DNA of 64,000 bases from Pseudidiomarina homiensis (GTDB lineage: Bacteria; Pseudomonadota; Gammaproteobacteria; Enterobacterales; Alteromonadaceae): positions 1,178,001 through 1,242,000 of the forward strand of contig NZ_PIPX01000001.1 of NCBI RefSeq assembly GCF_003987225.1, given 5' to 3'. Below the pieces are notes generated by a model. It did not search any database. It was not told the origin of the DNA and worked only from the letters and a program-made list of their open reading frames with translations. Position numbers and translations under genes: made by a program. Positions 1 to 64,000 of this stretch are shown here, piece by piece. How positions within the stretch are numbered: the stretch's first letter is position 1; the number at the start of each line of letters is the position of its first letter.

Positions 1-747
1 CATGAGCGGCGCCGCGAAGGTCCGAAAAAGAATTTAGCCACCCTGAAGCTCGACGACGAAGCCTTAAAATTACTGCAAGCCCAGCAAATGACCAAAACAA
101 GCATTCCGCAACACGGCCAATTTGTCATGTTTCGTCGCATCGCCAATATGTCTGCGGGCGGCCGCCCCGTGCCAGCGCTTGACCACATGCATGAAGACAA
201 TAAACGACTCGCCATTCGAGCCACGCAAGCACTACGCCTAGACGTTGCTGGCGTCGACTTGATCATTCCCGATATTAGCGTGTCATGGTTGGAATCTGGC
301 GCGGCGATTTGTGAAGTTAATGCCTGCCCAGACCTTGGTCATACAGCGGGGCTACTTTTGTACCGCAACCTGCTGCGCAATCGTATCGAAGGTAATGGCC
401 GCATCCCCGTTTATGTGGTCATCGACCAAGCCAACCCCGACGCGCCGTCAACGCTGCTGCAACAAACCGTCGCCAAGCTTAACCAGCAAGGACTAACCGT
501 AGGCTGGAGTGACCACCATGGTGTCAGTGTCAACCAAGAAACCCTCACGCGCGGTCTACAACACTTCGCCACCGCCTTTAATATGCTGAATTCGCAACAG
601 AACGTTGCCGCTATGGTGTTACGCTTGAACGACCCCAGCGTACTCGAACGAGGATTACCGATGGACAGAATTGATGAGGTGCTATGCGCGACCGAGGCCG
701 ATCACGCAACTGCTTTGTATGAACTCGCAGAGCAACAGGTTATTTAA
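1..747 (+). CDS. Cyanophycin-synthetase-like ATP-grasp protein with degenerate Mur-ligase tail (5' truncated)
   Basis: The reading frame is open from base 1, so the N-terminus lies outside the window. The first part matches the ATP-grasp half of cyanophycin synthetase (CphA): GQFVMFRRIANMSAGG, a His-Glu-Asp-Asn stretch, then AGVDLIIPDIS and EVNACPDLGH, the metal and nucleotide end of the fold. About 120 residues follow that align by eye with the start of the CphA Mur-ligase domain (GRIPVYVVID, then LERGLPMDRIDEVLCATEADH). The P-loop expected after GRIPV (GTNGKTT in CphA) is replaced by DQANPDAPST, and the protein ends shortly after. I infer an ATP-dependent peptide-bond or amino-acid ligase with a non-catalytic Mur remnant; the substrate is unknown. 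It overlaps the convergent oxygenase gene by 8 bases. Confidence 0.75.
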   Translation, partial: HERRREGPKKNLATLKLDDEALKLLQAQQMTKTSIPQHGQFVMFRRIANMSAGGRPVPALDHMHEDNKRLAIRATQALRLDVAGVDLIIPDISVSWLESGAAICEVNACPDLGHTAGLLLYRNLLRNRIEGNGRIPVYVVIDQANPDAPSTLLQQTVAKLNQQGLTVGWSDHHGVSVNQETLTRGLQHFATAFNMLNSQQNVAAMVLRLNDPSVLERGLPMDRIDEVLCATEADHATALYELAEQQVI

Positions 748-1348
748 ATTCGCGCTCGTGGAACCACAAATTGAACGCCCACTTCTCACCGGCAACGACG
801 GGCATCCCCGCATGCAGCGACTTTGGATGTACATCCGTAGTACCGCGCACCACATTTTCAAAGACCAATAAGCGGCCTGGCTTGGGGGCCACATTGATAT
901 CGAGTTTAGAAAAGTAGGTGGAACCGCCGCTTGCTGGCGAATTGATATAACCCAACGCGGTAAACAGCCGTTGCCCGCCACGCGCAGTACAACGTTTACC
1001 GCGCTCAGTATTCATATCGTAGGCATCAAAATGCGAACGGTATTCCTGACTTTGGTCGTAATGAATCACCTGAAAGCTCTCGGCATTGCGTAACGGCAAG
1101 CCAACCTGCTGCGCAATACGACTACCAAGGTCTGTCACGACCATTGAATGTTTGTGGCTAATCCATGCCAATTGATTGGTTCGCGCTTTACTGTAAACGC
1201 CTTCGGCGTCTGAGCTGACTTTCGCACGTTGCATTTGCTCACGGGCGGCATTGATCAGCTGCTGCGCCTCAGACTCAGTGAAAAAGTCATCAATGATATA
1301 AACAAGTGGATCCTGACTGAGCACGTACTTTCGCAATTCAAGCATCAT
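740..1348 (-). CDS. 2OG-Fe(II) oxygenase, prolyl 4-hydroxylase type
   Basis: This 202-residue protein has the double-stranded beta-helix signature of iron/2-oxoglutarate hydroxylases: YRSHFDAYD supplies the HxD iron ligands, SLHAGMPV the distal histidine, and GEKWAFNLWFHE the lysine/tryptophan end that binds 2-oxoglutarate. GSTYFSKLDINVAPKPGRLL is typical of the P4Hc family. The start is the ATG at 1348, preceded by AAGGG seven bases upstream that lies in the last codons of the sulfotransferase gene, so the two are probably one transcript. The natural substrate cannot be read from sequence; a peptidyl or free amino-acid side chain is the family norm. Confidence 0.88.
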   Translation of the reverse strand: MMLELRKYVLSQDPLVYIIDDFFTESEAQQLINAAREQMQRAKVSSDAEGVYSKARTNQLAWISHKHSMVVTDLGSRIAQQVGLPLRNAESFQVIHYDQSQEYRSHFDAYDMNTERGKRCTARGGQRLFTALGYINSPASGGSTYFSKLDINVAPKPGRLLVFENVVRGTTDVHPKSLHAGMPVVAGEKWAFNLWFHEREFK

Positions 1349-1352
1349 GTTC

Positions 1353-2159
1353 TTACCCTTTTGCTACCGAGCCCCACAAGGCTAAAGCATCATCTATTTG
1401 CGCCAATTCTTCAGCGGTCAACGCATCGCGTTTATGCAGCGATTCCTTTTTAAACGCCAAAAACTCAGACGGCGGTGGCGTCGCAATAAAATCAGCAATA
1501 GCTGCCATAGTGCTTTTCATCGATTCGCCGACGTCTTCATAGTGCAAGACCATAACATTATCCGGAAAACGCTTCGCGACTTCATCAATTCTTTCCATAT
1601 GACTCGCCCACCGAAACACATCGCGTTGCAGGTCAGAAAGTTGCTCTTGGTAAACTTTAGCGTTTTGCGGAGTTACCCCTAAAAAACCATTGGGTTTGGG
1701 GTAATGGGTGTGGTTTTTGACCCACTTCAAAACCCCGCCATGCTTTTTCATCGAATAACTCACAGACTGCACATTACGCTTGAGCGCTAAAAACTTTGCC
1801 TTTGGAAACGCTGCAAGCAATTGCTCAACATTCCATAAGTTGGGGTGCGTTTGATCAAGAAACAAACCGTCTACTTTGCGCATCATGTAGGCGTAATAGC
1901 CAAGCTGAAAAATCGACAGCTGCTTTTGCGCAACCGTGGCATTACTGATCGACCAAAACATCTCCGGGCTTTCCACCCCGCCATAGTAGTCTGACACCTG
2001 GGGAAATTTATTCACACAGCGACAGAGCATGTGCGTTCCTGAACGCCCTGTCCCCACCACAAATACAGGCCCGTTTTGTTGCCGATCTCGCGTGACATAA
2101 GCCCACAGGTAAAGCGGGTACTTAAGCAATTGTCTGATTCTTCTCGCTATCCTTCTCAT
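1353..2159 (-). CDS. Sulfotransferase family protein
   Basis: The 268-residue product carries FVVGTGRSGTHML near residue 35, the 5'-phosphosulfate-binding loop of PAPS-dependent sulfotransferases, and a later segment (VMVLHYEDV) that fits the 3'-phosphate-binding strand region of the family. No signal peptide is seen; the basic, partly hydrophobic N-terminus could associate with the membrane. It is followed four bases later by the oxygenase gene. Lying beside Wzi and polysaccharide genes, it could sulfate a surface glycan, but that is inference from position. Confidence 0.8.
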   Translation of the reverse strand: MRRIARRIRQLLKYPLYLWAYVTRDRQQNGPVFVVGTGRSGTHMLCRCVNKFPQVSDYYGGVESPEMFWSISNATVAQKQLSIFQLGYYAYMMRKVDGLFLDQTHPNLWNVEQLLAAFPKAKFLALKRNVQSVSYSMKKHGGVLKWVKNHTHYPKPNGFLGVTPQNAKVYQEQLSDLQRDVFRWASHMERIDEVAKRFPDNVMVLHYEDVGESMKSTMAAIADFIATPPPSEFLAFKKESLHKRDALTAEELAQIDDALALWGSVAKG

Positions 2160-2180
2160 TACACATCCATCGTCTTCGTG

Positions 2181-3524
2181 TTACCAACGAACCTCATAGC
2201 TCGCTATTACGTTTCCAAACGAATCTTCGCGTCCGTTCTCGTAGGTGTCCTTCCAGCCTTGTAAGCCAATCTCAATGCGCCCCGCGCCCAGCGGGTAAAA
2301 AGCCACCGCTTCGACCTGCTGAATTCGTGCGATACCGGGGCGGAACTCAGGTAAATACTGCCAACGCGCAAGCCGACCGAAGCTATTATGATCGCGTCGC
2401 ACGCGGGTATCTTGCAAACGCACATCGTAACCATGACCGTTATTCCGGAACGTCGCATAGCCTAGCGTCGTAAGACTGCGCAGGTCACTGCGGTCGTGTT
2501 CAGCATAAACGCGTGACAGGCTACCAGCTTCAGAGAAGCTCCAATCGAAACCAACCATATGGCCATTGCCGCGCACCCCTTCAACATCATGCTCACTGGT
2601 GCTGCCATAGAAACTGAATTGATACGGCAAGGTCAGACGCGCATCGAAAGCCCAATTCTGTGAAGTATCGTCAAGCTCAGATTCAGTGTACTGCAGCCCT
2701 AACTCAAGCATCTCATGAGCGCGCCAGCCGGCCCGTACACCAAAGGCTTGCTCGCGCTGCCATGTTTGCGTGTCGCCTTGCAGCAAAAATTCCTCTTCAC
2801 TTTCGCCCCAAAACGAGGTGAATGTAAAACGTTGCATCGCACCGCTCGCCGCCGATGGCGTATAGGTCGCTCGCACCGAGCGTAACGGCAACGTACTCAA
2901 GGTTTGCAGGCCATCTTTCGCTGACCCAGGTGACCACCAGTTTTGCACCTGATCCATCGACAAGGCCCAGTCACCCACCATCACTGCCGCGTAGCTCCCC
3001 TGCCAAGACAAACTATCGGTCTTCACCCGAGGGTTCAACGTCACGTCGCTGGTGCGATAAGTAACGCGCAGCCGACCTGCGACATTTTGGCCAATACGCT
3101 CATGCGTAATGGTGGCAAAAGCTTTACCTTCCATCGGTCGATGGTAGCTTGGCTGAGCGCCGGTGTCCGTCGTACCAGCAATTTTGAAACCGGAGTAATG
3201 CCCGCGTCGATGATACTCAAGCAAATGACTCAACTTGTAATAAGCGGTACGCTGCAACGGCGTTAGCGTTGCCGGATCAAGCCGCTCAAGATCGGCGATC
3301 AATGGCCGCCACATCACTGGGAAAGTAGTCACCGGTGCCGACAACAAACCTGCATCAGCAAGCACTTGCAACGAATGACGAACATGTAGCTCTTCAGCAT
3401 CAAGCCAAGGCGTCGCTTGCACGCTTGGCACTACTGAAAGCGTTAACGACAAGCAAACGATGCTCAGCAGGTACCGTAACCGAAGTCCTAGCCTTCCCGT
3501 TAGCATTGCTGTTGTTCTTATCAT
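2181..3524 (-). CDS. wzi: Wzi-family capsule assembly outer-membrane protein
   Basis: The product is an outer-membrane beta-barrel of the Wzi family, which in enteric bacteria binds capsular polymer at the cell surface. After a signal peptide (MIRTTAML..., cleaved near VQA-TPWL) comes the N-terminal helical part with LQVLADAGLLSAPVTTFP, then alternating aromatic/polar strands to the end (ASYEVRW), ending in an aromatic residue as barrels do. The frame is open 93 bases further upstream, but that extension has no signal peptide character and overlaps the previous gene; the ATG at 3524 lies 22 bases after the pyruvyltransferase stop and is preferred. About 447 residues, normal for the family. 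Confidence 0.85.
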   Translation of the reverse strand: MIRTTAMLTGRLGLRLRYLLSIVCLSLTLSVVPSVQATPWLDAEELHVRHSLQVLADAGLLSAPVTTFPVMWRPLIADLERLDPATLTPLQRTAYYKLSHLLEYHRRGHYSGFKIAGTTDTGAQPSYHRPMEGKAFATITHERIGQNVAGRLRVTYRTSDVTLNPRVKTDSLSWQGSYAAVMVGDWALSMDQVQNWWSPGSAKDGLQTLSTLPLRSVRATYTPSAASGAMQRFTFTSFWGESEEEFLLQGDTQTWQREQAFGVRAGWRAHEMLELGLQYTESELDDTSQNWAFDARLTLPYQFSFYGSTSEHDVEGVRGNGHMVGFDWSFSEAGSLSRVYAEHDRSDLRSLTTLGYATFRNNGHGYDVRLQDTRVRRDHNSFGRLARWQYLPEFRPGIARIQQVEAVAFYPLGAGRIEIGLQGWKDTYENGREDSFGNVIASYEVRW

Positions 3525-3546
3525 GGGGTCATCCAACTTCTTCTTA

Positions 3547-4428
3547 TTATTGTAGTGGCAGCGCCGCCCGCAGCTTGGCCTTGTCGCCTTGATAATAATG
3601 CACGGCAACCTTATCACTCAAGGTTTGTACTAGCGCGTCAACATCGCTCATGGTAAAGACCTCATGAGCCTTCGCGTGATCGGCGTCAGTAGTGCTGTAA
3701 TAATCCAAGAATTTAAAGTCACCACCCAAAACCTTATCGCTAAATCGCATCCAAAGGTTAGGAATACCATAGCTGTCGGCAAGAATCAGCCCGTGTAGTG
3801 ACGACGACAAAATAGCCCGACACTCAAGTAGATCATTGATAAAGCTTTCCGGGTGCTGACGCACACTAATCAACTTGGCATTCAATTGCCGCGCCAGTTC
3901 TTGCACTGTTGCCAAGTCTTCGTCGACATAATGCGCAACAATTCCCACGTCATATTTAGGTTCTTGGCCTTCTGGACGATAAATGTCAGGCATCAAAATC
4001 GCCGGATCACCTAACGGCAAATCACCGACATCGAGGCCTTTTTCGCGCAGTAAAGCGAGCGTCTTATGACCACGCACAGCACCAATTTGCGCAGCGCGCA
4101 GCTGGCTGTAATCAAACGGCTGGTTTGGGTCAATCACACCGCTACCCCACACCCAGCTGTTCGGTGAGCCGAAATGCATAATACTACCCACTCCAAGTAC
4201 GTGAGGAACCGCATCGGTTTCAACACGTTGCACTTTGCGCCCAGAAATAGCTTCGGTTAAGTACACATTTAGCACGTCACCAACGTTTAGCGTGCCGTGG
4301 AAGTATTTAAGCGGGAGGACGTCAGCACCTTGGAGCTTGCGCTCTTGGTTAAAGCGGCGTCGATAAACTAGCTTACGTTTAACGTAGTTTGAGACTCGCT
4401 TGTAAAATGACATTATTGATACCAACAC
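3547..4428 (-). CDS. Polysaccharide pyruvyl transferase family protein
   Basis: This belongs to the CsaB/WcaK-type family, which transfers pyruvate from phosphoenolpyruvate to sugars of surface polymers. Visible signatures are the N-terminal YFHGTLNVGDVLNVYL, the middle GVGSIMHFG and RGHKTLALL, and the C-terminal SSSLHGLILADSYGIP, the most conserved block of the family. The start is uncertain: GTG at 4428 has AAGGA 11 bases upstream; ATG at 4413 has no good ribosome site but gives a more usual N-terminus. The gene sits 24 bases after a GT2 gene in the same orientation. Confidence 0.83.
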   Translation of the reverse strand: MLVSIMSFYKRVSNYVKRKLVYRRRFNQERKLQGADVLPLKYFHGTLNVGDVLNVYLTEAISGRKVQRVETDAVPHVLGVGSIMHFGSPNSWVWGSGVIDPNQPFDYSQLRAAQIGAVRGHKTLALLREKGLDVGDLPLGDPAILMPDIYRPEGQEPKYDVGIVAHYVDEDLATVQELARQLNAKLISVRQHPESFINDLLECRAILSSSLHGLILADSYGIPNLWMRFSDKVLGGDFKFLDYYSTTDADHAKAHEVFTMSDVDALVQTLSDKVAVHYYQGDKAKLRAALPLQ

Positions 4429-4452
4429 TTCAACACAATTCCTTCTAATTCA

Positions 4453-5421
4453 TTACTTATTGCGATGCCGTAAACCAAAACGGCTAGGAAATAAAAAGCG
4501 AGCGATAACCTGTATACCGAATTTCAGCGATTTAATCTCTAACAGCTTTTGCCAAAGGAAAAGCCAGTCTATTTTCCGACCAACCTGAATCGATGCGTTA
4601 ACGTAACTAATCGAAAAGGAGTGGATACGCTTGTTAATGAGTCTTACACCCAGCTTACTAACATCTTTCGTACGCTTCAGCTCGGTGAGCGTATCTATCG
4701 TTGCTCTGATTCCAGCGATGTGGCTATCGGTACGGCGAATTGTCATTGTTGAATTTGGCCGTATACGTCGCCGAAAATAAATCGTATCTCTAACCACAAA
4801 AGTTGTACATGCGAAGATCAGCGGAAATAGTATTTCTTCATCCTCATGATAATAACTCTTGAACTTCAGTTCATTATCCGTCCACATACTCTTCTTAGAT
4901 ATATATAAGCAGGGACTGCATGAGATAGAACCACGCTGCGCGAGAGCTTTGAGAAAGGCTTCTCGATTAGGAAAGCGCCCCTCAAAACCCCGACGATAAT
5001 CTGGCGTCAAGACATTGTCATGGCGCTCTCCTTCATAGAAACTTTCCCCAGCAAAGAAAAGAATCGATGGAAAGTCATTTCCTCTAAGTACGTCATGCAT
5101 CTCTTTGATAAAGTTAGGCTTTAAAAGGTCATCCGCGTCAAAAAAATAAACATAGTCACCTGATGCTTTGTCTAAGCCAATATTACGCGCAATGCCCTGA
5201 CCTTCATTTTGTTTACTAACGATTTGCGATGGGACCTTGAACGCATAAGTATTCAACAACTCAAGAGTGCGATCTGAACTTCCATCATCGATTACGATTA
5301 TCTCATCAGGCAAAACAGTTTGTTCGTGCAATGAGTCAAGCGCTGCAACGATATAGTCTTCAACGTTAAATGCAGGAATGACTACACTAATTCTGACTTT
5401 GTCTTTAAGTTCGGAAGTCAC
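4453..5421 (-). CDS. Glycosyltransferase family 2
   Basis: The 322-residue protein begins with the GT-A fold of family 2: VVIPAFNVEDYIVAALDSL, IIVIDDGSSDRT for the nucleotide-sugar, and YFFDADD as the metal-binding DXD-like motif. The C-terminal 120 residues are basic and end in RHRNK; there is no clear membrane segment. It probably adds one sugar to the lipid-linked repeat unit on the cytoplasmic side. Donor and acceptor cannot be assigned. It lies 18 bases downstream of the flippase gene. Confidence 0.87.
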   Translation of the reverse strand: MTSELKDKVRISVVIPAFNVEDYIVAALDSLHEQTVLPDEIIVIDDGSSDRTLELLNTYAFKVPSQIVSKQNEGQGIARNIGLDKASGDYVYFFDADDLLKPNFIKEMHDVLRGNDFPSILFFAGESFYEGERHDNVLTPDYRRGFEGRFPNREAFLKALAQRGSISCSPCLYISKKSMWTDNELKFKSYYHEDEEILFPLIFACTTFVVRDTIYFRRRIRPNSTMTIRRTDSHIAGIRATIDTLTELKRTKDVSKLGVRLINKRIHSFSISYVNASIQVGRKIDWLFLWQKLLEIKSLKFGIQVIARFLFPSRFGLRHRNK

Positions 5422-5439
5422 TAGTTTCTCTTATGCCGA

Positions 5440-6966
5440 TTAATTGTGCCGTAACAATCGCCCCATGACGAGTTTGCTTTTGTCGACAATAAAGTTGCGT
5501 TCTGCTCGTGTTAACCCAAAGACGATAAGGAACAGACCATAAAGCACCAGTATTGTTGCCAAGTTCACGAGTAGGTTTTCACCTAGCAGGTACAAGAAAA
5601 ACGCAATTCCTGCACCTCCAATACTTCCTAATAATGCACAAGGCAGTAATACTTTTAAAAAGTAGGAAGATATGGAATAAACAAATATGCGACGTAACAT
5701 GATAATACGAACAAACATCGCAACGATGGATAATCCGATAAGCACCCAAAATGCAGACTGCGGCGGATATCCATATGAAAATGCTACATATACCATCGGC
5801 AAATTCAATAACTGCACCCCAGCCACCATAAATTGGTAAAGTCTTATGCGACCAGTTGCTTGCGACACTGCCATTAAAGGCTTACACGTCGAATCGATGA
5901 TTATATTTACCAGCAACAATTGCACGAAAATCGTCGCATAATCAGGCACTTCCACCAACCAAACGTCGAGTATCGCTTGAGTATTGAATAGCACAGGAAA
6001 TGCTAAGAGCGTTATCAAGAAAAAGTTATAACGCGAGCCATTAAACATCAGTGCCGTCGTATAATCCAAGTCCCCGGCCGAATAAGACTTCATTAACTGA
6101 GGGTTTATGGCTTGCTGCAAATTCATCACGAAGCTGCTTAGGGCATGTCCAACTTGCGCTGCAATTGTTCGTGCAGCATTTAGTGCGGGACCAAAAAAGA
6201 TGTTCAGCAGTATATTCACACCTTGACTGGCAGCCACACCCGAAAGGGTTCCCCACATGGTCCAACTTGAATGGGAGAATAATTCTTTAAATAAAGAAGT
6301 GTTCCAATGAATTCGCAACTTAGCTGCCTGAAACTTGCGTAGGCAATAACCAATATAAACAGTAGCAACCAAGGCAGCAACCAACGCCATCAGTACGCCA
6401 TAGCTTTGCAGTACGTCGAACCCCAATTTACCCAATAATAAGACCGCAGCAAGCTTCAAACTTGCATCCAGAATACTTACCCAGGCGTAAACTCGCATGT
6501 GCTCGTGTGCGATAATCAGCGCATTAAATGGCACCATCACAATCGTGACGAGAAAGCTTAGAACCGCAAAGTGATAAACAAATAATGCAGCATCCATTCG
6601 TTCAGCTGGAATCGTAAGCTCCGAAGCAACAAACCGAATACCAATGGTTTCAGCAACAAGAAGGACGCCCAAAGCGATAAGCACATGTATATTCAAGCTC
6701 ATCAAAAAGGTTGAATTCACAGCTTCAGGGTTCTTTTTTCCCATCGCATGAGATAAAAACCGCGTGGTCGAAGTTGACATGGCACTCAAGACAAAACCAA
6801 GCATGGCGACAAAACCAGCCACAACGTGATAAATACCAAAATCTTCAACACCAAGAACATCAAGAACAATTCGAGAGGTGTAAAGTGACACAGCCATAGT
6901 AACGAGCATTCGGGTATACAAAAAACCGACGTTCTTCACTAGCCGTGACGTATTTTTAAAACTCAT
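5440..6966 (-). CDS. Wzx-like polysaccharide flippase (MOP superfamily)
   Basis: The 508-residue protein is almost entirely hydrophobic with about a dozen predicted membrane helices. Its N-terminal SRLVKNVGFLYTRMLVTM and the DVLGVEDFGIYHVVAGF block are typical of oligosaccharide flippases of the MOP superfamily, which move undecaprenyl-linked repeat units across the inner membrane. The start codon directly follows the pgi stop, so the genes are transcribed together. A second flippase gene occurs at 27.3-28.6 kb, suggesting two export routes or redundancy. Confidence 0.85.
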   Translation of the reverse strand: MSFKNTSRLVKNVGFLYTRMLVTMAVSLYTSRIVLDVLGVEDFGIYHVVAGFVAMLGFVLSAMSTSTTRFLSHAMGKKNPEAVNSTFLMSLNIHVLIALGVLLVAETIGIRFVASELTIPAERMDAALFVYHFAVLSFLVTIVMVPFNALIIAHEHMRVYAWVSILDASLKLAAVLLLGKLGFDVLQSYGVLMALVAALVATVYIGYCLRKFQAAKLRIHWNTSLFKELFSHSSWTMWGTLSGVAASQGVNILLNIFFGPALNAARTIAAQVGHALSSFVMNLQQAINPQLMKSYSAGDLDYTTALMFNGSRYNFFLITLLAFPVLFNTQAILDVWLVEVPDYATIFVQLLLVNIIIDSTCKPLMAVSQATGRIRLYQFMVAGVQLLNLPMVYVAFSYGYPPQSAFWVLIGLSIVAMFVRIIMLRRIFVYSISSYFLKVLLPCALLGSIGGAGIAFFLYLLGENLLVNLATILVLYGLFLIVFGLTRAERNFIVDKSKLVMGRLLRHN

Positions 6967-8418
6967 TTAGGTCATTCTTCGAATTATACTGACGGTGCTC
7001 GGATCGAAGGCCTCATCACTTTCGCCGTTGAGCACTGAGAGAACAGTCTTGGCAACTTGTTTACCACGTTCAACACCCGGTTGATCAAAGGAATTGATAT
7101 TCCAGATCACCCCTTGCGCAAACACCTTATGTTCATAGGCGGCAATCAGCGCCCCAAAGCTTTGCGGGGTCAACTCATCAACGAATAGCAAGTTCGATGG
7201 GTGCTGGCCAGGATACGATTCACCGTCACCAAACCACATCAAGCGACGGTGTGCCAAGCAATTTGCCACCGACAGCGTTTGTTGTTGACGCAAACCTTCT
7301 TGTACGTCGGGGTTAAAACCTGGTGCTTTGCGGTGCAGCACTGCGACAAAATCAGCGGCAAAATCATCGTAACCTTGATGCAGGTGCTGGAAGAATGCGT
7401 GCTGGCCGTTGGGTCCAAAACCGCCCCAAATGATGGGTCCCGTTGGGTAATCGATTCGCTTACCGTCGCGATCTTGTTGTTTACCGTTACTTTCCATATC
7501 GAGTTGTTGCAAGTAACTCGGTAAATACCTTAAGCGGCCGTCGTAGGGCAGCACTGCAACGTTGTTCAAGCCGCGCTCTTCGCGGTTATAAACGCCGAGC
7601 AACGCCATCAACAGCGGAATATTCTCGAGCAATGGCGCACTTCCAAAGTGCTCGTCCATGGCCTGTGCGCCTTCAAGCATTTTGGCAAACTGATTGGCGC
7701 CAATACTTAAAGCAATTGGTAAACCGATGGCTGACCACAACGAATAACGGCCGCCAACAGAGTCCGCGAAGCTAAGCTGTTGTGCCGCAGGAATGCCAAA
7801 ATCGGTCATCGCTTTATTGTTGCTGGATACGCCGATAACGTGCTGTGCCAACCACTGCTTTTCATCTAACCGCGGTTTAATCCAGCGCTTTACCGTGTCG
7901 ACATTGGCTAGGGTATCGATGGTGCTAAAGCTTTTCGACGCAATAATAAACAGTGTAGTTTCAGGATCGACGATAGGTAACACTGCGTAGAGCTGGCCGC
8001 CATCCATCGAGCTAACGAAATGCACGTCAAGCTGGTGCTCAACGTTGTCATCGGCAAATTCTTTGAGGGCGAAACTGCCCATCATGGGGCCAAGGTCCGA
8101 GCCACCGACACCTATGTTAACGACATCAGTGATGGGTTTACCCGTTGCACCTAGCCATTTGCCGCTGCGTAACAGACGAACGACTTCGGAAAAACGATTG
8201 CGCCCACCCGCAGCAGCAACCACCGAGTGGCGACTACGGTTAAGAACGTGGGTGACTTTGCGTCCTTCACTCGGATTATCGTATTCGCCTTGCAGCAGTT
8301 GCTCGCGGAGTTGTCCGAAGTTTTTCGGCAAGCGCTTAGCGGCAAAGGCCTCGATAGCGTCAGCATCAAGGCCTTGGAAGGTATAATCGAGGTTTAAATA
8401 GTCCGTCGTTACTTGCAT
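6967..8418 (-). CDS. pgi: Glucose-6-phosphate isomerase
   Basis: It interconverts glucose 6-phosphate and fructose 6-phosphate and so feeds sugar-nucleotide synthesis. Signatures are GIGGSDLGPMM (phosphate binding), DMESNGKQ with the catalytic glutamate, GPNGQHAFFQHLHQG with the catalytic histidine, and FDQPGVERGKQVA with the lysine. At 483 residues it is about 60 shorter than the E. coli enzyme, mainly at the N-terminus; all active-site blocks are present. I choose the ATG at 8418 (CAGGA just upstream) over an upstream ATG at 8454 that lies against a palindromic repeat and has no ribosome site. Confidence 0.95.
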   Translation of the reverse strand: MQVTTDYLNLDYTFQGLDADAIEAFAAKRLPKNFGQLREQLLQGEYDNPSEGRKVTHVLNRSRHSVVAAAGGRNRFSEVVRLLRSGKWLGATGKPITDVVNIGVGGSDLGPMMGSFALKEFADDNVEHQLDVHFVSSMDGGQLYAVLPIVDPETTLFIIASKSFSTIDTLANVDTVKRWIKPRLDEKQWLAQHVIGVSSNNKAMTDFGIPAAQQLSFADSVGGRYSLWSAIGLPIALSIGANQFAKMLEGAQAMDEHFGSAPLLENIPLLMALLGVYNREERGLNNVAVLPYDGRLRYLPSYLQQLDMESNGKQQDRDGKRIDYPTGPIIWGGFGPNGQHAFFQHLHQGYDDFAADFVAVLHRKAPGFNPDVQEGLRQQQTLSVANCLAHRRLMWFGDGESYPGQHPSNLLFVDELTPQSFGALIAAYEHKVFAQGVIWNINSFDQPGVERGKQVAKTVLSVLNGESDEAFDPSTVSIIRRMT

Positions 8419-8462
8419 GGTGTCCTGTTTTGGTCCTTCGTCGGTGTTCGACATAACCCGCG

Positions 8463-8589
8463 GTAGCCCGCAGTTCTACTGCGGGTCAAATCAGCCATTG
8501 GCTCGGTATCAAACTATACCCGTGGTAGAACCACGGGCTACGATCATGTCGCGGTGTTCGGCATACCCCGTGGTAGAACCACGGGCTAC
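8463..8589. repeat. REP-like palindrome cluster A (3 copies)
   Basis: Three hairpins lie between pgi and the export gene: GTAG-CCCGCAGT... at 8463-8485, and two CCCGTGGTAGAACCACGGG copies followed by CTAC at 8519-8541 and 8567-8589. Each has a 7-8 bp stem and a short TTCTA-type loop. The last copy overlaps the 3' end of the upstream gene on the minus strand and contributes its TAG stop. Confidence 0.95.
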
Positions 8590-11348
8590 AGTCCGCTTAG
8601 AGCGGCGAGTGCTACACCAACTTGATACATGATCTGGGTTGCGGTGGTCCACAACTCGATGTTGTTCATGTATTGCGTATCCATCGGAACGACGATGGTG
8701 TCGCCTGGCTCGATTTGCGCAAAGTTACCTGAACTGAACCATGAGCGACGCTCAGGCACCACCACGCTGCCGTTCGCCTTAATCACGTAAATACGCTCAT
8801 CATCGGCTTTCTGACGTAAGCCGCCGGCACGCTGAATATATTGCTCCAACGAAATACCAGCTTGGTGCTGATACGAGCTCGCTAATTGCACCTCTCCAAT
8901 AATCGACACGGTATTTTGCATCGTCGGTACATACAAACGATCACCATCTTTTAGCTGAATCTGGTTTCCGTTGGAAGCAAGAAGTTTATCTAAATCAATG
9001 ATTAAGCGACCAACAGCTTCAACATTAGTTAAGTCGCTTAACAGCTGGTTCATCTCGCCATAGGAGACCGAATTGCCAGAATCGGTGATGGTGTTCGAGG
9101 CAATATCGCGACGCAGTTGTTGCGCCAGCTCGCCTAAACGACGACGTTCAGCTTCACGCAAATCTTCACGGGTAAAAACCGCACCACGCAAGAAGGCAAA
9201 ATCAGTGAAACCACCGGCTCGTGCAATAAGGCTACTCAATGTTTCGCCACGACGAATGGTATAGGTACCAGGGAAGCGAACTTCACCTTCAAGGGCAACT
9301 TCGAGCGTGTTTTGCCACTGTGGAATCGGTAGAATCTGCACGCGGTCGCGGCCTTGAAGCGCAATCTCTTCTGCACCATCAAGTACGTCTTTCACGTTAA
9401 ACGGCACATAATCAGAAGTCGCCTCACCGTCGCTATTAATACGCGTTCGAGTGATTTCCGCACGCGCAAGATACGCCGACTCACGAAGCCCACCAGCTGC
9501 GGTGATAAGCGATTGCGCATCAGCGTTTTCGGTTAGCGGATAAATCCCCGGAAAACGAACTTCACCATTGATGTAAACCAAAGGTAAGGTTCCAGTGGCG
9601 CTAAACTGGTTGCGTAGCTGGTAAAGCACCGGCTGCAACAAGCGATATCTGGAAAACTGCGAATAATAGTCCTCGTCATGCTCTTCTTCACCGCGCCCCT
9701 CTAGGGCGAACAACGATCCCAACTGACGATCCAACTGCGCCGAAGCCTGAGGCTCGGTGCTTTCTATTTCCTGAGAATAAATCCCTTCGCCTATCAAACG
9801 ATCGAGATATTGCTTGCGGTAGACTTCAACCACACGTTGACGCTCTTCGCGCGCTTTTTCGGATTCAGTTTTCAGCCAACTGGCTAGTTGGTTCTTCTCA
9901 GCTTCAACCGATTCATAACGGCTAAAAACCACTACTTGGTCACGCGGTTGCAGCGCAAGGTTTTCACTCTCAACCCCATTGATCGCCCGCGCCACATCGA
10001 ACTGATGAACCTTGATACGACGGCGATCTTCGCTCGAACGCACCAATAAACCAAAGGTTAAATCCGTAATCGGCAACAACGCAGACTGATAGCTAGGAAT
10101 CAGATCTTTGATGCGCATACCTTCGCGCCACTCATAAGTGCCTGGACGTACCGCTGCACCAATTAGCATGACGCTATCCACTGGTTCCTCAGCTACCGCG
10201 GCAATGGCCACGCTATCGCCACCACGCAAGTCATAAGTAATACCCTGCCGCGTTAAATCCACGGTTTCAATCCGACGCACACCATTACTAATACGCTCAA
10301 TCTGTACCGACTGTTTATACGCTGTCGGCAATAAACCACCAGCAAAACCCAAAACATCGCGTAACGTATCATTGTCTTTCAGTTCGTAAATCGCCGGTCG
10401 TAACACCTCGCCATCCACGCTAACCGTTTCACCGCGAGTAGGAATAAAGACCACATCGCCAGACTGTAAACGCACATCGTTTTGCGCATCCCCTTCGGTG
10501 AGCAACTTATAAAGGTCGAATGTCGCAACCGTATCGCCGCCACGCTTCACCTGAATCGCACGCAACGACGCAATTTCGCTAACCCCGCCCGACGCGAACA
10601 GTGCTTGACTGACCGTTGACAACGAACTAACCGTGTAGGCACCTGGTTTATACGCCTCGCCTACGACGAAAATCTGGATGCTACGCAGCTCGCTCATCGA
10701 CACCGCGGCTTCCATACCGATCATGCGCTCCTTCACGGTGGCACGGATGAGCTCTTTGGCTTCGTCGTAGCTCAAGCCAGCTAGGTTCAGCGGACCCAAG
10801 CTATCAAGCGTGATCATGCCTTCATTATCAATGGTCGCAGTGATGGTTGAATTGGACTTGCCGTAAAGCTGAATACGCAGCGCATCACCTGGGCCTAGAA
10901 TATAGTCGGCAGGTACAGGGGTATTCGTGAGCGCATTAAAGCTGGTCGGTTCGCCACTAAAAATCTCGTAGCCGTAGGGTTGCAAGGCGCTGTCATCTTC
11001 GGCTAAACGCTTCTCTAATTCACTTGGACTTAACTCATTAAGGGGACGTCGTTCTTCTTCGGTTTGCGTTGCACCGTTGCGTGGCTGCATTGTTGACGAC
11101 GAATCATTACTGCGAGGCTGTGATGCTTTCGCTTGTGCTTCAAGTTCACTTAGAGTCAGACCAAATTGGCGGGCGATGGCTTCTTGCTGAGCGCGCGGCA
11201 TCCGTTTGATCTTTTCAATCTGCTCCGCGGAAAGCTCCATATTTTGTGCCATAACAGCGACGCTAGGCACTGCAACTAAAACCATACTTAAAGCAAACAG
11301 TGACGCCTTAACGACACCTGCAAATTTGCGCTGCAACCGTGATTTCAC
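8586..11348 (-). CDS. Polysaccharide export protein with multiple SLBB domains
   Basis: The 920-residue protein has a signal peptide (cleaved near VMAQ, residue 35), a linker rich in charged residues, a poly-export domain from about residue 149 (YILGPGDALRIQLYG) and about six SLBB repeats, recognisable by blocks such as GEAYKPGAY, GEVLRPAIY, GEVRFPGIY and GEVRFPGTY. A charged, probably coiled segment interrupts them around 470-560. The C-terminus is a short hydrophobic helix, as in Wza, which threads the outer membrane. It is much longer than Wza (about 380). No Wzc kinase gene is seen nearby. Translation starts at GTG (11348) behind AAGGGGAAT, and the stop TAG lies inside a palindromic repeat. 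Confidence 0.9.
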   Translation of the reverse strand: MKSRLQRKFAGVVKASLFALSMVLVAVPSVAVMAQNMELSAEQIEKIKRMPRAQQEAIARQFGLTLSELEAQAKASQPRSNDSSSTMQPRNGATQTEEERRPLNELSPSELEKRLAEDDSALQPYGYEIFSGEPTSFNALTNTPVPADYILGPGDALRIQLYGKSNSTITATIDNEGMITLDSLGPLNLAGLSYDEAKELIRATVKERMIGMEAAVSMSELRSIQIFVVGEAYKPGAYTVSSLSTVSQALFASGGVSEIASLRAIQVKRGGDTVATFDLYKLLTEGDAQNDVRLQSGDVVFIPTRGETVSVDGEVLRPAIYELKDNDTLRDVLGFAGGLLPTAYKQSVQIERISNGVRRIETVDLTRQGITYDLRGGDSVAIAAVAEEPVDSVMLIGAAVRPGTYEWREGMRIKDLIPSYQSALLPITDLTFGLLVRSSEDRRRIKVHQFDVARAINGVESENLALQPRDQVVVFSRYESVEAEKNQLASWLKTESEKAREERQRVVEVYRKQYLDRLIGEGIYSQEIESTEPQASAQLDRQLGSLFALEGRGEEEHDEDYYSQFSRYRLLQPVLYQLRNQFSATGTLPLVYINGEVRFPGIYPLTENADAQSLITAAGGLRESAYLARAEITRTRINSDGEATSDYVPFNVKDVLDGAEEIALQGRDRVQILPIPQWQNTLEVALEGEVRFPGTYTIRRGETLSSLIARAGGFTDFAFLRGAVFTREDLREAERRRLGELAQQLRRDIASNTITDSGNSVSYGEMNQLLSDLTNVEAVGRLIIDLDKLLASNGNQIQLKDGDRLYVPTMQNTVSIIGEVQLASSYQHQAGISLEQYIQRAGGLRQKADDERIYVIKANGSVVVPERRSWFSSGNFAQIEPGDTIVVPMDTQYMNNIELWTTATQIMYQVGVALAALSGL

Positions 11349-11367
11349 GCTGGTATTCCCCTTTTAA

Positions 11368-12480
11368 TTATTTATTATCTGCTGCCGGTTCGATTTCGCG
11401 TTTTCTGCGCACCCATGAAACAATGCGCCAGATGTTCTTCAGCATCAACAAGTAGAGCACAAAAATGCCGACAAAAACGCCAAGAACAAGCGGCTCAGGC
11501 GCGGCTGACCATTCCAGTACAAGGCCAACGAACATTAGGCCTGTCGCTAGTGCGCTAATCACCCCTAATGCTTGCCGTGAACTAAAGCCCGCGCGCATAA
11601 AAATGTGGTGCAAATGTTCGCGATCAGGCTGGAAAGGCGACTGCCCTTTCAATACGCGGCGCGCCAAAATCGCCAGCATGTCCATCAACGGTACCGCAAT
11701 CAACCAAAGCACCGCAACCGGACGAATTGCTGTGGCTTCGCGACCTTGTTGGAGCCAAAGCTCTTGATAAGGCGCCGGATGCGTTAACATGATCAGCATC
11801 CAAACGATGGTAAAGCCGATCAACATCGAACCCGCATCGCCCATAAAAATCTTGCGAATATTTCGTGATTTTACGCCCACATTCCTGACCAAATACGGAA
11901 TCAACGCACCAAATAAAATGGTCGCCACCATCGCAGGCAAAGCTAACCCAGCTGATAAACTTAAAATAAAGATGCCAGCGAAGGCAACCATCGCCAATGC
12001 GCCTAACAGACCATCAATACCATCAATCATGTTGTAAGCGTTCATGGCCGCAACCATCGCTAACAAGGTAAATGGCATGGCAAACACACCAAGTTCAACA
12101 ACGCCAAACCCTAACAAGTTACCTAGTTGCGCAATCTGCACATCAGCGCCAAACACCACAACAGCTGCCGCTAAAAGCTGCGCAATAAAGCGTAAACCCG
12201 CATCAATATCGTAACGGTCATCGAGTGCGCCGATCAGCACCATGAAACTTGAAGCTACTAAAAACAAGCGGAATTCGGGGTTCACCGGCACTACAGCCAG
12301 GGAGAGTATAAGCATCGTCCCGTAAACGGCTAAACCGCCCACCAACGGAATTCGCCCTGTGTGCTGCTTTCGTTCACACGGCGTATCAAGCAGTTCAGTT
12401 CGCTGAGCGACCGGGATCAAAATTTTGCACAAGACACTCGACAGGAGCGTGGCAATCGTTAACACCAATAAGATGCTCAT
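11368..12480 (-). CDS. wecA: Undecaprenyl-phosphate GlcNAc-1-phosphate transferase, WecA type
   Basis: This integral membrane enzyme starts lipid-linked glycan synthesis by moving GlcNAc-1-phosphate to undecaprenyl phosphate. Seen in its 370 residues: about eleven hydrophobic segments, MIDGIDGLLG with the catalytic aspartates, GDAGSMLIG, and the C-terminal HLHHIFMR loop of the MraY/WecA superfamily. Ribosome site AAGGA lies 11 bases before ATG 12480. Its neighbours Ugd, WecB, WecC and WecG fit a GlcNAc-primed polymer. The sugar specificity is inferred from family and context. Confidence 0.88.
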   Translation of the reverse strand: MSILLVLTIATLLSSVLCKILIPVAQRTELLDTPCERKQHTGRIPLVGGLAVYGTMLILSLAVVPVNPEFRLFLVASSFMVLIGALDDRYDIDAGLRFIAQLLAAAVVVFGADVQIAQLGNLLGFGVVELGVFAMPFTLLAMVAAMNAYNMIDGIDGLLGALAMVAFAGIFILSLSAGLALPAMVATILFGALIPYLVRNVGVKSRNIRKIFMGDAGSMLIGFTIVWMLIMLTHPAPYQELWLQQGREATAIRPVAVLWLIAVPLMDMLAILARRVLKGQSPFQPDREHLHHIFMRAGFSSRQALGVISALATGLMFVGLVLEWSAAPEPLVLGVFVGIFVLYLLMLKNIWRIVSWVRRKREIEPAADNK

Positions 12481-12498
12481 TAACTTTGATTTCCTTTT

Positions 12499-13665
12499 CT
12501 AATCGCTGCCAAAAACATCGCGCGTGTAGACTTTTTCTTGCACGTCTACCATCTCCTTCGCATGACGATTAGTAATAATGACATCACTCATCGCTTTAAA
12601 TGCAGTCAGATCATTTTCAACATCCCAACCTTGGAATGTTGGCCCTTTGATGGTCGGCTCATAAATCACTATTTTTACACCTGCAGCGTCCAAACGTCGC
12701 ATCACACCTTGAATTGCAGATGAACGAAAATTATCCGACCCTGCCTTCATCACAAGTCTATACACACCCACCACATTGGGCTTCAGCTTCAAAACGTCGG
12801 AGGCAATAAAGTCCTTTCGCGTGCGGTTTGCTTCAACGATAGCTCCGATCATGACTTGTGGGACATTATCATAATTTGCCAGCAGTTGCTTCGTGTCTTT
12901 AGGTAGGCAATACCCCCCATAACCAAAGCTTGGATTATTATAGTGCGCTCCTATGCGAGGGTCGAGGCACACACCGTTAATTATTTGCTCCGAGTTTAGT
13001 CCATGGTGTGCAGCATAAGTATCAAGCTCATTGAAGAATGCCACACGCATGGCTAGATAAGTATTTGCAAACAGCTTAATCGCTTCCGCTTCGGTAGGAG
13101 CGGTAAATTGCACGGGCACATCTTCGCGCAAAGCCCCGTCCTTCAAGAGCTGTGCAAAGGCCTCTGCGGCGACTCCTTGCTCCCCAACGATGATGCGAGA
13201 AGGATACAAATTATCATAGAGCGCCTTGCCTTCGCGCAAAAACTCCGGCGCAAAAAATAAGTTATCGATCCCCTTATCGCGGCGCATACGCTCAATAAAA
13301 CCGACCGGTATCGTCGAACGAACCACCAGTGTGGCCTCGCTTTCGCAGGCAACAATACCGTCGAACACAGCTTCGACACTACTCGTGTCAAACCGATTGG
13401 TTTCAGTATCATAGTTGGTCGGCGTGGCAATCAGTACCCATTCAGCACCATTAACTGCTGACGCTAAATCCGTGGTCGCTGATAAATGAAGATTTTTGGT
13501 AGCGAAAAAGCTTTCGATTTCTTTATCGACGATTGGGCTTTGGCGACGGTTCACCGCTTCAACACGCTCACGGTCAATATCCACGAGCACCACATCGTGC
13601 TGTTGCGCCAATAAAACAGCATTCGACAGGCCCACATAGCCCGCTCCAACCACTACAATTTTCAT
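12499..13665 (-). CDS. ugd: UDP-glucose 6-dehydrogenase
   Basis: It oxidises UDP-glucose to UDP-glucuronate with two NAD+. The N-terminal Rossmann motif is [17 protein letters not shown]; the catalytic cysteine lies in [13 protein letters not shown], and the central [12 protein letters not shown] segment is typical of the short gammaproteobacterial form. The ATG at 13665 gives the usual [10 protein letters not shown] start; a GTG two codons earlier is possible, and neither has a clear ribosome site. It is the first gene of a minus-strand operon reading toward pgi and diverges from the Wzz-like gene across a 160-base gap. Confidence 0.93.
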
Positions 13666-13826
13666 AATCACAAAAGAATGTTAAAAATTTTGCGTGTAGT
13701 TTACGATACTGAGTAATTTCAGCAACTGACATTTGGTAATTTTTACACTCAAAGGCTCTAAGTGAATAGCAAATTAGCAACGCATTCGCTAAAATCGACG
13801 GCCAAATCAATAAAGAAGGACCTAAA
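13666..13826. promoter_or_regulatory. Divergent intergenic region, probable promoters for both polysaccharide operons
   Basis: This AT-rich 160-base gap separates two divergent operons and must hold at least two promoters. On the plus strand AAGGA sits six bases before the Wzz-like ATG and a TAAAAT at about 13792 could be a -10 box. On the minus strand no convincing -35/-10 pair stands out. Box assignments are weak; the functional inference comes from gene orientation. Confidence 0.45.
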
Positions 13827-14729
13827 ATGAGTCAAAAGCCTCTCATTATTTTCTCTAGTGAGCAGTTTGTCCAAAGCGCCAAAGCACTGAGATTGTGGTG
13901 GCTCGTGGTACCTCTTTTTCTTGGACTAACGTTTTGGGGAATAAAGGCTGTTTTACCCACTGAATATGAAGCATCTGCAGTGTTAGCTCCTAGTGAAGAG
14001 CGCACTGGTGGACTTGCTGAGCTTGCCGGCGGCTTATCTGGATTAGCTGGACTGGCCGGCATTGATATCGGCGCATTGCGGTTAAATAATACGCAGCTCG
14101 CAATTCAGATTTTACAGTCTCGTACCTTTTCTTATTTGATCATCGAAAAATACGGTCTCATGCCTTACTTGTTAGCCGTCGAAGGATGGAATGATGAGAA
14201 GCAACAACCGATTTTCGACAACGACATTTATGACGCTTCTAACCAAAGCTGGAAGGGCAACAAGCCCCCAGAGTTATGGGAAGGTTACGCCCCTCTGCGC
14301 GAAATTGTTTCAATTGAAAACGATCGTACAACTCGCGTTGTTAAATTAGCTGTTACTCACGTAGACCCTGTATTCGCAAAGCGCCTAGTTGAAATACTAG
14401 TTGAAGAAATTAATGACTACATGCGCGCGAGCGACAAAAAGAAAATAACCAAGCAGATTGATTATCTAACATCTACAGTGAGCGAAATTCAGCAAGCAGA
14501 AGTTCAGCAATCGTTACTCTATCTTCTTCAAGAACAGTATAAAAGAGCGATGCTGATTGAGGCGAATAAGGATTATGTTTACGAAGTCATTGATCCTGCA
14601 GTTGTTCCGCAAAAACCTGTTGGTTTCTCAGGTTTAGTCTGGCTAATTGTTGGATTAATTGTTGGCGTTTTTCTAATGCTCACACTGAATATTTTACACG
14701 CGTATCGATACGCCAACACCGATGACTAA
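13827..14729 (+). CDS. Wzz-type polysaccharide chain-length determinant protein
   Basis: The 300-residue protein has the polysaccharide co-polymerase layout: a first membrane helix (LRLWWLVVPLFLGLTFWGI, about residues 23-45), a long periplasmic part beginning LPTEYEASAVLAPSE, and a second helix near the C-terminus (LVWLIVGLIVGVFLMLTL). A glycine/leucine-rich stretch at about 66-90 (ELAGGLSGLAGLAG) matches Wzz proteins. It sets polymer length by interaction with Wzy. It lacks the cytoplasmic kinase of Wzc. It overlaps the next gene by 8 bases. Confidence 0.83.
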   Translation: MSQKPLIIFSSEQFVQSAKALRLWWLVVPLFLGLTFWGIKAVLPTEYEASAVLAPSEERTGGLAELAGGLSGLAGLAGIDIGALRLNNTQLAIQILQSRTFSYLIIEKYGLMPYLLAVEGWNDEKQQPIFDNDIYDASNQSWKGNKPPELWEGYAPLREIVSIENDRTTRVVKLAVTHVDPVFAKRLVEILVEEINDYMRASDKKKITKQIDYLTSTVSEIQQAEVQQSLLYLLQEQYKRAMLIEANKDYVYEVIDPAVVPQKPVGFSGLVWLIVGLIVGVFLMLTLNILHAYRYANTDD

Positions 14730-15558
14730 TCTGACGTTAGTTGATTATTTCAAGTGGGTTTTCCGTCATTGGCTTTTAACACTCTCGTTAGTGGGCCTAG
14801 GAGCTCTCTCTGCATATACCTATGTGAATATGTTACCCAAAGTATATCGCTCTAGCGTCATTTTCACCTTAAACCCAGCGGCTTATCATCAAGGTATACT
14901 TAGAGAAGTTGATGATTCGGTAATAGGAGGGCACACCGCAAAAACTTCCGAAGCTCTTACAAGGCGTCCAGAAGTTCGTTTTGCGTTTTATGCTAGCAGC
15001 ATGGAGTTTGCCGAGCGGGTCGCAAAAACCTTATATGCAAAATCTCCAAAAGTGGACGAATTTTTTCAAAGCCAAGAAGAATTTACCTATTTTGTGAAAC
15101 AATATTTGGATTATTACCGTTTTCAACTAGACGAACTGCACATCATACACTGGCATAACTTGTATCGAGCTGGTTTAGTCGAAGAGCTGAAATTAATCGT
15201 TTCAGAGCTAAATACTGTAATGCTTGAACAGTTGATTGCAGAATTAACTTCTCAAAAAGAAAAGCTTGGAGAGTTATTTGAGTCAGCCACTGACCCCAGC
15301 TTTCAAGAAGTTATCAGTTTGCAACTAACCATTGTGAACACTCGACTTTCTTTACTTACAACGAGCGATTTTAAGCTCATCAATTACACATCTGAAGTTG
15401 AAGCACCTACTGGTTCTGTTTTCCCTAAACGAATATTCGTTATGGTCACATTCATGCTCTTTTGGATGATTGTTGGACTGACGGGGTTGAGCTCATACCT
15501 CTTGATCAAAAAGCGACGACAAGCACGAAAGGTCACCGATGAACGTTATACTTTCTAA
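14722..15558 (+). CDS. Second co-polymerase-like inner-membrane protein
   Basis: The 278-residue product begins with a membrane helix (HWLLTLSLVGLGALSAYTYV), followed by KVYRSSVIFTLNPA, which resembles the Wzz/Wzc first periplasmic strand, and ends with a second helix (VMVTFMLFWMIVGLTGLSSY) and a short basic tail. The periplasmic middle is helical and shows no family signature I can name. Position between a Wzz gene and the polymerase gene, with start and stop overlaps on both sides, suggests that it helps control chain length or polymerase assembly. The function is inferred from topology and context. Confidence 0.6.
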   Translation: MTNLTLVDYFKWVFRHWLLTLSLVGLGALSAYTYVNMLPKVYRSSVIFTLNPAAYHQGILREVDDSVIGGHTAKTSEALTRRPEVRFAFYASSMEFAERVAKTLYAKSPKVDEFFQSQEEFTYFVKQYLDYYRFQLDELHIIHWHNLYRAGLVEELKLIVSELNTVMLEQLIAELTSQKEKLGELFESATDPSFQEVISLQLTIVNTRLSLLTTSDFKLINYTSEVEAPTGSVFPKRIFVMVTFMLFWMIVGLTGLSSYLLIKKRRQARKVTDERYTF

Positions 15559-16852
15559 GTCACAGCTAGGTTGGCTACTGTCAGTCGCACTTGTTTTTCC
15601 AATCATCTGGTTGGACACGATGTATGGCGTACTATCTTATGTAGGTCTCGACTTCTTAAGAATCAGTTTGTTGTATCGCACGCTGTTATTACTCATAGGC
15701 TTTTATTTAGCCTATACATTGACTGGCCCCATACCTTGGGTGATAAAAAGCTTTATGCTTTTTTGGTCTTTGATGCTTCTGGTTTCTACGTATCCAGATG
15801 GTGAAATTCTTTTCACACGCGACGTAAACCATATGATGCGTCGAATATACCCCTTCTGCGTCCTTTTGATTTGTTTAAGCTTATTGCAAAAGTTTGGTGA
15901 TAAGACCGAGCTCTTTTTAAAGGGGATCGCACACTTTGGATTGATCTTTAGCATTGCAATGATTTTTTCGTTAGTAACAGGGATCGGCAATCAGAGTTAT
16001 GGCGATTACGCTTTTGGGGTTCAATCGTTTTATATCGGCGGTAACGATGTAGGCTTAGCGGCTTTGTTGAGCTTATGTGTTCTTTTCGCAAATCTATATA
16101 AAAAAATCAATTTTCGGAATCTTATTAGTGTCGGAGCATGCATACTTAGTGTAATGCTATTAGGAACAAAAGCGGGATGGGCTGCCGGAGCGCTTATTAC
16201 TGCGAGCTTTACTTTTGTGATTGCGTTGTTCTTAAGACCCAAATCAAAAAAACAAAAGTTCTTAAAAGTTGGCATCATCATCTCGGTAGTATCGAGTATT
16301 TCCGTCGCCTCAGTATACGTAACCAACAACTTTGATTCTTTTAAATTTCAGTTTGAAAGAGCCTCCGAGATACTAGAAGGAGAAAACCCTCGCGCTCGAT
16401 TAGTTGAGTCAGCTAATCGCCATTACGACACGTATCCTCAGCAAATATACTTAAAGGGAGATGGAGCTTCCTTTTTTGAAGGCGTTGGTCGAGAGTACTA
16501 CGTTATAGATAACAACAAAGGCTCGTTTGATGTTTACCGCGAAATCGAGCAAGAGTGGCAAGATGCAGTGGGGCATTACGGTGTTCCTTACGCAACATTC
16601 TTATTCTCAACTCACTGTTTCTTAATTTTACTAACGGTAATTTTATTTTTTAAATGGCCAACGGTCGACCACTTTGCATTCTGCTTAGCTTTATTTATTT
16701 ATCTAGGGCACGGTATTATGGCTGGCCATGCGTTTGTTAGCGGCCAGCCTAGCCACCTTGTAGCAGTTATTTATGCCATTACCCTTTATCGACTTTCCAT
16801 TCTGTCAAAAACCGACAAAAACCAGCTCAAACCACGAGTTAACGGTTCATGA
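15539..16852 (+). CDS. Wzy/O-antigen ligase-like polymerase
   Basis: This 437-residue protein has about 10-12 hydrophobic segments and one long periplasmic loop (roughly residues 275-345) containing RARLVESANRHYDTYP and GVGREYYV, the arrangement of Wzy polymerases and WaaL-like ligases. It is the third gene of a plus-strand operon behind two co-polymerase genes, which favours a polymerase over a ligase. It overlaps the upstream gene by 20 bases and its 3' end overlaps the convergent GT2 gene by 14. It is AT-richer than its neighbours, as polymerase genes often are. Confidence 0.72.
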   Translation: MNVILSKSQLGWLLSVALVFPIIWLDTMYGVLSYVGLDFLRISLLYRTLLLLIGFYLAYTLTGPIPWVIKSFMLFWSLMLLVSTYPDGEILFTRDVNHMMRRIYPFCVLLICLSLLQKFGDKTELFLKGIAHFGLIFSIAMIFSLVTGIGNQSYGDYAFGVQSFYIGGNDVGLAALLSLCVLFANLYKKINFRNLISVGACILSVMLLGTKAGWAAGALITASFTFVIALFLRPKSKKQKFLKVGIIISVVSSISVASVYVTNNFDSFKFQFERASEILEGENPRARLVESANRHYDTYPQQIYLKGDGASFFEGVGREYYVIDNNKGSFDVYREIEQEWQDAVGHYGVPYATFLFSTHCFLILLTVILFFKWPTVDHFAFCLALFIYLGHGIMAGHAFVSGQPSHLVAVIYAITLYRLSILSKTDKNQLKPRVNGS

Positions 16853-17648
16853 TTCGAAGTAAAGTACTTAATCCACGATAATAGACGTAACGAAGCGAGA
16901 GCTTTTTGCCCTGGCGACCCAAAATCCTACTTTTCATCGAATAGGTTTGTGAAGGTTTGAATGCATCTCTATGTTTCTCGATGAATTGATAAAAACCCTT
17001 GACTGATTTCGGGTTGCTTGAGATGCGAGTTTCACCATGTGAAACATGAACATTCATCAAAGGCTCGCTAATGCGCTTAGCTGTTCCAAATTTACACACT
17101 AAACGATAAAAACATTCGTAATCCTGAAGCGAAACGAAACTTTCATCAAAACCGCCAACCGCTAAAAATTTCTCTTTGGTGGTCAAAACCTGATTACCCG
17201 CATTATTTAGATAGAGCTCAGTATCAGGAGTCATTATCATATCGGTTGCCAAAATAGGCTTAGATTTTTTATTTGTCACCCACAACAGTCCTGTCGAGAC
17301 AAACGCATACTCTTCCGAATATGCCGCAACCATTTTTTCAATCCTCGTAGGTAAGAACTCATCGTCATCATCAAGCCCAGTGACAAAGGTTCCATTTGCA
17401 GCCTTGATCGCCTTATTGCGACTTGCGCAAGCTCCAACACTTTCGTCATTGTGAATGACGCGAATATTTGCGTGCGTTTCAGTTAGCTCATCTAGGAAGC
17501 TAGCGGTGTCGTCCGTCGATGCATCATTGACCACAATTAATTCCCAGTTGGGATAGGTCTGAGCTTGGACGGAAGCGATCGCTCTTTTTAAAAGATGTAA
17601 TCGGTTTTTGGTTGGCATATAAACCGTCACTAACGGCTGATCACTCAT
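16839..17648 (-). CDS. Glycosyltransferase family 2
   Basis: The 269-residue protein opens with PLVTVYMPTKNRLHLLKRAI and has WELIVVNDASTDDT (nucleotide-sugar binding) and VTGLDDDDEF (metal-binding DXD), the hallmarks of a GT-A family 2 enzyme. The C-terminal 60 residues are basic (GRQGKKLSLRYVYYRG) and may touch the membrane. It is the last gene of the wecC-GT4-wecB-wecG-GT2 run on the minus strand. Sugar specificity is not readable. Confidence 0.87.
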   Translation of the reverse strand: MSDQPLVTVYMPTKNRLHLLKRAIASVQAQTYPNWELIVVNDASTDDTASFLDELTETHANIRVIHNDESVGACASRNKAIKAANGTFVTGLDDDDEFLPTRIEKMVAAYSEEYAFVSTGLLWVTNKKSKPILATDMIMTPDTELYLNNAGNQVLTTKEKFLAVGGFDESFVSLQDYECFYRLVCKFGTAKRISEPLMNVHVSHGETRISSNPKSVKGFYQFIEKHRDAFKPSQTYSMKSRILGRQGKKLSLRYVYYRGLSTLLRIMNR

Positions 17649-17664
17649 CGTACATCCCTATTCT

Positions 17665-18378
17665 TTATAGTTTACCGCTTAAATCAGCGAACAAATATTT
17701 AATTAAACTTCGTTGTCTTAAAATTCGACTTGGTTGGCAACATAAACGGTAAAGCCATTCTAAATGCATGGCGCACGCCCATGTTGGCGCTCTTTTCACA
17801 GCCCCTACGTAGACGTCGAACGTTCCTCCAACCCCTTGATAAAACGCTTCAGGATAGGCTTGCTGAAGACGATAGATCAGTCTCTCTTGTTTCGGCGAGC
17901 CAAGAGCAATGCTTATAATTTTAGGTTTATGGTTAATAAGAGCATTAATAACTTCGCTTTCGTCGAAAGAGTAACCATCGCATGCATACACTACCGATAC
18001 GCCAAGCTCTTTCAGTCGCGATACTACCTTTTGGCTTACTTCAGGCTTAGCTCCAATCAACATCACTGGTATTTCTAGCTCAGCACTTTTTACCATCAAT
18101 GCTTGCCAAAGATCACAGCCAGGTATACGTACGTTTGAGAACCCTTTGCGACGTATCGTTCTCACCACTCCAATACCATCAGCATACCTTAATACCGATG
18201 TATCAATAGCCGACCTTAATTCTTCGTCGGTTTTGGCCAGCATCACCTTTTCCGGGTTAATTGCTATAGCCGAACCTTGTAAAATATCACCGCCATTGAT
18301 GACACAATCAACTGCCTCATCAATAGACTTGAAAGGCCGAACTGCAATTCCGCCTACCATTACCTCATTATTGCTCAT
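17665..18378 (-). CDS. wecG: WecG/TagA/CpsF family glycosyltransferase (GT26)
   Basis: Family GT26 includes WecG, which adds ManNAcA to GlcNAc-pyrophosphoryl-undecaprenol. Seen here: [15 protein letters not shown] and INPEKVMLA near the N-terminus, [12 protein letters not shown] with the acceptor aspartate region, and [16 protein letters not shown] with the conserved KQE block; the basic C-terminus ([13 protein letters not shown]) fits membrane attachment. Co-location with wecB, wecC and wecA supports a ManNAcA transferase, although ManNAc transferase (TagA-like) cannot be excluded. Length 237, normal. It overlaps the wecB end by four bases. Confidence 0.82.
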
Positions 18379-19520
18379 ACGTTAGACTCATTTAAGTAAG
18401 CCAAAAGAGCATCAACAATTCGCGAGCAAGCCTTACCATCGCCGTATGGGTTCTGCGCTACACTCATGCGAGCATATTCGTCACGATCGGTAAGTAATTC
18501 ACTAAGGCCAATTTCTATATTTTCCTGCTGCGTTCCAACCAATTTGACGACCCCAGCAGTAACAGCATCAGGCCTTTCTGTTGTATCTCGCATTACCAAT
18601 ACCGGCTTGCCAAGTGAAGGGGCTTCTTCTTGAATTCCACCTGAATCCGTTAAAATTAGATAGCTCCGCTGCATCAAATACACAAAAGGGAGATAATCTT
18701 GCGGCGCAATAAGATGAATTCTTGGATGGCTTGCCAATAACTCACGCACAGGTTTTTGCACATTTGGATTTAAGTGCACGGGGTAGAGAAACTCGACATC
18801 CTCAAAACGATCTGCAATGTTTCGGATGGCTCGACAAATTCGTTCGAAGCCTCCGCCAAAACTCTCGCGTCGATGCCCGGTCACTAAGACTAAACGCTTA
18901 CTCTTGTCGAGAAAGCTGAACTGATCATCGAGACGGCCACGTAGTTCGTCATCACCCTTTAGCAAATCCGCAACGTCAAGCAAAGCATCGATGACGGTAT
19001 TACCGGTTTGAATAATAGTGGCGCGGTCATAACCTTCATGCTCAAGCGCTTCAACTGCAGAGGCGGTCGGCGCAAAATGGAGATTGGTCAATACCCCAGT
19101 TAGCTTGCGATTAGCTTCTTCTGGCCATGGCGAATAAATATTACCAGTACGAAGCCCTGCTTCGATATGTCCCACTTTATGCTGACCATAATAGGCCGCA
19201 AGAGCTGTCGCAAAAGTCGTTGCGGTATCTCCGTGAACCAACACGAAATCAGGCTTCACCTGCTCAAGTATAGGTTTGAGACCTATCAAAATAGAACTCG
19301 TAACATCATGCAGAGTTTGACCTGGCTTCATAATGTTCAGATCAAAATCTGGGTTAATGGCGAATAGCTGCAATACCTGATCTAACATCTCGCGATGTTG
19401 CGCTGTAACACAAACTTTACACTCAATATTCGGGTTCGCCTGCAATACCTTCACAAGGGGCGCCATTTTTATGGCTTCGGGCCGCGTCCCAAACACCACT
19501 AATAATTTCTTTTTCGTCAT
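18375..19520 (-). CDS. wecB: UDP-GlcNAc 2-epimerase (non-hydrolysing)
   Basis: It interconverts UDP-GlcNAc and UDP-ManNAc. The 381 residues contain [15 protein letters not shown] at the N-terminus, [34 protein letters not shown] and [17 protein letters not shown], the conserved ligand-binding blocks of the family. Together with wecC it makes UDP-ManNAcA for the WecG step. It overlaps genes on both sides by four bases, so translation is coupled. Confidence 0.94.
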
Positions 19521-20569
19521 TTGGCCTGTCTTACAATGCTTTCGTTAAATTGGATGAAAGACTCAGCTAGTTTTTCGCTTAAGTAATTCCTTAGAACATG
19601 TTGCTTACCGTTTTTCGCTAATTCCACTCGGTTCGCATATGCCAGCTCAATAGCTTTAGCTAACGTCGATGGTGACGCATCGTTGACCAAAATACCTGTT
19701 TCGCCATCTAAAACAACATCGGGAACTGCGCCTTGGCGTAACGCTACAACTGGTAAACCTGCAGCCATAGCTTCAATGAATCCCATACCAAACGAATCAT
19801 ACCGTGATGGAAGACAAAATATATTGGCTTTCTCGATGACGGCTAATTTTTTATCGTAATCAACCCAGCCTAGAAACGACACGCGCTCGTTAAGCTTCAA
19901 CTTTTTTACAAGTTGCTTTAAGTCGTCCTCTTGCGGACCACTACCAGCAACCAATAGAACATAATTGTTGGGGAGTGCTTTGAGTGCATGAACAACATCA
20001 GCAACGCCTTTCTTTTCGAGCAGACGCGCCATTGCAAGTAGCGTTATCTGACCTTCTGGAGGCTTTATCGAAACAGGCTGATGAGCAATGCCTTCTAGCT
20101 CTACACCTAACGGGTTTCCTATTACTGCAATTGGGCACGGTAACGCACCTAACTTACGTTCAAATAGACGTTGCCACCACGGCGTCAACACCGCTATACC
20201 GTCAGCATTACGCAACATAGCTCGAATAAAAAAACGACCAACGGGACTGAGCAAATACGCTTCCATTTTTGCGCTATGGAAGTGATAGATAACTTTACCA
20301 CCAGCCCTCTTTACCGCACGCGCGAGTAACCACTTCCGAAAAAGTGACAGCCACGGGCCACAGTGCAACCAAGCGGTATCCTTTGCGGTAACTTCATTCC
20401 GTAAAGTTCGATAGGCTGATAAAAATCGGCGCTTCTTGTCTCGTTCACTATGAGAACTTACTGCGCGGAAACCATAATCTCGCAATACTTTTGACTGCGT
20501 AAACCCAACAAGCGCTGAGCTTATTCCTCCTTTTCCGACCTTTACGGCAGTACTAACAATAAATAACAT
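19517..20569 (-). CDS. Glycosyltransferase family 4
   Basis: The 350-residue protein has the GT-B fold of family 4: an N-terminal [14 protein letters not shown] loop, the central [20 protein letters not shown] donor-domain start, and [19 protein letters not shown], the E-x7-E retaining glycosyltransferase motif, followed by [16 protein letters not shown]. It probably adds a later sugar of the repeat unit. It sits between wecC and wecB in one operon. Confidence 0.88.
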
Positions 20570-20578
20570 TCAAGGTCC

Positions 20579-21847
20579 CTAATGATCCATAAGTCCGCGC
20601 GTATCGATCCAGGCTAAATGTTCAATTTCACCTCGGCTGATAGCTTTAAATTCATTATGATCAACAAGTAAAACCGCAACATCTGCATGCTTCAATCCGA
20701 AGTCAATTTCAACCAGCTTTGCGCCCTCAACTGGGTTTGCATCAGCCTTAATGTGAGGCTCGACAACGTAGGTTGTCCCACTATGTTTGGCAGCAATTTC
20801 CTTCGCAATCGCCAAAGCCGGACTTTCCCGCAGGTCATCAATATTAGGTTTAAACGCTAAGCCCATACAGGTGACCGTCAATTCCGAAATGGATTTTTGT
20901 TTTTGCGCAGCGACCCGAGTCAACGTCTCAAGTACACGATTTAGCACCCACAGCGGTTTACTATCATTTACTTCTCGTGCTGTGCGTATTAGCTTTGCAG
21001 TCTTTGGAGCCGAACTGACAATGAACCAAGGGTCAACTGCAATACAATGCCCGCCAACTCCTGGACCTGGCTGCAGGATATTTACGCGTGGGTGTCTATT
21101 CGCCAATCGAATAAGTTCCCAAACATTTATGTTTAGCTCATCGCATACGAGTGACAACTCATTTGCAAAAGCAATATTAACATCCCGAAAACTATTCTCG
21201 GTCAACTTGGCCATTTCAGCGGTACGAGCATTGGTTTTTAAGCAGTTTCCCTTAAGAAAAATCGAGTAGAGGTCGCCTGCAGCTTCGCTGGATGCCTTCG
21301 ACAAACCTCCGACAATACGATCATTTTGGACCAACTCGTCCATAACTTTTCCAGGCAAAACTCGTTCGGGACAATACGCAACCAATACGTCGGCACTATC
21401 ACCATATTCGCTAGGAAATTTAAGATCAGGCCGCGCAGCTGCTAACCAATGTTCCATTTTTTCGGTGGTACCAACAGGCGAAGTAGATTCAAGAACGATT
21501 AAATTACCAGTCTTTAGTACTGGAGCAATTGCTTCTGCCGCTGCCCGAATATAGCTTAAATCACCGTCACGATTTTCGGTGAATGGAGTCGGAACTGCAA
21601 TTACAAAAGCGTCAGCGGCCTCAGGTTGGGTAGTGGCGCGCAATTTATGTTCCGCAACCGTGTGTCGCACAACTTCCCTCAGCCCCGGTTCGACAATATG
21701 GATTTCGCCTTTATTTATGGTGTCTACGGCAGCTTGATTGATGTCGACTCCGATCACCTCGGTTCCTTCACGCGCAAAAATTGCAGCTGTGGGGAGGCCA
21801 ATGTAGCCCAAACCAATAACGGACACTTTACTAAACTGTTTACTCAC
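20579..21847 (-). CDS. wecC: UDP-N-acetyl-D-mannosamine dehydrogenase
   Basis: It oxidises UDP-ManNAc to UDP-ManNAcA. Signatures are the Rossmann loop VIGLGYIGLPTAAIFA, STSPVGTTEKM, LTENSFRDVNIAFANEL and the catalytic cysteine in GPGVGGHCIAVDPWF. The 422 residues are the normal length. It is the first gene of the minus-strand wec operon and is divergent from the pyruvyltransferase gene at 21937 with an 89-base gap that must carry the promoters. Confidence 0.94.
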   Translation of the reverse strand: MSKQFSKVSVIGLGYIGLPTAAIFAREGTEVIGVDINQAAVDTINKGEIHIVEPGLREVVRHTVAEHKLRATTQPEAADAFVIAVPTPFTENRDGDLSYIRAAAEAIAPVLKTGNLIVLESTSPVGTTEKMEHWLAAARPDLKFPSEYGDSADVLVAYCPERVLPGKVMDELVQNDRIVGGLSKASSEAAGDLYSIFLKGNCLKTNARTAEMAKLTENSFRDVNIAFANELSLVCDELNINVWELIRLANRHPRVNILQPGPGVGGHCIAVDPWFIVSSAPKTAKLIRTAREVNDSKPLWVLNRVLETLTRVAAQKQKSISELTVTCMGLAFKPNIDDLRESPALAIAKEIAAKHSGTTYVVEPHIKADANPVEGAKLVEIDFGLKHADVAVLLVDHNEFKAISRGEIEHLAWIDTRGLMDH

Positions 21848-21936
21848 AAAACTTCCTTCGCCAATCAGTGCGTGTTTGAATTGAGATTCCGTGAAAGCGC
21901 GGTATTATACCCTATTATTTCTCAACACCGAACCAT

Positions 21937-23082
21937 ATGCTCACCATTGAAATCAAGGGAATTGGATTCAACAATAAGGGCGCCGAGCTCATGCTTTCAG
22001 CCGTTATTGACCATTTTAAAGTTGTTTATCCAGATGTTCGCTTTGTAGTAGAGCCACCTGTCTCTCGCCGACAACTCAAACACTTTGAGTTGATGCTCAA
22101 AGCACGTTATTTGAGGAAAGGGTACAACACTTTGCAGTTTCTGAATATTTTCCCAAAGTTTATTTTACACAAACTAAGCATTGTAAAAAGCTCGGAAGTT
22201 AATATTGTCCTTGATGCCAGCGGATACGGTTATGGCGATCCTTGGGCACCGGGCATTATAAAAAACAAGTTAGCTTTAGAAATCAATAGGTTAAAATCAA
22301 CAAGGATTCCTCTGATTCTTTTACCACAAGCATTCGGCCCGTTTGAAAAAAAAGCTGTCAAAACAGCATTTCTGCCTATCTACAATAATGCTGATTTACT
22401 CTTTGCGCGAGATGAGGCTTCATTAAAGTACCTCTCTGATTTAGGAGTTACACAAGCGGAAGTTAAACAGTCTCCGGATTTTACCAACTTAGTTAAGCCC
22501 ACGCCCTACTCTGACTTCCAACCTTCTCTCAAATCGGTATGTTTGATCCCAAACCTAAAAATGCTTCGCAATGCCCTGGTGTCTACGCAATACCTGAATT
22601 TTTGTCGTGAAGTTTTGGAAAAAACACATAACGAAGGCTTCGAGCCCTTTATTCTCGTGCATGAGAAAGCTGAAGACACAACGCTAGCAAAACAGCTGTT
22701 ACACGGACTAGATGGACTTGATATTCCGATTGTGACACCTAACACAGCAAAAGAGTGTAAATGGGTCATTGGTCAATCACACCTTGTCATTTCTAGTCGA
22801 TTCCACGGACTCGTCAACGCTCTCAGCCAAGGAATACCTTCCTTTGCTACAAGTTGGAGTCACAAATATCAGGCGCTACTCGCTGATTATGAACATGAAA
22901 GTTACTTGATTGACCTAAACAAGACAGCTGATGAGGCGTCCCGTGTGATATCTCTACTGAAAGATAGTGAGAAGATGACTCAGATCCGTAATCATCTTGA
23001 AACTCAGTCAATCAAGCAAAAAGAACTCACACGGAAGATGTGGAAACAAGTTGAACAAAAGATAAACCAGCTAACTCGTTAG
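21937..23082 (+). CDS. Polysaccharide pyruvyl transferase family protein
   Basis: The N-terminal IKGIGFNNKGAELMLSA is the nucleotide-sugar/PEP-side loop of the family, and SRFHGLVNALSQGIPSFATS is the highly conserved C-terminal block; PQAFGPFEKK and ARDEASLKYL lie between. It should transfer pyruvate, as a ketal, to a sugar of the surface polymer. At 381 residues it is longer than the other family member at 3547, and they share little sequence beyond the signature blocks, so they probably act on different sugars. It is the only plus-strand gene between 16.9 and 57 kb that I accept. Confidence 0.85.
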   Translation: MLTIEIKGIGFNNKGAELMLSAVIDHFKVVYPDVRFVVEPPVSRRQLKHFELMLKARYLRKGYNTLQFLNIFPKFILHKLSIVKSSEVNIVLDASGYGYGDPWAPGIIKNKLALEINRLKSTRIPLILLPQAFGPFEKKAVKTAFLPIYNNADLLFARDEASLKYLSDLGVTQAEVKQSPDFTNLVKPTPYSDFQPSLKSVCLIPNLKMLRNALVSTQYLNFCREVLEKTHNEGFEPFILVHEKAEDTTLAKQLLHGLDGLDIPIVTPNTAKECKWVIGQSHLVISSRFHGLVNALSQGIPSFATSWSHKYQALLADYEHESYLIDLNKTADEASRVISLLKDSEKMTQIRNHLETQSIKQKELTRKMWKQVEQKINQLTR

Positions 23083-23087
23083 TTAAA

Positions 23088-24938
23088 CTACAAATTTAGT
23101 GCTGAACGGATTTTTTCCCCAACAAGGGGCTGAGCTTCAAGCGAAAAATGATTTTCATCACGAAGCAACAGCGCGTTTCCATTCGTTATTTTACAGTCTC
23201 CCCCCTGATTGCAAAATAGTGGGACGAGGTCAACGTAATGAATATCTAATTCTTTCGCCAACTTCTTCTCGCGTTGAAGTAATTCGTAGTTTGTTGTTTC
23301 GCTAAGTTTATATTGGCAGTCACTAAATCCATTACCTTCACTTAGAGACTTAACTATACAGCCCTCAACTCCAGGAAAGTGAGGTGTGGACGAGACAAGA
23401 TATATGTCGTAATTCAATGACTTTAACTTATCAAACGTCGCTTTTACTTTACTCTTCCAGCGATAGATTGAAATACTCTTTGACGACGACACCAGTACGG
23501 CTCGCTGATTCGTGCTTTCCAAGCTTTGTAACTTCTCAAAAACCAAATCATTATAATCTGGACACGTTATCAATTCTTTCCGAGGTGCTTCTTTAATTCC
23601 CACTACTGGCGGGCATGCGGACAATGTCATTTGCCAGACTCCGGCATCACCCACAACCTCAGCGACTGCCTTACCAAGGTGCATCGCATGGGAGTCTCCC
23701 CATAAAATATACTTGGGATCAGCACTTGACTTGCAACGTGGGTCATCAAAACTTGCTCCAGAGCAAGCGTTACTTAACCCATAATTTTGAGCTAATCTAA
23801 GAAATTCTTCATTTCGCTCTGGAAAACCTTGCTTCATATGTCCGTAAATACCACTTGTCGAAAACGCAACAATCCCAACAAATGAGAACACAAATACGTT
23901 TCGACGAGTCCAAGTTCGACTTTTATTGTTACGGAAGGGTTGCTCAATCACGTAATAGGTTATGGTCGCAAGCATAAGCGTTGAAATAACGACAAGAGCA
24001 CCAACTAAGAGACTAGGTTCTTCAAATGTCTTCGCGCGATAGAAGGCCAGCAATGGTTGATGCCATAAGTAAGCACTGTATGAAATCAGACCTACGCCGA
24101 CAAAACCTTTCCAGCTCAAAAACTTGTTGACCCAATTTGATGGTGCGGAAGAGCATAAAACCAATACGGTGCCTAGTGTCGGCACTAACGCATAAAAACT
24201 AGGAAACGGTGTCCTGTCATCGAACGCGAAAATCGCGAGCAAAATAAGTCCCATTCCAATAACACTGAACAACTGTTTGGTTTTTGATGCTTCGCCAATT
24301 TTCAATTTATCGGCGTGAACTGCAACGAGTGAGCCCATCATCAATTCCCAGGCTCGAGTCGGCAGTAGATAAAAATTGAAGCTAGGGTTAACGCTCGAAA
24401 AATACTGCGCGGCTAATAAACTTACGATGAAAATGAGCCAAAAGGTTATCGCCATTGAACGTAAACTCAAACGCCAAAGCAATAACATGGCAATCGGAAT
24501 AATGACGTAATACTGCTCTTCTACGGCCAGGCTCCACGTATGCAGGAGCGGCTTCATTTCTGCAGCAACGTCAAAGTAGCCGGTTTTTAAAAAGAAATAG
24601 ATATTTGACGAAAACAGGGCAGTAGAAACGAGACTTTGAAAAAACTCTTTCAATGCAAAGGGGTCAAGCCACGCCCAAGCAAACGGAATACACGCCAGCA
24701 TGACAGCAAATAACGCTGGTAAGATCCGACGAGCACGGCGCTCATAAAAATGGATAATACTAAACTTATCTTGAGCTAACTCTTTAAGAAGAATGGACGT
24801 AATCAAATACCCACTGATCACGAAAAAAATATCGACGCCAACATAACCACCACTGAATAGCTCGAAGCCAGCATGGAATAAAATTACGGGGAGAACGGCA
24901 AATGCTCTTAAGCCATCAACTTCAGAACGGTATTTCAT
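23088..24938 (-). CDS. OafA/YrhL-type acyltransferase with C-terminal SGNH domain
   Basis: The first 350 residues form an acyltransferase-3 membrane domain with about ten helices; the signature RSEVDGLRAFAVLPVILFHA at the start and VEEQYYVI identify it. The rest is a periplasmic SGNH domain with WGDSHAMHLGKA (nucleophile serine block) and DENHFS (Asp-His pair near the end). Such fusions O-acetylate surface polysaccharides, moving acetyl groups from the cytoplasm to the periplasmic acceptor. The 616 residues are typical. It is convergent with the pyruvyltransferase gene. Confidence 0.92.
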   Translation of the reverse strand: MKYRSEVDGLRAFAVLPVILFHAGFELFSGGYVGVDIFFVISGYLITSILLKELAQDKFSIIHFYERRARRILPALFAVMLACIPFAWAWLDPFALKEFFQSLVSTALFSSNIYFFLKTGYFDVAAEMKPLLHTWSLAVEEQYYVIIPIAMLLLWRLSLRSMAITFWLIFIVSLLAAQYFSSVNPSFNFYLLPTRAWELMMGSLVAVHADKLKIGEASKTKQLFSVIGMGLILLAIFAFDDRTPFPSFYALVPTLGTVLVLCSSAPSNWVNKFLSWKGFVGVGLISYSAYLWHQPLLAFYRAKTFEEPSLLVGALVVISTLMLATITYYVIEQPFRNNKSRTWTRRNVFVFSFVGIVAFSTSGIYGHMKQGFPERNEEFLRLAQNYGLSNACSGASFDDPRCKSSADPKYILWGDSHAMHLGKAVAEVVGDAGVWQMTLSACPPVVGIKEAPRKELITCPDYNDLVFEKLQSLESTNQRAVLVSSSKSISIYRWKSKVKATFDKLKSLNYDIYLVSSTPHFPGVEGCIVKSLSEGNGFSDCQYKLSETTNYELLQREKKLAKELDIHYVDLVPLFCNQGGDCKITNGNALLLRDENHFSLEAQPLVGEKIRSALNL

Positions 24939-24966
24939 TTAACTTCCTGTGCACCAAAATCCATCG

Positions 24967-26031
24967 TTATTGCCGCATCAAAACGCGGTCATCCTTCTTC
25001 GCTGAATACGCCACGCCGCCCTCGGGGTCGGCGTAACCCACCGCCATTAGCATTATGGGGCGCTGGTAGGGTTCGAGCTGCAATTCTCGCTGCATGGCGC
25101 GTTCGCGCTGCTCGATGTCGGGCCAGTTAATTGGACAGGTTGCAAGGCCCAAGGTTTCGGTAGCGAGCATCAATTGCATCGCAGCCAATGCGCCGTCAAT
25201 GTATATGCAATGGCGGTCGCGTTCAAGTGGATAGGCACTTAAATCACCTACCACCACAATCAATGCTGGGATCTGCTGCGCAAAACCGACTGTACCGCCG
25301 GCAAAGCTGGCCACCTTCGCCGCACGCGCGGCATCGTTAATCACATAAAACGAATAGGGTTGGCGATTGCAAGCCGAAGGCGCTAGCGTCGCCATGTTCA
25401 CTGCGCGAGTCAGCAACTGTTCTGGTACCGCTTCGGGCAAATACCAACGTACTGAACGCCGCCGCCGAAATAACTGTTCAAGGTCATCGGCGTTAACCGA
25501 TAACGCCGGAGCGTCTGCGCGACGATACGGCACCGCTCCCGAGTTTGTTGCATCGGCGGTTGTACGAGTTGTCCATAGCTCACGCGCTTTGGTAATCACT
25601 GGGGTGTCTTGCACTACGGTAAAGTATTCATGCAGTACATCGTGCGCCCAGTTTAATTCCGCTGCGGCAATAACCTTGCTTTGCTGTGCGCGTAGGAACA
25701 TCTGCACGGTTTCTTCAATATAGGCTTCGGCAAACACCGCGCGCCGCGGGCGCATGATCAGGCCTTTTTCCAGACGATGAGTGTTACGGCGAAGCAACGC
25801 ATAGCTCTGTTGGTCTTGGTTGAGCGAGCGCCAATAGGCACGGCGGCCTTGTATTACGCCAAAATGTTCGCGGGTGAAGGCGCGACTGAAAAGTCCGTAA
25901 TACAGCGAGCTGCTCCAGCGCCAACGCGCAAACAATGGCAACACCCAACGACTCACACGCGCAGGCCACGCCCGCAACGACGCCTTTAATTCCGACGGTA
26001 AATATCTGCGAGCGAGTGAGCGAAGTCCCAT
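24967..26031 (-). CDS. Nitroreductase-fold protein associated with polysaccharide genes
   Basis: The C-terminal 200 residues have the flavin-binding nitroreductase fold: RRRRSVRWYLPEAVP (phosphate-binding arginines), LAPSACNRQPYSFYVI, and the later GALAAMQLMLATETLGLATCPINWP and PIMLMAVGYADP. An N-terminal 150-residue extension, basic and with RLEKGLIMRPRRAVF, is not in classic nitroreductases but is common in versions found in exopolysaccharide loci. The substrate is unknown; the flavin fold is the only safe claim. The repeat-rich gap follows upstream. Confidence 0.78.
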   Translation of the reverse strand: MGLRSLARRYLPSELKASLRAWPARVSRWVLPLFARWRWSSSLYYGLFSRAFTREHFGVIQGRRAYWRSLNQDQQSYALLRRNTHRLEKGLIMRPRRAVFAEAYIEETVQMFLRAQQSKVIAAAELNWAHDVLHEYFTVVQDTPVITKARELWTTRTTADATNSGAVPYRRADAPALSVNADDLEQLFRRRRSVRWYLPEAVPEQLLTRAVNMATLAPSACNRQPYSFYVINDAARAAKVASFAGGTVGFAQQIPALIVVVGDLSAYPLERDRHCIYIDGALAAMQLMLATETLGLATCPINWPDIEQRERAMQRELQLEPYQRPIMLMAVGYADPEGGVAYSAKKDDRVLMRQ

Positions 26032-26146
26032 AGTCGCGTTTCTATCTCTTTATGCGTCAAACAGTTGTCCAATGCCGACAAGTTTATCAGCAACCTTCGG
26101 TGAATGCATTAGTCCGTGTTGTTGGCGTTGGTCCGCACATGGGTAC

Positions 26147-26367
26147 CCCGTGGTTTTACCACGGGTCCGACCCGACGTTTCCGGTATACCCGATCAATTC
26201 GACATCCCCCGCAGTAGAACTGCGGGCTACGACATGGGGTAGCCCGTGGTTCTACCACGGGTCCAACCCGAACATTGCGCGGTGATTGTAGCCCGTGGTT
26301 CTACCACGGGTCACGCTCGAACATTGTGCGGTGGTGGTAGTTACCCCGTAGTAGAACTACGGGCTAC
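26147..26367. repeat. REP-like palindrome cluster B (5 copies)
   Basis: Five hairpins occur at 26147-26165, 26208-26230, 26239-26261, 26288-26310 and 26345-26367, in both orientations and with three stem versions (GTGG/CCAC, GCAG/CTGC, GTAG/CTAC). They fill most of the 330-base gene-free stretch 26032-26363; nothing else is seen there. The last copy provides the TAG stop of the gene at 26364. Confidence 0.95.
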
Positions 26368-26837
26368 TTCACCACACGCAGGTGTGGCTTTTCCCTGGGG
26401 ACTAATTCCTCATCACCATCTAACTCAGTCTCGCTTGGGAAAGTGAATGGCGGGTGACTATTGAAATCGACTAATTTGATCTTGGATTCAGAAAACTTTT
26501 GGAAGTTGAGCAGATAAGCAGACAACCAATCCCCCCGTGAACATTCTTCTGTAGCTTCATAACATGGAATTCCGATGTGATAGTGCCAAAGGTGATGCTT
26601 TCTCGCGTATTGTACTTTTGCTATGAATTTGGGGTCGTTTTTATCAACGTCAGTAGATTCTTTCATTCGGCCCGGGAAAAGGTCTGTATCACCGAATCCG
26701 TGAGCTAGATAATTAGCAATGAAATGATTAAACTTTTGCTTATCGGAGAGTTCAGATGGATAGCAATGCGGCGGCTGTTCGCTCGCATTCATATAAATTT
26801 TCAAGAAGTGGTAGCTTACCGTCAGTTGTCGTTCCAT
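26364..26837 (-). CDS. Putative YafO-like toxin (candidate toxin-antitoxin pair)
   Basis: The 157-residue protein is not confidently recognised. Its middle reads FIANYLAHGF, then HHLWHYHIGIP, then RGDWLSAYLLNF and IKLVDFNSHPPF. This order (an HxHI block, then an R-x-D-W...Y strand and a late His-Pro) resembles YafO-type mRNA interferases, which cut mRNA at the ribosome. Ribosome site AAGGA lies eight bases before ATG 26837. A small acidic protein is encoded 19 bases upstream on the same strand, the usual antitoxin-first order. The stop codon TAG belongs to a palindromic repeat, so the last residues (LRVVK) could be repeat-adjacent additions. Confidence 0.5.
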   Translation of the reverse strand: MERQLTVSYHFLKIYMNASEQPPHCYPSELSDKQKFNHFIANYLAHGFGDTDLFPGRMKESTDVDKNDPKFIAKVQYARKHHLWHYHIGIPCYEATEECSRGDWLSAYLLNFQKFSESKIKLVDFNSHPPFTFPSETELDGDEELVPREKPHLRVVK

Positions 26838-26856
26838 GACACGATTCCTTTATTTA

Positions 26857-27036
26857 CTATCCCTCAAGTGTTTGCATCTGATAGTAAACCTGCTCCATTT
26901 GGCGTTGAACTTCTTCTGGCGTCATTGCGCCTTTGAGTTCAACAACCTCTTCACTGTCGCGACCTTCAACAGCAGCTTCCATTCGCGGAAGATCGTAGGT
27001 GTAGTTAGTTTTTTTATCATCATAATTGCGTGACAT
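26857..27036 (-). CDS. Small acidic protein, candidate antitoxin
   Basis: The start is the ATG at 27036, with GGAG nine bases upstream; an in-frame ATG at 27051 has no ribosome site. The 59-residue product (MSRNYDDKKTNYTYDLPRM...) is acidic with a C-terminal amphipathic helix (MTPEEVQRQMEQVYYQM). No DNA-binding fold can be named. Its place 19 bases ahead of the YafO-like gene suggests an antitoxin, but this is inference from order and size only. Confidence 0.5.
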   Translation of the reverse strand: MSRNYDDKKTNYTYDLPRMEAAVEGRDSEEVVELKGAMTPEEVQRQMEQVYYQMQTLEG

Positions 27037-27123
27037 GCGTTGCTTCTCCATTAGCGATGCGAATTGTCAAAATCGACACCTATTGTAGTTGTTGTCTATA
27101 AAACAAGCAAATCCATGTCATTG

Positions 27124-27291
27124 GTAGCCCGTGGTTCTACCACGGGTCCAACCCGAACATTGTGCGGTGGTGGTAGTTACCCCGCAGTAGAACTGCGGGC
27201 TACGACATGGGGTAGCCCGTGGTTCTACCACGGGTCCAACCCGAACATTGTGCGGTGGTGGTAGTTACCCCGCAGTAGAACTGCGGGCTAC
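27124..27291. repeat. REP-like palindrome cluster C, 88-base tandem duplication (4 copies)
   Basis: Two head-to-head pairs (27124-27146 with 27181-27203, and 27212-27234 with 27269-27291) repeat with a period of 88 bases, including an almost identical spacer (AACCCGAACATTGTGCGGTG...). The second pair is a duplicate of the first. The cluster occupies the gap 27052-27312, where no gene is seen. Confidence 0.95.
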
Positions 27292-27312
27292 CATGTGACG
27301 CGGTGGTGGTTG

Positions 27313-28608
27313 TTACCGGCGCCAATAGCGGTAGCCGAGGGTTAGCGGGAGCAGCAAGGCGTGGGTCATTTGCCGGGCCATGGGGCGGGTTTTGGCGCTG
27401 CACCAGAAGCTAAAGTAGCCTGCCATGGCGTACGCCAGCACGGTCGCAAGTGCAGCGCCCATGCCGCCGTAGCGCGGGATCAGCCACAGGTTGGCCGCCA
27501 CGTTAAACACCGCGCCCAAACCGTGCGTCACCAACGAAAACGGCATGTACCGCTTGGCCAACAGCCATTTACTCGCCACCGCGCGCATAAACACAAACAC
27601 ACCGGCCCAGATATGCACCGCCAGAATTGCGGCGCTCGCTTGATACTCCGCACCGAAGAGCCAAGGCACCACCACAGGCGACGCAAACGACACCACTACG
27701 GCGATACTCAGCGAAAGCAGTAACATGGCGTCCACTAACTGTTGCACGCGCGCTGTGAACCACTGAGGGCGTTCCTCGCGGTGCTTCATAAGTACAGTAA
27801 AATAGGAACTGACAATGGCGACCGCCAAAAAGTACCACGCTTCGGAAAGTCGCGCGGCCAGAGCGTAATTGCCCAAGACGTCATCGCTGGTCATGTGACC
27901 GAGCATGATCTGATCGATTTTCAGGTAGATTGCTGCGGCGACGCCGGACAGCAACAACCAACCGGTTTGCCGAAAAAGTTGTCGGGCGTAATCGAAGGAA
28001 AAATCGCGCAGGCTTAACCAGCTGCGCGTGGCTTGTCGATAAAGCAGCAACAAGCCGCCGTCGGTGAACACATAATCTGCGGCAAACACCACGGCGATCC
28101 AAAATAAGTCTTGCGTCCACCAGGCGACCAGAATTTTGCCGATGCCGCTAACGAGCACGACGCCACTACGTACCAAACTGATCGGCTTGTGGGCAAGTTG
28201 CGCTTGAAAGAAAAAGCGCACCACCTGCACGGCTTGGGTGACGGTCGCTAGCGCCAGTACGGCGAGGGCCATGCGGGCGTCGAGTGCAAGGTCATTGGCG
28301 AGCAGCACCCAGGCCAGTAATAAGCCCAGGCCGAGAACGGCGCCGATGAGACGCATGCCAAGGGTGGTGGCCATTACTTGCTTGCGCGAGTGATGCCCCT
28401 CGACCAGCTCGCGAGTCACCACGTCGTTGACGCCAAGAGCAGCTAGGGGCAACACCAACGTGACCGCGGCGAGCACATAGGCCAACTGGCCAAACACTTC
28501 GGGCCCAAGCGCACGCGCCAACCATAGCGTCACGACCAAATTCACCGCCATGGTAAATACGCGTTCAATCATCATCCAAGAAGCGTTTGCCAGCACCGCT
28601 CGCGTCAT
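27313..28608 (-). CDS. Second polysaccharide flippase (MOP superfamily)
   Basis: This is a membrane protein with about 12-14 helices and the MOP flippase start TRAVLANASWMMIERVFTM followed by LARALGPEVFGQLAYVLAA. It should flip an undecaprenyl-linked glycan. The ATG at 28608 has AGGG six bases upstream and gives 431 residues; the frame is open further to a GTG at 28671 inside a palindromic repeat, whose translation (VEPRAAPVYAKG) is repeat sequence and unlikely to be native. It differs clearly from the flippase at 5440. Confidence 0.85.
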   Translation of the reverse strand: MTRAVLANASWMMIERVFTMAVNLVVTLWLARALGPEVFGQLAYVLAAVTLVLPLAALGVNDVVTRELVEGHHSRKQVMATTLGMRLIGAVLGLGLLLAWVLLANDLALDARMALAVLALATVTQAVQVVRFFFQAQLAHKPISLVRSGVVLVSGIGKILVAWWTQDLFWIAVVFAADYVFTDGGLLLLYRQATRSWLSLRDFSFDYARQLFRQTGWLLLSGVAAAIYLKIDQIMLGHMTSDDVLGNYALAARLSEAWYFLAVAIVSSYFTVLMKHREERPQWFTARVQQLVDAMLLLSLSIAVVVSFASPVVVPWLFGAEYQASAAILAVHIWAGVFVFMRAVASKWLLAKRYMPFSLVTHGLGAVFNVAANLWLIPRYGGMGAALATVLAYAMAGYFSFWCSAKTRPMARQMTHALLLPLTLGYRYWRR

Positions 28609-28655
28609 ACCCAACCCTGAAGTCGCAGAAAAGCCCTTAGCATACACTGGGGCCG

Positions 28656-28828
28656 CCCGCGGTTCTACCACGGGGGAATCCGAACATTGTGCGTAGCCCG
28701 TGGTTCTACCACGGGTTTAACCTGACATTTCCGTCATGATCGATGAATTGGGCATCCCCCGCAGTAGAACTGCGGGCTACCATGTGACGCGGTGGTGGTA
28801 ATTACCCCGCAGTAGAACTGCGGGCTAC
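28656..28828. repeat. REP-like palindrome cluster D (4 copies)
   Basis: Copies lie at 28656-28674 (one stem mismatch), 28693-28715, 28758-28780 and 28806-28828. The last runs into the 3' end of the secreted-protein gene on the minus strand and supplies its stop codon TAG at 28825-28827. The rest of the gap 28609-28824 is spacer sequence common to the other clusters. Confidence 0.93.
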
Positions 28829-30519
28829 GGGCTACTAACGCGCTGTGAATCATTCGGCATCCAGTTGCGGTCGTTGCCGATGGTGTAGGCGGAGTGCAGC
28901 GCTAACAGGTCGGGTTCTTGCGCGACCACCACGGTCAGTGCGATGCGTTGGCTGGTATGCAGCAAGCCCTTGGCGAACAGCGCCTCGCGCACCACGCCGG
29001 CGAGCTTGGTGACGCCGGTCGACGCACGTAAGTCACCCACTAACGCCTCAGCTAACTCATGGCGCACGCCATCAGCATCCGTCACCTCTATGTAAACCTT
29101 GGGAATCTCATCACCCGCAGCAAACACCTTGCGGTTGGTCAGGTACAGAATCTGATCCACCCCAACCCCAGACTGCGCCGACACCTGTTGCACCGCATAC
29201 GGCAGAGCAGCCACCGTAAATGCCGTGCCATTCAAACCCCACGCACCAAGTGCAAGCGGGTCAAGGTCAACGGTGTGCTCCTCTCCAAAACCAACCACTG
29301 CGGTCAGCGTAAAATCCCCATGAGTAACCACTAACTCACCGTTCAAGCGCAAGCTCAACAGCTGCGATGCCAATAAGTCACTGCCGTCGGCAAGCTGCGC
29401 ATTACAACGCCACTGCAACGCGTCGGCGGTCACCTCTAGCCATACGCAGCTCGAACTCGGTAGCTCCACGTGCGGACTCAAGTCGCCCGGCTCCAGCTCC
29501 CCTGCCCCTAAGCCCAACCAAGAAAACCGATCACTGCCCGACAACGTGTAGGTCACGTTCTGCGGTACAGCCGCAAGGTCTAACGCAGCGGTTTGCAACT
29601 GAAACTCGGCGCTATCCGTGTCAGCGTCACTGTCGCTAGCACCAACCACAAACAGTCGGCGGTACGGCTCCTCCACCGCGACCGTGCGATCAAACACCTC
29701 TGTCCCGACCTTCATTTGCCATTGCGGCTGCAGGGTAACAAGCGTGGCGCGGTCCTCGTTGTGCACATCAAGTTCATCAGGCACATGGCCAGGCACATCC
29801 GGATAACCATCGTAATTGGTGCGCGACACCGTCATCACGGGGTAGCTCGACGCATTCAGCGCCACTAGCTTAGCGGCATCCAGCGACACCGCACCAAAAT
29901 CGATGGGCGCCCCCACGGTGGTTAGTTCGCTCGGACCATTGAAGTCGGTAATGCGGAACTTGACCCATGTCAGATCTTCGGCAGCAAGATAGCCGCTACC
30001 AATGTTGTCCAAGGTCAGCCCTTTGTAAGCACGCAGCAGATCAGGCGCGGCCCAGACCCGCAGAAAATGCTCGGTTTCACTAATGTAACCACGACAAAGC
30101 TCGTCGATGGTCAAGTACGGGTAGGTCGTTTGCGACTCATAATGCCAGTGCGTGTACTGCGGATTCGCAGCCACCGCCGTGTGACATGGGTGGTCGCGGT
30201 CATCACCGACATTGAAGACAAAGTTGGTGGTCGGCAGGTTGTATTCTTTCTGACTCTCAATATACAGCTGGGCGGGCAGGCTCGAAGTGTCAACCACACC
30301 CTCGCCTGGAAACTGCAGAATAATAAAGTCACCGCGGGCATAACTGTCGCGAAGCTCCATGTGAATCGATGAAGAATTAAAGCTATCGGTCAGCGAGAGG
30401 TATTCGGGTGAGGTTCGTACTGCTTGGGTTTGTTGTAAGTCAGCACTCAATGCCATAGACGAGAAAAAAGCCGCGGCGCCAAGCGCAACGGCTGCGAAAC
30501 TACTTTTACACATATCCAT
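28825..30519 (-). CDS. Large secreted surface protein, paralogue 1
   Basis: The 564-residue protein has a signal peptide (AAVALGAAAFFSSMALSAD) and is acidic and rich in Thr, Ser, Asp and beta-prone segments. It is clearly related to the proteins at 33017 and 36803: shared blocks include NYDGYPDVPGHVPDELD, VDQILYLTNR, GVTKLAGVVREALFAKGLL and the end HSAYTIG.DRNWMPNDSQRV. No enzyme motif is seen. I infer an extracellular, perhaps S-layer-like, protein. The final residues SSP and the TAG stop come from the adjoining palindrome. AAGGA precedes the first ATG by four bases and the second (30513) by ten, so either may be used. Confidence 0.7.
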   Translation of the reverse strand: MDMCKSSFAAVALGAAAFFSSMALSADLQQTQAVRTSPEYLSLTDSFNSSSIHMELRDSYARGDFIILQFPGEGVVDTSSLPAQLYIESQKEYNLPTTNFVFNVGDDRDHPCHTAVAANPQYTHWHYESQTTYPYLTIDELCRGYISETEHFLRVWAAPDLLRAYKGLTLDNIGSGYLAAEDLTWVKFRITDFNGPSELTTVGAPIDFGAVSLDAAKLVALNASSYPVMTVSRTNYDGYPDVPGHVPDELDVHNEDRATLVTLQPQWQMKVGTEVFDRTVAVEEPYRRLFVVGASDSDADTDSAEFQLQTAALDLAAVPQNVTYTLSGSDRFSWLGLGAGELEPGDLSPHVELPSSSCVWLEVTADALQWRCNAQLADGSDLLASQLLSLRLNGELVVTHGDFTLTAVVGFGEEHTVDLDPLALGAWGLNGTAFTVAALPYAVQQVSAQSGVGVDQILYLTNRKVFAAGDEIPKVYIEVTDADGVRHELAEALVGDLRASTGVTKLAGVVREALFAKGLLHTSQRIALTVVVAQEPDLLALHSAYTIGNDRNWMPNDSQRVSSP

Positions 30520-30689
30520 ATTCCTTGTTTTTTGTCATACAGCGCAACAGCTTTCAAAAGCCTGCGGTACGAAATGCGCCGGTGTCCTCATTCCTTTTAC
30601 CGCGCTTTCTAAATTACCCTAGGAATATGATTTGTAAAGAATTATCGTACTTTTTATGTCGCAAATGTCACACAACCTCGTATGAGTAC

Positions 30690-30821
30690 CCCGTAGTTCT
30701 ACTACGGGTCTAACCCGAACATTGTGCGATGGTTGTAGTGGGTAGCCCGTAGTTCTACTACGGGTCCAGCCCGAACATTGTGCGATGGTTATAGTTACCC
30801 CGCAGTAAAACTGCGGGCTAC
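30690..30821. repeat. REP-like palindrome cluster E (3 copies)
   Basis: Copies at 30690-30708 and 30742-30764 have the GTAG/CTAC stem; the one at 30799-30821 has GCAG/CTGC and an A replacing the loop G (CAGTAAAACTG). The stretch 30520-30887 holds otherwise only the promoter side of the gene to its left and a terminator at 30829; no gene is seen. Confidence 0.93.
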
Positions 30822-30828
30822 ACGCCCA

Positions 30829-30858
30829 CAAAAAAAAGCAAGCGCCAAGGCGCTTGCT
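30829..30858 (-). terminator. Rho-independent terminator
   Basis: The perfect inverted repeat AGCAAGCGCC-AA-GGCGCTTGCT (30837-30858) is followed on the minus strand by a run of T (the A-run at 30829-30836). It lies 29 bases downstream of the 42-residue gene and ends the transcript that starts at darT or at that gene. Confidence 0.88.
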
Positions 30859-30887
30859 TTCTAGAATTATCAATGAATTAACTTAAG

Positions 30888-31016
30888 TTAAGCTGCTTTA
30901 GATAAACGCTTCATTTCAAGTGAGTTTTCAAGCTTCTTCCGAAGAGCTTCTACTCGCTCAGCGCTCTTACGCATTTCCTTAAGTAACATATCCACTTTCT
31001 GTGCATCGTATTTCAT
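30888..31016 (-). CDS. Small coiled-coil protein of unknown function
   Basis: A 42-residue frame starts at ATG 31016 with an excellent ribosome site (GGGAG, six to seven bases upstream) and ends in TAA directly before a strong terminator. The product (MKYDAQKVDMLLKEMRKSAE...) is a single charged helix with heptad-like leucines and methionines, KRLSKAA at the end, no membrane segment and no known motif. It is 75 bases downstream of darG on the same strand. It could be a third part of the toxin-antitoxin module or an independent regulator; neither is proven. Confidence 0.72.
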   Translation of the reverse strand: MKYDAQKVDMLLKEMRKSAERVEALRKKLENSLEMKRLSKAA

Positions 31017-31091
31017 CACGTTCTCCCTTTAAGTGAATGTTTTAAATATAGGGCAAATCATCAAGCTCCGCAATCACGGCTCCCAGAGTAG

Positions 31092-32126
31092 TTACAGCCA
31101 ACGATGCTTGTTCAATACACCTTCTGCAATTTGAATTTGTCTCGAGGTGAAAATTTGCTTTCTTTTGTTCCATGCGTGAACACGTGCTACGAGCTCATCT
31201 CCATCGTTGGTATTATCGTGTTTCTTCAGCCAGTGTACTGTCGAGAGTAATTCAAGTCCTTGCGGAGACTCAAAACCTTCAACCAACTGTGAAACACGTT
31301 CAAAGCGCTCCCGAGTATCCGAATAAGCTTTAAGATACTCTTGAGCTTCTTGTACGGCACCCGGTACTAAATGCAATTCCTTCTCAGGTGAATCTCCACC
31401 ATCAGCGTAACCAGAAATAAAGTGTCCTTCTAACGCATTTAGCACATGACGAAGGTTTTGTGCATAGGGTCCATAATGCGCTTTTTGATATCTCAGACGC
31501 AACGGTTCTCCAGCTTCTTGCATAAAATACAAAAGCTTATGTACTTCAAGGAGTGAAATTGTAGGATCAAGAAGCCCTTTTAAGTAACGCTCCATAAGCT
31601 CGATAAGTACGGCTCTTCCAGCAGTCATAAGCGGCGTTTTTTTACTTTTAGCTATTTGGTCAGTTTGTGGAGCTCCGCTAGGCTCAAATACAAGAATCTC
31701 GACTTCACTCAAAGGGCGCATGGCTGCTTCTATTCGCTCGCGCACAACGTCCCAATCGAGTCCTCCTAATCCAGCTCCCAATGGCGGAATGGCAATAGAC
31801 CCAATGTTCAATCTTTTGATTTCTGCGACCAGTGCTTGCAATCCTGCGTCGATATCTTCGAGTCGACTTGCACCCCGCCAATGACGTTTCGTTGGGAAGT
31901 TAATAATAAAACGTGGATTTGCAAGTTGCCCTGTTTCGAACACAAACATCTGGCCCGGCTTAATCTGGTTGTTTTTGCATGCCATAGCGTACGCTTCGAA
32001 GTTTGCAGGCCATGCTTTTTTAAACTGTAGCGCAATACCTCGCCCCATGACACCGACACAATTTACGGTATTCACGATAGCTTCTACGTCTGCACGCAAG
32101 ATATCTCCACGCGTTAGTTCAAGCAT
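31092..32126 (-). CDS. darG: DarG macrodomain antitoxin (ADP-ribosylglycohydrolase)
   Basis: DarG removes ADP-ribose from DNA thymidines modified by DarT and also binds the toxin. The N-terminal macrodomain is plain: NTVNCVGVMGRGIALQFKK and IPPLGAGLGGLDWDVV, with INFPTKRHWRGASRLEDI between. From about residue 185 follows the C-terminal toxin-binding domain (LLEVHKLLYFMQEAGEPL, KAHYGPYAQNLRHVLNAL). The 344 residues are normal. AAGGAG lies nine bases before the ATG, and the ancestral darT stop overlaps that site. The antitoxin is intact although its toxin is frameshifted. Confidence 0.93.
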   Translation of the reverse strand: MLELTRGDILRADVEAIVNTVNCVGVMGRGIALQFKKAWPANFEAYAMACKNNQIKPGQMFVFETGQLANPRFIINFPTKRHWRGASRLEDIDAGLQALVAEIKRLNIGSIAIPPLGAGLGGLDWDVVRERIEAAMRPLSEVEILVFEPSGAPQTDQIAKSKKTPLMTAGRAVLIELMERYLKGLLDPTISLLEVHKLLYFMQEAGEPLRLRYQKAHYGPYAQNLRHVLNALEGHFISGYADGGDSPEKELHLVPGAVQEAQEYLKAYSDTRERFERVSQLVEGFESPQGLELLSTVHWLKKHDNTNDGDELVARVHAWNKRKQIFTSRQIQIAEGVLNKHRWL

Positions 32127-32139
32127 TTTTGCGGTCTCC

Positions 32140-32209
32140 TTAGTAATACCAGTCAGGCCTTATTGTAATCGAGGGTTTGTGCTCTGTAGCGCAGACTGCA
32201 TTTGTCACT
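32140..32209 (-). pseudogene. Out-of-frame remnant: conserved C-terminus of DarT
   Basis: Reading the minus strand one base back from the darT TGA gives VTNAVCATEHKP followed by SITIRPDWYY and TAA (stop at 32140-32142). This is the canonical DarT ending. The TAA runs directly into the AAGGAG of darG, the spacing expected of an intact darT-darG operon. Restoring one G after CAAG near 32207 joins the two parts into a 212-residue protein. No slippery heptamer is seen at the junction, so a mutation or a read error is more likely than programmed frameshifting. Confidence 0.85.
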
Positions 32210-32777
32210 TGACAGTTCTCGATTGAACACCAATCTCCTCGATGAGATGCCACGGAAAACTTTCCTCCATAAGAAACTCTGATTGCTTTCCGTCTTTGGA
32301 CAAACGCCAATCCCTCGCATTGATGGCCGCCCAGTTAAGTTCATTCAGCTGACTCAAATCATTTCTGTCTTCAAAGAACGCGGAGCCAGCATTCGATAAT
32401 GTAAAAACCCAACGTCGCTGATGCTCTTGTGCCCATTGAACACTTTCGTAAAGATCTGCTTGTAAATGAACAATCTCAGGTTGCCCGCCTCTATACGTCA
32501 ATTGATCATCATTCGCGCAATGAATCATGAACAGCATGATAGAGCGAGGGCAAAAATAAAAAGGCACACATTGACCAACATACAAGTCTGGATAACTGCT
32601 GAGCATGTTTTGCTGAAGTCGACGCAGTTTGATCGAACTTAATCCGATCGTAGTCCCCGAATCGACAGTATTCTGGTTTATTCGAGCATCACTCAATAAG
32701 CCGTTGGAAGCAATGATCGCCGGAAGTCTATCGACATGAACAATATGAAATATTTTGGGTCGTGCGGGTATGCTCAT
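32205..32777 (-). CDS. darT: DarT DNA ADP-ribosyltransferase toxin, frameshifted C-terminus
   Basis: DarT ADP-ribosylates thymidine in single-stranded DNA and acts in phage defence by abortive infection. The sequence shows the family start KIFHIVHVDRLPAIIASNGL, VPFYFCPRSIMLFMIH, and the catalytic glutamate block KQSEFLMEE, then WHLIEEIGVQSRTVK before a TGA. Family members continue about 20 residues to a conserved D-W-Y-Y/F end. That end is present just downstream in another frame (see the entry at 32140), so one base has been lost near 32207. As read, the protein is 190 residues and lacks the conserved C-terminal strand; it is probably inactive or weakened. Confidence 0.9.
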   Translation of the reverse strand: MSIPARPKIFHIVHVDRLPAIIASNGLLSDARINQNTVDSGTTIGLSSIKLRRLQQNMLSSYPDLYVGQCVPFYFCPRSIMLFMIHCANDDQLTYRGGQPEIVHLQADLYESVQWAQEHQRRWVFTLSNAGSAFFEDRNDLSQLNELNWAAINARDWRLSKDGKQSEFLMEESFPWHLIEEIGVQSRTVK

Positions 32778-32864
32778 TTTACTTTCTTATTGCTAACATT
32801 AACTTCAGAATAGATCGGTTCACCCCATTTTGGAATTATTCATTATCGTCATTTTTTGTAATGC

Positions 32865-33012
32865 GTAGCCCGTGGTTCTACCACGGGTCCAACCCAACGT
32901 TTTAACCATCGCCAAACATAAAAAAACCCGCAGTAGAACTGCGGGCTACATCGGGTCCAACTCGAACATTCTGCGGTGGTTAAAGTTACCCCGCAGTAGA
33001 ACTGCGGGCTAC
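32865..33012. repeat. REP-like palindrome cluster F (3 copies)
   Basis: Copies at 32865-32887, 32927-32949 and 32990-33012, the first with GTGG/CCAC and the others with GCAG/CTGC stems. They fill the space between darT and the secreted-protein gene whose TAA stop (33017) lies just outside the last copy. Confidence 0.93.
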
Positions 33013-33016
33013 GATG

Positions 33017-34543
33017 TTAGCTTGGCCCGTTGCCGTCGTAAACACGTTGCGAATCGTTCTGCACCCAACCGCGGTCAGAACCACCAACGTTGTAAGCCGA
33101 ATACACCTCAATACTGGCAGGATTCTCAGGCACGGTCACAGTAATCGAAACCTTCTGCGAAGCATCCAGCAATCCTCGAGCAAACATTGCTTCACGCAAC
33201 GCACCCGCAAGCTTAGTGATGCCTTTACCAGCTGTCAGACCACCAAGGTCATCGCTACTAAAGTGCTCACGCTCACCTGACTCCGTGATCACGTCAATAT
33301 AAATCGGTGGCTCAAAGTCACTGTAGTCTTTCTGACTCTTATTGGTCACATACAGAATCTGGTCGATACCGGTGCTGCCCGCATCGACTGACGCTTGCGC
33401 TGAATAAGGCATGTACGGAATATGGGTTTCAGAACCGTTAATATCCCACTCGCCGTAGTCAAGCTCTGCTAACTCTACGATGTAATCCGGTTGATCACCA
33501 CTGCGCAGTGTATACGGTATGCTCGTCGAACTTGAGACACCATTGGTAAGAATGCGACCTTGCGCTTTGAACGTACCACTTGGAATAATCGCGGTGCCAT
33601 TCGGTGTCAATGTAAGATCACTTCTATAATGTGAAAGAGCAGTTGTTTCACACACTGAGACCAGCTCACTAACGGATACGAATTCAATTTCACAGCCAGC
33701 AGTAGCGCTTGCTTGACTACTAAAATCAAATGAATTGGGGTCATTCGGAGATTCGTCAACAATCCAACTGAACATATTCGCACCCGAATAGGTCACACGA
33801 CGTTCGTAAGGAGCGGCCCAACCGTCGAAACCACCGCTTTTTCCATCAATATCCCAAATTACGACGTCATTTGAGCCCGACGTAAATGCAATACGATAGT
33901 CATTGATGACATCAACGGTGCGATCAAAACCCCACGTGCTATCGTTCAGCATTGGGCTGTAATACTGATATTGAATCGCAATCGACACTAGGCTCACAGA
34001 GTTTTCATCAGCTACATCTAACGGGTCAGGTGTATCGCCCTCGGTATCTGGATAATTGTCGTAGCCCGTACGCGAAATCGTCTCCACCGATAGGCTATCT
34101 AGACCTTCCAACTCAGGAGCATTGATCGTTACGTTACCAAGATTAAGTGAGACCCCAACGGTGGTATCACTGCCACTACCGGTAAGCTCCGTTACGCGGT
34201 ACTTCACCCATGTTTGTTCATTCTCAGCATCATAACCCGCGGTCACGTAATCGAGCGTCACGCCCTTCAAACCACCTCCTGCAGTGCTTAATGCACTTGG
34301 CGCTAAAGGACTGGTATCGACAATAGTCTCGCCTGGAAACAGCAAAATAACGAAATCGCCCACGGCGTATTCATCACGCAAAGTAACGGTGATATCGCGC
34401 GTGTCAAACGTTTCAACAAACGACAAAAATGCGTACGAAACACGTACATCGTCCGTTGAAATTCGAGTCGCGGGTAATGCCGTTGCGGTTCCATTCACGA
34501 ATAGTGCTGCCATCGCAGCTGAGAGTAAGGTTAGTTTTTTCAT
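33017..34543 (-). CDS. Large secreted surface protein, paralogue 2
   Basis: The 508-residue protein has a clear signal peptide (LTLLSAAMAALFVNGTATALP) and AAGGA before its ATG. Blocks shared with the other two paralogues include GYDNYPDTEGDTPDPLD, MFSWIVDESPNDPNSF, IDQILYVTNKSQKDYSDF, GITKLAGALREAMFARGLL and the ending VYSAYNVGGSDRGWVQNDS. It is acidic, with no catalytic motif or membrane segment. It was probably contiguous with the gene at 36803 before the group II intron arrived. S-layer or cell-surface coat is my inference, not a domain match. Confidence 0.7.
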   Translation of the reverse strand: MKKLTLLSAAMAALFVNGTATALPATRISTDDVRVSYAFLSFVETFDTRDITVTLRDEYAVGDFVILLFPGETIVDTSPLAPSALSTAGGGLKGVTLDYVTAGYDAENEQTWVKYRVTELTGSGSDTTVGVSLNLGNVTINAPELEGLDSLSVETISRTGYDNYPDTEGDTPDPLDVADENSVSLVSIAIQYQYYSPMLNDSTWGFDRTVDVINDYRIAFTSGSNDVVIWDIDGKSGGFDGWAAPYERRVTYSGANMFSWIVDESPNDPNSFDFSSQASATAGCEIEFVSVSELVSVCETTALSHYRSDLTLTPNGTAIIPSGTFKAQGRILTNGVSSSTSIPYTLRSGDQPDYIVELAELDYGEWDINGSETHIPYMPYSAQASVDAGSTGIDQILYVTNKSQKDYSDFEPPIYIDVITESGEREHFSSDDLGGLTAGKGITKLAGALREAMFARGLLDASQKVSITVTVPENPASIEVYSAYNVGGSDRGWVQNDSQRVYDGNGPS

Positions 34544-34714
34544 CAGAATTCCTTGCGAGCCGCTTACTGTGTCGAACGTAAGTAATGACTCTATTTATTG
34601 TTGTTAGATCAGCGTTTTCACCTACGTAGTCTAAAAAACAATCACATTGATAACAATGGGTTGACAAGGTTCATATACCATACACGCACGTTGATATTTT
34701 GTTACTACTGGTAC

Positions 34715-34790
34715 CCCGTGGTTTTACCACGGGGCAAACCCGAACATTATGCGATGGTTGTAGTCAACCCGCAGTAGAACTGCGGGCTAC
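34715..34790. repeat. REP-like palindrome cluster G (2 copies)
   Basis: A head-to-head pair at 34715-34733 (GTGG stem, TTTTA loop) and 34768-34790 (GCAG stem). The group II intron ends nine bases beyond the second copy, so the intron lies between this pair and the terminator of the next gene. The remaining sequence 34544-34714 is the upstream region of the gene at 33017; a weak TTGTTA-17-TAGACT pair is visible on the minus strand. Confidence 0.92.
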
Positions 34791-34798
34791 ATCATCGG

Positions 34799-36722
34799 AT
34801 CGAGTAGGAGGAGGCCTTACGGCCTCCGTCCTCTCACACCACCGGGCATACGGTTCCGTACCACGGCGGTTCATAAGTTATATTTGAGCTGATGGTAACT
34901 GTCCATCAACGATACCAATCCCAGTCTATCAAACAACTTCTTCGGTACTGCCTGATTCATGTGCGACGTACCTGCATTCCACCATGGACCACGCCCATTG
35001 GTGGTACTTAGCATTGCACGTTTCTCATTAATACCGAGGCGCATCAACATCCGCTTTCGGGTTCGACCTCGTTTCCATTGTCGCCATAGGATCTTTCTTA
35101 AATGGCGACGAAGCCAGCCATCAAGTTCATTGAAGACTCCTTTCACATCTGCGTGATGGAAGTAATTTATCCAGCCACGTAGTTTAGGGGTCAGTTCGTT
35201 CACCGTTTTACGGATGCTCCAGCCTCTGGCCATTCGCAGTAGAGCCTTAATGTTGTCTTTAAAGCGTTTCACGCTTTTATCGGCAACCCGTAGCCGGATA
35301 TTATATCTCCGGTTGCACACCGTGTAACCAAGGAAGCAGCGCTTCCATGGTCGGTCGGCGGCACTCTTGTCGCGGTTGACCTTGAGCTTCAGGTGCTGTT
35401 CCAGGAACTTAGTCGTCGAGGCAAGCACTCTGTGCGCGGCGCGTTCACTGCCTACATAGATGTTGCAGTCGTCTGCGTAGCGACAGAAGCTATGACCTCG
35501 TTTCGTCAGCTCCATGTCCAGTTCGTGGAGTAGGACATTCGATAGCAAGGGTGAGAGCGGCCCGCCTTGCGGCGTGCCTTCTGTTCGTGCTGTCACGATT
35601 CCGTTTTCCATGATACCTGCTTGTAGGTAGCGGCGTATCAGTTTAAGCACGGTTCTGTCTTTAATAACACGGGCAATGCGCGACATTAAGAGGTCGTGAT
35701 TCACCCGGTCAAAGAACTTTGCCATATCAATGTCCACCACCCAGCGTTTACCCGACTCCATATAATCCCGGGCTTGATGCACCGCTTGCGCGGCGCTCTT
35801 GCTTGGTCGGAACCCGTAGCTGTGTGGTGAGAACATCGGCTCGAACTGGTCGCTCAGTACCTGATGCATTGCCTGCTGGATAAGGCGGTCTATCACACAC
35901 GGGATGCCCAGCATCCGTATGCCTCCACCGGGCTTGGGTATCTCGACCTTACGCACCGGTTGCGGTTGATAGCTGCCTTCCAGCAGTTGTTGTTTGATAG
36001 GCTGCCAGTGGGTTTGCAGATAGCTTTTCAGCTCATCTGTTGTCATTCCATCTACCCCCGGTGCGCCTTTATTTCGGCATACCCGTTGGTAAGCTTGCAG
36101 CATATTTGACCGGTTGGTTATCGCTGATATTAGCTCCATATCAGCCCCGCTCGGAGAGGTTCTGATTGATGCCGCGATGTACTGCACAACCTGACTGTCC
36201 AACGTAGACTTCTGGTCTCGCGGTTTGGGTCAGGTGAGCCTATCGCTCTTGCTGTGGTATGTAACATCATCGAATCAACAGGCTCCGATTCATAACCTAT
36301 GTTCAGCCCTTCAGTTGACGGTGACCAACCTACTACGGCCTCGGCTGACTTCTGCTGTTCCATCCTGATACCTCACAGCATCAGTAGCCTAAGGCAGAGC
36401 AACAGATCTCCCAGGGTAATGCGCGTGACCGTCCCACTTATACCTGCCGCATCTACGTTCACAGTTTCCGTGTAAGTATTGGGCTTTAATAGTATTGGCT
36501 ACCTTACCCACTATAGACGCCTCGTATGCGGTTTCTGTTCGTCAGGTCAGTGTTTTGCTTGCCGCTTCCTTCAGATTTTACCTCGCGGTAGACACCCTTG
36601 CGGTTCAGCTAGTGATTCCCCTTACCGGGCTCACAGAGGACTTTCACCTCCAAGTCTTCCTGTCAGCACCACCTGTACAGGAACAGCGCTCATCAAGGCG
36701 CTACGCGCCGTGCCTGGCGCAC
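34799..36722 (-). mobile_element. Group II intron, probably class IIC
   Basis: On the minus strand the element starts with GTGCGCCAGGCACGG at 36722, the standard GUGYG intron start, followed by GTGAAAGTCCTCTGTGAGCCC-type domain I sequence near 36640. It ends at about 34799 with domains V and VI: an ACCGCCG...CGGTGGT hairpin with tip TACGGAACCGTA (about 34840-34872) and then the GGAGGCC-GTAA-GGCCTCC stem and CTACTCGAT. The catalytic triad appears to be CGC, as in class IIC. The 5' end abuts the T-run of a terminator, the typical IIC target. Bases 36203-36722 carry intron RNA and no gene. Confidence 0.88.
34871..36202 (-). CDS. ltrA: Group II intron reverse transcriptase/maturase
   Basis: The 443-residue protein has RT domains in order: RNKGAPGVDGMTTDELKSYL, VEIPKPGGGIRMLGIP, FDRVNHDLLMSRI, GTPQGGPLSPLLSNVLLHEL, and the catalytic FCRYADDCNIYV. 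The maturase X domain follows (LTPKLRGWINYFHHADVKGV) and the protein ends without an H-N-H endonuclease, as in class C introns. It binds the intron RNA, aids splicing and primes reverse transcription. All catalytic residues are intact, so the element may be active. Confidence 0.95.
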   Translation of the reverse strand: MDSQVVQYIAASIRTSPSGADMELISAITNRSNMLQAYQRVCRNKGAPGVDGMTTDELKSYLQTHWQPIKQQLLEGSYQPQPVRKVEIPKPGGGIRMLGIPCVIDRLIQQAMHQVLSDQFEPMFSPHSYGFRPSKSAAQAVHQARDYMESGKRWVVDIDMAKFFDRVNHDLLMSRIARVIKDRTVLKLIRRYLQAGIMENGIVTARTEGTPQGGPLSPLLSNVLLHELDMELTKRGHSFCRYADDCNIYVGSERAAHRVLASTTKFLEQHLKLKVNRDKSAADRPWKRCFLGYTVCNRRYNIRLRVADKSVKRFKDNIKALLRMARGWSIRKTVNELTPKLRGWINYFHHADVKGVFNELDGWLRRHLRKILWRQWKRGRTRKRMLMRLGINEKRAMLSTTNGRGPWWNAGTSHMNQAVPKKLFDRLGLVSLMDSYHQLKYNL

Positions 36723-36723
36723 C

Positions 36724-36753
36724 AAAAAAAAACGCTCCCCGAAGGGAGCGTTT
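36724..36753 (-). terminator. Rho-independent terminator of the surface-protein gene, intron target
   Basis: The stem AAACGCTCCC-CGAA-GGGAGCGTTT (36730-36753) is followed on the minus strand by nine T, then at once by the first base of the group II intron at 36722. It lies about 50 bases after the stop of the gene at 36803. The strong terminator suits a highly expressed gene. Confidence 0.9.
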
Positions 36754-36802
36754 GTCTTTCTTCAGCTAGAGCTGAATCAATTGCTAACGTGTTTTACTGT
36801 AA

Positions 36803-38383
36803 TTAGTTAAAAACGCGTTGTGAATCGTTTTGTACCCAACCGCGGTCAGAACCACCAACGTTATATGCTGAGTATACTTCGATTAGATCTGGATCTTCAT
36901 CGATTACGATTTCAAGTGCAACTTTCTTGCTAGAAGTCAACAGACCTTCCGCGAATAGTGCTTGACGTACTTGACCAGTAATCTTAGTGATACCAGCATC
37001 AGCTTTAATACCGCCTAAGTCGGTGTTGCTCAACGTACCTTCAGTACCATCTTCTAAGATGTAACGTACTGAAATGCTTGGCACGATACCAGATCCATAA
37101 CCAGAGCTATTTTTGTTAGTTACATAGATGATTTGATCGATAGCTAAACCAGCTTGATTGGCTTCGCTTTGCGCTGAATAAGGCATATAAGGAATAAAGG
37201 TTACTGAACCATTAACATCCCACATACCAAGGTCCGCAGACTCTAGGTCTGTAGAACCTGTAGCTGAAGCACCGTCAGAATAGTTAACAACTGCATCAAT
37301 AGTGAAACTACCGCTGTTAACAACTTCAGTACCGTTTAGAGTGAAAGTAAGCGTCTCAGCAACACCCAAACTTCCAGCAGCACAAGTAAATGTCATTTCA
37401 CCGGCAGTGTGAGCAAGATCTGCGCCACAGTTTGCTGGATTAAAAGCAACTTGGGTACCGTAATCAAAAACAGTGTTGTTCGGGTCACTATCAGCTAACC
37501 AACCAAACATGTTGTTGCCAGAGATAGATACGTCCGCGTCAACAAATGTTGCTTTAAGAGCAAAAGCTGTCGGTACGCCATCAACATCAACTGTGTTTTC
37601 ACTAATAGTAAATGTCGCTACGTCTTGGTTGGTAGGTGCATCAACAAACAATGTACGGTTAGAAGGATCTTTTACGTCAACAGTTTGATCGAACGGGGTC
37701 GATACTGAAACTGAGAACTGATCACCCGTTGCGAACAAAGAAGCTGAATCTGCTGTGTCAAGCGGGTCAACACCAGTTTCAGTTGCAAGGCCACTACCTG
37801 AGTAGTTTTCGTAGTTAGGACGAGCAAAGTAGGTTACGTCATAGCTAGAAGAACCTTGCAATGCTGAACTATTTACAGTTACAGAACCAAATGGAACTTC
37901 TGCAGCTACTGTTGAAGTACCTGAAGTACCAAGATTGGTCACACGATACTTAACATAAGTGTTGCCTAGATCATCAGTGTCAGACAATACGTAGTCGACA
38001 GTGAATGATTTAGTATCGTAATCGTTTGAACAGTCGGCTGAACCCGCGTAAGTTCCTGAAGCAGGATCACATACCTGACCAGCAGCTGTCGCGCTGTCAT
38101 CTGCACCCACAATCACTGATTGCGATGGAACGCTGATGCTGGTTGCCAGGTTACCTAAAACTACTGAGTTTGTACCAGGAAAGGTCAGGATCAGAAAGTC
38201 GTTCTCTGTATATTCGTCATCAAGAGTCACAGAAATAGCGTTAGAATCTACTGTGCTATTGACTTCCAAATATTCGTTAGACACTGTCGTTGTGCTGGTA
38301 GTCGCGATGTCTGCAGCCATCACGCCTGTGCTAACGCCAGCAAGAGCTAAGGCGACTAGCGATTTTTTAAACATGTTTGTCAT
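36803..38383 (-). CDS. Large secreted surface protein, paralogue 3 (candidate main surface-layer protein)
   Basis: The 526-residue protein starts at ATG 38383 behind GGAGAACATC; the signal peptide is MFKKSLVALALAGVSTGVMAAD. It is acidic and rich in Ser, Thr, Val, Asp and Asn, without enzyme motifs, and uses a narrow, uniform codon set that suggests high expression. It ends YSAYNVGGSDRGWVQNDSQR followed by VFN, like paralogue 2. It directly follows the secretin gene of a T2SS-like operon and has a strong terminator, so I infer that it is the main substrate of that system and coats the cell. S-layer proteins of this sort are known in Alteromonadales; membership is not proven here. Confidence 0.72.
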   Translation of the reverse strand: MTNMFKKSLVALALAGVSTGVMAADIATTSTTTVSNEYLEVNSTVDSNAISVTLDDEYTENDFLILTFPGTNSVVLGNLATSISVPSQSVIVGADDSATAAGQVCDPASGTYAGSADCSNDYDTKSFTVDYVLSDTDDLGNTYVKYRVTNLGTSGTSTVAAEVPFGSVTVNSSALQGSSSYDVTYFARPNYENYSGSGLATETGVDPLDTADSASLFATGDQFSVSVSTPFDQTVDVKDPSNRTLFVDAPTNQDVATFTISENTVDVDGVPTAFALKATFVDADVSISGNNMFGWLADSDPNNTVFDYGTQVAFNPANCGADLAHTAGEMTFTCAAGSLGVAETLTFTLNGTEVVNSGSFTIDAVVNYSDGASATGSTDLESADLGMWDVNGSVTFIPYMPYSAQSEANQAGLAIDQIIYVTNKNSSGYGSGIVPSISVRYILEDGTEGTLSNTDLGGIKADAGITKITGQVRQALFAEGLLTSSKKVALEIVIDEDPDLIEVYSAYNVGGSDRGWVQNDSQRVFN

Positions 38384-38653
38384 GATGTTCTCCAATTTCA
38401 TGAAATAAGAGTCCTTGGCGCCTGCCAACTCCTCTGTTGTTTATCAAATTGGCCCTGATTAGAGACCGCTCCGATAACTTTGGGCCACGTTAACAAGTTT
38501 TTATTGAGTTAGCCGTTTCCCAAATTCTCTGTAGGTCGAGCGCACTAAAATATGCCCTTCCCCCTGTTAAATGTTCTTTGCACGTTACTTTACCGTGTTT
38601 TTATAAACTTGAATAGTGTCGGCAGCAACATTTATGCAAAGTTGTTAGCAAGG
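38384..38653 (-). promoter_or_regulatory. Long leader/promoter region of the surface-protein gene
   Basis: A 270-base gene-free stretch separates the secretin stop from the surface-protein start. It probably holds a separate promoter and a long untranslated leader. A hairpin TTGGCAGGCGCCAA lies near 38422-38435. I cannot assign -10 and -35 boxes with confidence. Confidence 0.4.
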
Positions 38654-40702
38654 TTAGTCGTTAAGCTCAATCGTTGTCAAGCCATCTGCTATTGTTTGTC
38701 GAATTTCTGCCCACTGATCAGTTGAGTCAATAATTCGTGGTGTAATAAAGATGACTAACTCGGTTTTCTCGCTGTTCCCATCCTTGCCTTCGAACAGATT
38801 ACCCAATAAAGGAATATCTGACAACCCTGGTACTGAGCTGTTGCCATTTTGTTTGCTTTCTGAGATCAAACCACCCAATAAAATAGTCTGTCCGCTTTGC
38901 GCAATCACCTCGGTCTGAATGGCTCGCTCGAAGATACTCGGACTACCCGCAACTGATGGCCCGCCAGCCGACGTATTCGAAATGGTTTGGTCAATCTGTA
39001 ACACTACCAACCCTTGCGCATTAATTGTTGGGGTGACGTTAAGTTGCACACCGGTCTTCCGATACACCACATTCTGTGTCTGACTTTCAAAGTTTGGGTT
39101 TGTCGTCGTCGAACCAATGGTTGGGATATCATTCCCCACATTAATCGACGCTGATACGCCGTCACGTACAACGATGGTCGGATTCGATATGACGTTAATG
39201 AGACTTGAGCTTTCTTGGAGGCGCGCGCGCACTGATGACACGCCGTCGCTCCAGTTCACAAAAAAGCCACCCATATCACCAACACCAAGGGCGCCTAAGG
39301 TTCCGCCAGTGATCTGGCCGGAACGAAACGCAAACTCGAAGCCCTGCGAAAATTCATCGGTAAGTGTCACTTCGGCAATGGTCGCATCAAGCACCACTTG
39401 CTTCGGCATCACGTCCAAACGCTTAATAATAGGTAGTAACGCTTTGTAGTCGGTACCCGTCGAATTAAAAATAATGGCGTTAGAGCGCTCATCTACAGTC
39501 ATTCGCAGGTTTTCATTCTCAGCTACGATGGCGCCGCCCGAGCGAGCACCAGTGTTGCCCGCGTTGCTGCCGCGTTGCGGTTGCGCTGAACGCGTATCGC
39601 GACTGGTATCTCCGCCAAAGCCACCACCGCCAATGAGTGCAGAAATTGACTCACCCAAGTCACTGGCTCGCGCGTAGCGCGGGTGGTATACATAATACCC
39701 TTTTTTGGTGCCTTGACTCGGTTGATCAATCTTCTTCGTCCAGAACTGCGCGCGCTCAAGGACTTCTTCATCTGCAGCAAACAACGCTACCGCACCAAGC
39801 TGCATGACTGGGACCGCTAGGATGGCAACACCACTGGTTGGGTTGTCGCCCACACTAATCCCTTCGGCGCCCATTAAGCTTTCAAGTTGATCAATATAAT
39901 CAGTTGGGCTAATAAAGGTAAGTTCAACCAATGCGATGTAACGTCCACGTGTTGCGGGAACATCTAATAGCTGGATTAAATCGAGTAAACGCAAAATCTC
40001 CTGACGCTGGCCTTCAGCAAAAAAGGCATTCTGGCTGAGTTCTGCGGTAATGCGTACATCGGTAAGCCCGCGAATGGTTCGTTCTAGGCTCGGTTTAAGC
40101 CCATATTTTAACGGGATCACTTGCAAAATGCGTTGCGCGGTGTCGGGTACGTCTTGAAAACGCCGTCCTAAACCAATCACCACATTACTTCGTTGTTTGG
40201 CATCTACTGGGTACACGTAAAAGGTTTTGTCACGCAGCGAAACGTCAAGCCCTTTGTCGTTCATTAACTGCCGCGCTAAGCGAAACAGTTCGCGCGAACT
40301 GACCGCATCACTCAGGTTTAACGTCACGGTTTGTCGCAGCTCATCCTGCGTCGCAATCACATAGTTCACGGACAATGCTTTGCCAAAAATGGTTTCAATA
40401 AAGGCACGCATTGGCAGTGCGTTGGCGCTTACTTGCTGCGAGTCGCTGTCGCTAAATTGCATTGCAGGGTCAGTATCGCTGCGTAACTTAGCAGCATCAG
40501 CTTGCAAACTGTTAATCCGAGAAAAGCCACCCTCTCGCACCGATTCGTCGCTTTCTTGCAGCACGCTATCATTTACCACTTCAGCATTTTCGACTTCCAT
40601 ACGATCCGGATTGATTGGAATACGGTCGGTTGTTTGCGCGCAGCCCCATAGACTTAGCGCAGCAAGAAGTGTGAGTGCGGTTTTTGCCTCGATTACCTTC
40701 AT
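38654..40702 (-). CDS. GspD-like secretin of the second type II system
   Basis: The ATG at 40702 gives a 682-residue lipoprotein precursor (lipobox LSLWGC). Periplasmic N-domains precede a Gly/Ser-rich linker (GGGGFGGDTSRDTRSAQPQR) and the secretin core: VVLDATIAEVTL, VISNPTIVVRDG, SINVGNDIPTIGS, GVQLNVTPTINAQG and the terminal GQTILLGGLISESKQ / VPGLSDIPLLGNLF blocks. It forms the outer-membrane pore. The short frame extension upstream to 40780 overlaps the previous gene and lacks lipoprotein character. It resembles MshL in general style, but its neighbours are T2SS components rather than MSHA genes. Confidence 0.9.
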   Translation of the reverse strand: MKVIEAKTALTLLAALSLWGCAQTTDRIPINPDRMEVENAEVVNDSVLQESDESVREGGFSRINSLQADAAKLRSDTDPAMQFSDSDSQQVSANALPMRAFIETIFGKALSVNYVIATQDELRQTVTLNLSDAVSSRELFRLARQLMNDKGLDVSLRDKTFYVYPVDAKQRSNVVIGLGRRFQDVPDTAQRILQVIPLKYGLKPSLERTIRGLTDVRITAELSQNAFFAEGQRQEILRLLDLIQLLDVPATRGRYIALVELTFISPTDYIDQLESLMGAEGISVGDNPTSGVAILAVPVMQLGAVALFAADEEVLERAQFWTKKIDQPSQGTKKGYYVYHPRYARASDLGESISALIGGGGFGGDTSRDTRSAQPQRGSNAGNTGARSGGAIVAENENLRMTVDERSNAIIFNSTGTDYKALLPIIKRLDVMPKQVVLDATIAEVTLTDEFSQGFEFAFRSGQITGGTLGALGVGDMGGFFVNWSDGVSSVRARLQESSSLINVISNPTIVVRDGVSASINVGNDIPTIGSTTTNPNFESQTQNVVYRKTGVQLNVTPTINAQGLVVLQIDQTISNTSAGGPSVAGSPSIFERAIQTEVIAQSGQTILLGGLISESKQNGNSSVPGLSDIPLLGNLFEGKDGNSEKTELVIFITPRIIDSTDQWAEIRQTIADGLTTIELND

Positions 40703-40709
40703 AATTCTG

Positions 40710-41249
40710 CTATTCCTCTGCGTTGTGCTGGTCATCGAAAATCGGTACGACGATCGTCTCGTCAGCACGCTGGAACACAATCTCGTTCACGCGGACCGCG
40801 CTCACGTTGTACTCCCCTAAAGCTTCACCAACCGTGCGTTCGATAAGCTCGACGCTGCGGTCATCATTATTTTGTGCTTCCATAATAGCGACTTTCTGGG
40901 CGTTTTCTGTCGAAATAAGAATCGCTCTAAGTCTTATGCGTAGCGGCCCTACATCCACTCCACCAGGTAATAATGCTTGCTCAGCATCATCTTTGTCGCT
41001 GCTTGACGCTTGTTCAATCTGCTTGCGCACTTGTTCACGCTCGGCAAACCACGTTTGTAGCTCATCAAGGACTCGCGGTGTCGCCACTTGAATCTGTCCT
41101 GCGGATGCTAAATCTCGAGCGATTGAATCATTGTCGGCGCTTGCGATCCAGACCCGTTGACTAAAATCGAACAAGCAAAGTAAAGTCAGTGCGCCAGCCA
41201 CACCTAAAGCGCGTTTGTCGATGTTTTGCAGACGCGAGGTCAAATTCAT
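40710..41249 (-). CDS. GspC/PilP-like inner-membrane protein with HR domain
   Basis: The 179-residue protein has a membrane helix at about residues 16-34 (ALGVAGALTLLCLFDFSQRVW), a periplasmic coiled linker, and a C-terminal small beta domain (LRIRLRAILISTENAQKVAI then VNEIVFQRADETIVVPI) that resembles the HR domain by which GspC or PilP docks to the secretin. It immediately precedes the secretin gene. There is no PDZ domain, as in short GspC forms. Assignment rests on topology, the beta pattern and position. Confidence 0.65.
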   Translation of the reverse strand: MNLTSRLQNIDKRALGVAGALTLLCLFDFSQRVWIASADNDSIARDLASAGQIQVATPRVLDELQTWFAEREQVRKQIEQASSSDKDDAEQALLPGGVDVGPLRIRLRAILISTENAQKVAIMEAQNNDDRSVELIERTVGEALGEYNVSAVRVNEIVFQRADETIVVPIFDDQHNAEE

Positions 41250-41815
41250 GAGCCCTCCTGGCTAGGCCTGCGCGTCGCAATCTCGAGCAGCAGCTCAATT
41301 TGCATCTGCGGGTCGCTCGATCTACCGCCGCGACGATTATTGCTCTTCCGTAAGCTAAAGTCGACATAGCGAATGGACGGCAATTGCTGCGTCATTACTA
41401 AGTGAGCCTCAGCCAATTGCGAAACAGCTCCACTTAAACGAATTTTTGCGCGTTGCACTTGCACCGTATCGGATACAGCTTGGCTCTCGGTTAGCCAATT
41501 AAATTCTTCTAGGCGTAATGAATGCTCACGCGCAACCCGTTGTATCTCACTTTGCAAGTCAATACGAAAAACAGTGCGGTCTGTTGCTACCGGAATAGCC
41601 TCGAGCAATTGCGCTTCGTTCGATTTAACTTGTTCGGCTAATTCCGCAACCTTTTGTTGGTTTTCTAATAACTGCTCACTGCGGCTTAATCGCTGTTCAA
41701 GCAAGCGCAGTTCTGTGTGCTCTTGGTCCTGATACTCCATCAGCGGCACAATCATAAACTGTATCGCTGCTAATACTCCCGCAATCAACAGAAGATTTTG
41801 CTGTGACTTAGTCAT
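41246..41815 (-). CDS. GspM/PilO-like inner-membrane assembly protein
   Basis: The ATG at 41815 overlaps the upstream stop by eight bases and has GAGGA eight bases before it. The 189 residues show one N-terminal membrane helix (LLLIAGVLAAIQFMIVPLM), a coiled coil (ELRLLEQRLSRSEQLLENQQ) and a ferredoxin-like periplasmic end. This is the PilO/GspM plan; such proteins link the cytoplasmic ATPase platform to the periplasm. The sequence is too divergent for a closer name. Confidence 0.65.
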   Translation of the reverse strand: MTKSQQNLLLIAGVLAAIQFMIVPLMEYQDQEHTELRLLEQRLSRSEQLLENQQKVAELAEQVKSNEAQLLEAIPVATDRTVFRIDLQSEIQRVAREHSLRLEEFNWLTESQAVSDTVQVQRAKIRLSGAVSQLAEAHLVMTQQLPSIRYVDFSLRKSNNRRGGRSSDPQMQIELLLEIATRRPSQEGS

Positions 41816-42932
41816 CAGTGGCGTCCTCTGCTGCAAGCTGCTGTGCTAGCTCGAATTTAATGATGAAGCGTTGCTGATTGCCGCTGGCTCGCACGGGAGA
41901 GTCAAAATCTGCATTAACCACCGCTGGCGAAGCACTCAATTGCTGTATAAACGGCAAAGCACCATCGGCAACAGCGCTGAGCATCAGGCTCTTAAAGTCA
42001 CCGCGCAGAAAGTTTAAATCAACGTTTTGTTCTTCAATCACTCGGTAGGTGCGCCATAAGTTGTTCACGGCTTGCCAATTGGCTTGGTGTTGTTGCAATG
42101 TTTCGATCGTTGCTTGGGCGTTCTGCATTGCTGACTGCTGTTCTAACACAACACTCACGTCGTCTTGCATAGCGGTCAGTTGGGACTCTAGCCACCAACG
42201 CTGCGCCATCAAATAACCACTGGAGAGCACCGCATAGAGCACAACGACTGCGCCACACGCCACCAACGTTTGCTGCCAAGGAAAGCTTTTTGTTTGCCCG
42301 GAGCCTTGCCAACCCTGTTGCCAAATTGCTACACCAAGCTTACGCACGCCACGAATAAGCAGCGCTTGCAGTTGCGCCTCGCTGACCTGTTGTACCGCTT
42401 CGCTATGACCCGCACCTAGAGCAAGTTTAGCGGTTGTCGCATCACGCAACAGCGCTGACTTGCGCGCGGTCTGCCATTCTTTGCCTTGTTTATGCAAAAA
42501 ATAAGCTGCTTTAGCACTGCTAACCTCATAAAAGCCGTCGTTTAACGCCGCGGCAACAACAAGAGTCTCGGGTAACACCACGTAACCGTGCTCAGCAAGC
42601 TTTTGCCCTTCTGCCGTGAGTTCAACAGTCAGCACTCGACGCTGCCCGTCTTGCTCATGCCCGATAAAATGCAAAACACCTGGGGCCGAATTTTGTAACG
42701 TTAGAATCTTTCGTAATTCGCGCTGCGATCGAATCGCAAAACTTTGCCACTTTTCTTGATAAAAAGTACGCGCCAAAACGACGACGGGAACACGTTTTTT
42801 AGGGACCGTGACAGCCTTAGCCTGAGAACCTTGATACCATTGCCCATCCGCGTTGACACGCCAAAGGCCACGCTCTAGTTGACTTGCTAGGCGCTTGAAC
42901 AGACTCGTTTGCTTAGGCTTGGCTTCACTCAT
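41808..42932 (-). CDS. GspL-like protein of the second type II system
   Basis: The 374-residue protein has a cytoplasmic N-terminal part of about 225 residues, one membrane helix (TLVACGAVVVLYAVLSSGYLM), then a coiled coil and a small periplasmic domain, the order found in GspL. In GspL the cytoplasmic part recruits the GspE ATPase. The start overlaps the upstream gene (ATGA). No actin-fold signature is obvious by eye; assignment is from topology and gene order between K-like and M-like genes. Confidence 0.62.
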   Translation of the reverse strand: MSEAKPKQTSLFKRLASQLERGLWRVNADGQWYQGSQAKAVTVPKKRVPVVVLARTFYQEKWQSFAIRSQRELRKILTLQNSAPGVLHFIGHEQDGQRRVLTVELTAEGQKLAEHGYVVLPETLVVAAALNDGFYEVSSAKAAYFLHKQGKEWQTARKSALLRDATTAKLALGAGHSEAVQQVSEAQLQALLIRGVRKLGVAIWQQGWQGSGQTKSFPWQQTLVACGAVVVLYAVLSSGYLMAQRWWLESQLTAMQDDVSVVLEQQSAMQNAQATIETLQQHQANWQAVNNLWRTYRVIEEQNVDLNFLRGDFKSLMLSAVADGALPFIQQLSASPAVVNADFDSPVRASGNQQRFIIKFELAQQLAAEDATDD

Positions 42933-43800
42933 TCGGTATGCTTTTTTCTTCTCGTAGATAGCGCTTGTATTCTATCGTCCTTGGATGTTTATCATGCGTG
43001 GCGTAAATCACACCGCGCCGAAGTTGTTCCCCAGTTACCGGGTCAGTCACTGTTACACGCTGTTCGTCGCTCGGATACAAAGATACGCCAAAGCCTGTGT
43101 CTTGCCCTGAAAATTCTTCGTAAAGACGCGGGTTATACTCTCCCGAGCCGCGCAACGCTGTGATAGTATCAGCTTGCCCAGAGGTGAGCAAGACAGGGAG
43201 TAAGCCATCTGGCGCCCAAGCGCCGTTAAATGGCATGATCTTGGTGGTCACATAAGGGCGGATTCGTTCAATAATTGCGGACGTCCATCCGGGCACACTG
43301 GTAAGTTCATTAATGTGCTGAAAGTACAATCTATCGTCACGGTACAACTGCTCACGCAAGGTCAAGATCATATTATTGGCCTCAATCGAGGGCACGCCGG
43401 CGCGCACAAGCACATCGCGTAGCTGATCGTTGGCCTGATTGACCCCAACCAAGCTTCCAATGTTTTGCATCTGCACATCAATACCTTCAGCTAAACTTTT
43501 ATACGCTTGTCGGTTGGGTAACTGCACGCGCATCACGTAATTATGAAAGTTCAAACCAGCGATGGGTTTACCTTCGCGCAACATATCGCTCCAATCGTTG
43601 GTCAGCATTAACATATCGAGGTAATTCGCTGCGGAGTGCAAAGCTAACTGCTTTTCGGTTTGCTTTTGCAACGCCAAGGCACGGTCTACCTGGCCTTTGG
43701 TGGTGTTGGACATAATCAGCAACAACACTGAAATGATGGCGACAATAAGTAACACTTGAAAGAGTGCCATGCCCTGCTGCTGTTGGCGCAATTTAGACAT
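42925..43800 (-). CDS. GspK-like minor pseudopilin
   Basis: From ATG 43800 (GGAGG upstream) the 291-residue protein has a prepilin-type start: SKLRQQQQG-MALFQVLLIV, with methionine at +1 as in GspK, then a hydrophobic helix. A large globular domain follows with LRDVLVRAGVPSIEANNMIL and NELTSVPGW, the helix-hairpin-helix-like K region. GspK caps the pseudopilus tip. The glutamate at +5 that other pilins have is absent, as expected for GspK. Confidence 0.8.
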   Translation of the reverse strand: MSKLRQQQQGMALFQVLLIVAIISVLLLIMSNTTKGQVDRALALQKQTEKQLALHSAANYLDMLMLTNDWSDMLREGKPIAGLNFHNYVMRVQLPNRQAYKSLAEGIDVQMQNIGSLVGVNQANDQLRDVLVRAGVPSIEANNMILTLREQLYRDDRLYFQHINELTSVPGWTSAIIERIRPYVTTKIMPFNGAWAPDGLLPVLLTSGQADTITALRGSGEYNPRLYEEFSGQDTGFGVSLYPSDEQRVTVTDPVTGEQLRRGVIYATHDKHPRTIEYKRYLREEKSIPNE

Positions 43801-44482
43801 CGGAAGAATACCCTCCCAATATGTCGATCGCATTATCAGATACTGTGATTAACCAACTCATACCATTTAAATTGATCCGTATGGCAATAGGGTGGACCAC
43901 TCGAGCCAAACCGTCATATTCGTTAAACCAGCGCGGCTCTAATACTTCACGGTTTTCTGCGGAAATCACGTCGCGGCGTTCATCGTAGTTGTTCCAGCCA
44001 AAATAGCTAAAGTCGAGTTCCGCGATGTTGTCATAAATCACTCGCCGGAAGTTAAACGGTAGATTTTGCTCTGGCTCTTCAAGACGAAAGCCTTTTAACG
44101 GCGCTTCTTCATAAATTAAGCGCCATGTACCGTCTTGGTTTTGCTCTTTGAACAATCGGTAGACCGCAGGCACTGTCGGATCTTGCACACTAGCTGACGA
44201 GACGGCGGTAAAACCTTCTTCACGACCAAGGAAGTAAAAGCCCAAATGGCCTGCTTGGCGGTTCTTATGCACCACCTTGGCAAAGGTGCTTTGCGTCACC
44301 CGCTGCACCAGCGTGGTCAAATGATGTCGCTGCATGGCGTCGTTCATGCTGCCTTTGTTGCGTTGCCAGTTTTGGGTGAAGTAGTCATAGGCGAGCGCAC
44401 CGCCGAGCATCAGCAGTGACAACAGCACCATGGCGATCAGGGTTTCAACTAAGGTGAAGGCGCGCTGAGTCTTTCGTCCCAT
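43793..44482 (-). CDS. GspJ-like minor pseudopilin
   Basis: The 229-residue protein starts MGRKTQRA-FTLVETLIAMV and continues into the pilin helix and a beta-rich domain. Glutamate +5 is present; the residue before the cleavage site is alanine rather than glycine, which prepilin peptidases tolerate less well. The region around RRVIYDNIAELDFSYFGWN matches GspJ in style. Its start overlaps the previous gene and its stop the next, so the minor pseudopilins are co-translated. Confidence 0.78.
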   Translation of the reverse strand: MGRKTQRAFTLVETLIAMVLLSLLMLGGALAYDYFTQNWQRNKGSMNDAMQRHHLTTLVQRVTQSTFAKVVHKNRQAGHLGFYFLGREEGFTAVSSASVQDPTVPAVYRLFKEQNQDGTWRLIYEEAPLKGFRLEEPEQNLPFNFRRVIYDNIAELDFSYFGWNNYDERRDVISAENREVLEPRWFNEYDGLARVVHPIAIRINLNGMSWLITVSDNAIDILGGYSSDV

Positions 44483-44880
44483 ACTAGCTCCTCGTAGTTG
44501 AATTCGCGGCGGCTGGTGCCAAACTCCATGGTCAGGGTTACGGCGTACAAGCGATAACGCGGGCCGTACTCACGAAAGTCGAGTTCGGCGTCGCTAAAGT
44601 ATTTTGCCGGTGCTTCGTAGGCCACTTGCTCGGCCTTCCAGGTCGCACGTACGCCTTGGCTAAACAGTTCTTGTTGGCGGCGGTCGGTGTGTTGCAAGTC
44701 AAATTCGATGGCACTGCGGAGCACTTCAACCTGAGTCAGTATGTGCGTTACTTCGGCGGCTTTGGCTGAGTTGCGCATATTATTTTGAAACGCCAGCATT
44801 GCGGTGACCACCGACGCGGTGAGTATGGTCATGGCAATCAACACTTCAATCAGGGTAAAGCCAGCACTAGCGCGACGCAT
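44449..44880 (-). CDS. GspI-like minor pseudopilin
   Basis: Starting at ATG 44880 with GGAGG six bases upstream, this 143-residue protein has the leader MRRASAG and then FTLIEVLIAMTILTASVV, a classic class-N prepilin sequence with Glu+5. The small C-terminal domain is beta-rich (YRLYAVTLTMEFGTSRREFN). It overlaps both neighbours. GspI nucleates the tip complex with J and K. Confidence 0.8.
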   Translation of the reverse strand: MRRASAGFTLIEVLIAMTILTASVVTAMLAFQNNMRNSAKAAEVTHILTQVEVLRSAIEFDLQHTDRRQQELFSQGVRATWKAEQVAYEAPAKYFSDAELDFREYGPRYRLYAVTLTMEFGTSRREFNYEELVWDERLSAPSP

Positions 44881-45406
44881 CACTTGCCTCCTGCGTGTCT
44901 TGCTCGATGCGTGGCATATTCAACGCAACACTGCGCTCATTTGATGCTTCAAACCAGTAAAAGAAATCATTTGACCAAAAACCATGACTATTTAACTCAA
45001 TTGATTGGTTTTTGAATTCAATTGAATTGAAATGAGCAATAATTGTGTCATTTGATGCTTTTTGGATAGAAATGCCATCATTTGATTGATTATTTTGCTC
45101 ATATTCATCAATTGATGTGTTTTTGGACTCAATTGATTGCATAAATAAATCATTTGATATTTCTGAGCCCGTTTTTACAATCATTTGATTGTTTTTAGTC
45201 ATCAAATGAATGTTTTTGAACTCGGTGTAGGCTTGAAATTGCAGATCATTGAGCAGGCGTAGCAACTGCTCCCGCTCTTGGGTGACTTTGCTGCGTTCGT
45301 ATTGTTGCAAGGCGACAGGGCCAACGAGGCTGGCGGCGATGCCAATAATGCTTAACACCACCAGCAATTCGATAAGCGTAAAACCTAGGCGGCGTCGGCG
45401 GATCAT
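44867..45406 (-). CDS. GspH-like pseudopilin with an AT-rich repeat-bearing core
   Basis: The leader MIRRRRLG precedes FTLIELLVVLSIIGIAASLV, so this is a prepilin; LLRLLNDLQFQAYTEF fits GspH/FimT. The middle (about residues 60-155) is unusual: it is very rich in Asn, Ser, Ile and Asp with nine S-N-D/E or S-I-D/E triplets, encoded by repeats of TCAWWTGA in AT-rich DNA quite unlike the flanks. The end (FYWFEASNERSVALNMPRIE) again looks ordinary. The 179 residues are in range for the family. The DNA signal is treated as a separate feature. Confidence 0.75.
   Translation of the reverse strand: MIRRRRLGFTLIELLVVLSIIGIAASLVGPVALQQYERSKVTQEREQLLRLLNDLQFQAYTEFKNIHLMTKNNQMIVKTGSEISNDLFMQSIESKNTSIDEYEQNNQSNDGISIQKASNDTIIAHFNSIEFKNQSIELNSHGFWSNDFFYWFEASNERSVALNMPRIEQDTQEASDASR
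44937..45217. repeat. Intragenic array of 11 TCAWWTGA octamers with phased T5 tracts
   Basis: Octamers begin at 44937, 44967, 44997, 45018, 45048, 45078, 45108, 45129, 45150, 45181 and 45202; intervals are 30, 30, 21, 30, 30, 30, 21, 21, 31 and 21, that is, two or three helical turns. Six T5 tracts begin at 45009, 45059, 45120, 45172, 45192 and 45213; five of them start 11-12 bases after an octamer start. The octamers at 45181 and 45202 are not in the codon register of the other nine, so the pattern is kept at DNA level. Confidence 0.9.
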
Positions 45407-46602
45407 ATTGGCATGTCTGTGACGGCAGATATGCTCAGCATCATAATGACCACCACACTGCCTACCACAGCTCCCATGAAAAGAATCAATGCTGGTTCGA
45501 GTAAACTGGTGAAACGCGTCACCCAGTTGTAAAAGGTGCGGCGCGAACGGTCGGCAATCTCGCCAAATACGCGCGCGAGTTCGCCGCTTTCTTCACCGAT
45601 TTTCAGTAGCGCCGCATAATATTGCGGGTACAGGCGTGTCTCACTGAGTGACTCTGCAAGGCTATTACCGCGGTTGATTTGCTCAGCAGCGCGGGCAACT
45701 TCTTGTTGCAGGCTCACCGTGCGCAAGGTTTTCTGCGCCAGTTTGATGCTACGGTCAATGGCCACACCGGACGACAGCATGACATTTAGCGCGGCATTAA
45801 AACGAATACGCTCGACCAGCAAGTTAGCGCCCGACACCACGGGCATGCGCTCACGCAACCACGAACGAAATTGCGCGACGGTCGGATGCGTCCGCCAACG
45901 CCACAGCACCAGCCCGCCGCCAGCGATAGCTGCCACCAGCCATAGCTGATACTGAATAAAGAAGTCACTCACTGCCAACAATGCCACGGTGTAACCCGGC
46001 AGACCTTGCTGGTCTTGGAACAAGGTGGTTAAGTTTGGCACCACGAAATTGAAGATAAACACAATGGCGGCAATACACACGGTCAAAATAACCGCTGGAT
46101 AAACCAAGGCTTGTTTGATTTTGTCACTCAGGTCGAGCTGGTATTTCAGTTCGTCAGATAGGCGCTCAAAGGTCGCGGCCAGCTCACCGGTTTCTTCCGC
46201 GATTTGCACCAAGCCGACATACAGTGAGCTAAACACGGCATATGGCTGCAACGACGAAGATAACTTCTCACCTTGTTTGAGCTTTTGCAGTACGTCGCGC
46301 AAAAACTGGCGAAGCGCTGGTTTTTCAACGTTTTGCAGCAGAATTTCGAGGCCTTTGTCGACTTTAAGGCCCGACTTCAGCAACAGCGCCAGTTCTGAGG
46401 TAAAAAATTCAACGTCTTTTAAGTTCAGTTGCCGATCACCAAACAACGCTGCGCCGATGTCTTTTTGTTGCGGCTTTAAGCTCGACACCAGCAATTGCTG
46501 GGCGCTGAGTTTGGCTTTGGCGGCGGCTTCATCGACCGCTTCGACGGTGCCTTGTTGCTGCACCCCGCTCGCGTTGTAGGCGGTGTACTTGAACTGTGCC
46601 AT
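45403..46602 (-). CDS. GspF-like inner-membrane platform protein
   Basis: The 399-residue protein has the GspF/PilC layout: AQFKYTAYNASGVQQQGTVE at the start, two repeated cytoplasmic domains each followed by membrane helices, with FTSELALLLKSGLKVDKGLE, and the repeats EETGELAATFERLSDEL and EESGELARVFGEIADRS. Three long hydrophobic segments are seen. It connects the ATPase to the pseudopilus. It overlaps the E-like stop and the H-like start. Confidence 0.92.
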   Translation of the reverse strand: MAQFKYTAYNASGVQQQGTVEAVDEAAAKAKLSAQQLLVSSLKPQQKDIGAALFGDRQLNLKDVEFFTSELALLLKSGLKVDKGLEILLQNVEKPALRQFLRDVLQKLKQGEKLSSSLQPYAVFSSLYVGLVQIAEETGELAATFERLSDELKYQLDLSDKIKQALVYPAVILTVCIAAIVFIFNFVVPNLTTLFQDQQGLPGYTVALLAVSDFFIQYQLWLVAAIAGGGLVLWRWRTHPTVAQFRSWLRERMPVVSGANLLVERIRFNAALNVMLSSGVAIDRSIKLAQKTLRTVSLQQEVARAAEQINRGNSLAESLSETRLYPQYYAALLKIGEESGELARVFGEIADRSRRTFYNWVTRFTSLLEPALILFMGAVVGSVVVIMMLSISAVTDMPI

Positions 46603-48293
46603 TAGCCTGCCACCCGCACCACTTCGGCTAAGGTTGTTTCGCCGCGCATGGCTTTCAATACGCCGTCTTCAAGCAAGTTGCGGAAGCCCCGCTCGCGGTT
46701 CATACGCCGCGCTTTGGTCAAGAACTCCGCGTCGCCGAGTAAGGCTGTGAGCTCTTCGTCACAACGCATGTATTCAATCAGTGCCACGCGGCCTGAGTAG
46801 CCGGTGTGTGCGCATTTGTCGCAGCCTACGGCGCGATGAAAATCGGGTTGCACGCCAAAGCGTTCTTGCATCCACTGCATTTTCATTTGCCGATACTGTT
46901 GCTCGCCTTCGGCGTCCGGCGCTTTACAATGTGGGCACAGTTTACGTGCCAAGCGCTGACCAACAATCACTTTAATCGCTGCGGCCAGCAGGAATTCTTC
47001 AACGCCAAGGTCTAGTAAACGAGTGTAGGCGCTGGCGGCGTCATTGGTGTGCAAAGTACTAAAGACCAAGTGGCCGGTCAGCGCCGATTGCAGTGCAATA
47101 CCTGCGGTTTCAGCATCACGGATCTCACCGACCATGATAATGTCGGGGTCTTGTCGCACCACCGAACGCAAAGCATTGGCGAAGGTAAAGCCAATGTCAC
47201 TTTGCACCTGTACCTGGTTAATGCCGTCCAGTTGATACTCCACCGGATCTTCAATGGTGATGATTTTCACGTCCGGCGCATTGCGGCGTGATAAAAACGA
47301 GTACAAGCTCGTGGTTTTACCAGAGCCGGTTGGGCCGGTCAGCAAGATCACGCCTGACGTGGCTTGAATATCTTTCAATAACTCGGCTTCGACGTCGTGC
47401 TCGATACCGAGTGTTTTCACGTCGTAAGCAAGGCTATCTTGCAGCAAGAAACGCATGACCACGGACTCGCCTTCGCCCACTGGCAAGGCCGACACCCGCA
47501 CGTCCACGTTCAAGCCGTCGATGCGCAATTCGATTTTACCGTCTTGCGGCCGCCGCTTTTCGGCAATGTCCATATTCGACAGCAACTTCAAGCGCGTGAC
47601 GACTGGCAACACCATGTGCATGGGAATAAAATCGGCCTCATGCAACACACCATCGATGCGGTAACGCACGCGGCCTTTGCCCTTCCACGGCTCAATGTGC
47701 ATATCTGATGCACGGCGACGCAGCGCCTTGGCCATCAAGTTGTTCAATAGGTTTACCGTTGGTGCTTCTGAGGCAAGTTCGCGCAGGCGGTCTTCTTCAA
47801 GCACACTCAAGTCCGCGCTGTCACTGCGCTCATTGGTGCTTTGTTGGTAGCGATTGAGCAGTTGGTTGTACTGCTCGTCGGTGGCAATCACCAATTGCAG
47901 TTCAGGCGCTTGGTGCACCGCAGCAAATTCAAGCAGTTCTGGTTTGGTCGGATTCACCACCGCAACGCGAATGGCAGCTTCCGAGACGGCAATCGGCAGG
48001 CAGTCGTGCGACATTAGCTGTCGCAGCAAGCTCTCGGGAAGTGCTTCTTGTAGCGCTTGCCACTGTTCATCGTCGTCGAGTAATGGCTCCAATTGCGCGC
48101 TGTCGAGCTGCGGTAGTTCGTAGACTTCTGCGTAATAGGCTGGTAAGTACTCCGAACTTAACGCCCCCATGCGCACCAAGATCTGTTCCAGTTGGCCGCC
48201 ATTACGCGACTGGAACTGTAGCGCTTTGCTTAAATCGTCGTGATTCACGCGAAAGCGCTCGGTAAATAGTTGATGCACAGTTGTCTCGGTCAT
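46602..48293 (-). CDS. GspE-like secretion ATPase of the second type II system
   Basis: This 563-residue traffic ATPase has N-terminal GspE/MshE-type domains, then the core: Walker A GPTGSGKTTSLYSFL, the Asp box ITIEDPVEYQLDGI, Walker B DPDIIMVGEIRDAETA and the His box TGHLVFSTLHTNDAASA. A zinc-binding module is present (LCPHC ... CDKCAHTGYSGR), as in GspE. It powers pseudopilus growth. It differs clearly from the housekeeping GspE at 61024. Confidence 0.95.
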   Translation of the reverse strand: MTETTVHQLFTERFRVNHDDLSKALQFQSRNGGQLEQILVRMGALSSEYLPAYYAEVYELPQLDSAQLEPLLDDDEQWQALQEALPESLLRQLMSHDCLPIAVSEAAIRVAVVNPTKPELLEFAAVHQAPELQLVIATDEQYNQLLNRYQQSTNERSDSADLSVLEEDRLRELASEAPTVNLLNNLMAKALRRRASDMHIEPWKGKGRVRYRIDGVLHEADFIPMHMVLPVVTRLKLLSNMDIAEKRRPQDGKIELRIDGLNVDVRVSALPVGEGESVVMRFLLQDSLAYDVKTLGIEHDVEAELLKDIQATSGVILLTGPTGSGKTTSLYSFLSRRNAPDVKIITIEDPVEYQLDGINQVQVQSDIGFTFANALRSVVRQDPDIIMVGEIRDAETAGIALQSALTGHLVFSTLHTNDAASAYTRLLDLGVEEFLLAAAIKVIVGQRLARKLCPHCKAPDAEGEQQYRQMKMQWMQERFGVQPDFHRAVGCDKCAHTGYSGRVALIEYMRCDEELTALLGDAEFLTKARRMNRERGFRNLLEDGVLKAMRGETTLAEVVRVAG

Positions 48294-48685
48294 TTCAGAA
48301 TAATGTCGGCGTTCGTGTCTTCGCCGCCTTCACTGCCATCGGCACCCAATGACATAAGGGTAAACGGCTTGCCGTTATCACCTGGCATTTTGTACACGTA
48401 GTCGTTGCCCCACGGATCCGGCGGTACTTCTTTTGGAAAGTACGGGCCTTGCCAGTTAGCTTCGTCGCTCGCCAGCAATTGATCAAGCTTCTCTGGATAA
48501 CGCCCCATATCTAAACGATAAGTATTGAGCGAGGTTTCCAGCATTTTCATCTGGGTCTCAGCGGTTTTGATCTTCGACGAATCGACTTTCGAGAACATTT
48601 GCGGCGCAACTAAACTGGCCAGCAAGCCTAAAATCACGATAACGATCAACAGTTCGATCAAGGTGAAGCCGCGTTCACTTCTCAT
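48290..48685 (-). CDS. GspG-like major pseudopilin
   Basis: The 131-residue protein has leader MRSERG before FTLIELLIVIVILGLLASLV. It carries the GspG features LDMGRYPEKLDQLL, PPDPWGNDYVYKMPG and a C-terminal acidic loop (GADGSEGGEDTNADI) like the calcium site that stabilises GspG. It forms the body of the pseudopilus. It starts 12 bases after the yjbH stop and overlaps the E-like start, tying the yjb genes and this secretion system into one unit. Confidence 0.93.
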   Translation of the reverse strand: MRSERGFTLIELLIVIVILGLLASLVAPQMFSKVDSSKIKTAETQMKMLETSLNTYRLDMGRYPEKLDQLLASDEANWQGPYFPKEVPPDPWGNDYVYKMPGDNGKPFTLMSLGADGSEGGEDTNADIILK

Positions 48686-48697
48686 ACATCCACTCCA

Positions 48698-50839
48698 TTA
48701 TTCTTTATAGAAAGGACTACGCTCGTCGGTGGAGTAGAACAGCTGAATTTGACGATTCAACATTTGACCACCATCGCGGGTGAGCGGCGTCCAACTGATC
48801 ATGCCGCGGTTCGGGCTATGCTCAGTCTGTAACAAGTCGACAGGTATACTAATATAAAAGCCTTTGGTAAAGCTACCTTCGCCGTACTCTCGCGACGATA
48901 AATTGGTTTTGGCGGCATAGGCCCCCACTACGACACCGCTGCGGAATTTATGTTCCACATTCATTTGTACGCCGTTGTCCTGCGCCAAGAAGCGCCCTGC
49001 GGCAACTTTGAACAAAGTATTTGGCATAAACTCTGGCATGTAGTAACCGGTCACATGGCCGGTAAAGGTGTCGTAATCTAAGAAGCCGGTATGGCTATTG
49101 TAGTCACGTTGTTTCACCCAGTTTAAGTCAACGCCAACGGCCCAGTTGCTGTCGAGTTCGCGATACAACAACTCAGTACCTACACCACCGAACATGCGCT
49201 CGAGGTAACCGGCGTAATAGCTGGTGTATACATTCGGCGCTAATTGATTAATGTGGCTCAGCTGGAGGTTTTCCATCCAGATGTCACTGAAGGTCGCGTA
49301 TTCGCGCACGTAGGTTCGTACCCGTGGCACTTTTGAATTGTACTGATCGACTAAGAAGTTAAAGTCGTCAAAGTTGGTCATCAAGTTGCCACTAAGGGTA
49401 CCGTGCAAGAACGTTCCCGGTGCTACCCACATCGCTGCATTCACGTCGAGACCAAACTGATACATATAGAAGTTTTCTGGGTTACCAAAACTTTGCTCAA
49501 GGAACGGCTTCACACTGAGCGTTGGCCAAGTGATTTCGTTTTTGGCGATAAAGAACGGTTGGTCTTCGTAGGTTTCTAACGGCGTGTCTTTGCGCGTGAA
49601 GGCATCATCGATGGTGGTGGTGAAGTCTTGACGCTGGATCGCAGTACGCGCAGTGGCGATGTCGATTTCGGTGGTGTGGGTTTGGATTAAACCGCGGCGG
49701 TTCACCACGTCAATTTTTTCAACCCATTCCGGCATACGCTGTTCGGCAACTTTGGCGATGCGACGCAGTCCTTCTGCTTGCTCACGGAAACGTAATTGTT
49801 CACCGTAGACGCGTATGGTATCGATGTCATCAGAGTCTTCACTACGCGCAAGTTGCATACGCGTCGGCTCAACCCCGCCGTAAAAGCGGAGATCATTTGC
49901 GAACGCTAATACGCTGCGCCGGTTGGTGACATCGTTAATCCGCGGCAACGAGTTGCGCTTATTCGGTTCTGGCACTTCGCCACGTTTCGACTTCACTTGG
50001 CCGATTTCATTTAAGTCAAAGCTGGTCGAGAAGCCGAACATCCAGTTTTCGCCACGCTCGTAGCTGATTTTGAGCGTGAAGTGGTCGCCTAAGGCGTAAT
50101 CGGCACCAAAGTTCCATGCGGAATCGGGCTGTAAGTCACCTAGGTAACGTTCGCGACTGTAATCATTACCGTCGTACTCGGCTTTCAATACGAGTGGATC
50201 GAATGGCGTTTGATAGGTCAGACCGCCGAATACGGAAGTGCGTCCGCGGAACCATTTATCGACTTCAAAACGGCCGCCGTAACCGCTGTAGCCGCTTTCG
50301 CGACGGCAAAAAGCATCATCAATTTCGCAAAACGGATTGTCTATGTTATCGCGGTTACCCATGTAGCCCCAACCAAGGCCAACGGTGAAATCGAGTGGCC
50401 CAAATTGTTTGCTGGCGACAATGTATTCACTAGCGAAGATGCCGGTGCCCGCTAAGTCACGCCAGCCAACCGCAACTTGCGGCAGCCAGTAGCTTTCTTT
50501 CAATAAGCGGATTTTGGCGTCAAAACCTTTGTCTTTGCCGGTTTGATCGCCACTAAAATTAGGATCGGCGCTGTAACGAATCGGGCGAATGTCGTTGTAG
50601 CGCACGGTGGTTTCTAACCATGGGAACAACTGCAAGCTTAGCGCAATTCTGCGGTATTCTTCGTTGTCGTAATACAGTCCCGAAAGTGTGCCATAGTCGG
50701 CAAACCGCGCTGTCGGCATTTGCATTAAACCGACACCACCAAAGTCTGATTGGTTTGCGGTGTCGGCTGCTGAATCTGGAGAATAAGAGAGCGCGGCGGT
50801 GACTGCGAGAGCCACCAAACTTCGGGAAACAACGGTCAT
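48698..50839 (-). CDS. yjbH: YjbH/GfcD-like outer-membrane beta-barrel
   Basis: The 713-residue product has a signal peptide (SLVALAVTAALSYSPDSA) and YjbH blocks: GVGLMQMPTARFADYGTLS, then ETTVRYNDIRPIRYS, GIFASEYIVASKQFGPLDFT. The long C-terminal part has alternating strands of an outer-membrane barrel. YjbEFGH (GfcABCD) act in exopolysaccharide or group 4 capsule secretion in enteric bacteria. The ATG at 50839 overlaps the yjbG stop (ATGA). Two predicted barrel regions suggest a very large pore. Confidence 0.88.
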   Translation of the reverse strand: MTVVSRSLVALAVTAALSYSPDSAADTANQSDFGGVGLMQMPTARFADYGTLSGLYYDNEEYRRIALSLQLFPWLETTVRYNDIRPIRYSADPNFSGDQTGKDKGFDAKIRLLKESYWLPQVAVGWRDLAGTGIFASEYIVASKQFGPLDFTVGLGWGYMGNRDNIDNPFCEIDDAFCRRESGYSGYGGRFEVDKWFRGRTSVFGGLTYQTPFDPLVLKAEYDGNDYSRERYLGDLQPDSAWNFGADYALGDHFTLKISYERGENWMFGFSTSFDLNEIGQVKSKRGEVPEPNKRNSLPRINDVTNRRSVLAFANDLRFYGGVEPTRMQLARSEDSDDIDTIRVYGEQLRFREQAEGLRRIAKVAEQRMPEWVEKIDVVNRRGLIQTHTTEIDIATARTAIQRQDFTTTIDDAFTRKDTPLETYEDQPFFIAKNEITWPTLSVKPFLEQSFGNPENFYMYQFGLDVNAAMWVAPGTFLHGTLSGNLMTNFDDFNFLVDQYNSKVPRVRTYVREYATFSDIWMENLQLSHINQLAPNVYTSYYAGYLERMFGGVGTELLYRELDSNWAVGVDLNWVKQRDYNSHTGFLDYDTFTGHVTGYYMPEFMPNTLFKVAAGRFLAQDNGVQMNVEHKFRSGVVVGAYAAKTNLSSREYGEGSFTKGFYISIPVDLLQTEHSPNRGMISWTPLTRDGGQMLNRQIQLFYSTDERSPFYKE

Positions 50840-51723
50840 GATTGAGGGTTCCAATAACGTGCGAGTTCTACAAGTTGTTGACCTAATGACTGCCATTGCT
50901 CTGGTAAGTCAGTCTTCGGCAGGTCAACCAAAATGAGGCCACCGACCGGCGGCATTGCTTTATCGTTTTCATAGTAAGCCACATTTGACGACTCCGTATG
51001 TCCCGTTAAGAACACTAGGTCGACACTGGTTAGCCCATGATGATTATTGAGAATACCACTACGCTCAAGTACGTCGCGCACGGAATCTTCTTCAGTAAAA
51101 GTTACTTTTTGCGCACCGTCGGCGGTCACTAAGGTTGCGTACCATTGGTTTGGCACTTCACGTGGTGGTAAAAAGCGATACGTGCCTTCTGGCAAGGTTG
51201 GGTTGTACTTTAAGCTGCTTACGGCATCGGTGAAACTACTAAAAAAGCTTGGACGCTCAAAACTGGTTCCCGATTGTTCGTCTTTACGATCAACGATCTT
51301 TGCGAAGCCCAACCATTCGGCACCGATCAGTGGCCACGTGCTAATTGCGGCATGCCATTTTTGTAATTTCGCTGCAGCGGCTTTGTTACCTTCGGTTTGC
51401 GTCCACTGCGCAAGCCCGTCGAGCTGCTTTAATAGCGCCTGACGTTGCTGATGGACTTTACGTGTTTGTTTCTGGCTGAGCAGCCGGCTCACCGGCCAGT
51501 ATGCAGCGGGTTCCAACTCTGCAGCACGATAGATCTGCATAAGATTAGGTAAGCGCGTGAAACTGTACATTTGTTGGTCGATATTGACCTTCACCACGCG
51601 ATCAAAAGGCGTCGCACCGTCTGGTTGCTTGGCTTCGGCCATTGCTGTCGTTGGTACAATCGCTAAACAAGTTACTGCCGTGAGTAAACCCCAAATTAGC
51701 TGAGAAAAAGGCCCGCATCGCAT
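50836..51723 (-). CDS. yjbG: YjbG/GfcC-family capsule biosynthesis protein
   Basis: After a signal peptide (TAVTCLAIVPTTAMAEA) the 295-residue periplasmic protein has RVVKVNIDQQMYSFTRLPNL, PAAYWPVSRLL, a helical middle, and DLVFLTGHTESSNVAYYEND near the end, which match the GfcC family, whose domains resemble the periplasmic parts of Wza. It starts one base after the yjbF stop. It should act with YjbF and YjbH in polymer export. Confidence 0.85.
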   Translation of the reverse strand: MRCGPFSQLIWGLLTAVTCLAIVPTTAMAEAKQPDGATPFDRVVKVNIDQQMYSFTRLPNLMQIYRAAELEPAAYWPVSRLLSQKQTRKVHQQRQALLKQLDGLAQWTQTEGNKAAAAKLQKWHAAISTWPLIGAEWLGFAKIVDRKDEQSGTSFERPSFFSSFTDAVSSLKYNPTLPEGTYRFLPPREVPNQWYATLVTADGAQKVTFTEEDSVRDVLERSGILNNHHGLTSVDLVFLTGHTESSNVAYYENDKAMPPVGGLILVDLPKTDLPEQWQSLGQQLVELARYWNPQS

Positions 51724-52407
51724 TTACAAATCTCCATTGAACGGTTTAATTTCCTGTAAAATACCATAGCCTAAATCTTTAGAGAGATAATGTTTTGCAA
51801 AGACAACGCGTCCATTCACTGCATAAAATTCGTTACTGAAGTTTTCTCCAGCAAAAACACCACGTTCGACAATTTTGGTGGCTTGTAGTTCAGTTCCGTC
51901 AGGGTGGCGATAGGTTTGTTGCGCTGCCACTTCGAAGGTAGATGATACTTTGATTTGGCGCAACACGTTGCTGCCATAATTACCCAATTCTACGGTGCGC
52001 TGCCAACTGTTATGACAATTGCTTTCGGTGTGTTGTGCTGCAGTCTGACGCACCCAACAGCTCAGCGGATCTGATGCCCAATCACTGGTATACAGCGGCA
52101 CGCCTGGCATATTCGAGCTGCTGATCACACGGCCAAAGCGCGTGACAAAGGCTTCTTCACCGCCAGTGCGGTAAACCCGCTGTAACTCGGTTGCGCGATC
52201 GAGTACCGCTACAATACGCCCTGACGTTTCGGTGTCAAAGTAAGCCGCTGCATATGGCAAATCGGCGATTTCAGCTTCCGTTAAAACAACATCGTCATTG
52301 CCGAACAACGCTTCTTCAGCAGCGCCAGCAAGATTTTGCATACGCACACTGCAGCCTGAAAGTGCGAAAACGAAAACAACAAGACTAGCAAAACCGATCA
52401 AACGCAT
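51724..52407 (-). CDS. yjbF: YjbF/GfcB-family outer-membrane lipoprotein
   Basis: From ATG 52407 (AAGG upstream) the product starts MRLIGFASLVVFVFALSGC, a lipoprotein signal with lipobox ALSGC. The mature part has DLPYAAAYFDTETSGRIVAV, TGGEEAFVTRFGRVI, and ERGVFAGENFSNEFYAVNGR, typical of YjbF. The frame is open 54 bases upstream but those codons spell no lipoprotein start and overlap the terminator. About 227 residues, normal. Confidence 0.88.
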   Translation of the reverse strand: MRLIGFASLVVFVFALSGCSVRMQNLAGAAEEALFGNDDVVLTEAEIADLPYAAAYFDTETSGRIVAVLDRATELQRVYRTGGEEAFVTRFGRVISSSNMPGVPLYTSDWASDPLSCWVRQTAAQHTESNCHNSWQRTVELGNYGSNVLRQIKVSSTFEVAAQQTYRHPDGTELQATKIVERGVFAGENFSNEFYAVNGRVVFAKHYLSKDLGYGILQEIKPFNGDL

Positions 52408-52458
52408 GAAAGTAAACCTTATTGACGGAAAAAGACGATAACGGAAATAAAAAACGCT

Positions 52459-52492
52459 CAAAAAAATACCGCAGTGCGCACCTGCGGTATTT
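52459..52492 (-). terminator. Terminator/attenuator between yjbE and yjbF
   Basis: An 11-bp perfect stem, AAATACCGCAG and CTGCGGTATTT, with a seven-base loop (52464-52492) is followed on the minus strand by a T-run. It follows the yjbE stop by 33 bases and precedes the yjbF ATG by 52 bases. Partial read-through would give much more YjbE than YjbFGH and the downstream secretion genes. Confidence 0.85.
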
Positions 52493-52525
52493 CGTAGTTA
52501 AAGCCTGGGCTTTTTCACTACCGAC

Positions 52526-52882
52526 TTACAACGTTGTTGTGGTCGTTGTAGTGGTGACTACCGGAGTAGTCGTAGTTGTTACCGGAGTCGTAGTGGTCGT
52601 CACTGGTGGCTCTGGTTCTGGCTCAGGTTCAGGCTCTGGCTCAGGTTCTGGCTCAGGCTCTGGTTCTGGCTCAGGCTCTGGTGGTAGCGGCGCTTCAGAG
52701 TCAGAATGATCAAGCGTGGCAAAAACTGTCAACGCGGCAATAGTGCCGGCTGCAATTGTGCCCTTGGTGAAGTGACCTACACCTTCGTCCTGACCTTCAG
52801 AAGTACCCGCACCGGTCTGAGCCATAGCAACAGGGCTTAAGATTAAGCTCACTGCGGCTGCTAAAGCAGTACGTTTCATCAT
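52526..52882 (-). CDS. yjbE: YjbE/GfcA-like small secreted protein with Glu-Pro and Thr repeats
   Basis: The 118-residue product has a signal peptide (LAAAVSLILSPVAMAQ), a short Gly/Ala segment (KGTIAAGTIAALTVFATL), about 11 Glu-Pro dipeptides in a row, and a tail of threonine runs broken by Pro and Val. E. coli YjbE is likewise a tiny secreted protein with a threonine-rich end; the Glu-Pro rod is an addition. The DNA behind it is a simple repeat of six-base units and is likely to vary in length. It starts the yjb operon; GAGG precedes ATG 52882 by ten bases. Confidence 0.8.
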   Translation of the reverse strand: MMKRTALAAAVSLILSPVAMAQTGAGTSEGQDEGVGHFTKGTIAAGTIAALTVFATLDHSDSEAPLPPEPEPEPEPEPEPEPEPEPEPEPEPPVTTTTTPVTTTTTPVVTTTTTTTTL

Positions 52883-52906
52883 AATTAATACACCTCTATG
52901 TGCTTA

Positions 52907-52922
52907 TTGATTGGCCAATCAA
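52907..52922. promoter_or_regulatory. 16-base perfect palindrome upstream of yjbE
   Basis: TTGATTGGCCAATCAA lies 25 bases before the yjbE start, in the 81-base gap after mscS. It is a plausible operator for a dimeric regulator of the yjb/secretion operon. No family can be assigned. Confidence 0.4.
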
Positions 52923-52963
52923 GGAAATTTCTTCCCTAGACTTCATGAGATTAGCACTTTGTA

Positions 52964-53791
52964 CTAATCTTGTGAAGCCTGTTTAAACAAATGTACATCC
53001 ATTTGTGGATATGGAATACCGATGTCATTTTTATCAAGTGCGATCTTGATTTCACGCATCAAATCCCAGTACACCGGCCAATAGTCGGTACTCTTTACCC
53101 ACGGACGTACAATAAAGTCGACTGACGAGTTGTTCAAAGCATGCACCTGAATGTTCCACTCAGGATCTTTTAACAAACGCTGATCGGCTTTTAATACGCT
53201 CTCCAACACTTCCTTGGTCTTATGCAAGTCAGCGTCGTAAGACACACCAATCAACAGATCTACACGACGCGTATCTTCGCGACTGTAGTTGGTGATCGGC
53301 TGCCCAGTGATCTGCGCATTAGGTACATATACAACCTTATTGTCAGGGGTTTTCAATACCGTTTGGAAAATATTTACTTCGTTAACGGTACCCGACACAC
53401 CACCTGCATCGACGTATTCGCCAGCACGGAACGGGCGGAACATGATAATCAGCACCCCCGATGCCATATTGGACAGTGAACCCTGCAACGACAAACCGAT
53501 AGCTAAACCAGCAGCACCCAAAATGGCGATGAACGAAGTGGTTTGCACGCCCACTTGTGATAATGCCATCAGGACTGCGGCAATGAAAATCACGCTTTTG
53601 ACGATAGCACTTAAAAAGCTAATCACGGCGCCATCCACGCCTTTTCGCGTCATACCGCGACCAAGTAGCTTGGCAACGCTATTGGCGATCATCTTACCGA
53701 TGATCAGAATTAAAATGGCGACCACAAACTTGATGACATAGCTGACAATCAAGTCTTGGTTTTCGGTTATCCAGTTCATGAATTGATCCAT
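52964..53791 (-). CDS. mscS: Small-conductance mechanosensitive channel
   Basis: The 275-residue protein has three N-terminal membrane helices and the pore-lining third helix GAAGLAIGLSLQGSLSNMAS, then FRPFRAGEYVDAGGVSGTVN and TPDNKVVYVPNAQI of the beta domain. It opens under membrane tension to release solutes on osmotic downshock. It stands between gspN and yjbE and probably has its own transcript; an ACTCC-type (GGAGT) ribosome site precedes the ATG. Confidence 0.93.
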   Translation of the reverse strand: MDQFMNWITENQDLIVSYVIKFVVAILILIIGKMIANSVAKLLGRGMTRKGVDGAVISFLSAIVKSVIFIAAVLMALSQVGVQTTSFIAILGAAGLAIGLSLQGSLSNMASGVLIIMFRPFRAGEYVDAGGVSGTVNEVNIFQTVLKTPDNKVVYVPNAQITGQPITNYSREDTRRVDLLIGVSYDADLHKTKEVLESVLKADQRLLKDPEWNIQVHALNNSSVDFIVRPWVKSTDYWPVYWDLMREIKIALDKNDIGIPYPQMDVHLFKQASQD

Positions 53792-53836
53792 GTTGCGACT
53801 CCTTTTTTGTTATTGCCGCTGATAGTTGGCCTTAAA

Positions 53837-54610
53837 TTAAAGCGTGAAATTAAAGCGGTACGCGCCGGTATTATCAGGGCGACCCAAAAATACGAGCATT
53901 TCGGATACTTCACGCGGCGTTTGCAAGCCAGGCTTTAGCGCACCTTGAATGCGAATTTGCGGTGCTTGCTGATTGCCGCCAACGGTCGTCGTAAAACTTA
54001 AACCTAAACGATTATTCGCTGCCATTTTAGCAACTATTTCGTTTTGTGCCGAACAACTTAAGGCGGTTCCGAACTCACCGAGTTCACTCCAGCGGTTATT
54101 GAAACGCACCGCTGTGCCGCGACTTTTTGCCGTGGCCTCTAGTTGGTTACACCATTGGCCACTAGCAAGATCAGTAAGTGTGTAATTGTCGAGCTGCAAT
54201 GCCCAACGGCCATCTAAGGTGACTGGCACGGGTAGCCGATACGCTTGAATTGCTTCTTGCAGGTTGCCACTGAATTCGCCTTGCAGCTTGACACTACCAT
54301 TCAGGCCAACGCTCGCTGTGCCTTGCCCCGTAATAGTGTTGCTTTGCGGAATGGTGAAATCAAGCAGCGCTTTGCCGCTAACAAGCGCCAGCGGTTTTAG
54401 TTGCCATTGAATGTTCTGCAAATTTACCGTCACCTGCGGACTAGCTGGGGCGCTGATGGACGCTTCGCCATTCCACAAAGTACCGGACACCGCACTTAGG
54501 CTGATACCACTTTGTTCAGGAATGAACCCCAGCACGGCGCGTGCTGGGGCGAACACCACTAAACCAATTAAATAGACGGGAATTAACCAAAGTAACCAGC
54601 GCCAACTCAT
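53837..54610 (-). CDS. gspN: Type II secretion system protein N
   Basis: The 257-residue protein starts with a single membrane helix (WRWLLWLIPVYLIGLVVFAP) and has the GspN blocks GISLSAVSGTLWNGEASI, VNLQNIQWQLKPLAL, LADLASGQW-like TDLASGQWCNQLEATAKSRG, and a PQIRIQGALKPG end. GspN is an accessory inner-membrane protein. Its start overlaps the gspM stop by four bases and it ends the gsp operon. Confidence 0.88.
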   Translation of the reverse strand: MSWRWLLWLIPVYLIGLVVFAPARAVLGFIPEQSGISLSAVSGTLWNGEASISAPASPQVTVNLQNIQWQLKPLALVSGKALLDFTIPQSNTITGQGTASVGLNGSVKLQGEFSGNLQEAIQAYRLPVPVTLDGRWALQLDNYTLTDLASGQWCNQLEATAKSRGTAVRFNNRWSELGEFGTALSCSAQNEIVAKMAANNRLGLSFTTTVGGNQQAPQIRIQGALKPGLQTPREVSEMLVFLGRPDNTGAYRFNFTL

Positions 54611-55113
54611 GCCAGCCCCACTTTTAGACGACGTACGTGCACATGGCCCGGCTTATTGCCGCGGGTGATATCAAGTTGTTCGATGTTCAGGCCGCCTTGC
54701 GCTTGCAGCGCGTCTAACAGCGCTAGCACTTGGGTAAAGGGAACGTCATTCATGACCACCACCAGTGACTCACCCTCAGGGCTCATGCGTCCGACGTCAA
54801 GCTGGAAGCTGCGCGCTTGCTCGGTAATGATGCGCGGAATGTCAGTGGCTTGTGTGACGGCGCCGCTGGTACGATTTGGCCTTTGCGCCTGTTGGCTTAA
54901 TGCAAGGTAGCGCCCAGCGTTTTCGCGCACCCAAGCGAGCGTTTCTTGTTGTGCGCTGCGTTGTAACTCGCGCTGTTCGATGCCGTTTTGCAACGGCTGC
55001 CACATGGCAAAATAGACCACGCAAATCGCCAGCACCACGCCAGCGATGCTCACTAACAAACGCTCGCGACTGTTCAGTTGCTGCCAACGCAGATGAACTT
55101 GTTCTTGCAACAT
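54607..55113 (-). CDS. gspM: Type II secretion system protein M
   Basis: A short cytoplasmic N-terminus with RWQQLNSRERLLVSIAGVVL is followed by one membrane helix, a coiled coil and a ferredoxin-like periplasmic domain (PRIITEQARSFQLDVGRMSP, VPFTQVLALLDALQAQGGLN), as in GspM. The 168 residues are normal. GspM pairs with GspL in the inner-membrane platform. Confidence 0.92.
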   Translation of the reverse strand: MLQEQVHLRWQQLNSRERLLVSIAGVVLAICVVYFAMWQPLQNGIEQRELQRSAQQETLAWVRENAGRYLALSQQAQRPNRTSGAVTQATDIPRIITEQARSFQLDVGRMSPEGESLVVVMNDVPFTQVLALLDALQAQGGLNIEQLDITRGNKPGHVHVRRLKVGLA

Positions 55114-55116
55114 AAC

Positions 55117-56268
55117 TTAGGCCCCCCCGCCTGCGGTGACTTCTAACGCGCCACTCACCACGCCGTTCTGATTGGTGACTTGCCCTTGGTTGACGGTTAA
55201 TCCGGTTTGGCTCGCCGCTTCTTGAAAGCGTTGTAGATTTTCGAAGTCTTCCACATTCACTTGCAGTTGTAGCGTGCCATTGTTGTAGCGCACGCGATCG
55301 AGCTCGACACTAGGTGTCGCACGGAACGCTGGTTCAAGTTGGCCAAACATGGCAAGGCCTGCATTGGTCGCCGTTGCTGAGTCGGTTGCTGTGGCGCTGG
55401 CACCGACACTGCTCAGCTGTTGCCGCAATTGGCTCCGCACGTTAACGATACGCGTGGTGTTCGGAAACGCTTCACGGTAGGTCGATTCGATGGCCTGTTG
55501 CAATTGCTGATTTTCTTGACCGAGTTGCACATAGGTCACGAATTGCTGGGCAAAGACCACAACCACGGCCACCGCAGCTGCAATCGCTGCTGGCTGCCAT
55601 GGCATCGTCACGCTTTGTTTGCGGCGCTTGCGCACCACGCGGAATTCGCCGTGACGTAAATTGATGGTGTGCTTCGCGTGGTCGGCGGTAGCGACTTGCA
55701 GCGGCAATTCATACTGCGCACTAATGTCACTGGCCTCACTGTCGAACAGTGGCGGCACATCGGTACTGTAGGCCTGCCACTGGCTTTCGCGCACCAACAG
55801 GCTCGCGCCCAAGCGCAGTTTCACGCCTTGCTCGGTCACGGGTAAGGCAAAATAATCCGGATAGATCGCGTCGGCTTCGATGTTCGCCTGTTGCAGCGCG
55901 GCAAGCCAGTCTTGCATATGCGCCTTGCTCACCACGGTGACGGGGATTGGCGTATCCATACCTGCTGGTTTCGCATTGGCAGGCCAAGCAAAGTGCAAAC
56001 TGTCGATGTCGCTGGCCAGCTCGTCTTCGAGGCTGTTCGGAATAAGCTGCGGCAACAAGCGCTGCGAGCCCGCGGGCAAGCGCACTTCGGTTAAGAGCAC
56101 ATCTTGCCCCGGCACCAGCACGGTAACGTTGCAGCGCTGTGCTTTATCGTGGAGCTGACTGAGCTCGCTCGGGTCGTTAAGCTCGCCACTGGCAATGACT
56201 TCTTGCTGGCTGGGATGCCAGATCAGCCAACGCACAGGCGTCGCCAGATGAATATAGAGCTGTTCCAT
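55117..56268 (-). CDS. gspL: Type II secretion system protein L
   Basis: The 383-residue protein has the actin-like cytoplasmic domain of GspL (VRWLIWHPSQQEVIASGEL, LVPGQDVLLTEVRLP, SQRLLPQLIPNSLEDELASD), one membrane helix (AAIAAAVAVVVVFAQQFVTY) and a periplasmic ferredoxin-like end. It recruits GspE to the membrane. The start touches the gspK stop. Confidence 0.94.
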   Translation of the reverse strand: MEQLYIHLATPVRWLIWHPSQQEVIASGELNDPSELSQLHDKAQRCNVTVLVPGQDVLLTEVRLPAGSQRLLPQLIPNSLEDELASDIDSLHFAWPANAKPAGMDTPIPVTVVSKAHMQDWLAALQQANIEADAIYPDYFALPVTEQGVKLRLGASLLVRESQWQAYSTDVPPLFDSEASDISAQYELPLQVATADHAKHTINLRHGEFRVVRKRRKQSVTMPWQPAAIAAAVAVVVVFAQQFVTYVQLGQENQQLQQAIESTYREAFPNTTRIVNVRSQLRQQLSSVGASATATDSATATNAGLAMFGQLEPAFRATPSVELDRVRYNNGTLQLQVNVEDFENLQRFQEAASQTGLTVNQGQVTNQNGVVSGALEVTAGGGA

Positions 56269-57335
56269 TAAGGTTCTCCTAGTCCACGCAGCAGAACGAC
56301 ACTGTCATCTTCTGCCACGTAGAGTTTACTTTGCCCACGTAATTCCATGTCGCCGAATTGTACTTGGGTATCTAACTCGAAATAATTACTTTTTACCACC
56401 AAATCGTCAAACATCCCGCCCAGCGATTCGGCGGTAATGCCACTAGGGCGCGGTACGCCACCAAAATTTGGATTGATGGGCTGTCCGCTGGCTTGCGCCA
56501 AGATGCTGTTGTTGCGCGCATCTTCGATGCCATCATAGCCGTCGTCAGGACGATTCTCGAGGGCAGCCTTGCCTTCGTCGACAGTCAGCGCACCAAGGGT
56601 GATGGCATGGACTAACTCGCCGTGCTCCACCGTGTTGAAGTTTAATTCGTTTTTGTTGCTGTTCGGGATCACACAAACATACGGCTTCAACGCTTGGTAT
56701 ACCGGTTGGGTGATACCGCGGACGAGGCGCAGCTCGCTTTCATGAACAAAAAAGTCGTTGGCAGCTTGGTACGGCACGTTAAGACTCTCATAATCAGAAC
56801 GTTCGGCACCATAGCTACTGGCCATTTGTTCGTCGCGGTCGAGCCAGTCCGCCATGCTCTCGACGATAACATCGGCTTTGTAATCGTCAATATCTGGCAT
56901 CGCCGCTTGCAGCAGCATACGCATTTGGACTTTCCGGCGCACCAGCTGTTCGGTGCTCAGGCTGTCGCCTTTGAGTGCGTTCAGGTTGAAGCAGCTGTGT
57001 AGATCTTTAATCGCCACATTAGCGTTACCGCCACCTTCAAGCGGATAGACTCGCTCTTCTTCAGTTTGCAAGTACCAGACTTGGCCTTGATGGATGACGC
57101 CCTTGCTGTCTTTGACTTGTAGCTGTAGCAATTGCCGTGCGATTTCTTCGGCACTCAGCCAATACCAATAGGCTTGTTCGCTTTGCTGGTAGTTCATGGT
57201 GCGAATAACGTTCATTTGTAAACGCTTGCTCAGCTGCACTGCCAGCACGGTGACCAAGGCCACCACGAGCAGCACCATGATGAGCGCGACGCCGCCCTGT
57301 TTACGGGGAAGGCTGATTGGAACTTTGCGGTTCAC
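56268..57335 (-). CDS. gspK: Type II secretion minor pseudopilin K
   Basis: Translation starts at GTG 57335 with GGAGG nine bases upstream, inside the end of gspJ. The leader ends RKQGG before VALIMVLLVVALVTVLAVQL; +5 is not glutamate, as usual for GspK. DLHSCFNLNAL, ADWLDRDEQ and NDFFVHESELRLVRGI are GspK blocks. 355 residues. It caps the pseudopilus tip. Confidence 0.94.
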   Translation of the reverse strand: MNRKVPISLPRKQGGVALIMVLLVVALVTVLAVQLSKRLQMNVIRTMNYQQSEQAYWYWLSAEEIARQLLQLQVKDSKGVIHQGQVWYLQTEEERVYPLEGGGNANVAIKDLHSCFNLNALKGDSLSTEQLVRRKVQMRMLLQAAMPDIDDYKADVIVESMADWLDRDEQMASSYGAERSDYESLNVPYQAANDFFVHESELRLVRGITQPVYQALKPYVCVIPNSNKNELNFNTVEHGELVHAITLGALTVDEGKAALENRPDDGYDGIEDARNNSILAQASGQPINPNFGGVPRPSGITAESLGGMFDDLVVKSNYFELDTQVQFGDMELRGQSKLYVAEDDSVVLLRGLGEP

Positions 57336-58161
57336 TAAAGTCGCCTCCGTTTAAAATAAATACGCGTACGATTGTGCCCCAGCGCTCGGTTTCGAGGGTG
57401 ACTTCGACGCCGTCAGGGATTTCCATTGGGCCGTCTTGTTCGGCCTGTGGTTGCTGATTCGGTGTGATGCCTAAGCCGCTGCGCTCGCTGCCTTTGATGA
57501 TGGGCTCAACCTGAAATTCGGTCACGCCTTCAAGCACTACGCGCTCGGTTGGGTCACTGGTGGGACTCATATCGGCGTAGGTGTAGTGTTGGCGGACCAG
57601 TTGTTGGTCTTGGTTAATGATGTAGCGCACGGGTTGCAGTTCGCTGCGGGCCAGCAGGTTGCCAGGATTGAACCAGCCTGCGCGCACGTAGTAGTCGCCT
57701 TCGGGTGTGCGCCGTGACACGGCTTGGCGTAAGTCGTTCTCGATCATCAACATGGCTTGTTGCAACTGTTGTAATTCTTCACGTACTTCGGCGCTTTGTT
57801 CGTTGGTGCGCATCATGCTGTTCACCACCGCCGCGCTGGCCAAGCCAATGATCGCGAACACCACAATCGCCACCAACACCTCAACCAAGGTAAAGCCCGT
57901 ATGCACCAGTTGGGTAGCCCGTGGTTCTACCACGGGGTGCGCCTGACGTTTCGGCAATGGTTGTTGCGTTCGAAGTGTAGCCCGTGGTTCTACCACGGGG
58001 TGTACCTGAAGTTTCGGCAATGGCGATTCAATTCGACCATGCCCCGCAGTAGAACTGCGGGCTACAACGGGGTGTGCCTGACGTTTCGGCAATGGCGGTT
58101 CAATTCGAGGGTGACCCGTGGTAGAACCACGGGGTACGGGTTGGTCGATGCGCGGGGTCAT
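57301..58161 (-). CDS. gspJ: Type II secretion minor pseudopilin J with REP-expanded leader
   Basis: The mature part is an ordinary GspJ: FTLVEVLVAIVVFAIIGLAS, then SRRTPEGDYYVRAGWFNPGN and ERVVLEGVTEFQVEPI. The start ATG at 58161 overlaps the gspI stop (ATGA). Between it and the cleavage glycine lie about 89 codons, most of them palindromic repeat DNA read in frame (for example HPVVEPRAT twice). Normal leaders are 5-25 residues. An internal GTG at 57933 (in the last repeat) or at 57906 would give a 13- or 4-residue leader, but neither has a ribosome site. Mature GspJ is certain; the start is not. Confidence 0.88.
   Translation of the reverse strand: MTPRIDQPVPRGSTTGHPRIEPPLPKRQAHPVVARSSTAGHGRIESPLPKLQVHPVVEPRATLRTQQPLPKRQAHPVVEPRATQLVHTGFTLVEVLVAIVVFAIIGLASAAVVNSMMRTNEQSAEVREELQQLQQAMLMIENDLRQAVSRRTPEGDYYVRAGWFNPGNLLARSELQPVRYIINQDQQLVRQHYTYADMSPTSDPTERVVLEGVTEFQVEPIIKGSERSGLGITPNQQPQAEQDGPMEIPDGVEVTLETERWGTIVRVFILNGGDFSEPQSSNQPSP
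57914..58133. repeat. REP-like palindrome cluster H inside the gspJ leader (4 copies)
   Basis: Copies lie at 57914-57936, 57977-57999, 58043-58065 and 58115-58133, with spacers sharing GTTTCGGCAATGG. The first two are 63 bases apart, a whole number of codons. All are in the open frame between the coupled ATG and the pilin cleavage site. Confidence 0.95.
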
Positions 58162-58793
58162 TGCGGGGCCCTAAGGTAGCGGCCGAGAATATAGCTTTTC
58201 TCGGTGCTGTCTTGACTGGGGCGGACGGTGACTTCGACGTAGCTGACGTCGGCGGTCACGGTTTCGGTGAAGGTGGCGCGCCAGTGCCATTGCTTGCTGG
58301 CGACGGTTTCGGTGCCCTGCTTCAGCTCGCGCGGATTCTCGCTCAAAGTGATGCGCGCCAAGGCATTCGCGGCGGCATAGCGCGCCATGGTGCGCTCTTC
58401 CATATAGGCGAGATCGTTCAAGTGATTGGTTGCGGCAGCAACCCCAGCCAATGCCGCCATCGCAAAAATCGCCAGCGCCGCCATCACTTCCACCAGCGTA
58501 AAGCCCGCATGCTTGGTAGCCCGTGGTTCTACCACGGGGGGAATCCGAATTGAACAACCATTATCGAAACGTGGGGCACACCCCGTGGTAGAACCACGGG
58601 TTACCACATCGGCGCAACGTGGGGCACACCCCGTCGTAGAACCACGGGTTACCACATCGGCGCAGCGTGGGGCACACCCCGTGGTAGAACCACGGGTTAC
58701 CACATCGGCGCAACGTGGGGCACACCCCGTGGTAGAACCACGGGTTACAACATCGGTGCAACGGGGTACCACAACGACGGCGGGGGTGGACAT
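58158..58793 (-). CDS. gspI: Type II secretion minor pseudopilin I with REP-expanded leader
   Basis: The mature protein is a normal GspI: FTLVEVMAALAIFAMAALAG, NDLAYMEERTMARYAAANAL and the basic GspI end. The ATG at 58793 overlaps the gspH stop (TGATG). About 97 codons separate it from the cleavage glycine; most are four exact-period 48-base repeat units read as a 16-residue peptide (RGSTTGCAPRCADVVT). An internal GTG at 58535 inside the last palindrome would give the 11-residue leader MVEPRATKHAG but has no ribosome site. The frame is kept open across the whole array. Confidence 0.88.
   Translation of the reverse strand: MSTPAVVVVPRCTDVVTRGSTTGCAPRCADVVTRGSTTGCAPRCADVVTRGSTTGCAPRCADVVTRGSTTGCAPRFDNGCSIRIPPVVEPRATKHAGFTLVEVMAALAIFAMAALAGVAAATNHLNDLAYMEERTMARYAAANALARITLSENPRELKQGTETVASKQWHWRATFTETVTADVSYVEVTVRPSQDSTEKSYILGRYLRAPQ
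58516..58748. repeat. REP-like palindrome cluster I inside the gspI leader (5 copies, 48-base tandem)
   Basis: One palindrome at 58516-58538 is followed by four tandem units whose hairpins start at 58582, 58630, 58678 and 58726, a period of exactly 48 bases (16 codons). The unit at 58630 has a stem mismatch (CCGTCGTAG). The others are nearly identical, indicating recent expansion. Confidence 0.95.
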
Positions 58794-59377
58794 CACTGAA
58801 CCTCCTCCGCGCGTTGCAGGGTCAAATGGTAGCCATCTTCACTGCGTAGCACCCAACCTTGTCCATCAAGGCTGTTGAATGGCTGCAGACGCAACGTAAA
58901 AACCGAAATGTCGCCGCTACCCAAAATCCACAATTGCGGCTGCTGCGCTTCGCGCTCCTCGGTGCTCGTCGCTTCATCTTCTGGCGGCGCAAAAAACGCT
59001 TCCACCGCATCTTCGTCTTGCCCGAGCAACGCTTCGTTTTCACTCTGCAGCTCAAACACCACATCCTGCGGCCAGTCCTGCGCCCTTAAACCGCGAAAAT
59101 CAAGCGGCTGCCACTGCTGCTCGCGCCACTGCACGAAAGTGTAGCCCTGCTCGTCAATCCGCAGACCTAAAACCGCATGCCGCAACAGCGCATATTCCTG
59201 CGCATAACGAATCCGTTGATACAAATCCTCGGCCGCGTCATCCAATGCATCATCTTGCTGGTCAGGCACGACAAAGGTGACCGCCACCGCCATCAAACCA
59301 ATGATGGCAATGGTGACCATCACTTCAACGAGGGTAAAACCCTTAGTTGTTTTCAAGGTTCCAGTTACCGATGTCAT
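58793..59377 (-). CDS. gspH: Type II secretion minor pseudopilin H
   Basis: From ATG 59377 the leader is MTSVTGTLKTTKG, then FTLVEVMVTIAIIGLMAVAV with Glu+5. The GspH body follows: DALDDAAEDLYQRIRYAQEY, LGLRIDEQGYTFVQW and a C-terminal LDGQGWVLRSEDG. The start is inside the gspG 3' end, and the ribosome site is weak (CAGG), so coupling is likely. 194 residues. Confidence 0.9.
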   Translation of the reverse strand: MTSVTGTLKTTKGFTLVEVMVTIAIIGLMAVAVTFVVPDQQDDALDDAAEDLYQRIRYAQEYALLRHAVLGLRIDEQGYTFVQWREQQWQPLDFRGLRAQDWPQDVVFELQSENEALLGQDEDAVEAFFAPPEDEATSTEEREAQQPQLWILGSGDISVFTLRLQPFNSLDGQGWVLRSEDGYHLTLQRAEEVQ

Positions 59378-59765
59378 CGTCGGTGCCTGGTTGACGGTCT
59401 TCGCCGGCAGAGAAAATATCAATATCGCTGTATTCGCCTGGGCTCAACAGCATGTATTCCGAACCGTAAGGGTCCAATGGTAAACGCTGAATATAACCAC
59501 CACGGCGATAGTTGCGCGGTAATGGGTCAATGGTAGGCTCTTCAATAAGTGCCTCAAGCCCTTGCTCGGTGGTCGGAAACACACCGTTATCCAACTTGTA
59601 TTGCGACAGTGCATTTTCCAGCGCCACAATGTCAGATTTCACTTTTTGACGGTTGGCTTGATCGGCCGAACCTAACACATTAGGTAGGATAAGCGTCGCC
59701 AACAGGCCCAAAATCACGATCACCACCATCACTTCGATCAGTGAAAAACCTTTGTTCTTTCTCAT
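59343..59765 (-). CDS. gspG: Type II secretion major pseudopilin G
   Basis: The 140-residue protein has leader MRKNKG, then FSLIEVMVVIVILGLLATLI, LDNGVFPTTEQGLEALIEEP, PLDPYGSEYMLLSPG, and the calcium-site loop SAGEDRQPGTDDDIGNW. These are canonical GspG features. It polymerises into the pseudopilus that pushes substrates through the secretin. Confidence 0.97.
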   Translation of the reverse strand: MRKNKGFSLIEVMVVIVILGLLATLILPNVLGSADQANRQKVKSDIVALENALSQYKLDNGVFPTTEQGLEALIEEPTIDPLPRNYRRGGYIQRLPLDPYGSEYMLLSPGEYSDIDIFSAGEDRQPGTDDDIGNWNLENN

Positions 59766-59776
59766 ACTTCCTCCAT

Positions 59777-61021
59777 TTATAAACCGACCGCTTGATTAAG
59801 CTGCAAGATCGGCTGAATAATTGCCATTACAATCACTAAGACCACCGCAGCCATGACAATGATCAGCGCTGGCTCAAATATTTTTAACGCGACATTCATG
59901 GTGTTTTCAAAGTCGCGGTCTTGATTGTCCGCGGCACGTCCGAGCATCTGCTCCAACTCACCGGATTTTTCACCGGCAGCAATCATATGCAGCATCATCG
60001 GCGGGAACAGTTTGGTTTGCGCCAACGCGGCACGTAACGAAGAGCCTTCGCGGACCCGATCAGCCGCCTCGGTAACCGCATGTTGCATGGCACGGTTGCC
60101 CAGCACTCGTGCGGTGATTTGTAAACCTTCGAGCAAGGGCACCGCCGAAGCGGTCAAAATACTCAACGTTCGCGAAAACCGAGCGGTGTTAACGCCTTTA
60201 ATGACCCGCCCCACTAACGGAACTTTCAGTTGCCACGCATGAAATTTGTCGCGCCGACGTTCATTTCTCAACAGCTGGCCAAAAATCACTAACCCCACCA
60301 GAACCGCCACTAAAATAAAGGGCCCGAAGGTTTGTAAGAACTGACTAACAGCCAATAGTGCACGGGTAATAAACGGCAATTCTTGACCCAAATCACCAAA
60401 CTGCTCAACGATTTGTGGCACTACCGACACCAACAAGAAAATGATCACGCTAATCGCCACAAAGGTCAGCACCGCCGGATACACCAACGCCTGCACCAAT
60501 TGCCCCTTGAGTTGATTGCGTTGCTCGGTGTAATCCGCCAAGCGGTTCAACACTTCGTCGAGGTGGCCGGAGCGCTCACCAGCGGCAACCATGGCGGTGA
60601 ACAGCTTGTCAAAAATATGCGGATAGTCGCTCATGGCAACCGCCAACGCGTAGCCTTCGACCACGCGTGAACGTACCGCCATCACTAATTTTTGTAAACG
60701 CGGTTTATCGGTTTGTTCGGCAACGGCAAATAACGCCTGTTCGATAGGCATGGCGGCGGCCACTAAGGTGGCCAATTGACGAGTAATCAAGGCAAGGTCG
60801 GCGGAGCTGATTTTGCGCACTTTGCGGCGCGCCCACCACCCCGAAAAGCCCTTTTGGCTGGTGGCACTATCCGTTCCTGACTGTTCCGCTTCGTCCACCG
60901 CAACCGGAATCAAACCTTGATCACGCAACAACTGGCGGACTTGCCGTTCCGTGTCGGCTTCAAGTACCCCGGTCTTTTTGCGGCCCTTGGCATCCAGCGC
61001 GTGGTAGGAATAAGCGCCCAT
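59777..61021 (-). CDS. gspF: Type II secretion inner-membrane protein F
   Basis: The 414-residue protein begins GAYSYHALDAKGRKKTGVLE and has DLALITRQLATLVAAAMPIE, ERSGHLDEVLNRLADYTEQR and EKSGELEQMLGRAADNQDRD repeats with three long membrane helices, the GspF pattern. GGAGTAACC precedes the ATG. It forms the platform between GspE and the pseudopilus. Confidence 0.97.
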   Translation of the reverse strand: MGAYSYHALDAKGRKKTGVLEADTERQVRQLLRDQGLIPVAVDEAEQSGTDSATSQKGFSGWWARRKVRKISSADLALITRQLATLVAAAMPIEQALFAVAEQTDKPRLQKLVMAVRSRVVEGYALAVAMSDYPHIFDKLFTAMVAAGERSGHLDEVLNRLADYTEQRNQLKGQLVQALVYPAVLTFVAISVIIFLLVSVVPQIVEQFGDLGQELPFITRALLAVSQFLQTFGPFILVAVLVGLVIFGQLLRNERRRDKFHAWQLKVPLVGRVIKGVNTARFSRTLSILTASAVPLLEGLQITARVLGNRAMQHAVTEAADRVREGSSLRAALAQTKLFPPMMLHMIAAGEKSGELEQMLGRAADNQDRDFENTMNVALKIFEPALIIVMAAVVLVIVMAIIQPILQLNQAVGL

Positions 61022-61023
61022 GG

Positions 61024-62499
61024 TTACTCCTCGCGCGTCACACGTAACACTTCTTCGCGTGTGGTGACACCCTGCGCTACTTTATCGAGACCATCCTGAC
61101 GGATACTCGGCGTATGCTTACGCACGTATTTTTCAATGGCTTGCTCACCATGACCGTTGTGCACCAAGTCGCGAATGGTTTCATCAACCACCAACAACTC
61201 GTGAATCCCGGTACGGCCACGATAACCAGTGTAGTTACACTTATCGCAACCGACGGCACGGCATTCTTGGCTATCTTCGCTCAGCGGCGTCTTACAGTCG
61301 TCACACAAAGTCCGCACCAAGCGTTGGGACAACACCGCCAACAACGACGAGCTCAACAAAAACGGTTCAACGCCCATGTCTTCAAGACGCGTGATGGCGC
61401 CAGCGGCAGTATTGGTGTGCAAGGTCGAGAGTACTAAGTGACCGGTTAATGAGGCCTGTACCGCAATTTGTGCGGTTTCAACGTCGCGGATCTCACCGAC
61501 CATAACCACGTCGGGGTCTTGCCGCAAAATCGCCCGCAAACCTCGTGCAAAGGTCATGTCGACGCGCGGATTCACCTGCATTTGGCCAATGCCCTCGATG
61601 GCATATTCAATCGGGTCTTCGACGGTCAAAATATTACGATCTTTGGAGTTAATATCCATCAAGCCAGCGTACAGGGTGGTGGATTTACCTGAACCTGTTG
61701 GACCGGTCACCAAAATAATGCCGTGCGGCTTTTTGATCAGCTCGGCAAAGATCTTGCGGTTACCGTCGGTCATGCCGAGCTGTTGCAAGTTCAATCGCGC
61801 ATTGTTTTTATCGAGCAAACGCAACACCACGCGTTCGCCATGGTTCGATGGCATGGTCGATACCCGCACATCAACTGCGCGCCCAGCAATCAGCAAGCTA
61901 ATGCGGCCGTCTTGCGGCACGCGCTTTTCGGCAATATCGAGCTGCGCCATCACCTTAATACGGCTCACGAGCAGCGAACTCAGCTTACGGTTCGGGCGGA
62001 TCACTTCGCGTAGCACGCCGTCAATACGGAAACGCACTAATAAATCTTTCTCAAAGGTTTCGATGTGAATATCCGACGCACCTTCTTTAATCGCTTCTGA
62101 CAACATTGCATTGATCAGCTTGATGATTGGCGCGTCGTCTTCGCTTTCCAGCAAGTCTTCGGTTTGCGGCAGTTCATCGGCCAGCGAGAACAAATTGCTC
62201 TCATTGCCAATGTCTTCCATCAGTTGCTTGGCTTCGGACGAATCACGCTGATAGGCCTGCGTGAGAATAGCGTCAAAAGCTTCGGCACTGTGGGTTGTTA
62301 AGGTAAACGGCTTACCCACCGCACGCCGCACTTCACGCAGCACAATGGGCTCGACCTCTTCGCGACAATGCACGGTCAATAAGGCGCCCGCATCCTCGCC
62401 CTCGCCGTGGTCCGCCACCACCACGCCATAACGCTTCGCGAAGCCAAACGGCAATCGCCGTGGCGTCACTCGCGCGGCGAGCTCGGCAACATCAGTCAT
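61024..62499 (-). CDS. gspE: Type II secretion ATPase E
   Basis: From ATG 62499, with GGGAGG eight bases upstream and an 8-base overlap with gspD, the 491-residue ATPase has [18 protein letters not shown] in the N1 domain and the core [55 protein letters not shown] and [18 protein letters not shown]. The zinc module is LCDDC ... [15 protein letters not shown]. It drives secretion by ATP hydrolysis. Confidence 0.97.
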
Positions 62500-64000
62500 T
62501 GCCGTTGCCTCCCTTGCGCTCGTCAAGGTACTTCTGTAACTCTGGCGGAATGGCAAGTTCGCTATCTTTAAATTCAGGCAAGATTGGCGTTTCGGTGTTC
62601 GGCATCAAGGTGACACCTTCATCGTTACGCTGCAATTGCTGCGCCCGCATATAGTTGTATTTGCGACTGCTCAAGCCATAGGCCGTACCGGAGTCGCGGA
62701 CAATGGTCGGTCGCAAAAACACCATCAGGTTACGCTTTTGCTTGGTCGTCGAAGTGCTGCGGAACAGTGCTCCCACGAGCGGAATATCGCCTAAAAGCGG
62801 AATCTTTGATTCACTTTCTTGTACGTCTTCATCAATCAGGCCGCCGAGCACAATGGTCTGGCCATCGTCAGCCATCACCGTGGTCGTTAGCGTACGTTTG
62901 TTAATCGTAATGTCGACGGCGGTTGCGCCACTCAGGCTCGATACTTCTTGCTCAATGACCAACTGTACGGCGTCGCCTTCGTTGATCTGCGGCGTTACCT
63001 TGAGCTTAATACCAATATCTTCGCGCTCCACGGTTTGGAACGGATTTTCGTTGTTGGCGCCGGCCGTCGAGCCAGTAATCGTTGGTACCGATTGCCCCAC
63101 CAAGAATGACGCCTCTTCGTTATCCACCGTCATAATACTTGGCGTCGCAAGAATGTTTGACTTCGTGTTGGTCGCTACGGCTTGCAAAATCGCGCCCCAG
63201 TCGTTCTTCACCACGCCAACCATCATGCCATTCACGTTACCTAACAGCTGCGCCAACAAGCTTACATCACCAGGCTCATCCGGCTCCGTCGTGGTGACTA
63301 AGTTGCCATCCACCAACGTCTGAGTGGTACGCCCTTCGCGCTCGCGGGCTTGATAAGCAGCCGCGGCTAACGGGCCAATCGGTACTTGGCGACCGTTGTT
63401 ATACTGGACCATACCGCCGTCTTCTGAAATCCATTGCAAGCCAAGATCTATGCCGTCACCTTCAAAGATCTCGACAATAATTGCCTCAACATGAACTTGG
63501 GCGCGACGGATATCGAGCTGCCGAATCACATTTTCGAGGTTCGCCAGTAGGTCGGGTTCCGCAGTAATGACTAGTGAATTGCTGTCTTCATGAGCGGAAA
63601 TACTGATATCGTTGGTGTTACTGCCCCGTAAGTTTCGTGCCAAGCGTGCTTGTTGCGGATTATTACCACTGGCGCTTTGCTGTTCGGCTTGAATACTTTC
63701 ACTGACCCCTTGCAACACGTCGACCAGTTCTTTCGCTTTGGCATACTTCAGGTAGTAAACGCGCGTGTTACCTTCAGTTTTTAGGTCTTGGTCGAGTTGA
63801 TTGATCAGTGCAATTACGCGTTGACGAGCTCGCGGTTCGCCACTTACGACGACCGAGTTCGTACGTTCGTCGGCGACAATTTTAGGGATCAGTAACGGCG
63901 GCGTGCCTTCATTGGTTTTCTCGAACAACGATGAGGCGATGCGCACCACTTCAGACGCCGAAGCATATTCCAGTTTTACCACGTCAACGTCTTGGTTACC
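62492..64000 (-). CDS. gspD: Type II secretion secretin D (N-terminus beyond the window)
   Basis: The frame is open to the window end, so the signal peptide and first N-domains are missing. Visible are N-domain blocks ([39 protein letters not shown]), then [40 protein letters not shown], and the secretin core with [50 protein letters not shown] and [20 protein letters not shown]. It builds the outer-membrane channel. Confidence 0.97.

Follow-up and report, generated by a model that had tools for sequence, protein, structure and literature searches.

A phased array of TCAWWTGA sites inside a gspH-like gene of Pseudidiomarina homiensis, probably an intragenic operator array of a domesticated phage-type switch

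Lambda CI/Cro is a divergent repressor switch of the phage type, and sites lying between divergent helix-turn-helix genes are the usual arrangement for autoregulation. TP901-1 CI/MOR and phi11 are switches of the same type. The C-terminal domain of the 186 CI repressor is reported to form a wheel-like 14-mer and the protein to loop DNA in vitro (PMC8053113); 186 CI is also reported to be a poor roadblock, and looping to make lambda CI and LacI better roadblocks (PMC10310618). The genus Pseudidiomarina harbors a regulator pair that resembles these switches, with two divergent helix-turn-helix genes and a multi-site palindromic operator region between them, here recognized from sequence. Unlike the phage-type switches, however, the pair forms a single-copy chromosomal locus in most genomes, and similar sites also occur at distant genes and inside open reading frames, in arrays of up to 23. 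The CI-like protein belongs to the same helix-turn-helix family as 186 CI (PF07022), but only its N-terminal domain is recognized; its C-terminal half has no Pfam match, and a profile of the protein reaches 2fjr weakly (E 0.043, residues 12-69 only). The second protein is comparable to Ner/Nlp-type regulators through an HTH_35 match (PF13693) in the copy of the genome studied here, and this copy has no homologue in the phage collection at E 1e-3. Neither the pair nor the octamer site was the subject of any paper among the literature matches listed.

The window analyzed is a 64-kb stretch (64,000 nucleotides) of P. homiensis DNA, in which eleven TCAWWTGA octamers start at positions 44937, 44967, 44997, 45018, 45048, 45078, 45108, 45129, 45150, 45181 and 45202, with successive intervals of 30, 30, 21, 30, 30, 30, 21, 21, 31 and 21 bp. 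This recount bears out the earlier note on this DNA, which had reported eleven octamers spaced 21, 30 or 31 bases in an AT-rich segment, two of them outside the codon register of the others, together with six T5 tracts. Nine octamers lie in frame 0 and the two starting at 45181 and 45202 in another frame; the G + C content is 28% in the array versus 54% in the rest of the gspH-like gene; and five of the T5 tracts start 11-12 bases, and one 22 bases, after an octamer start. The remainder of the window contains five further copies of the word, and the 16 copies were reached by none of 100 dinucleotide shuffles of the window. Shuffles of the array only yielded a mean of 0.38 octamers and a maximum of 4 (n = 5000).

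The octamers had been proposed to face one side of the helix. This is borne out for a helical repeat of 10.18 bp (R 0.92) but not for one of 10.5 bp (R 0.22); random codon-locked spacings of 18-33 bp phased equally well in 0.01% of 20,000 trials at the best of five periods and in 67% of 20,000 trials at 10.5 bp. The curvature that had been claimed for the segment fared less well, as AA/TT phasing (a rough proxy for curvature) ranks in the top 0.8% of window tiles but is not above that of synonymous shuffles (P 0.10, n = 500), which makes the argument weak, and curvature was set aside. Genome-wide, the octamer shows no clear excess (139 copies versus 129 for the reversed word), and a DNA uptake sequence was rejected on this ground. 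The whole genome contains four octamer pairs at 21-bp spacing, every one of them inside the array. A dispersed, tandem or decayed tandem repeat was also rejected, because the genome is otherwise devoid of 21-bp pairs and the spacers are nearly unrelated while the octamers are identical; spacer identity is 0.33 versus 0.29 after shuffling, a small difference (P 0.005). Three other candidates were set aside. Comparison by eye with the IHF consensus found its 3' part mostly missing, hairpins between octamers are an expected consequence of a palindromic word, and an internal promoter is disfavored since the only promoter-like site in the array is on the plus strand, opposite to gspH (3 such sites in 44700-45500, where 1.6 were expected).

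Table 1. Features of the array and of the surrounding gene run (window coordinates)
Feature	Position	Strand	Basis or remark
yjbF/gfcB-like lipoprotein gene, first of the run	51724..52461	-	PF11102, E 7e-19
gfcC-like gene	50836..51723	-	PF20616, E 7e-7; PF06251, E 9e-5
yjbH/gfcD-like exopolysaccharide gene	48698..50896	-	PF06082, E 3e-229
gspG	48290-48685	-	upstream of gspH
gspE	46602-48293	-	upstream of gspH
gspF	45403-46602	-	upstream of gspH
gspH-like pseudopilin ORF, 179 aa, holding the array	44867..45406	-	PF07963, E 2.9e-8
Array of 11 TCAWWTGA sites	44937..45209		word count and spacing
Two octamers off the codon register of the other nine	45181..45209		frame count
Six T5 tracts (45009, 45059, 45120, 45172, 45192, 45213)	45009..45217	+	A5 on the coding strand
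In-frame 102-bp segment with four octamers	45063..45164	-	alignment of 10 gspH genes
Remainder of the run, downstream of gspH: gspI, J, K, L, two small genes, secretin	38654..44883	-	
gspD-like secretin	38654-40780	-	PF00263, E 2e-44

The gspH-like gene is the seventh of a same-strand run for polysaccharide export and secretion, in the order yjbF-gfcC-yjbH-gspG-E-F-H-I-J-K-L-two small genes-secretin, with all genes encoded on the minus strand and with overlaps or very short gaps between them (Table 1); the run would form one operon. The presence of yjbF, gfcC and yjbH is shared with the group 4 capsule and YjbEFGH exopolysaccharide operons, whereas the junction with a gsp set and the intragenic site array are not. 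We take gspI, J, L, M and C to be such from gene order, the two small genes presumably occupying the gspM/gspC position, and gspK has a Pfam match only below the cut-off. The assignment of gspH itself is suggested by its position and N-terminal methylation motif; the best NCBIfam match to a GspH family model (TIGR01708, 39.9 bits) is under the cut-off of 80, and the predicted structure is uninformative (mean pLDDT 43.6 from a 3-row alignment). The order yjbF-gfcC-yjbH-gspG is common to the window, the sister strain CB1, P. halophila (G003) and genome G008, as read in the latter three from likeness to the window products. What we take to be a second gsp gene set is located at approximately 53.8-64 kb of the window. 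Several additional features were noted in the window. A unit containing a CCCGTGGTTCTACCACGGG-like palindrome is repeated in tandem at 26238-26340, 27123-27291, 30686-30795, 57914-58127 and 58568-58763, the copies at 57.9-58.8 kb lying within what look like N-terminal extensions of two pseudopilin-like ORFs in the second gsp set, and the ORF at 34871-36202 presumably resembles a group II intron reverse transcriptase/maturase. In a comparison of 43793-44482 with CB1 by eye, the 3' part of gspJ looks far more diverged than either gspF or gspI, and such a mosaic would suggest recombination.

The array is not explained by the encoded peptide alone. When the peptide and codon counts were held constant, synonymous permutation gave a mean of 6.5 octamers, and eleven were reached in 0.015% of 20,000 permutations (P 1.5e-4). 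A second run reached eleven in 0.04% of 5000, with the same result if the best NNNWWNNN word was taken, which lessens the problem of the choice of word; the best exact 8-mer alone gave P 0.025. AT-rich back-translation of the peptide produced a mean of 1.5 octamers and a maximum of 7 (n = 20,000). In the CB1 gspH (ORF of 145 aa), the octamer excess over synonymous permutation was likewise significant (P 1.4e-3), and the seven array octamers present are all kept exactly. Between the window gene and CB1, none of 56 octamer bases differ, compared with 15 of 115 spacer bases (Fisher P 0.003), and at third positions 0/16 are changed in octamers against 9/41 in spacers (P 0.05). In the rest of gspH, 5/197 bases differ in the 5' part and 8/70 in the 3' part, the latter being as diverged as the spacers. 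On these comparisons, the octamers are unusually constant and the spacers are not unusually fast. A protein repeat as the only cause was rejected on the permutations together with the constancy of the octamers in CB1.

The inference from gspH draws on three species. Relatives that kept the peptide with different codons would, as the earlier note reasoned, point to selection on the protein, and neither CB1, with its seven exact octamers, nor P. halophila displays this pattern. In P. halophila, one of the octamers encodes S-F-D in place of S-I-E, so that the residues changed with TCAWWTGA intact, though the octamer is kept at only three of the seven shared places, the other four no longer match, and the three alone are not significant (P 0.20). 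Four octamers of the window gene are carried by a 102-bp segment that is flanked by direct TCAAATGA repeats, with ends uncertain owing to repeats and coordinates derived by hand from the alignment. It is present in the window species only: CB1 and P. halophila gspH lack it, and at this place the other seven aligned genes contain unrelated sequence or none. No TCAWWTGA was found in the gspH of these seven relatives (G002, G004, G005, G006, G008, G012 and G016), all of which carry both regulator genes; thus, the array is lineage-specific. In five of them (G002, G004, G006, G012 and G016), GGGCwGCCC palindromes lie in that gspH loop instead; these REP-like palindromes were considered as a counterpart of the array and rejected as a separate repeat unrelated to the octamer. 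A palindromic repeat TTATCCAnAnRGGGCnGCCC lies in frame in the gspH loop of G004, G006, G016 and G002 and also elsewhere, in coding and intergenic DNA, at low copy in 7/26 genomes; its ends, to our eye, presumably resemble DnaA boxes.

The octamer is also found beside the regulator pair. A CI-like gene (PF07022) was detected in 24 of 26 Pseudidiomarina genomes, with one match each, and a Ner-like gene (PF13693) in 23, adjoining the CI-like gene on the opposite strand in all 23. Identity to the copies of the window genome, which possesses both genes, ranges from 60 to 98% for Ner and from 31 to 99% for CI. In that genome the CI-like protein matches PF07022 at E 1.2e-5 (26.0 versus a cut-off of 22) and the Ner-like protein is just over the PF13693 cut-off (26.0 versus 25), while the pair of G023 gave E 1.1e-6 and E 1.1e-7, respectively. 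The G023 Ner-like protein falls in a PHROG transcriptional repressor family (5e-14), and the pair there is flanked by GreA, YhbY and FtsJ-type genes. The Ner-like matches in G001 and G010 each contain one stop codon, that of G001 falling, as read, at the end of the reading frame.

A 30-bp-spaced pair of sites sits between the CI-like gene and the divergent Ner-like gene in G001, G010, G011, G017, G019 and G023, and at least two exact TCAnnTGA, as read, lie upstream in 18/24 CI-like loci, at 19-21, 30/31 or 51 bp. The alignment of 23 of the 24 intergenic regions (that of G007, where no site was recognized, was left out) displays TCAAATGA, 20/21 bp, GTCAnnnGAC, 30 bp and GTCAAATGACA, with several copies degenerate and with an A-tract, akin to the T5/A5 tracts of the array, before the last site. 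In the window genome, where the arrangement spans C1:944319-944387, two exact copies of TCATTTGA (C1:944323 and 944374) lie 51 bp apart and enclose a third site with one mismatch. As judged from these alignments, TCAnnTGA at approximately 20/21 and 30 bp marks the region between the two divergent genes. The last site (O1) is followed by C in 23/23 regions and preceded by G in 18/23, and since the outer site (O3) lacks these flanking bases, they were not taken as defining the operators. In sister genera, three loci checked in one genus (g52; L181-L183) had no exact site upstream of the CI relative, and in another (g35) G059 has a 21-bp-spaced pair at this position and G107 a single site.

To relate the array to these sites, a model (R1) built from the intergenic regions only, containing no window sequence and giving rough E-values, was run against the 64-kb window. 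Seven of the nine matches with E<1, including the five best, fell in the array (E 3.8e-5, 2.8e-4, 0.017, 0.049 and 0.057, all rough), and none lay near the yjbF start. In the search at genome scale, the best array match reached only E 0.025 and the others were weaker. In a control with an HMM from the same alignment, dinucleotide shuffles never matched the real array (0/300); synonymous shuffles reached its best score in 25% of 300 and its summed score in none, and shuffles of the spacers around fixed octamers did so in 33% and 18% of 300, respectively. On these controls, the likeness consists of the core word and the spacing, and the flanks add nothing: no likeness in flanking bases or A-tracts was detected beyond the octamers, and the resemblance of the spacers to the operators was not significant. 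A preceding G and a following C each occur in 1/11 array sites on either strand, and since these O1 flanks are rare, the array sites resemble O3 more. The likeness of the array sites to the operators of the pair is, in our judgment, very likely meaningful.

The same arrangement recurs elsewhere in the genus. TCAWWTGA pairs at 30-bp spacing occur in 12/24 Pseudidiomarina genomes (three of them in gspH) versus 0/24 for the reversed word, and in 2/16 genomes outside the genus. TCAnnTGA pairs occur in 19/26 genomes versus 1/26 for the reversed control, although five of the 19 share one match in apparently conserved unrelated sequence and a few single cases may be due to chance. Beyond the intergenic regions, R1 identified 14 loci at E<=0.01 by our own grouping, of which 12 were examined, and polysaccharide genes were present at 8/12 as a raw count. 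In G011, G017 and G019, sites lie where a yjbF/gfcC-like gene meets yjbH (Pfam was run on G011 and the others were assigned by likeness), and those within ORFs read SND as in gspH. In G008, the sites are at the 5' end of a second yjbH and extend YjbH at its N terminus, in a frame reading CQMT/CQLT/SHLN. Other sites are located between UDP-sugar dehydrogenase and epimerase genes in both G005 and G016 (identified with Pfam for G005), downstream of UDP-GlcNAc 2-epimerase in G012, between a galE-like gene and one taken as capD-like from its similarity to a G017 gene in G019, upstream of a function-unassigned ORF in G005, and at the start of a methyltransferase gene in G013 and G015. The G013 array comprises 23 TCAnnTGA in 656 bp, mostly at 30/31 spacing (L145 1403-2058; G013:C14:77902-78557); it is not occupied by any evident gene, although roughly half of it falls in a mechanically called 145-aa ORF and its end is overlapped by the methyltransferase ORF, the G015 relative of which (L231) also has a site. 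On these gene assignments, the run around the P. homiensis array belongs to the class in which sibling species have the site elsewhere. A phage-like element of G005, with an integrase arm domain, a GPA replication gene and an ORF that we take to be excisionase-like, contains a three-site TCAWWTGA module between the integrase and GPA genes (L147 1473-1530; G005:C2:161991), as if the element were wired to the host regulator.

Taken together, the permutations, the constancy in CB1 and the recurrence at other loci support the earlier proposal of a binding array acting at the DNA level. That proposal named no protein and knew no family with such a site; the site does exist between the regulator genes, which narrows the candidates to the CI-like/Ner-like pair. 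The reading that we consider probable, by a fair margin over even chances, is that a domesticated phage-type switch controls the operon through the gspH segment, which would serve as an intragenic operator array. Each TCAWWTGA, nearly palindromic, would be equivalent in kind to the sites lying between the two regulator genes, at the same 21- and 30-bp spacings, and the two-fold TCA-nn-TGA would be recognized by a helix-turn-helix dimer. One or both regulators would bind the sites side by side and cooperatively on one helical face, as spacings of two and three turns at approximately 10.2 bp would place neighbors for cooperative contacts or wrapping. The resulting multi-site nucleoprotein block in mid-operon, acting as a roadblock or by silencing, would lower the downstream secretion genes when the switch represses, and selection on the sites may have shaped the encoded peptide. 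The binding protein, its cooperativity, the sign of regulation and bistability are what we infer here, as is the effect on expression, be it by roadblock, silencing, looping or titration. By analogy, the poor performance of 186 CI as a roadblock counts against the roadblock version. A protein that blocks only weakly would require numerous sites or loops, a need that would account for an array, and a 14-mer wheel with looping would suit evenly phased sites.

The main rival is titration, in which the array would set the switching threshold of the CI-like/Ner-like pair by soaking up regulator, and the location of the array in gspH would matter little. The eleven exact sites, compared with two in the genome's own operator region, the 23 sites in G013 and the variation of multi-site places between species all agree with such a sponge. 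Yet a sponge has no need for polysaccharide genes, which accompany most of the examined non-operator loci and to which class the gspH run itself belongs, and we regard titration as improbable. Slightly less probable still is that the array serves a different DNA-binding protein, nucleoid-organizing or centromere-like, that also uses the sites between the regulator genes. The pair is assigned to the sites by position only, the bases next to the array sites are unlike those around the last operator site, and a 10.2-bp phase over approximately 270 bp suits wrapped or bridged DNA; against this, such intergenic sites are usually autoregulatory, the genome-wide excess expected of organizing sites is absent, and no replication or partition genes were noticed by eye among the ORFs at 36-64 kb. 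The centromere-like or nucleoid-organizing role suggested earlier found no support.

A protein-level repeat, with S-[NI]-[DE] selected every 7 or 10 residues in the pseudopilin of an AT-rich gene, would account for nine of the eleven octamers sharing one frame, for nine of the ten spacings being multiples of 3 and for the location of some sites at conserved backbone positions, but it is made very unlikely by the synonymous tests, the two out-of-frame octamers, the reappearance of both word and spacing between the regulator genes, and the different frame used in the G008 yjbH. Neutral, functionless expansion of a short repeat through slippage or recombination, compatible with the 102-bp segment between direct repeats in one species, the mosaic gspJ and the slight likeness among spacers, is just as hard to credit given the identical octamers among nearly unrelated spacers and the recurrence at other loci with similar spacings.

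A broader form of the operator-array hypothesis, which we offer only as a speculation with the odds against it, is that one domesticated phage-type switch governs surface polysaccharide and secretion throughout the genus by means of arrays inside its target ORFs, in genes and frames that differ between lineages. Regulators bound to each array would wrap or align the DNA into a nucleosome-like silencing block with a period of approximately 10.2 bp, the switch would make the surface vary from cell to cell, and the operators would write new peptides into pseudopilins and exporters. In either form, the hypothesis would join a conserved regulator pair to surface polysaccharide and secretion genes, and would offer an example, from more than one lineage, of protein sequence apparently shaped by DNA-binding sites. 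Several questions thereby become accessible to experiment: the evolution of operators within coding DNA, the ability of numerous mid-operon sites to block transcription, and the possible role of a one-time phage switch in making the cell surfaces of these bacteria variable.
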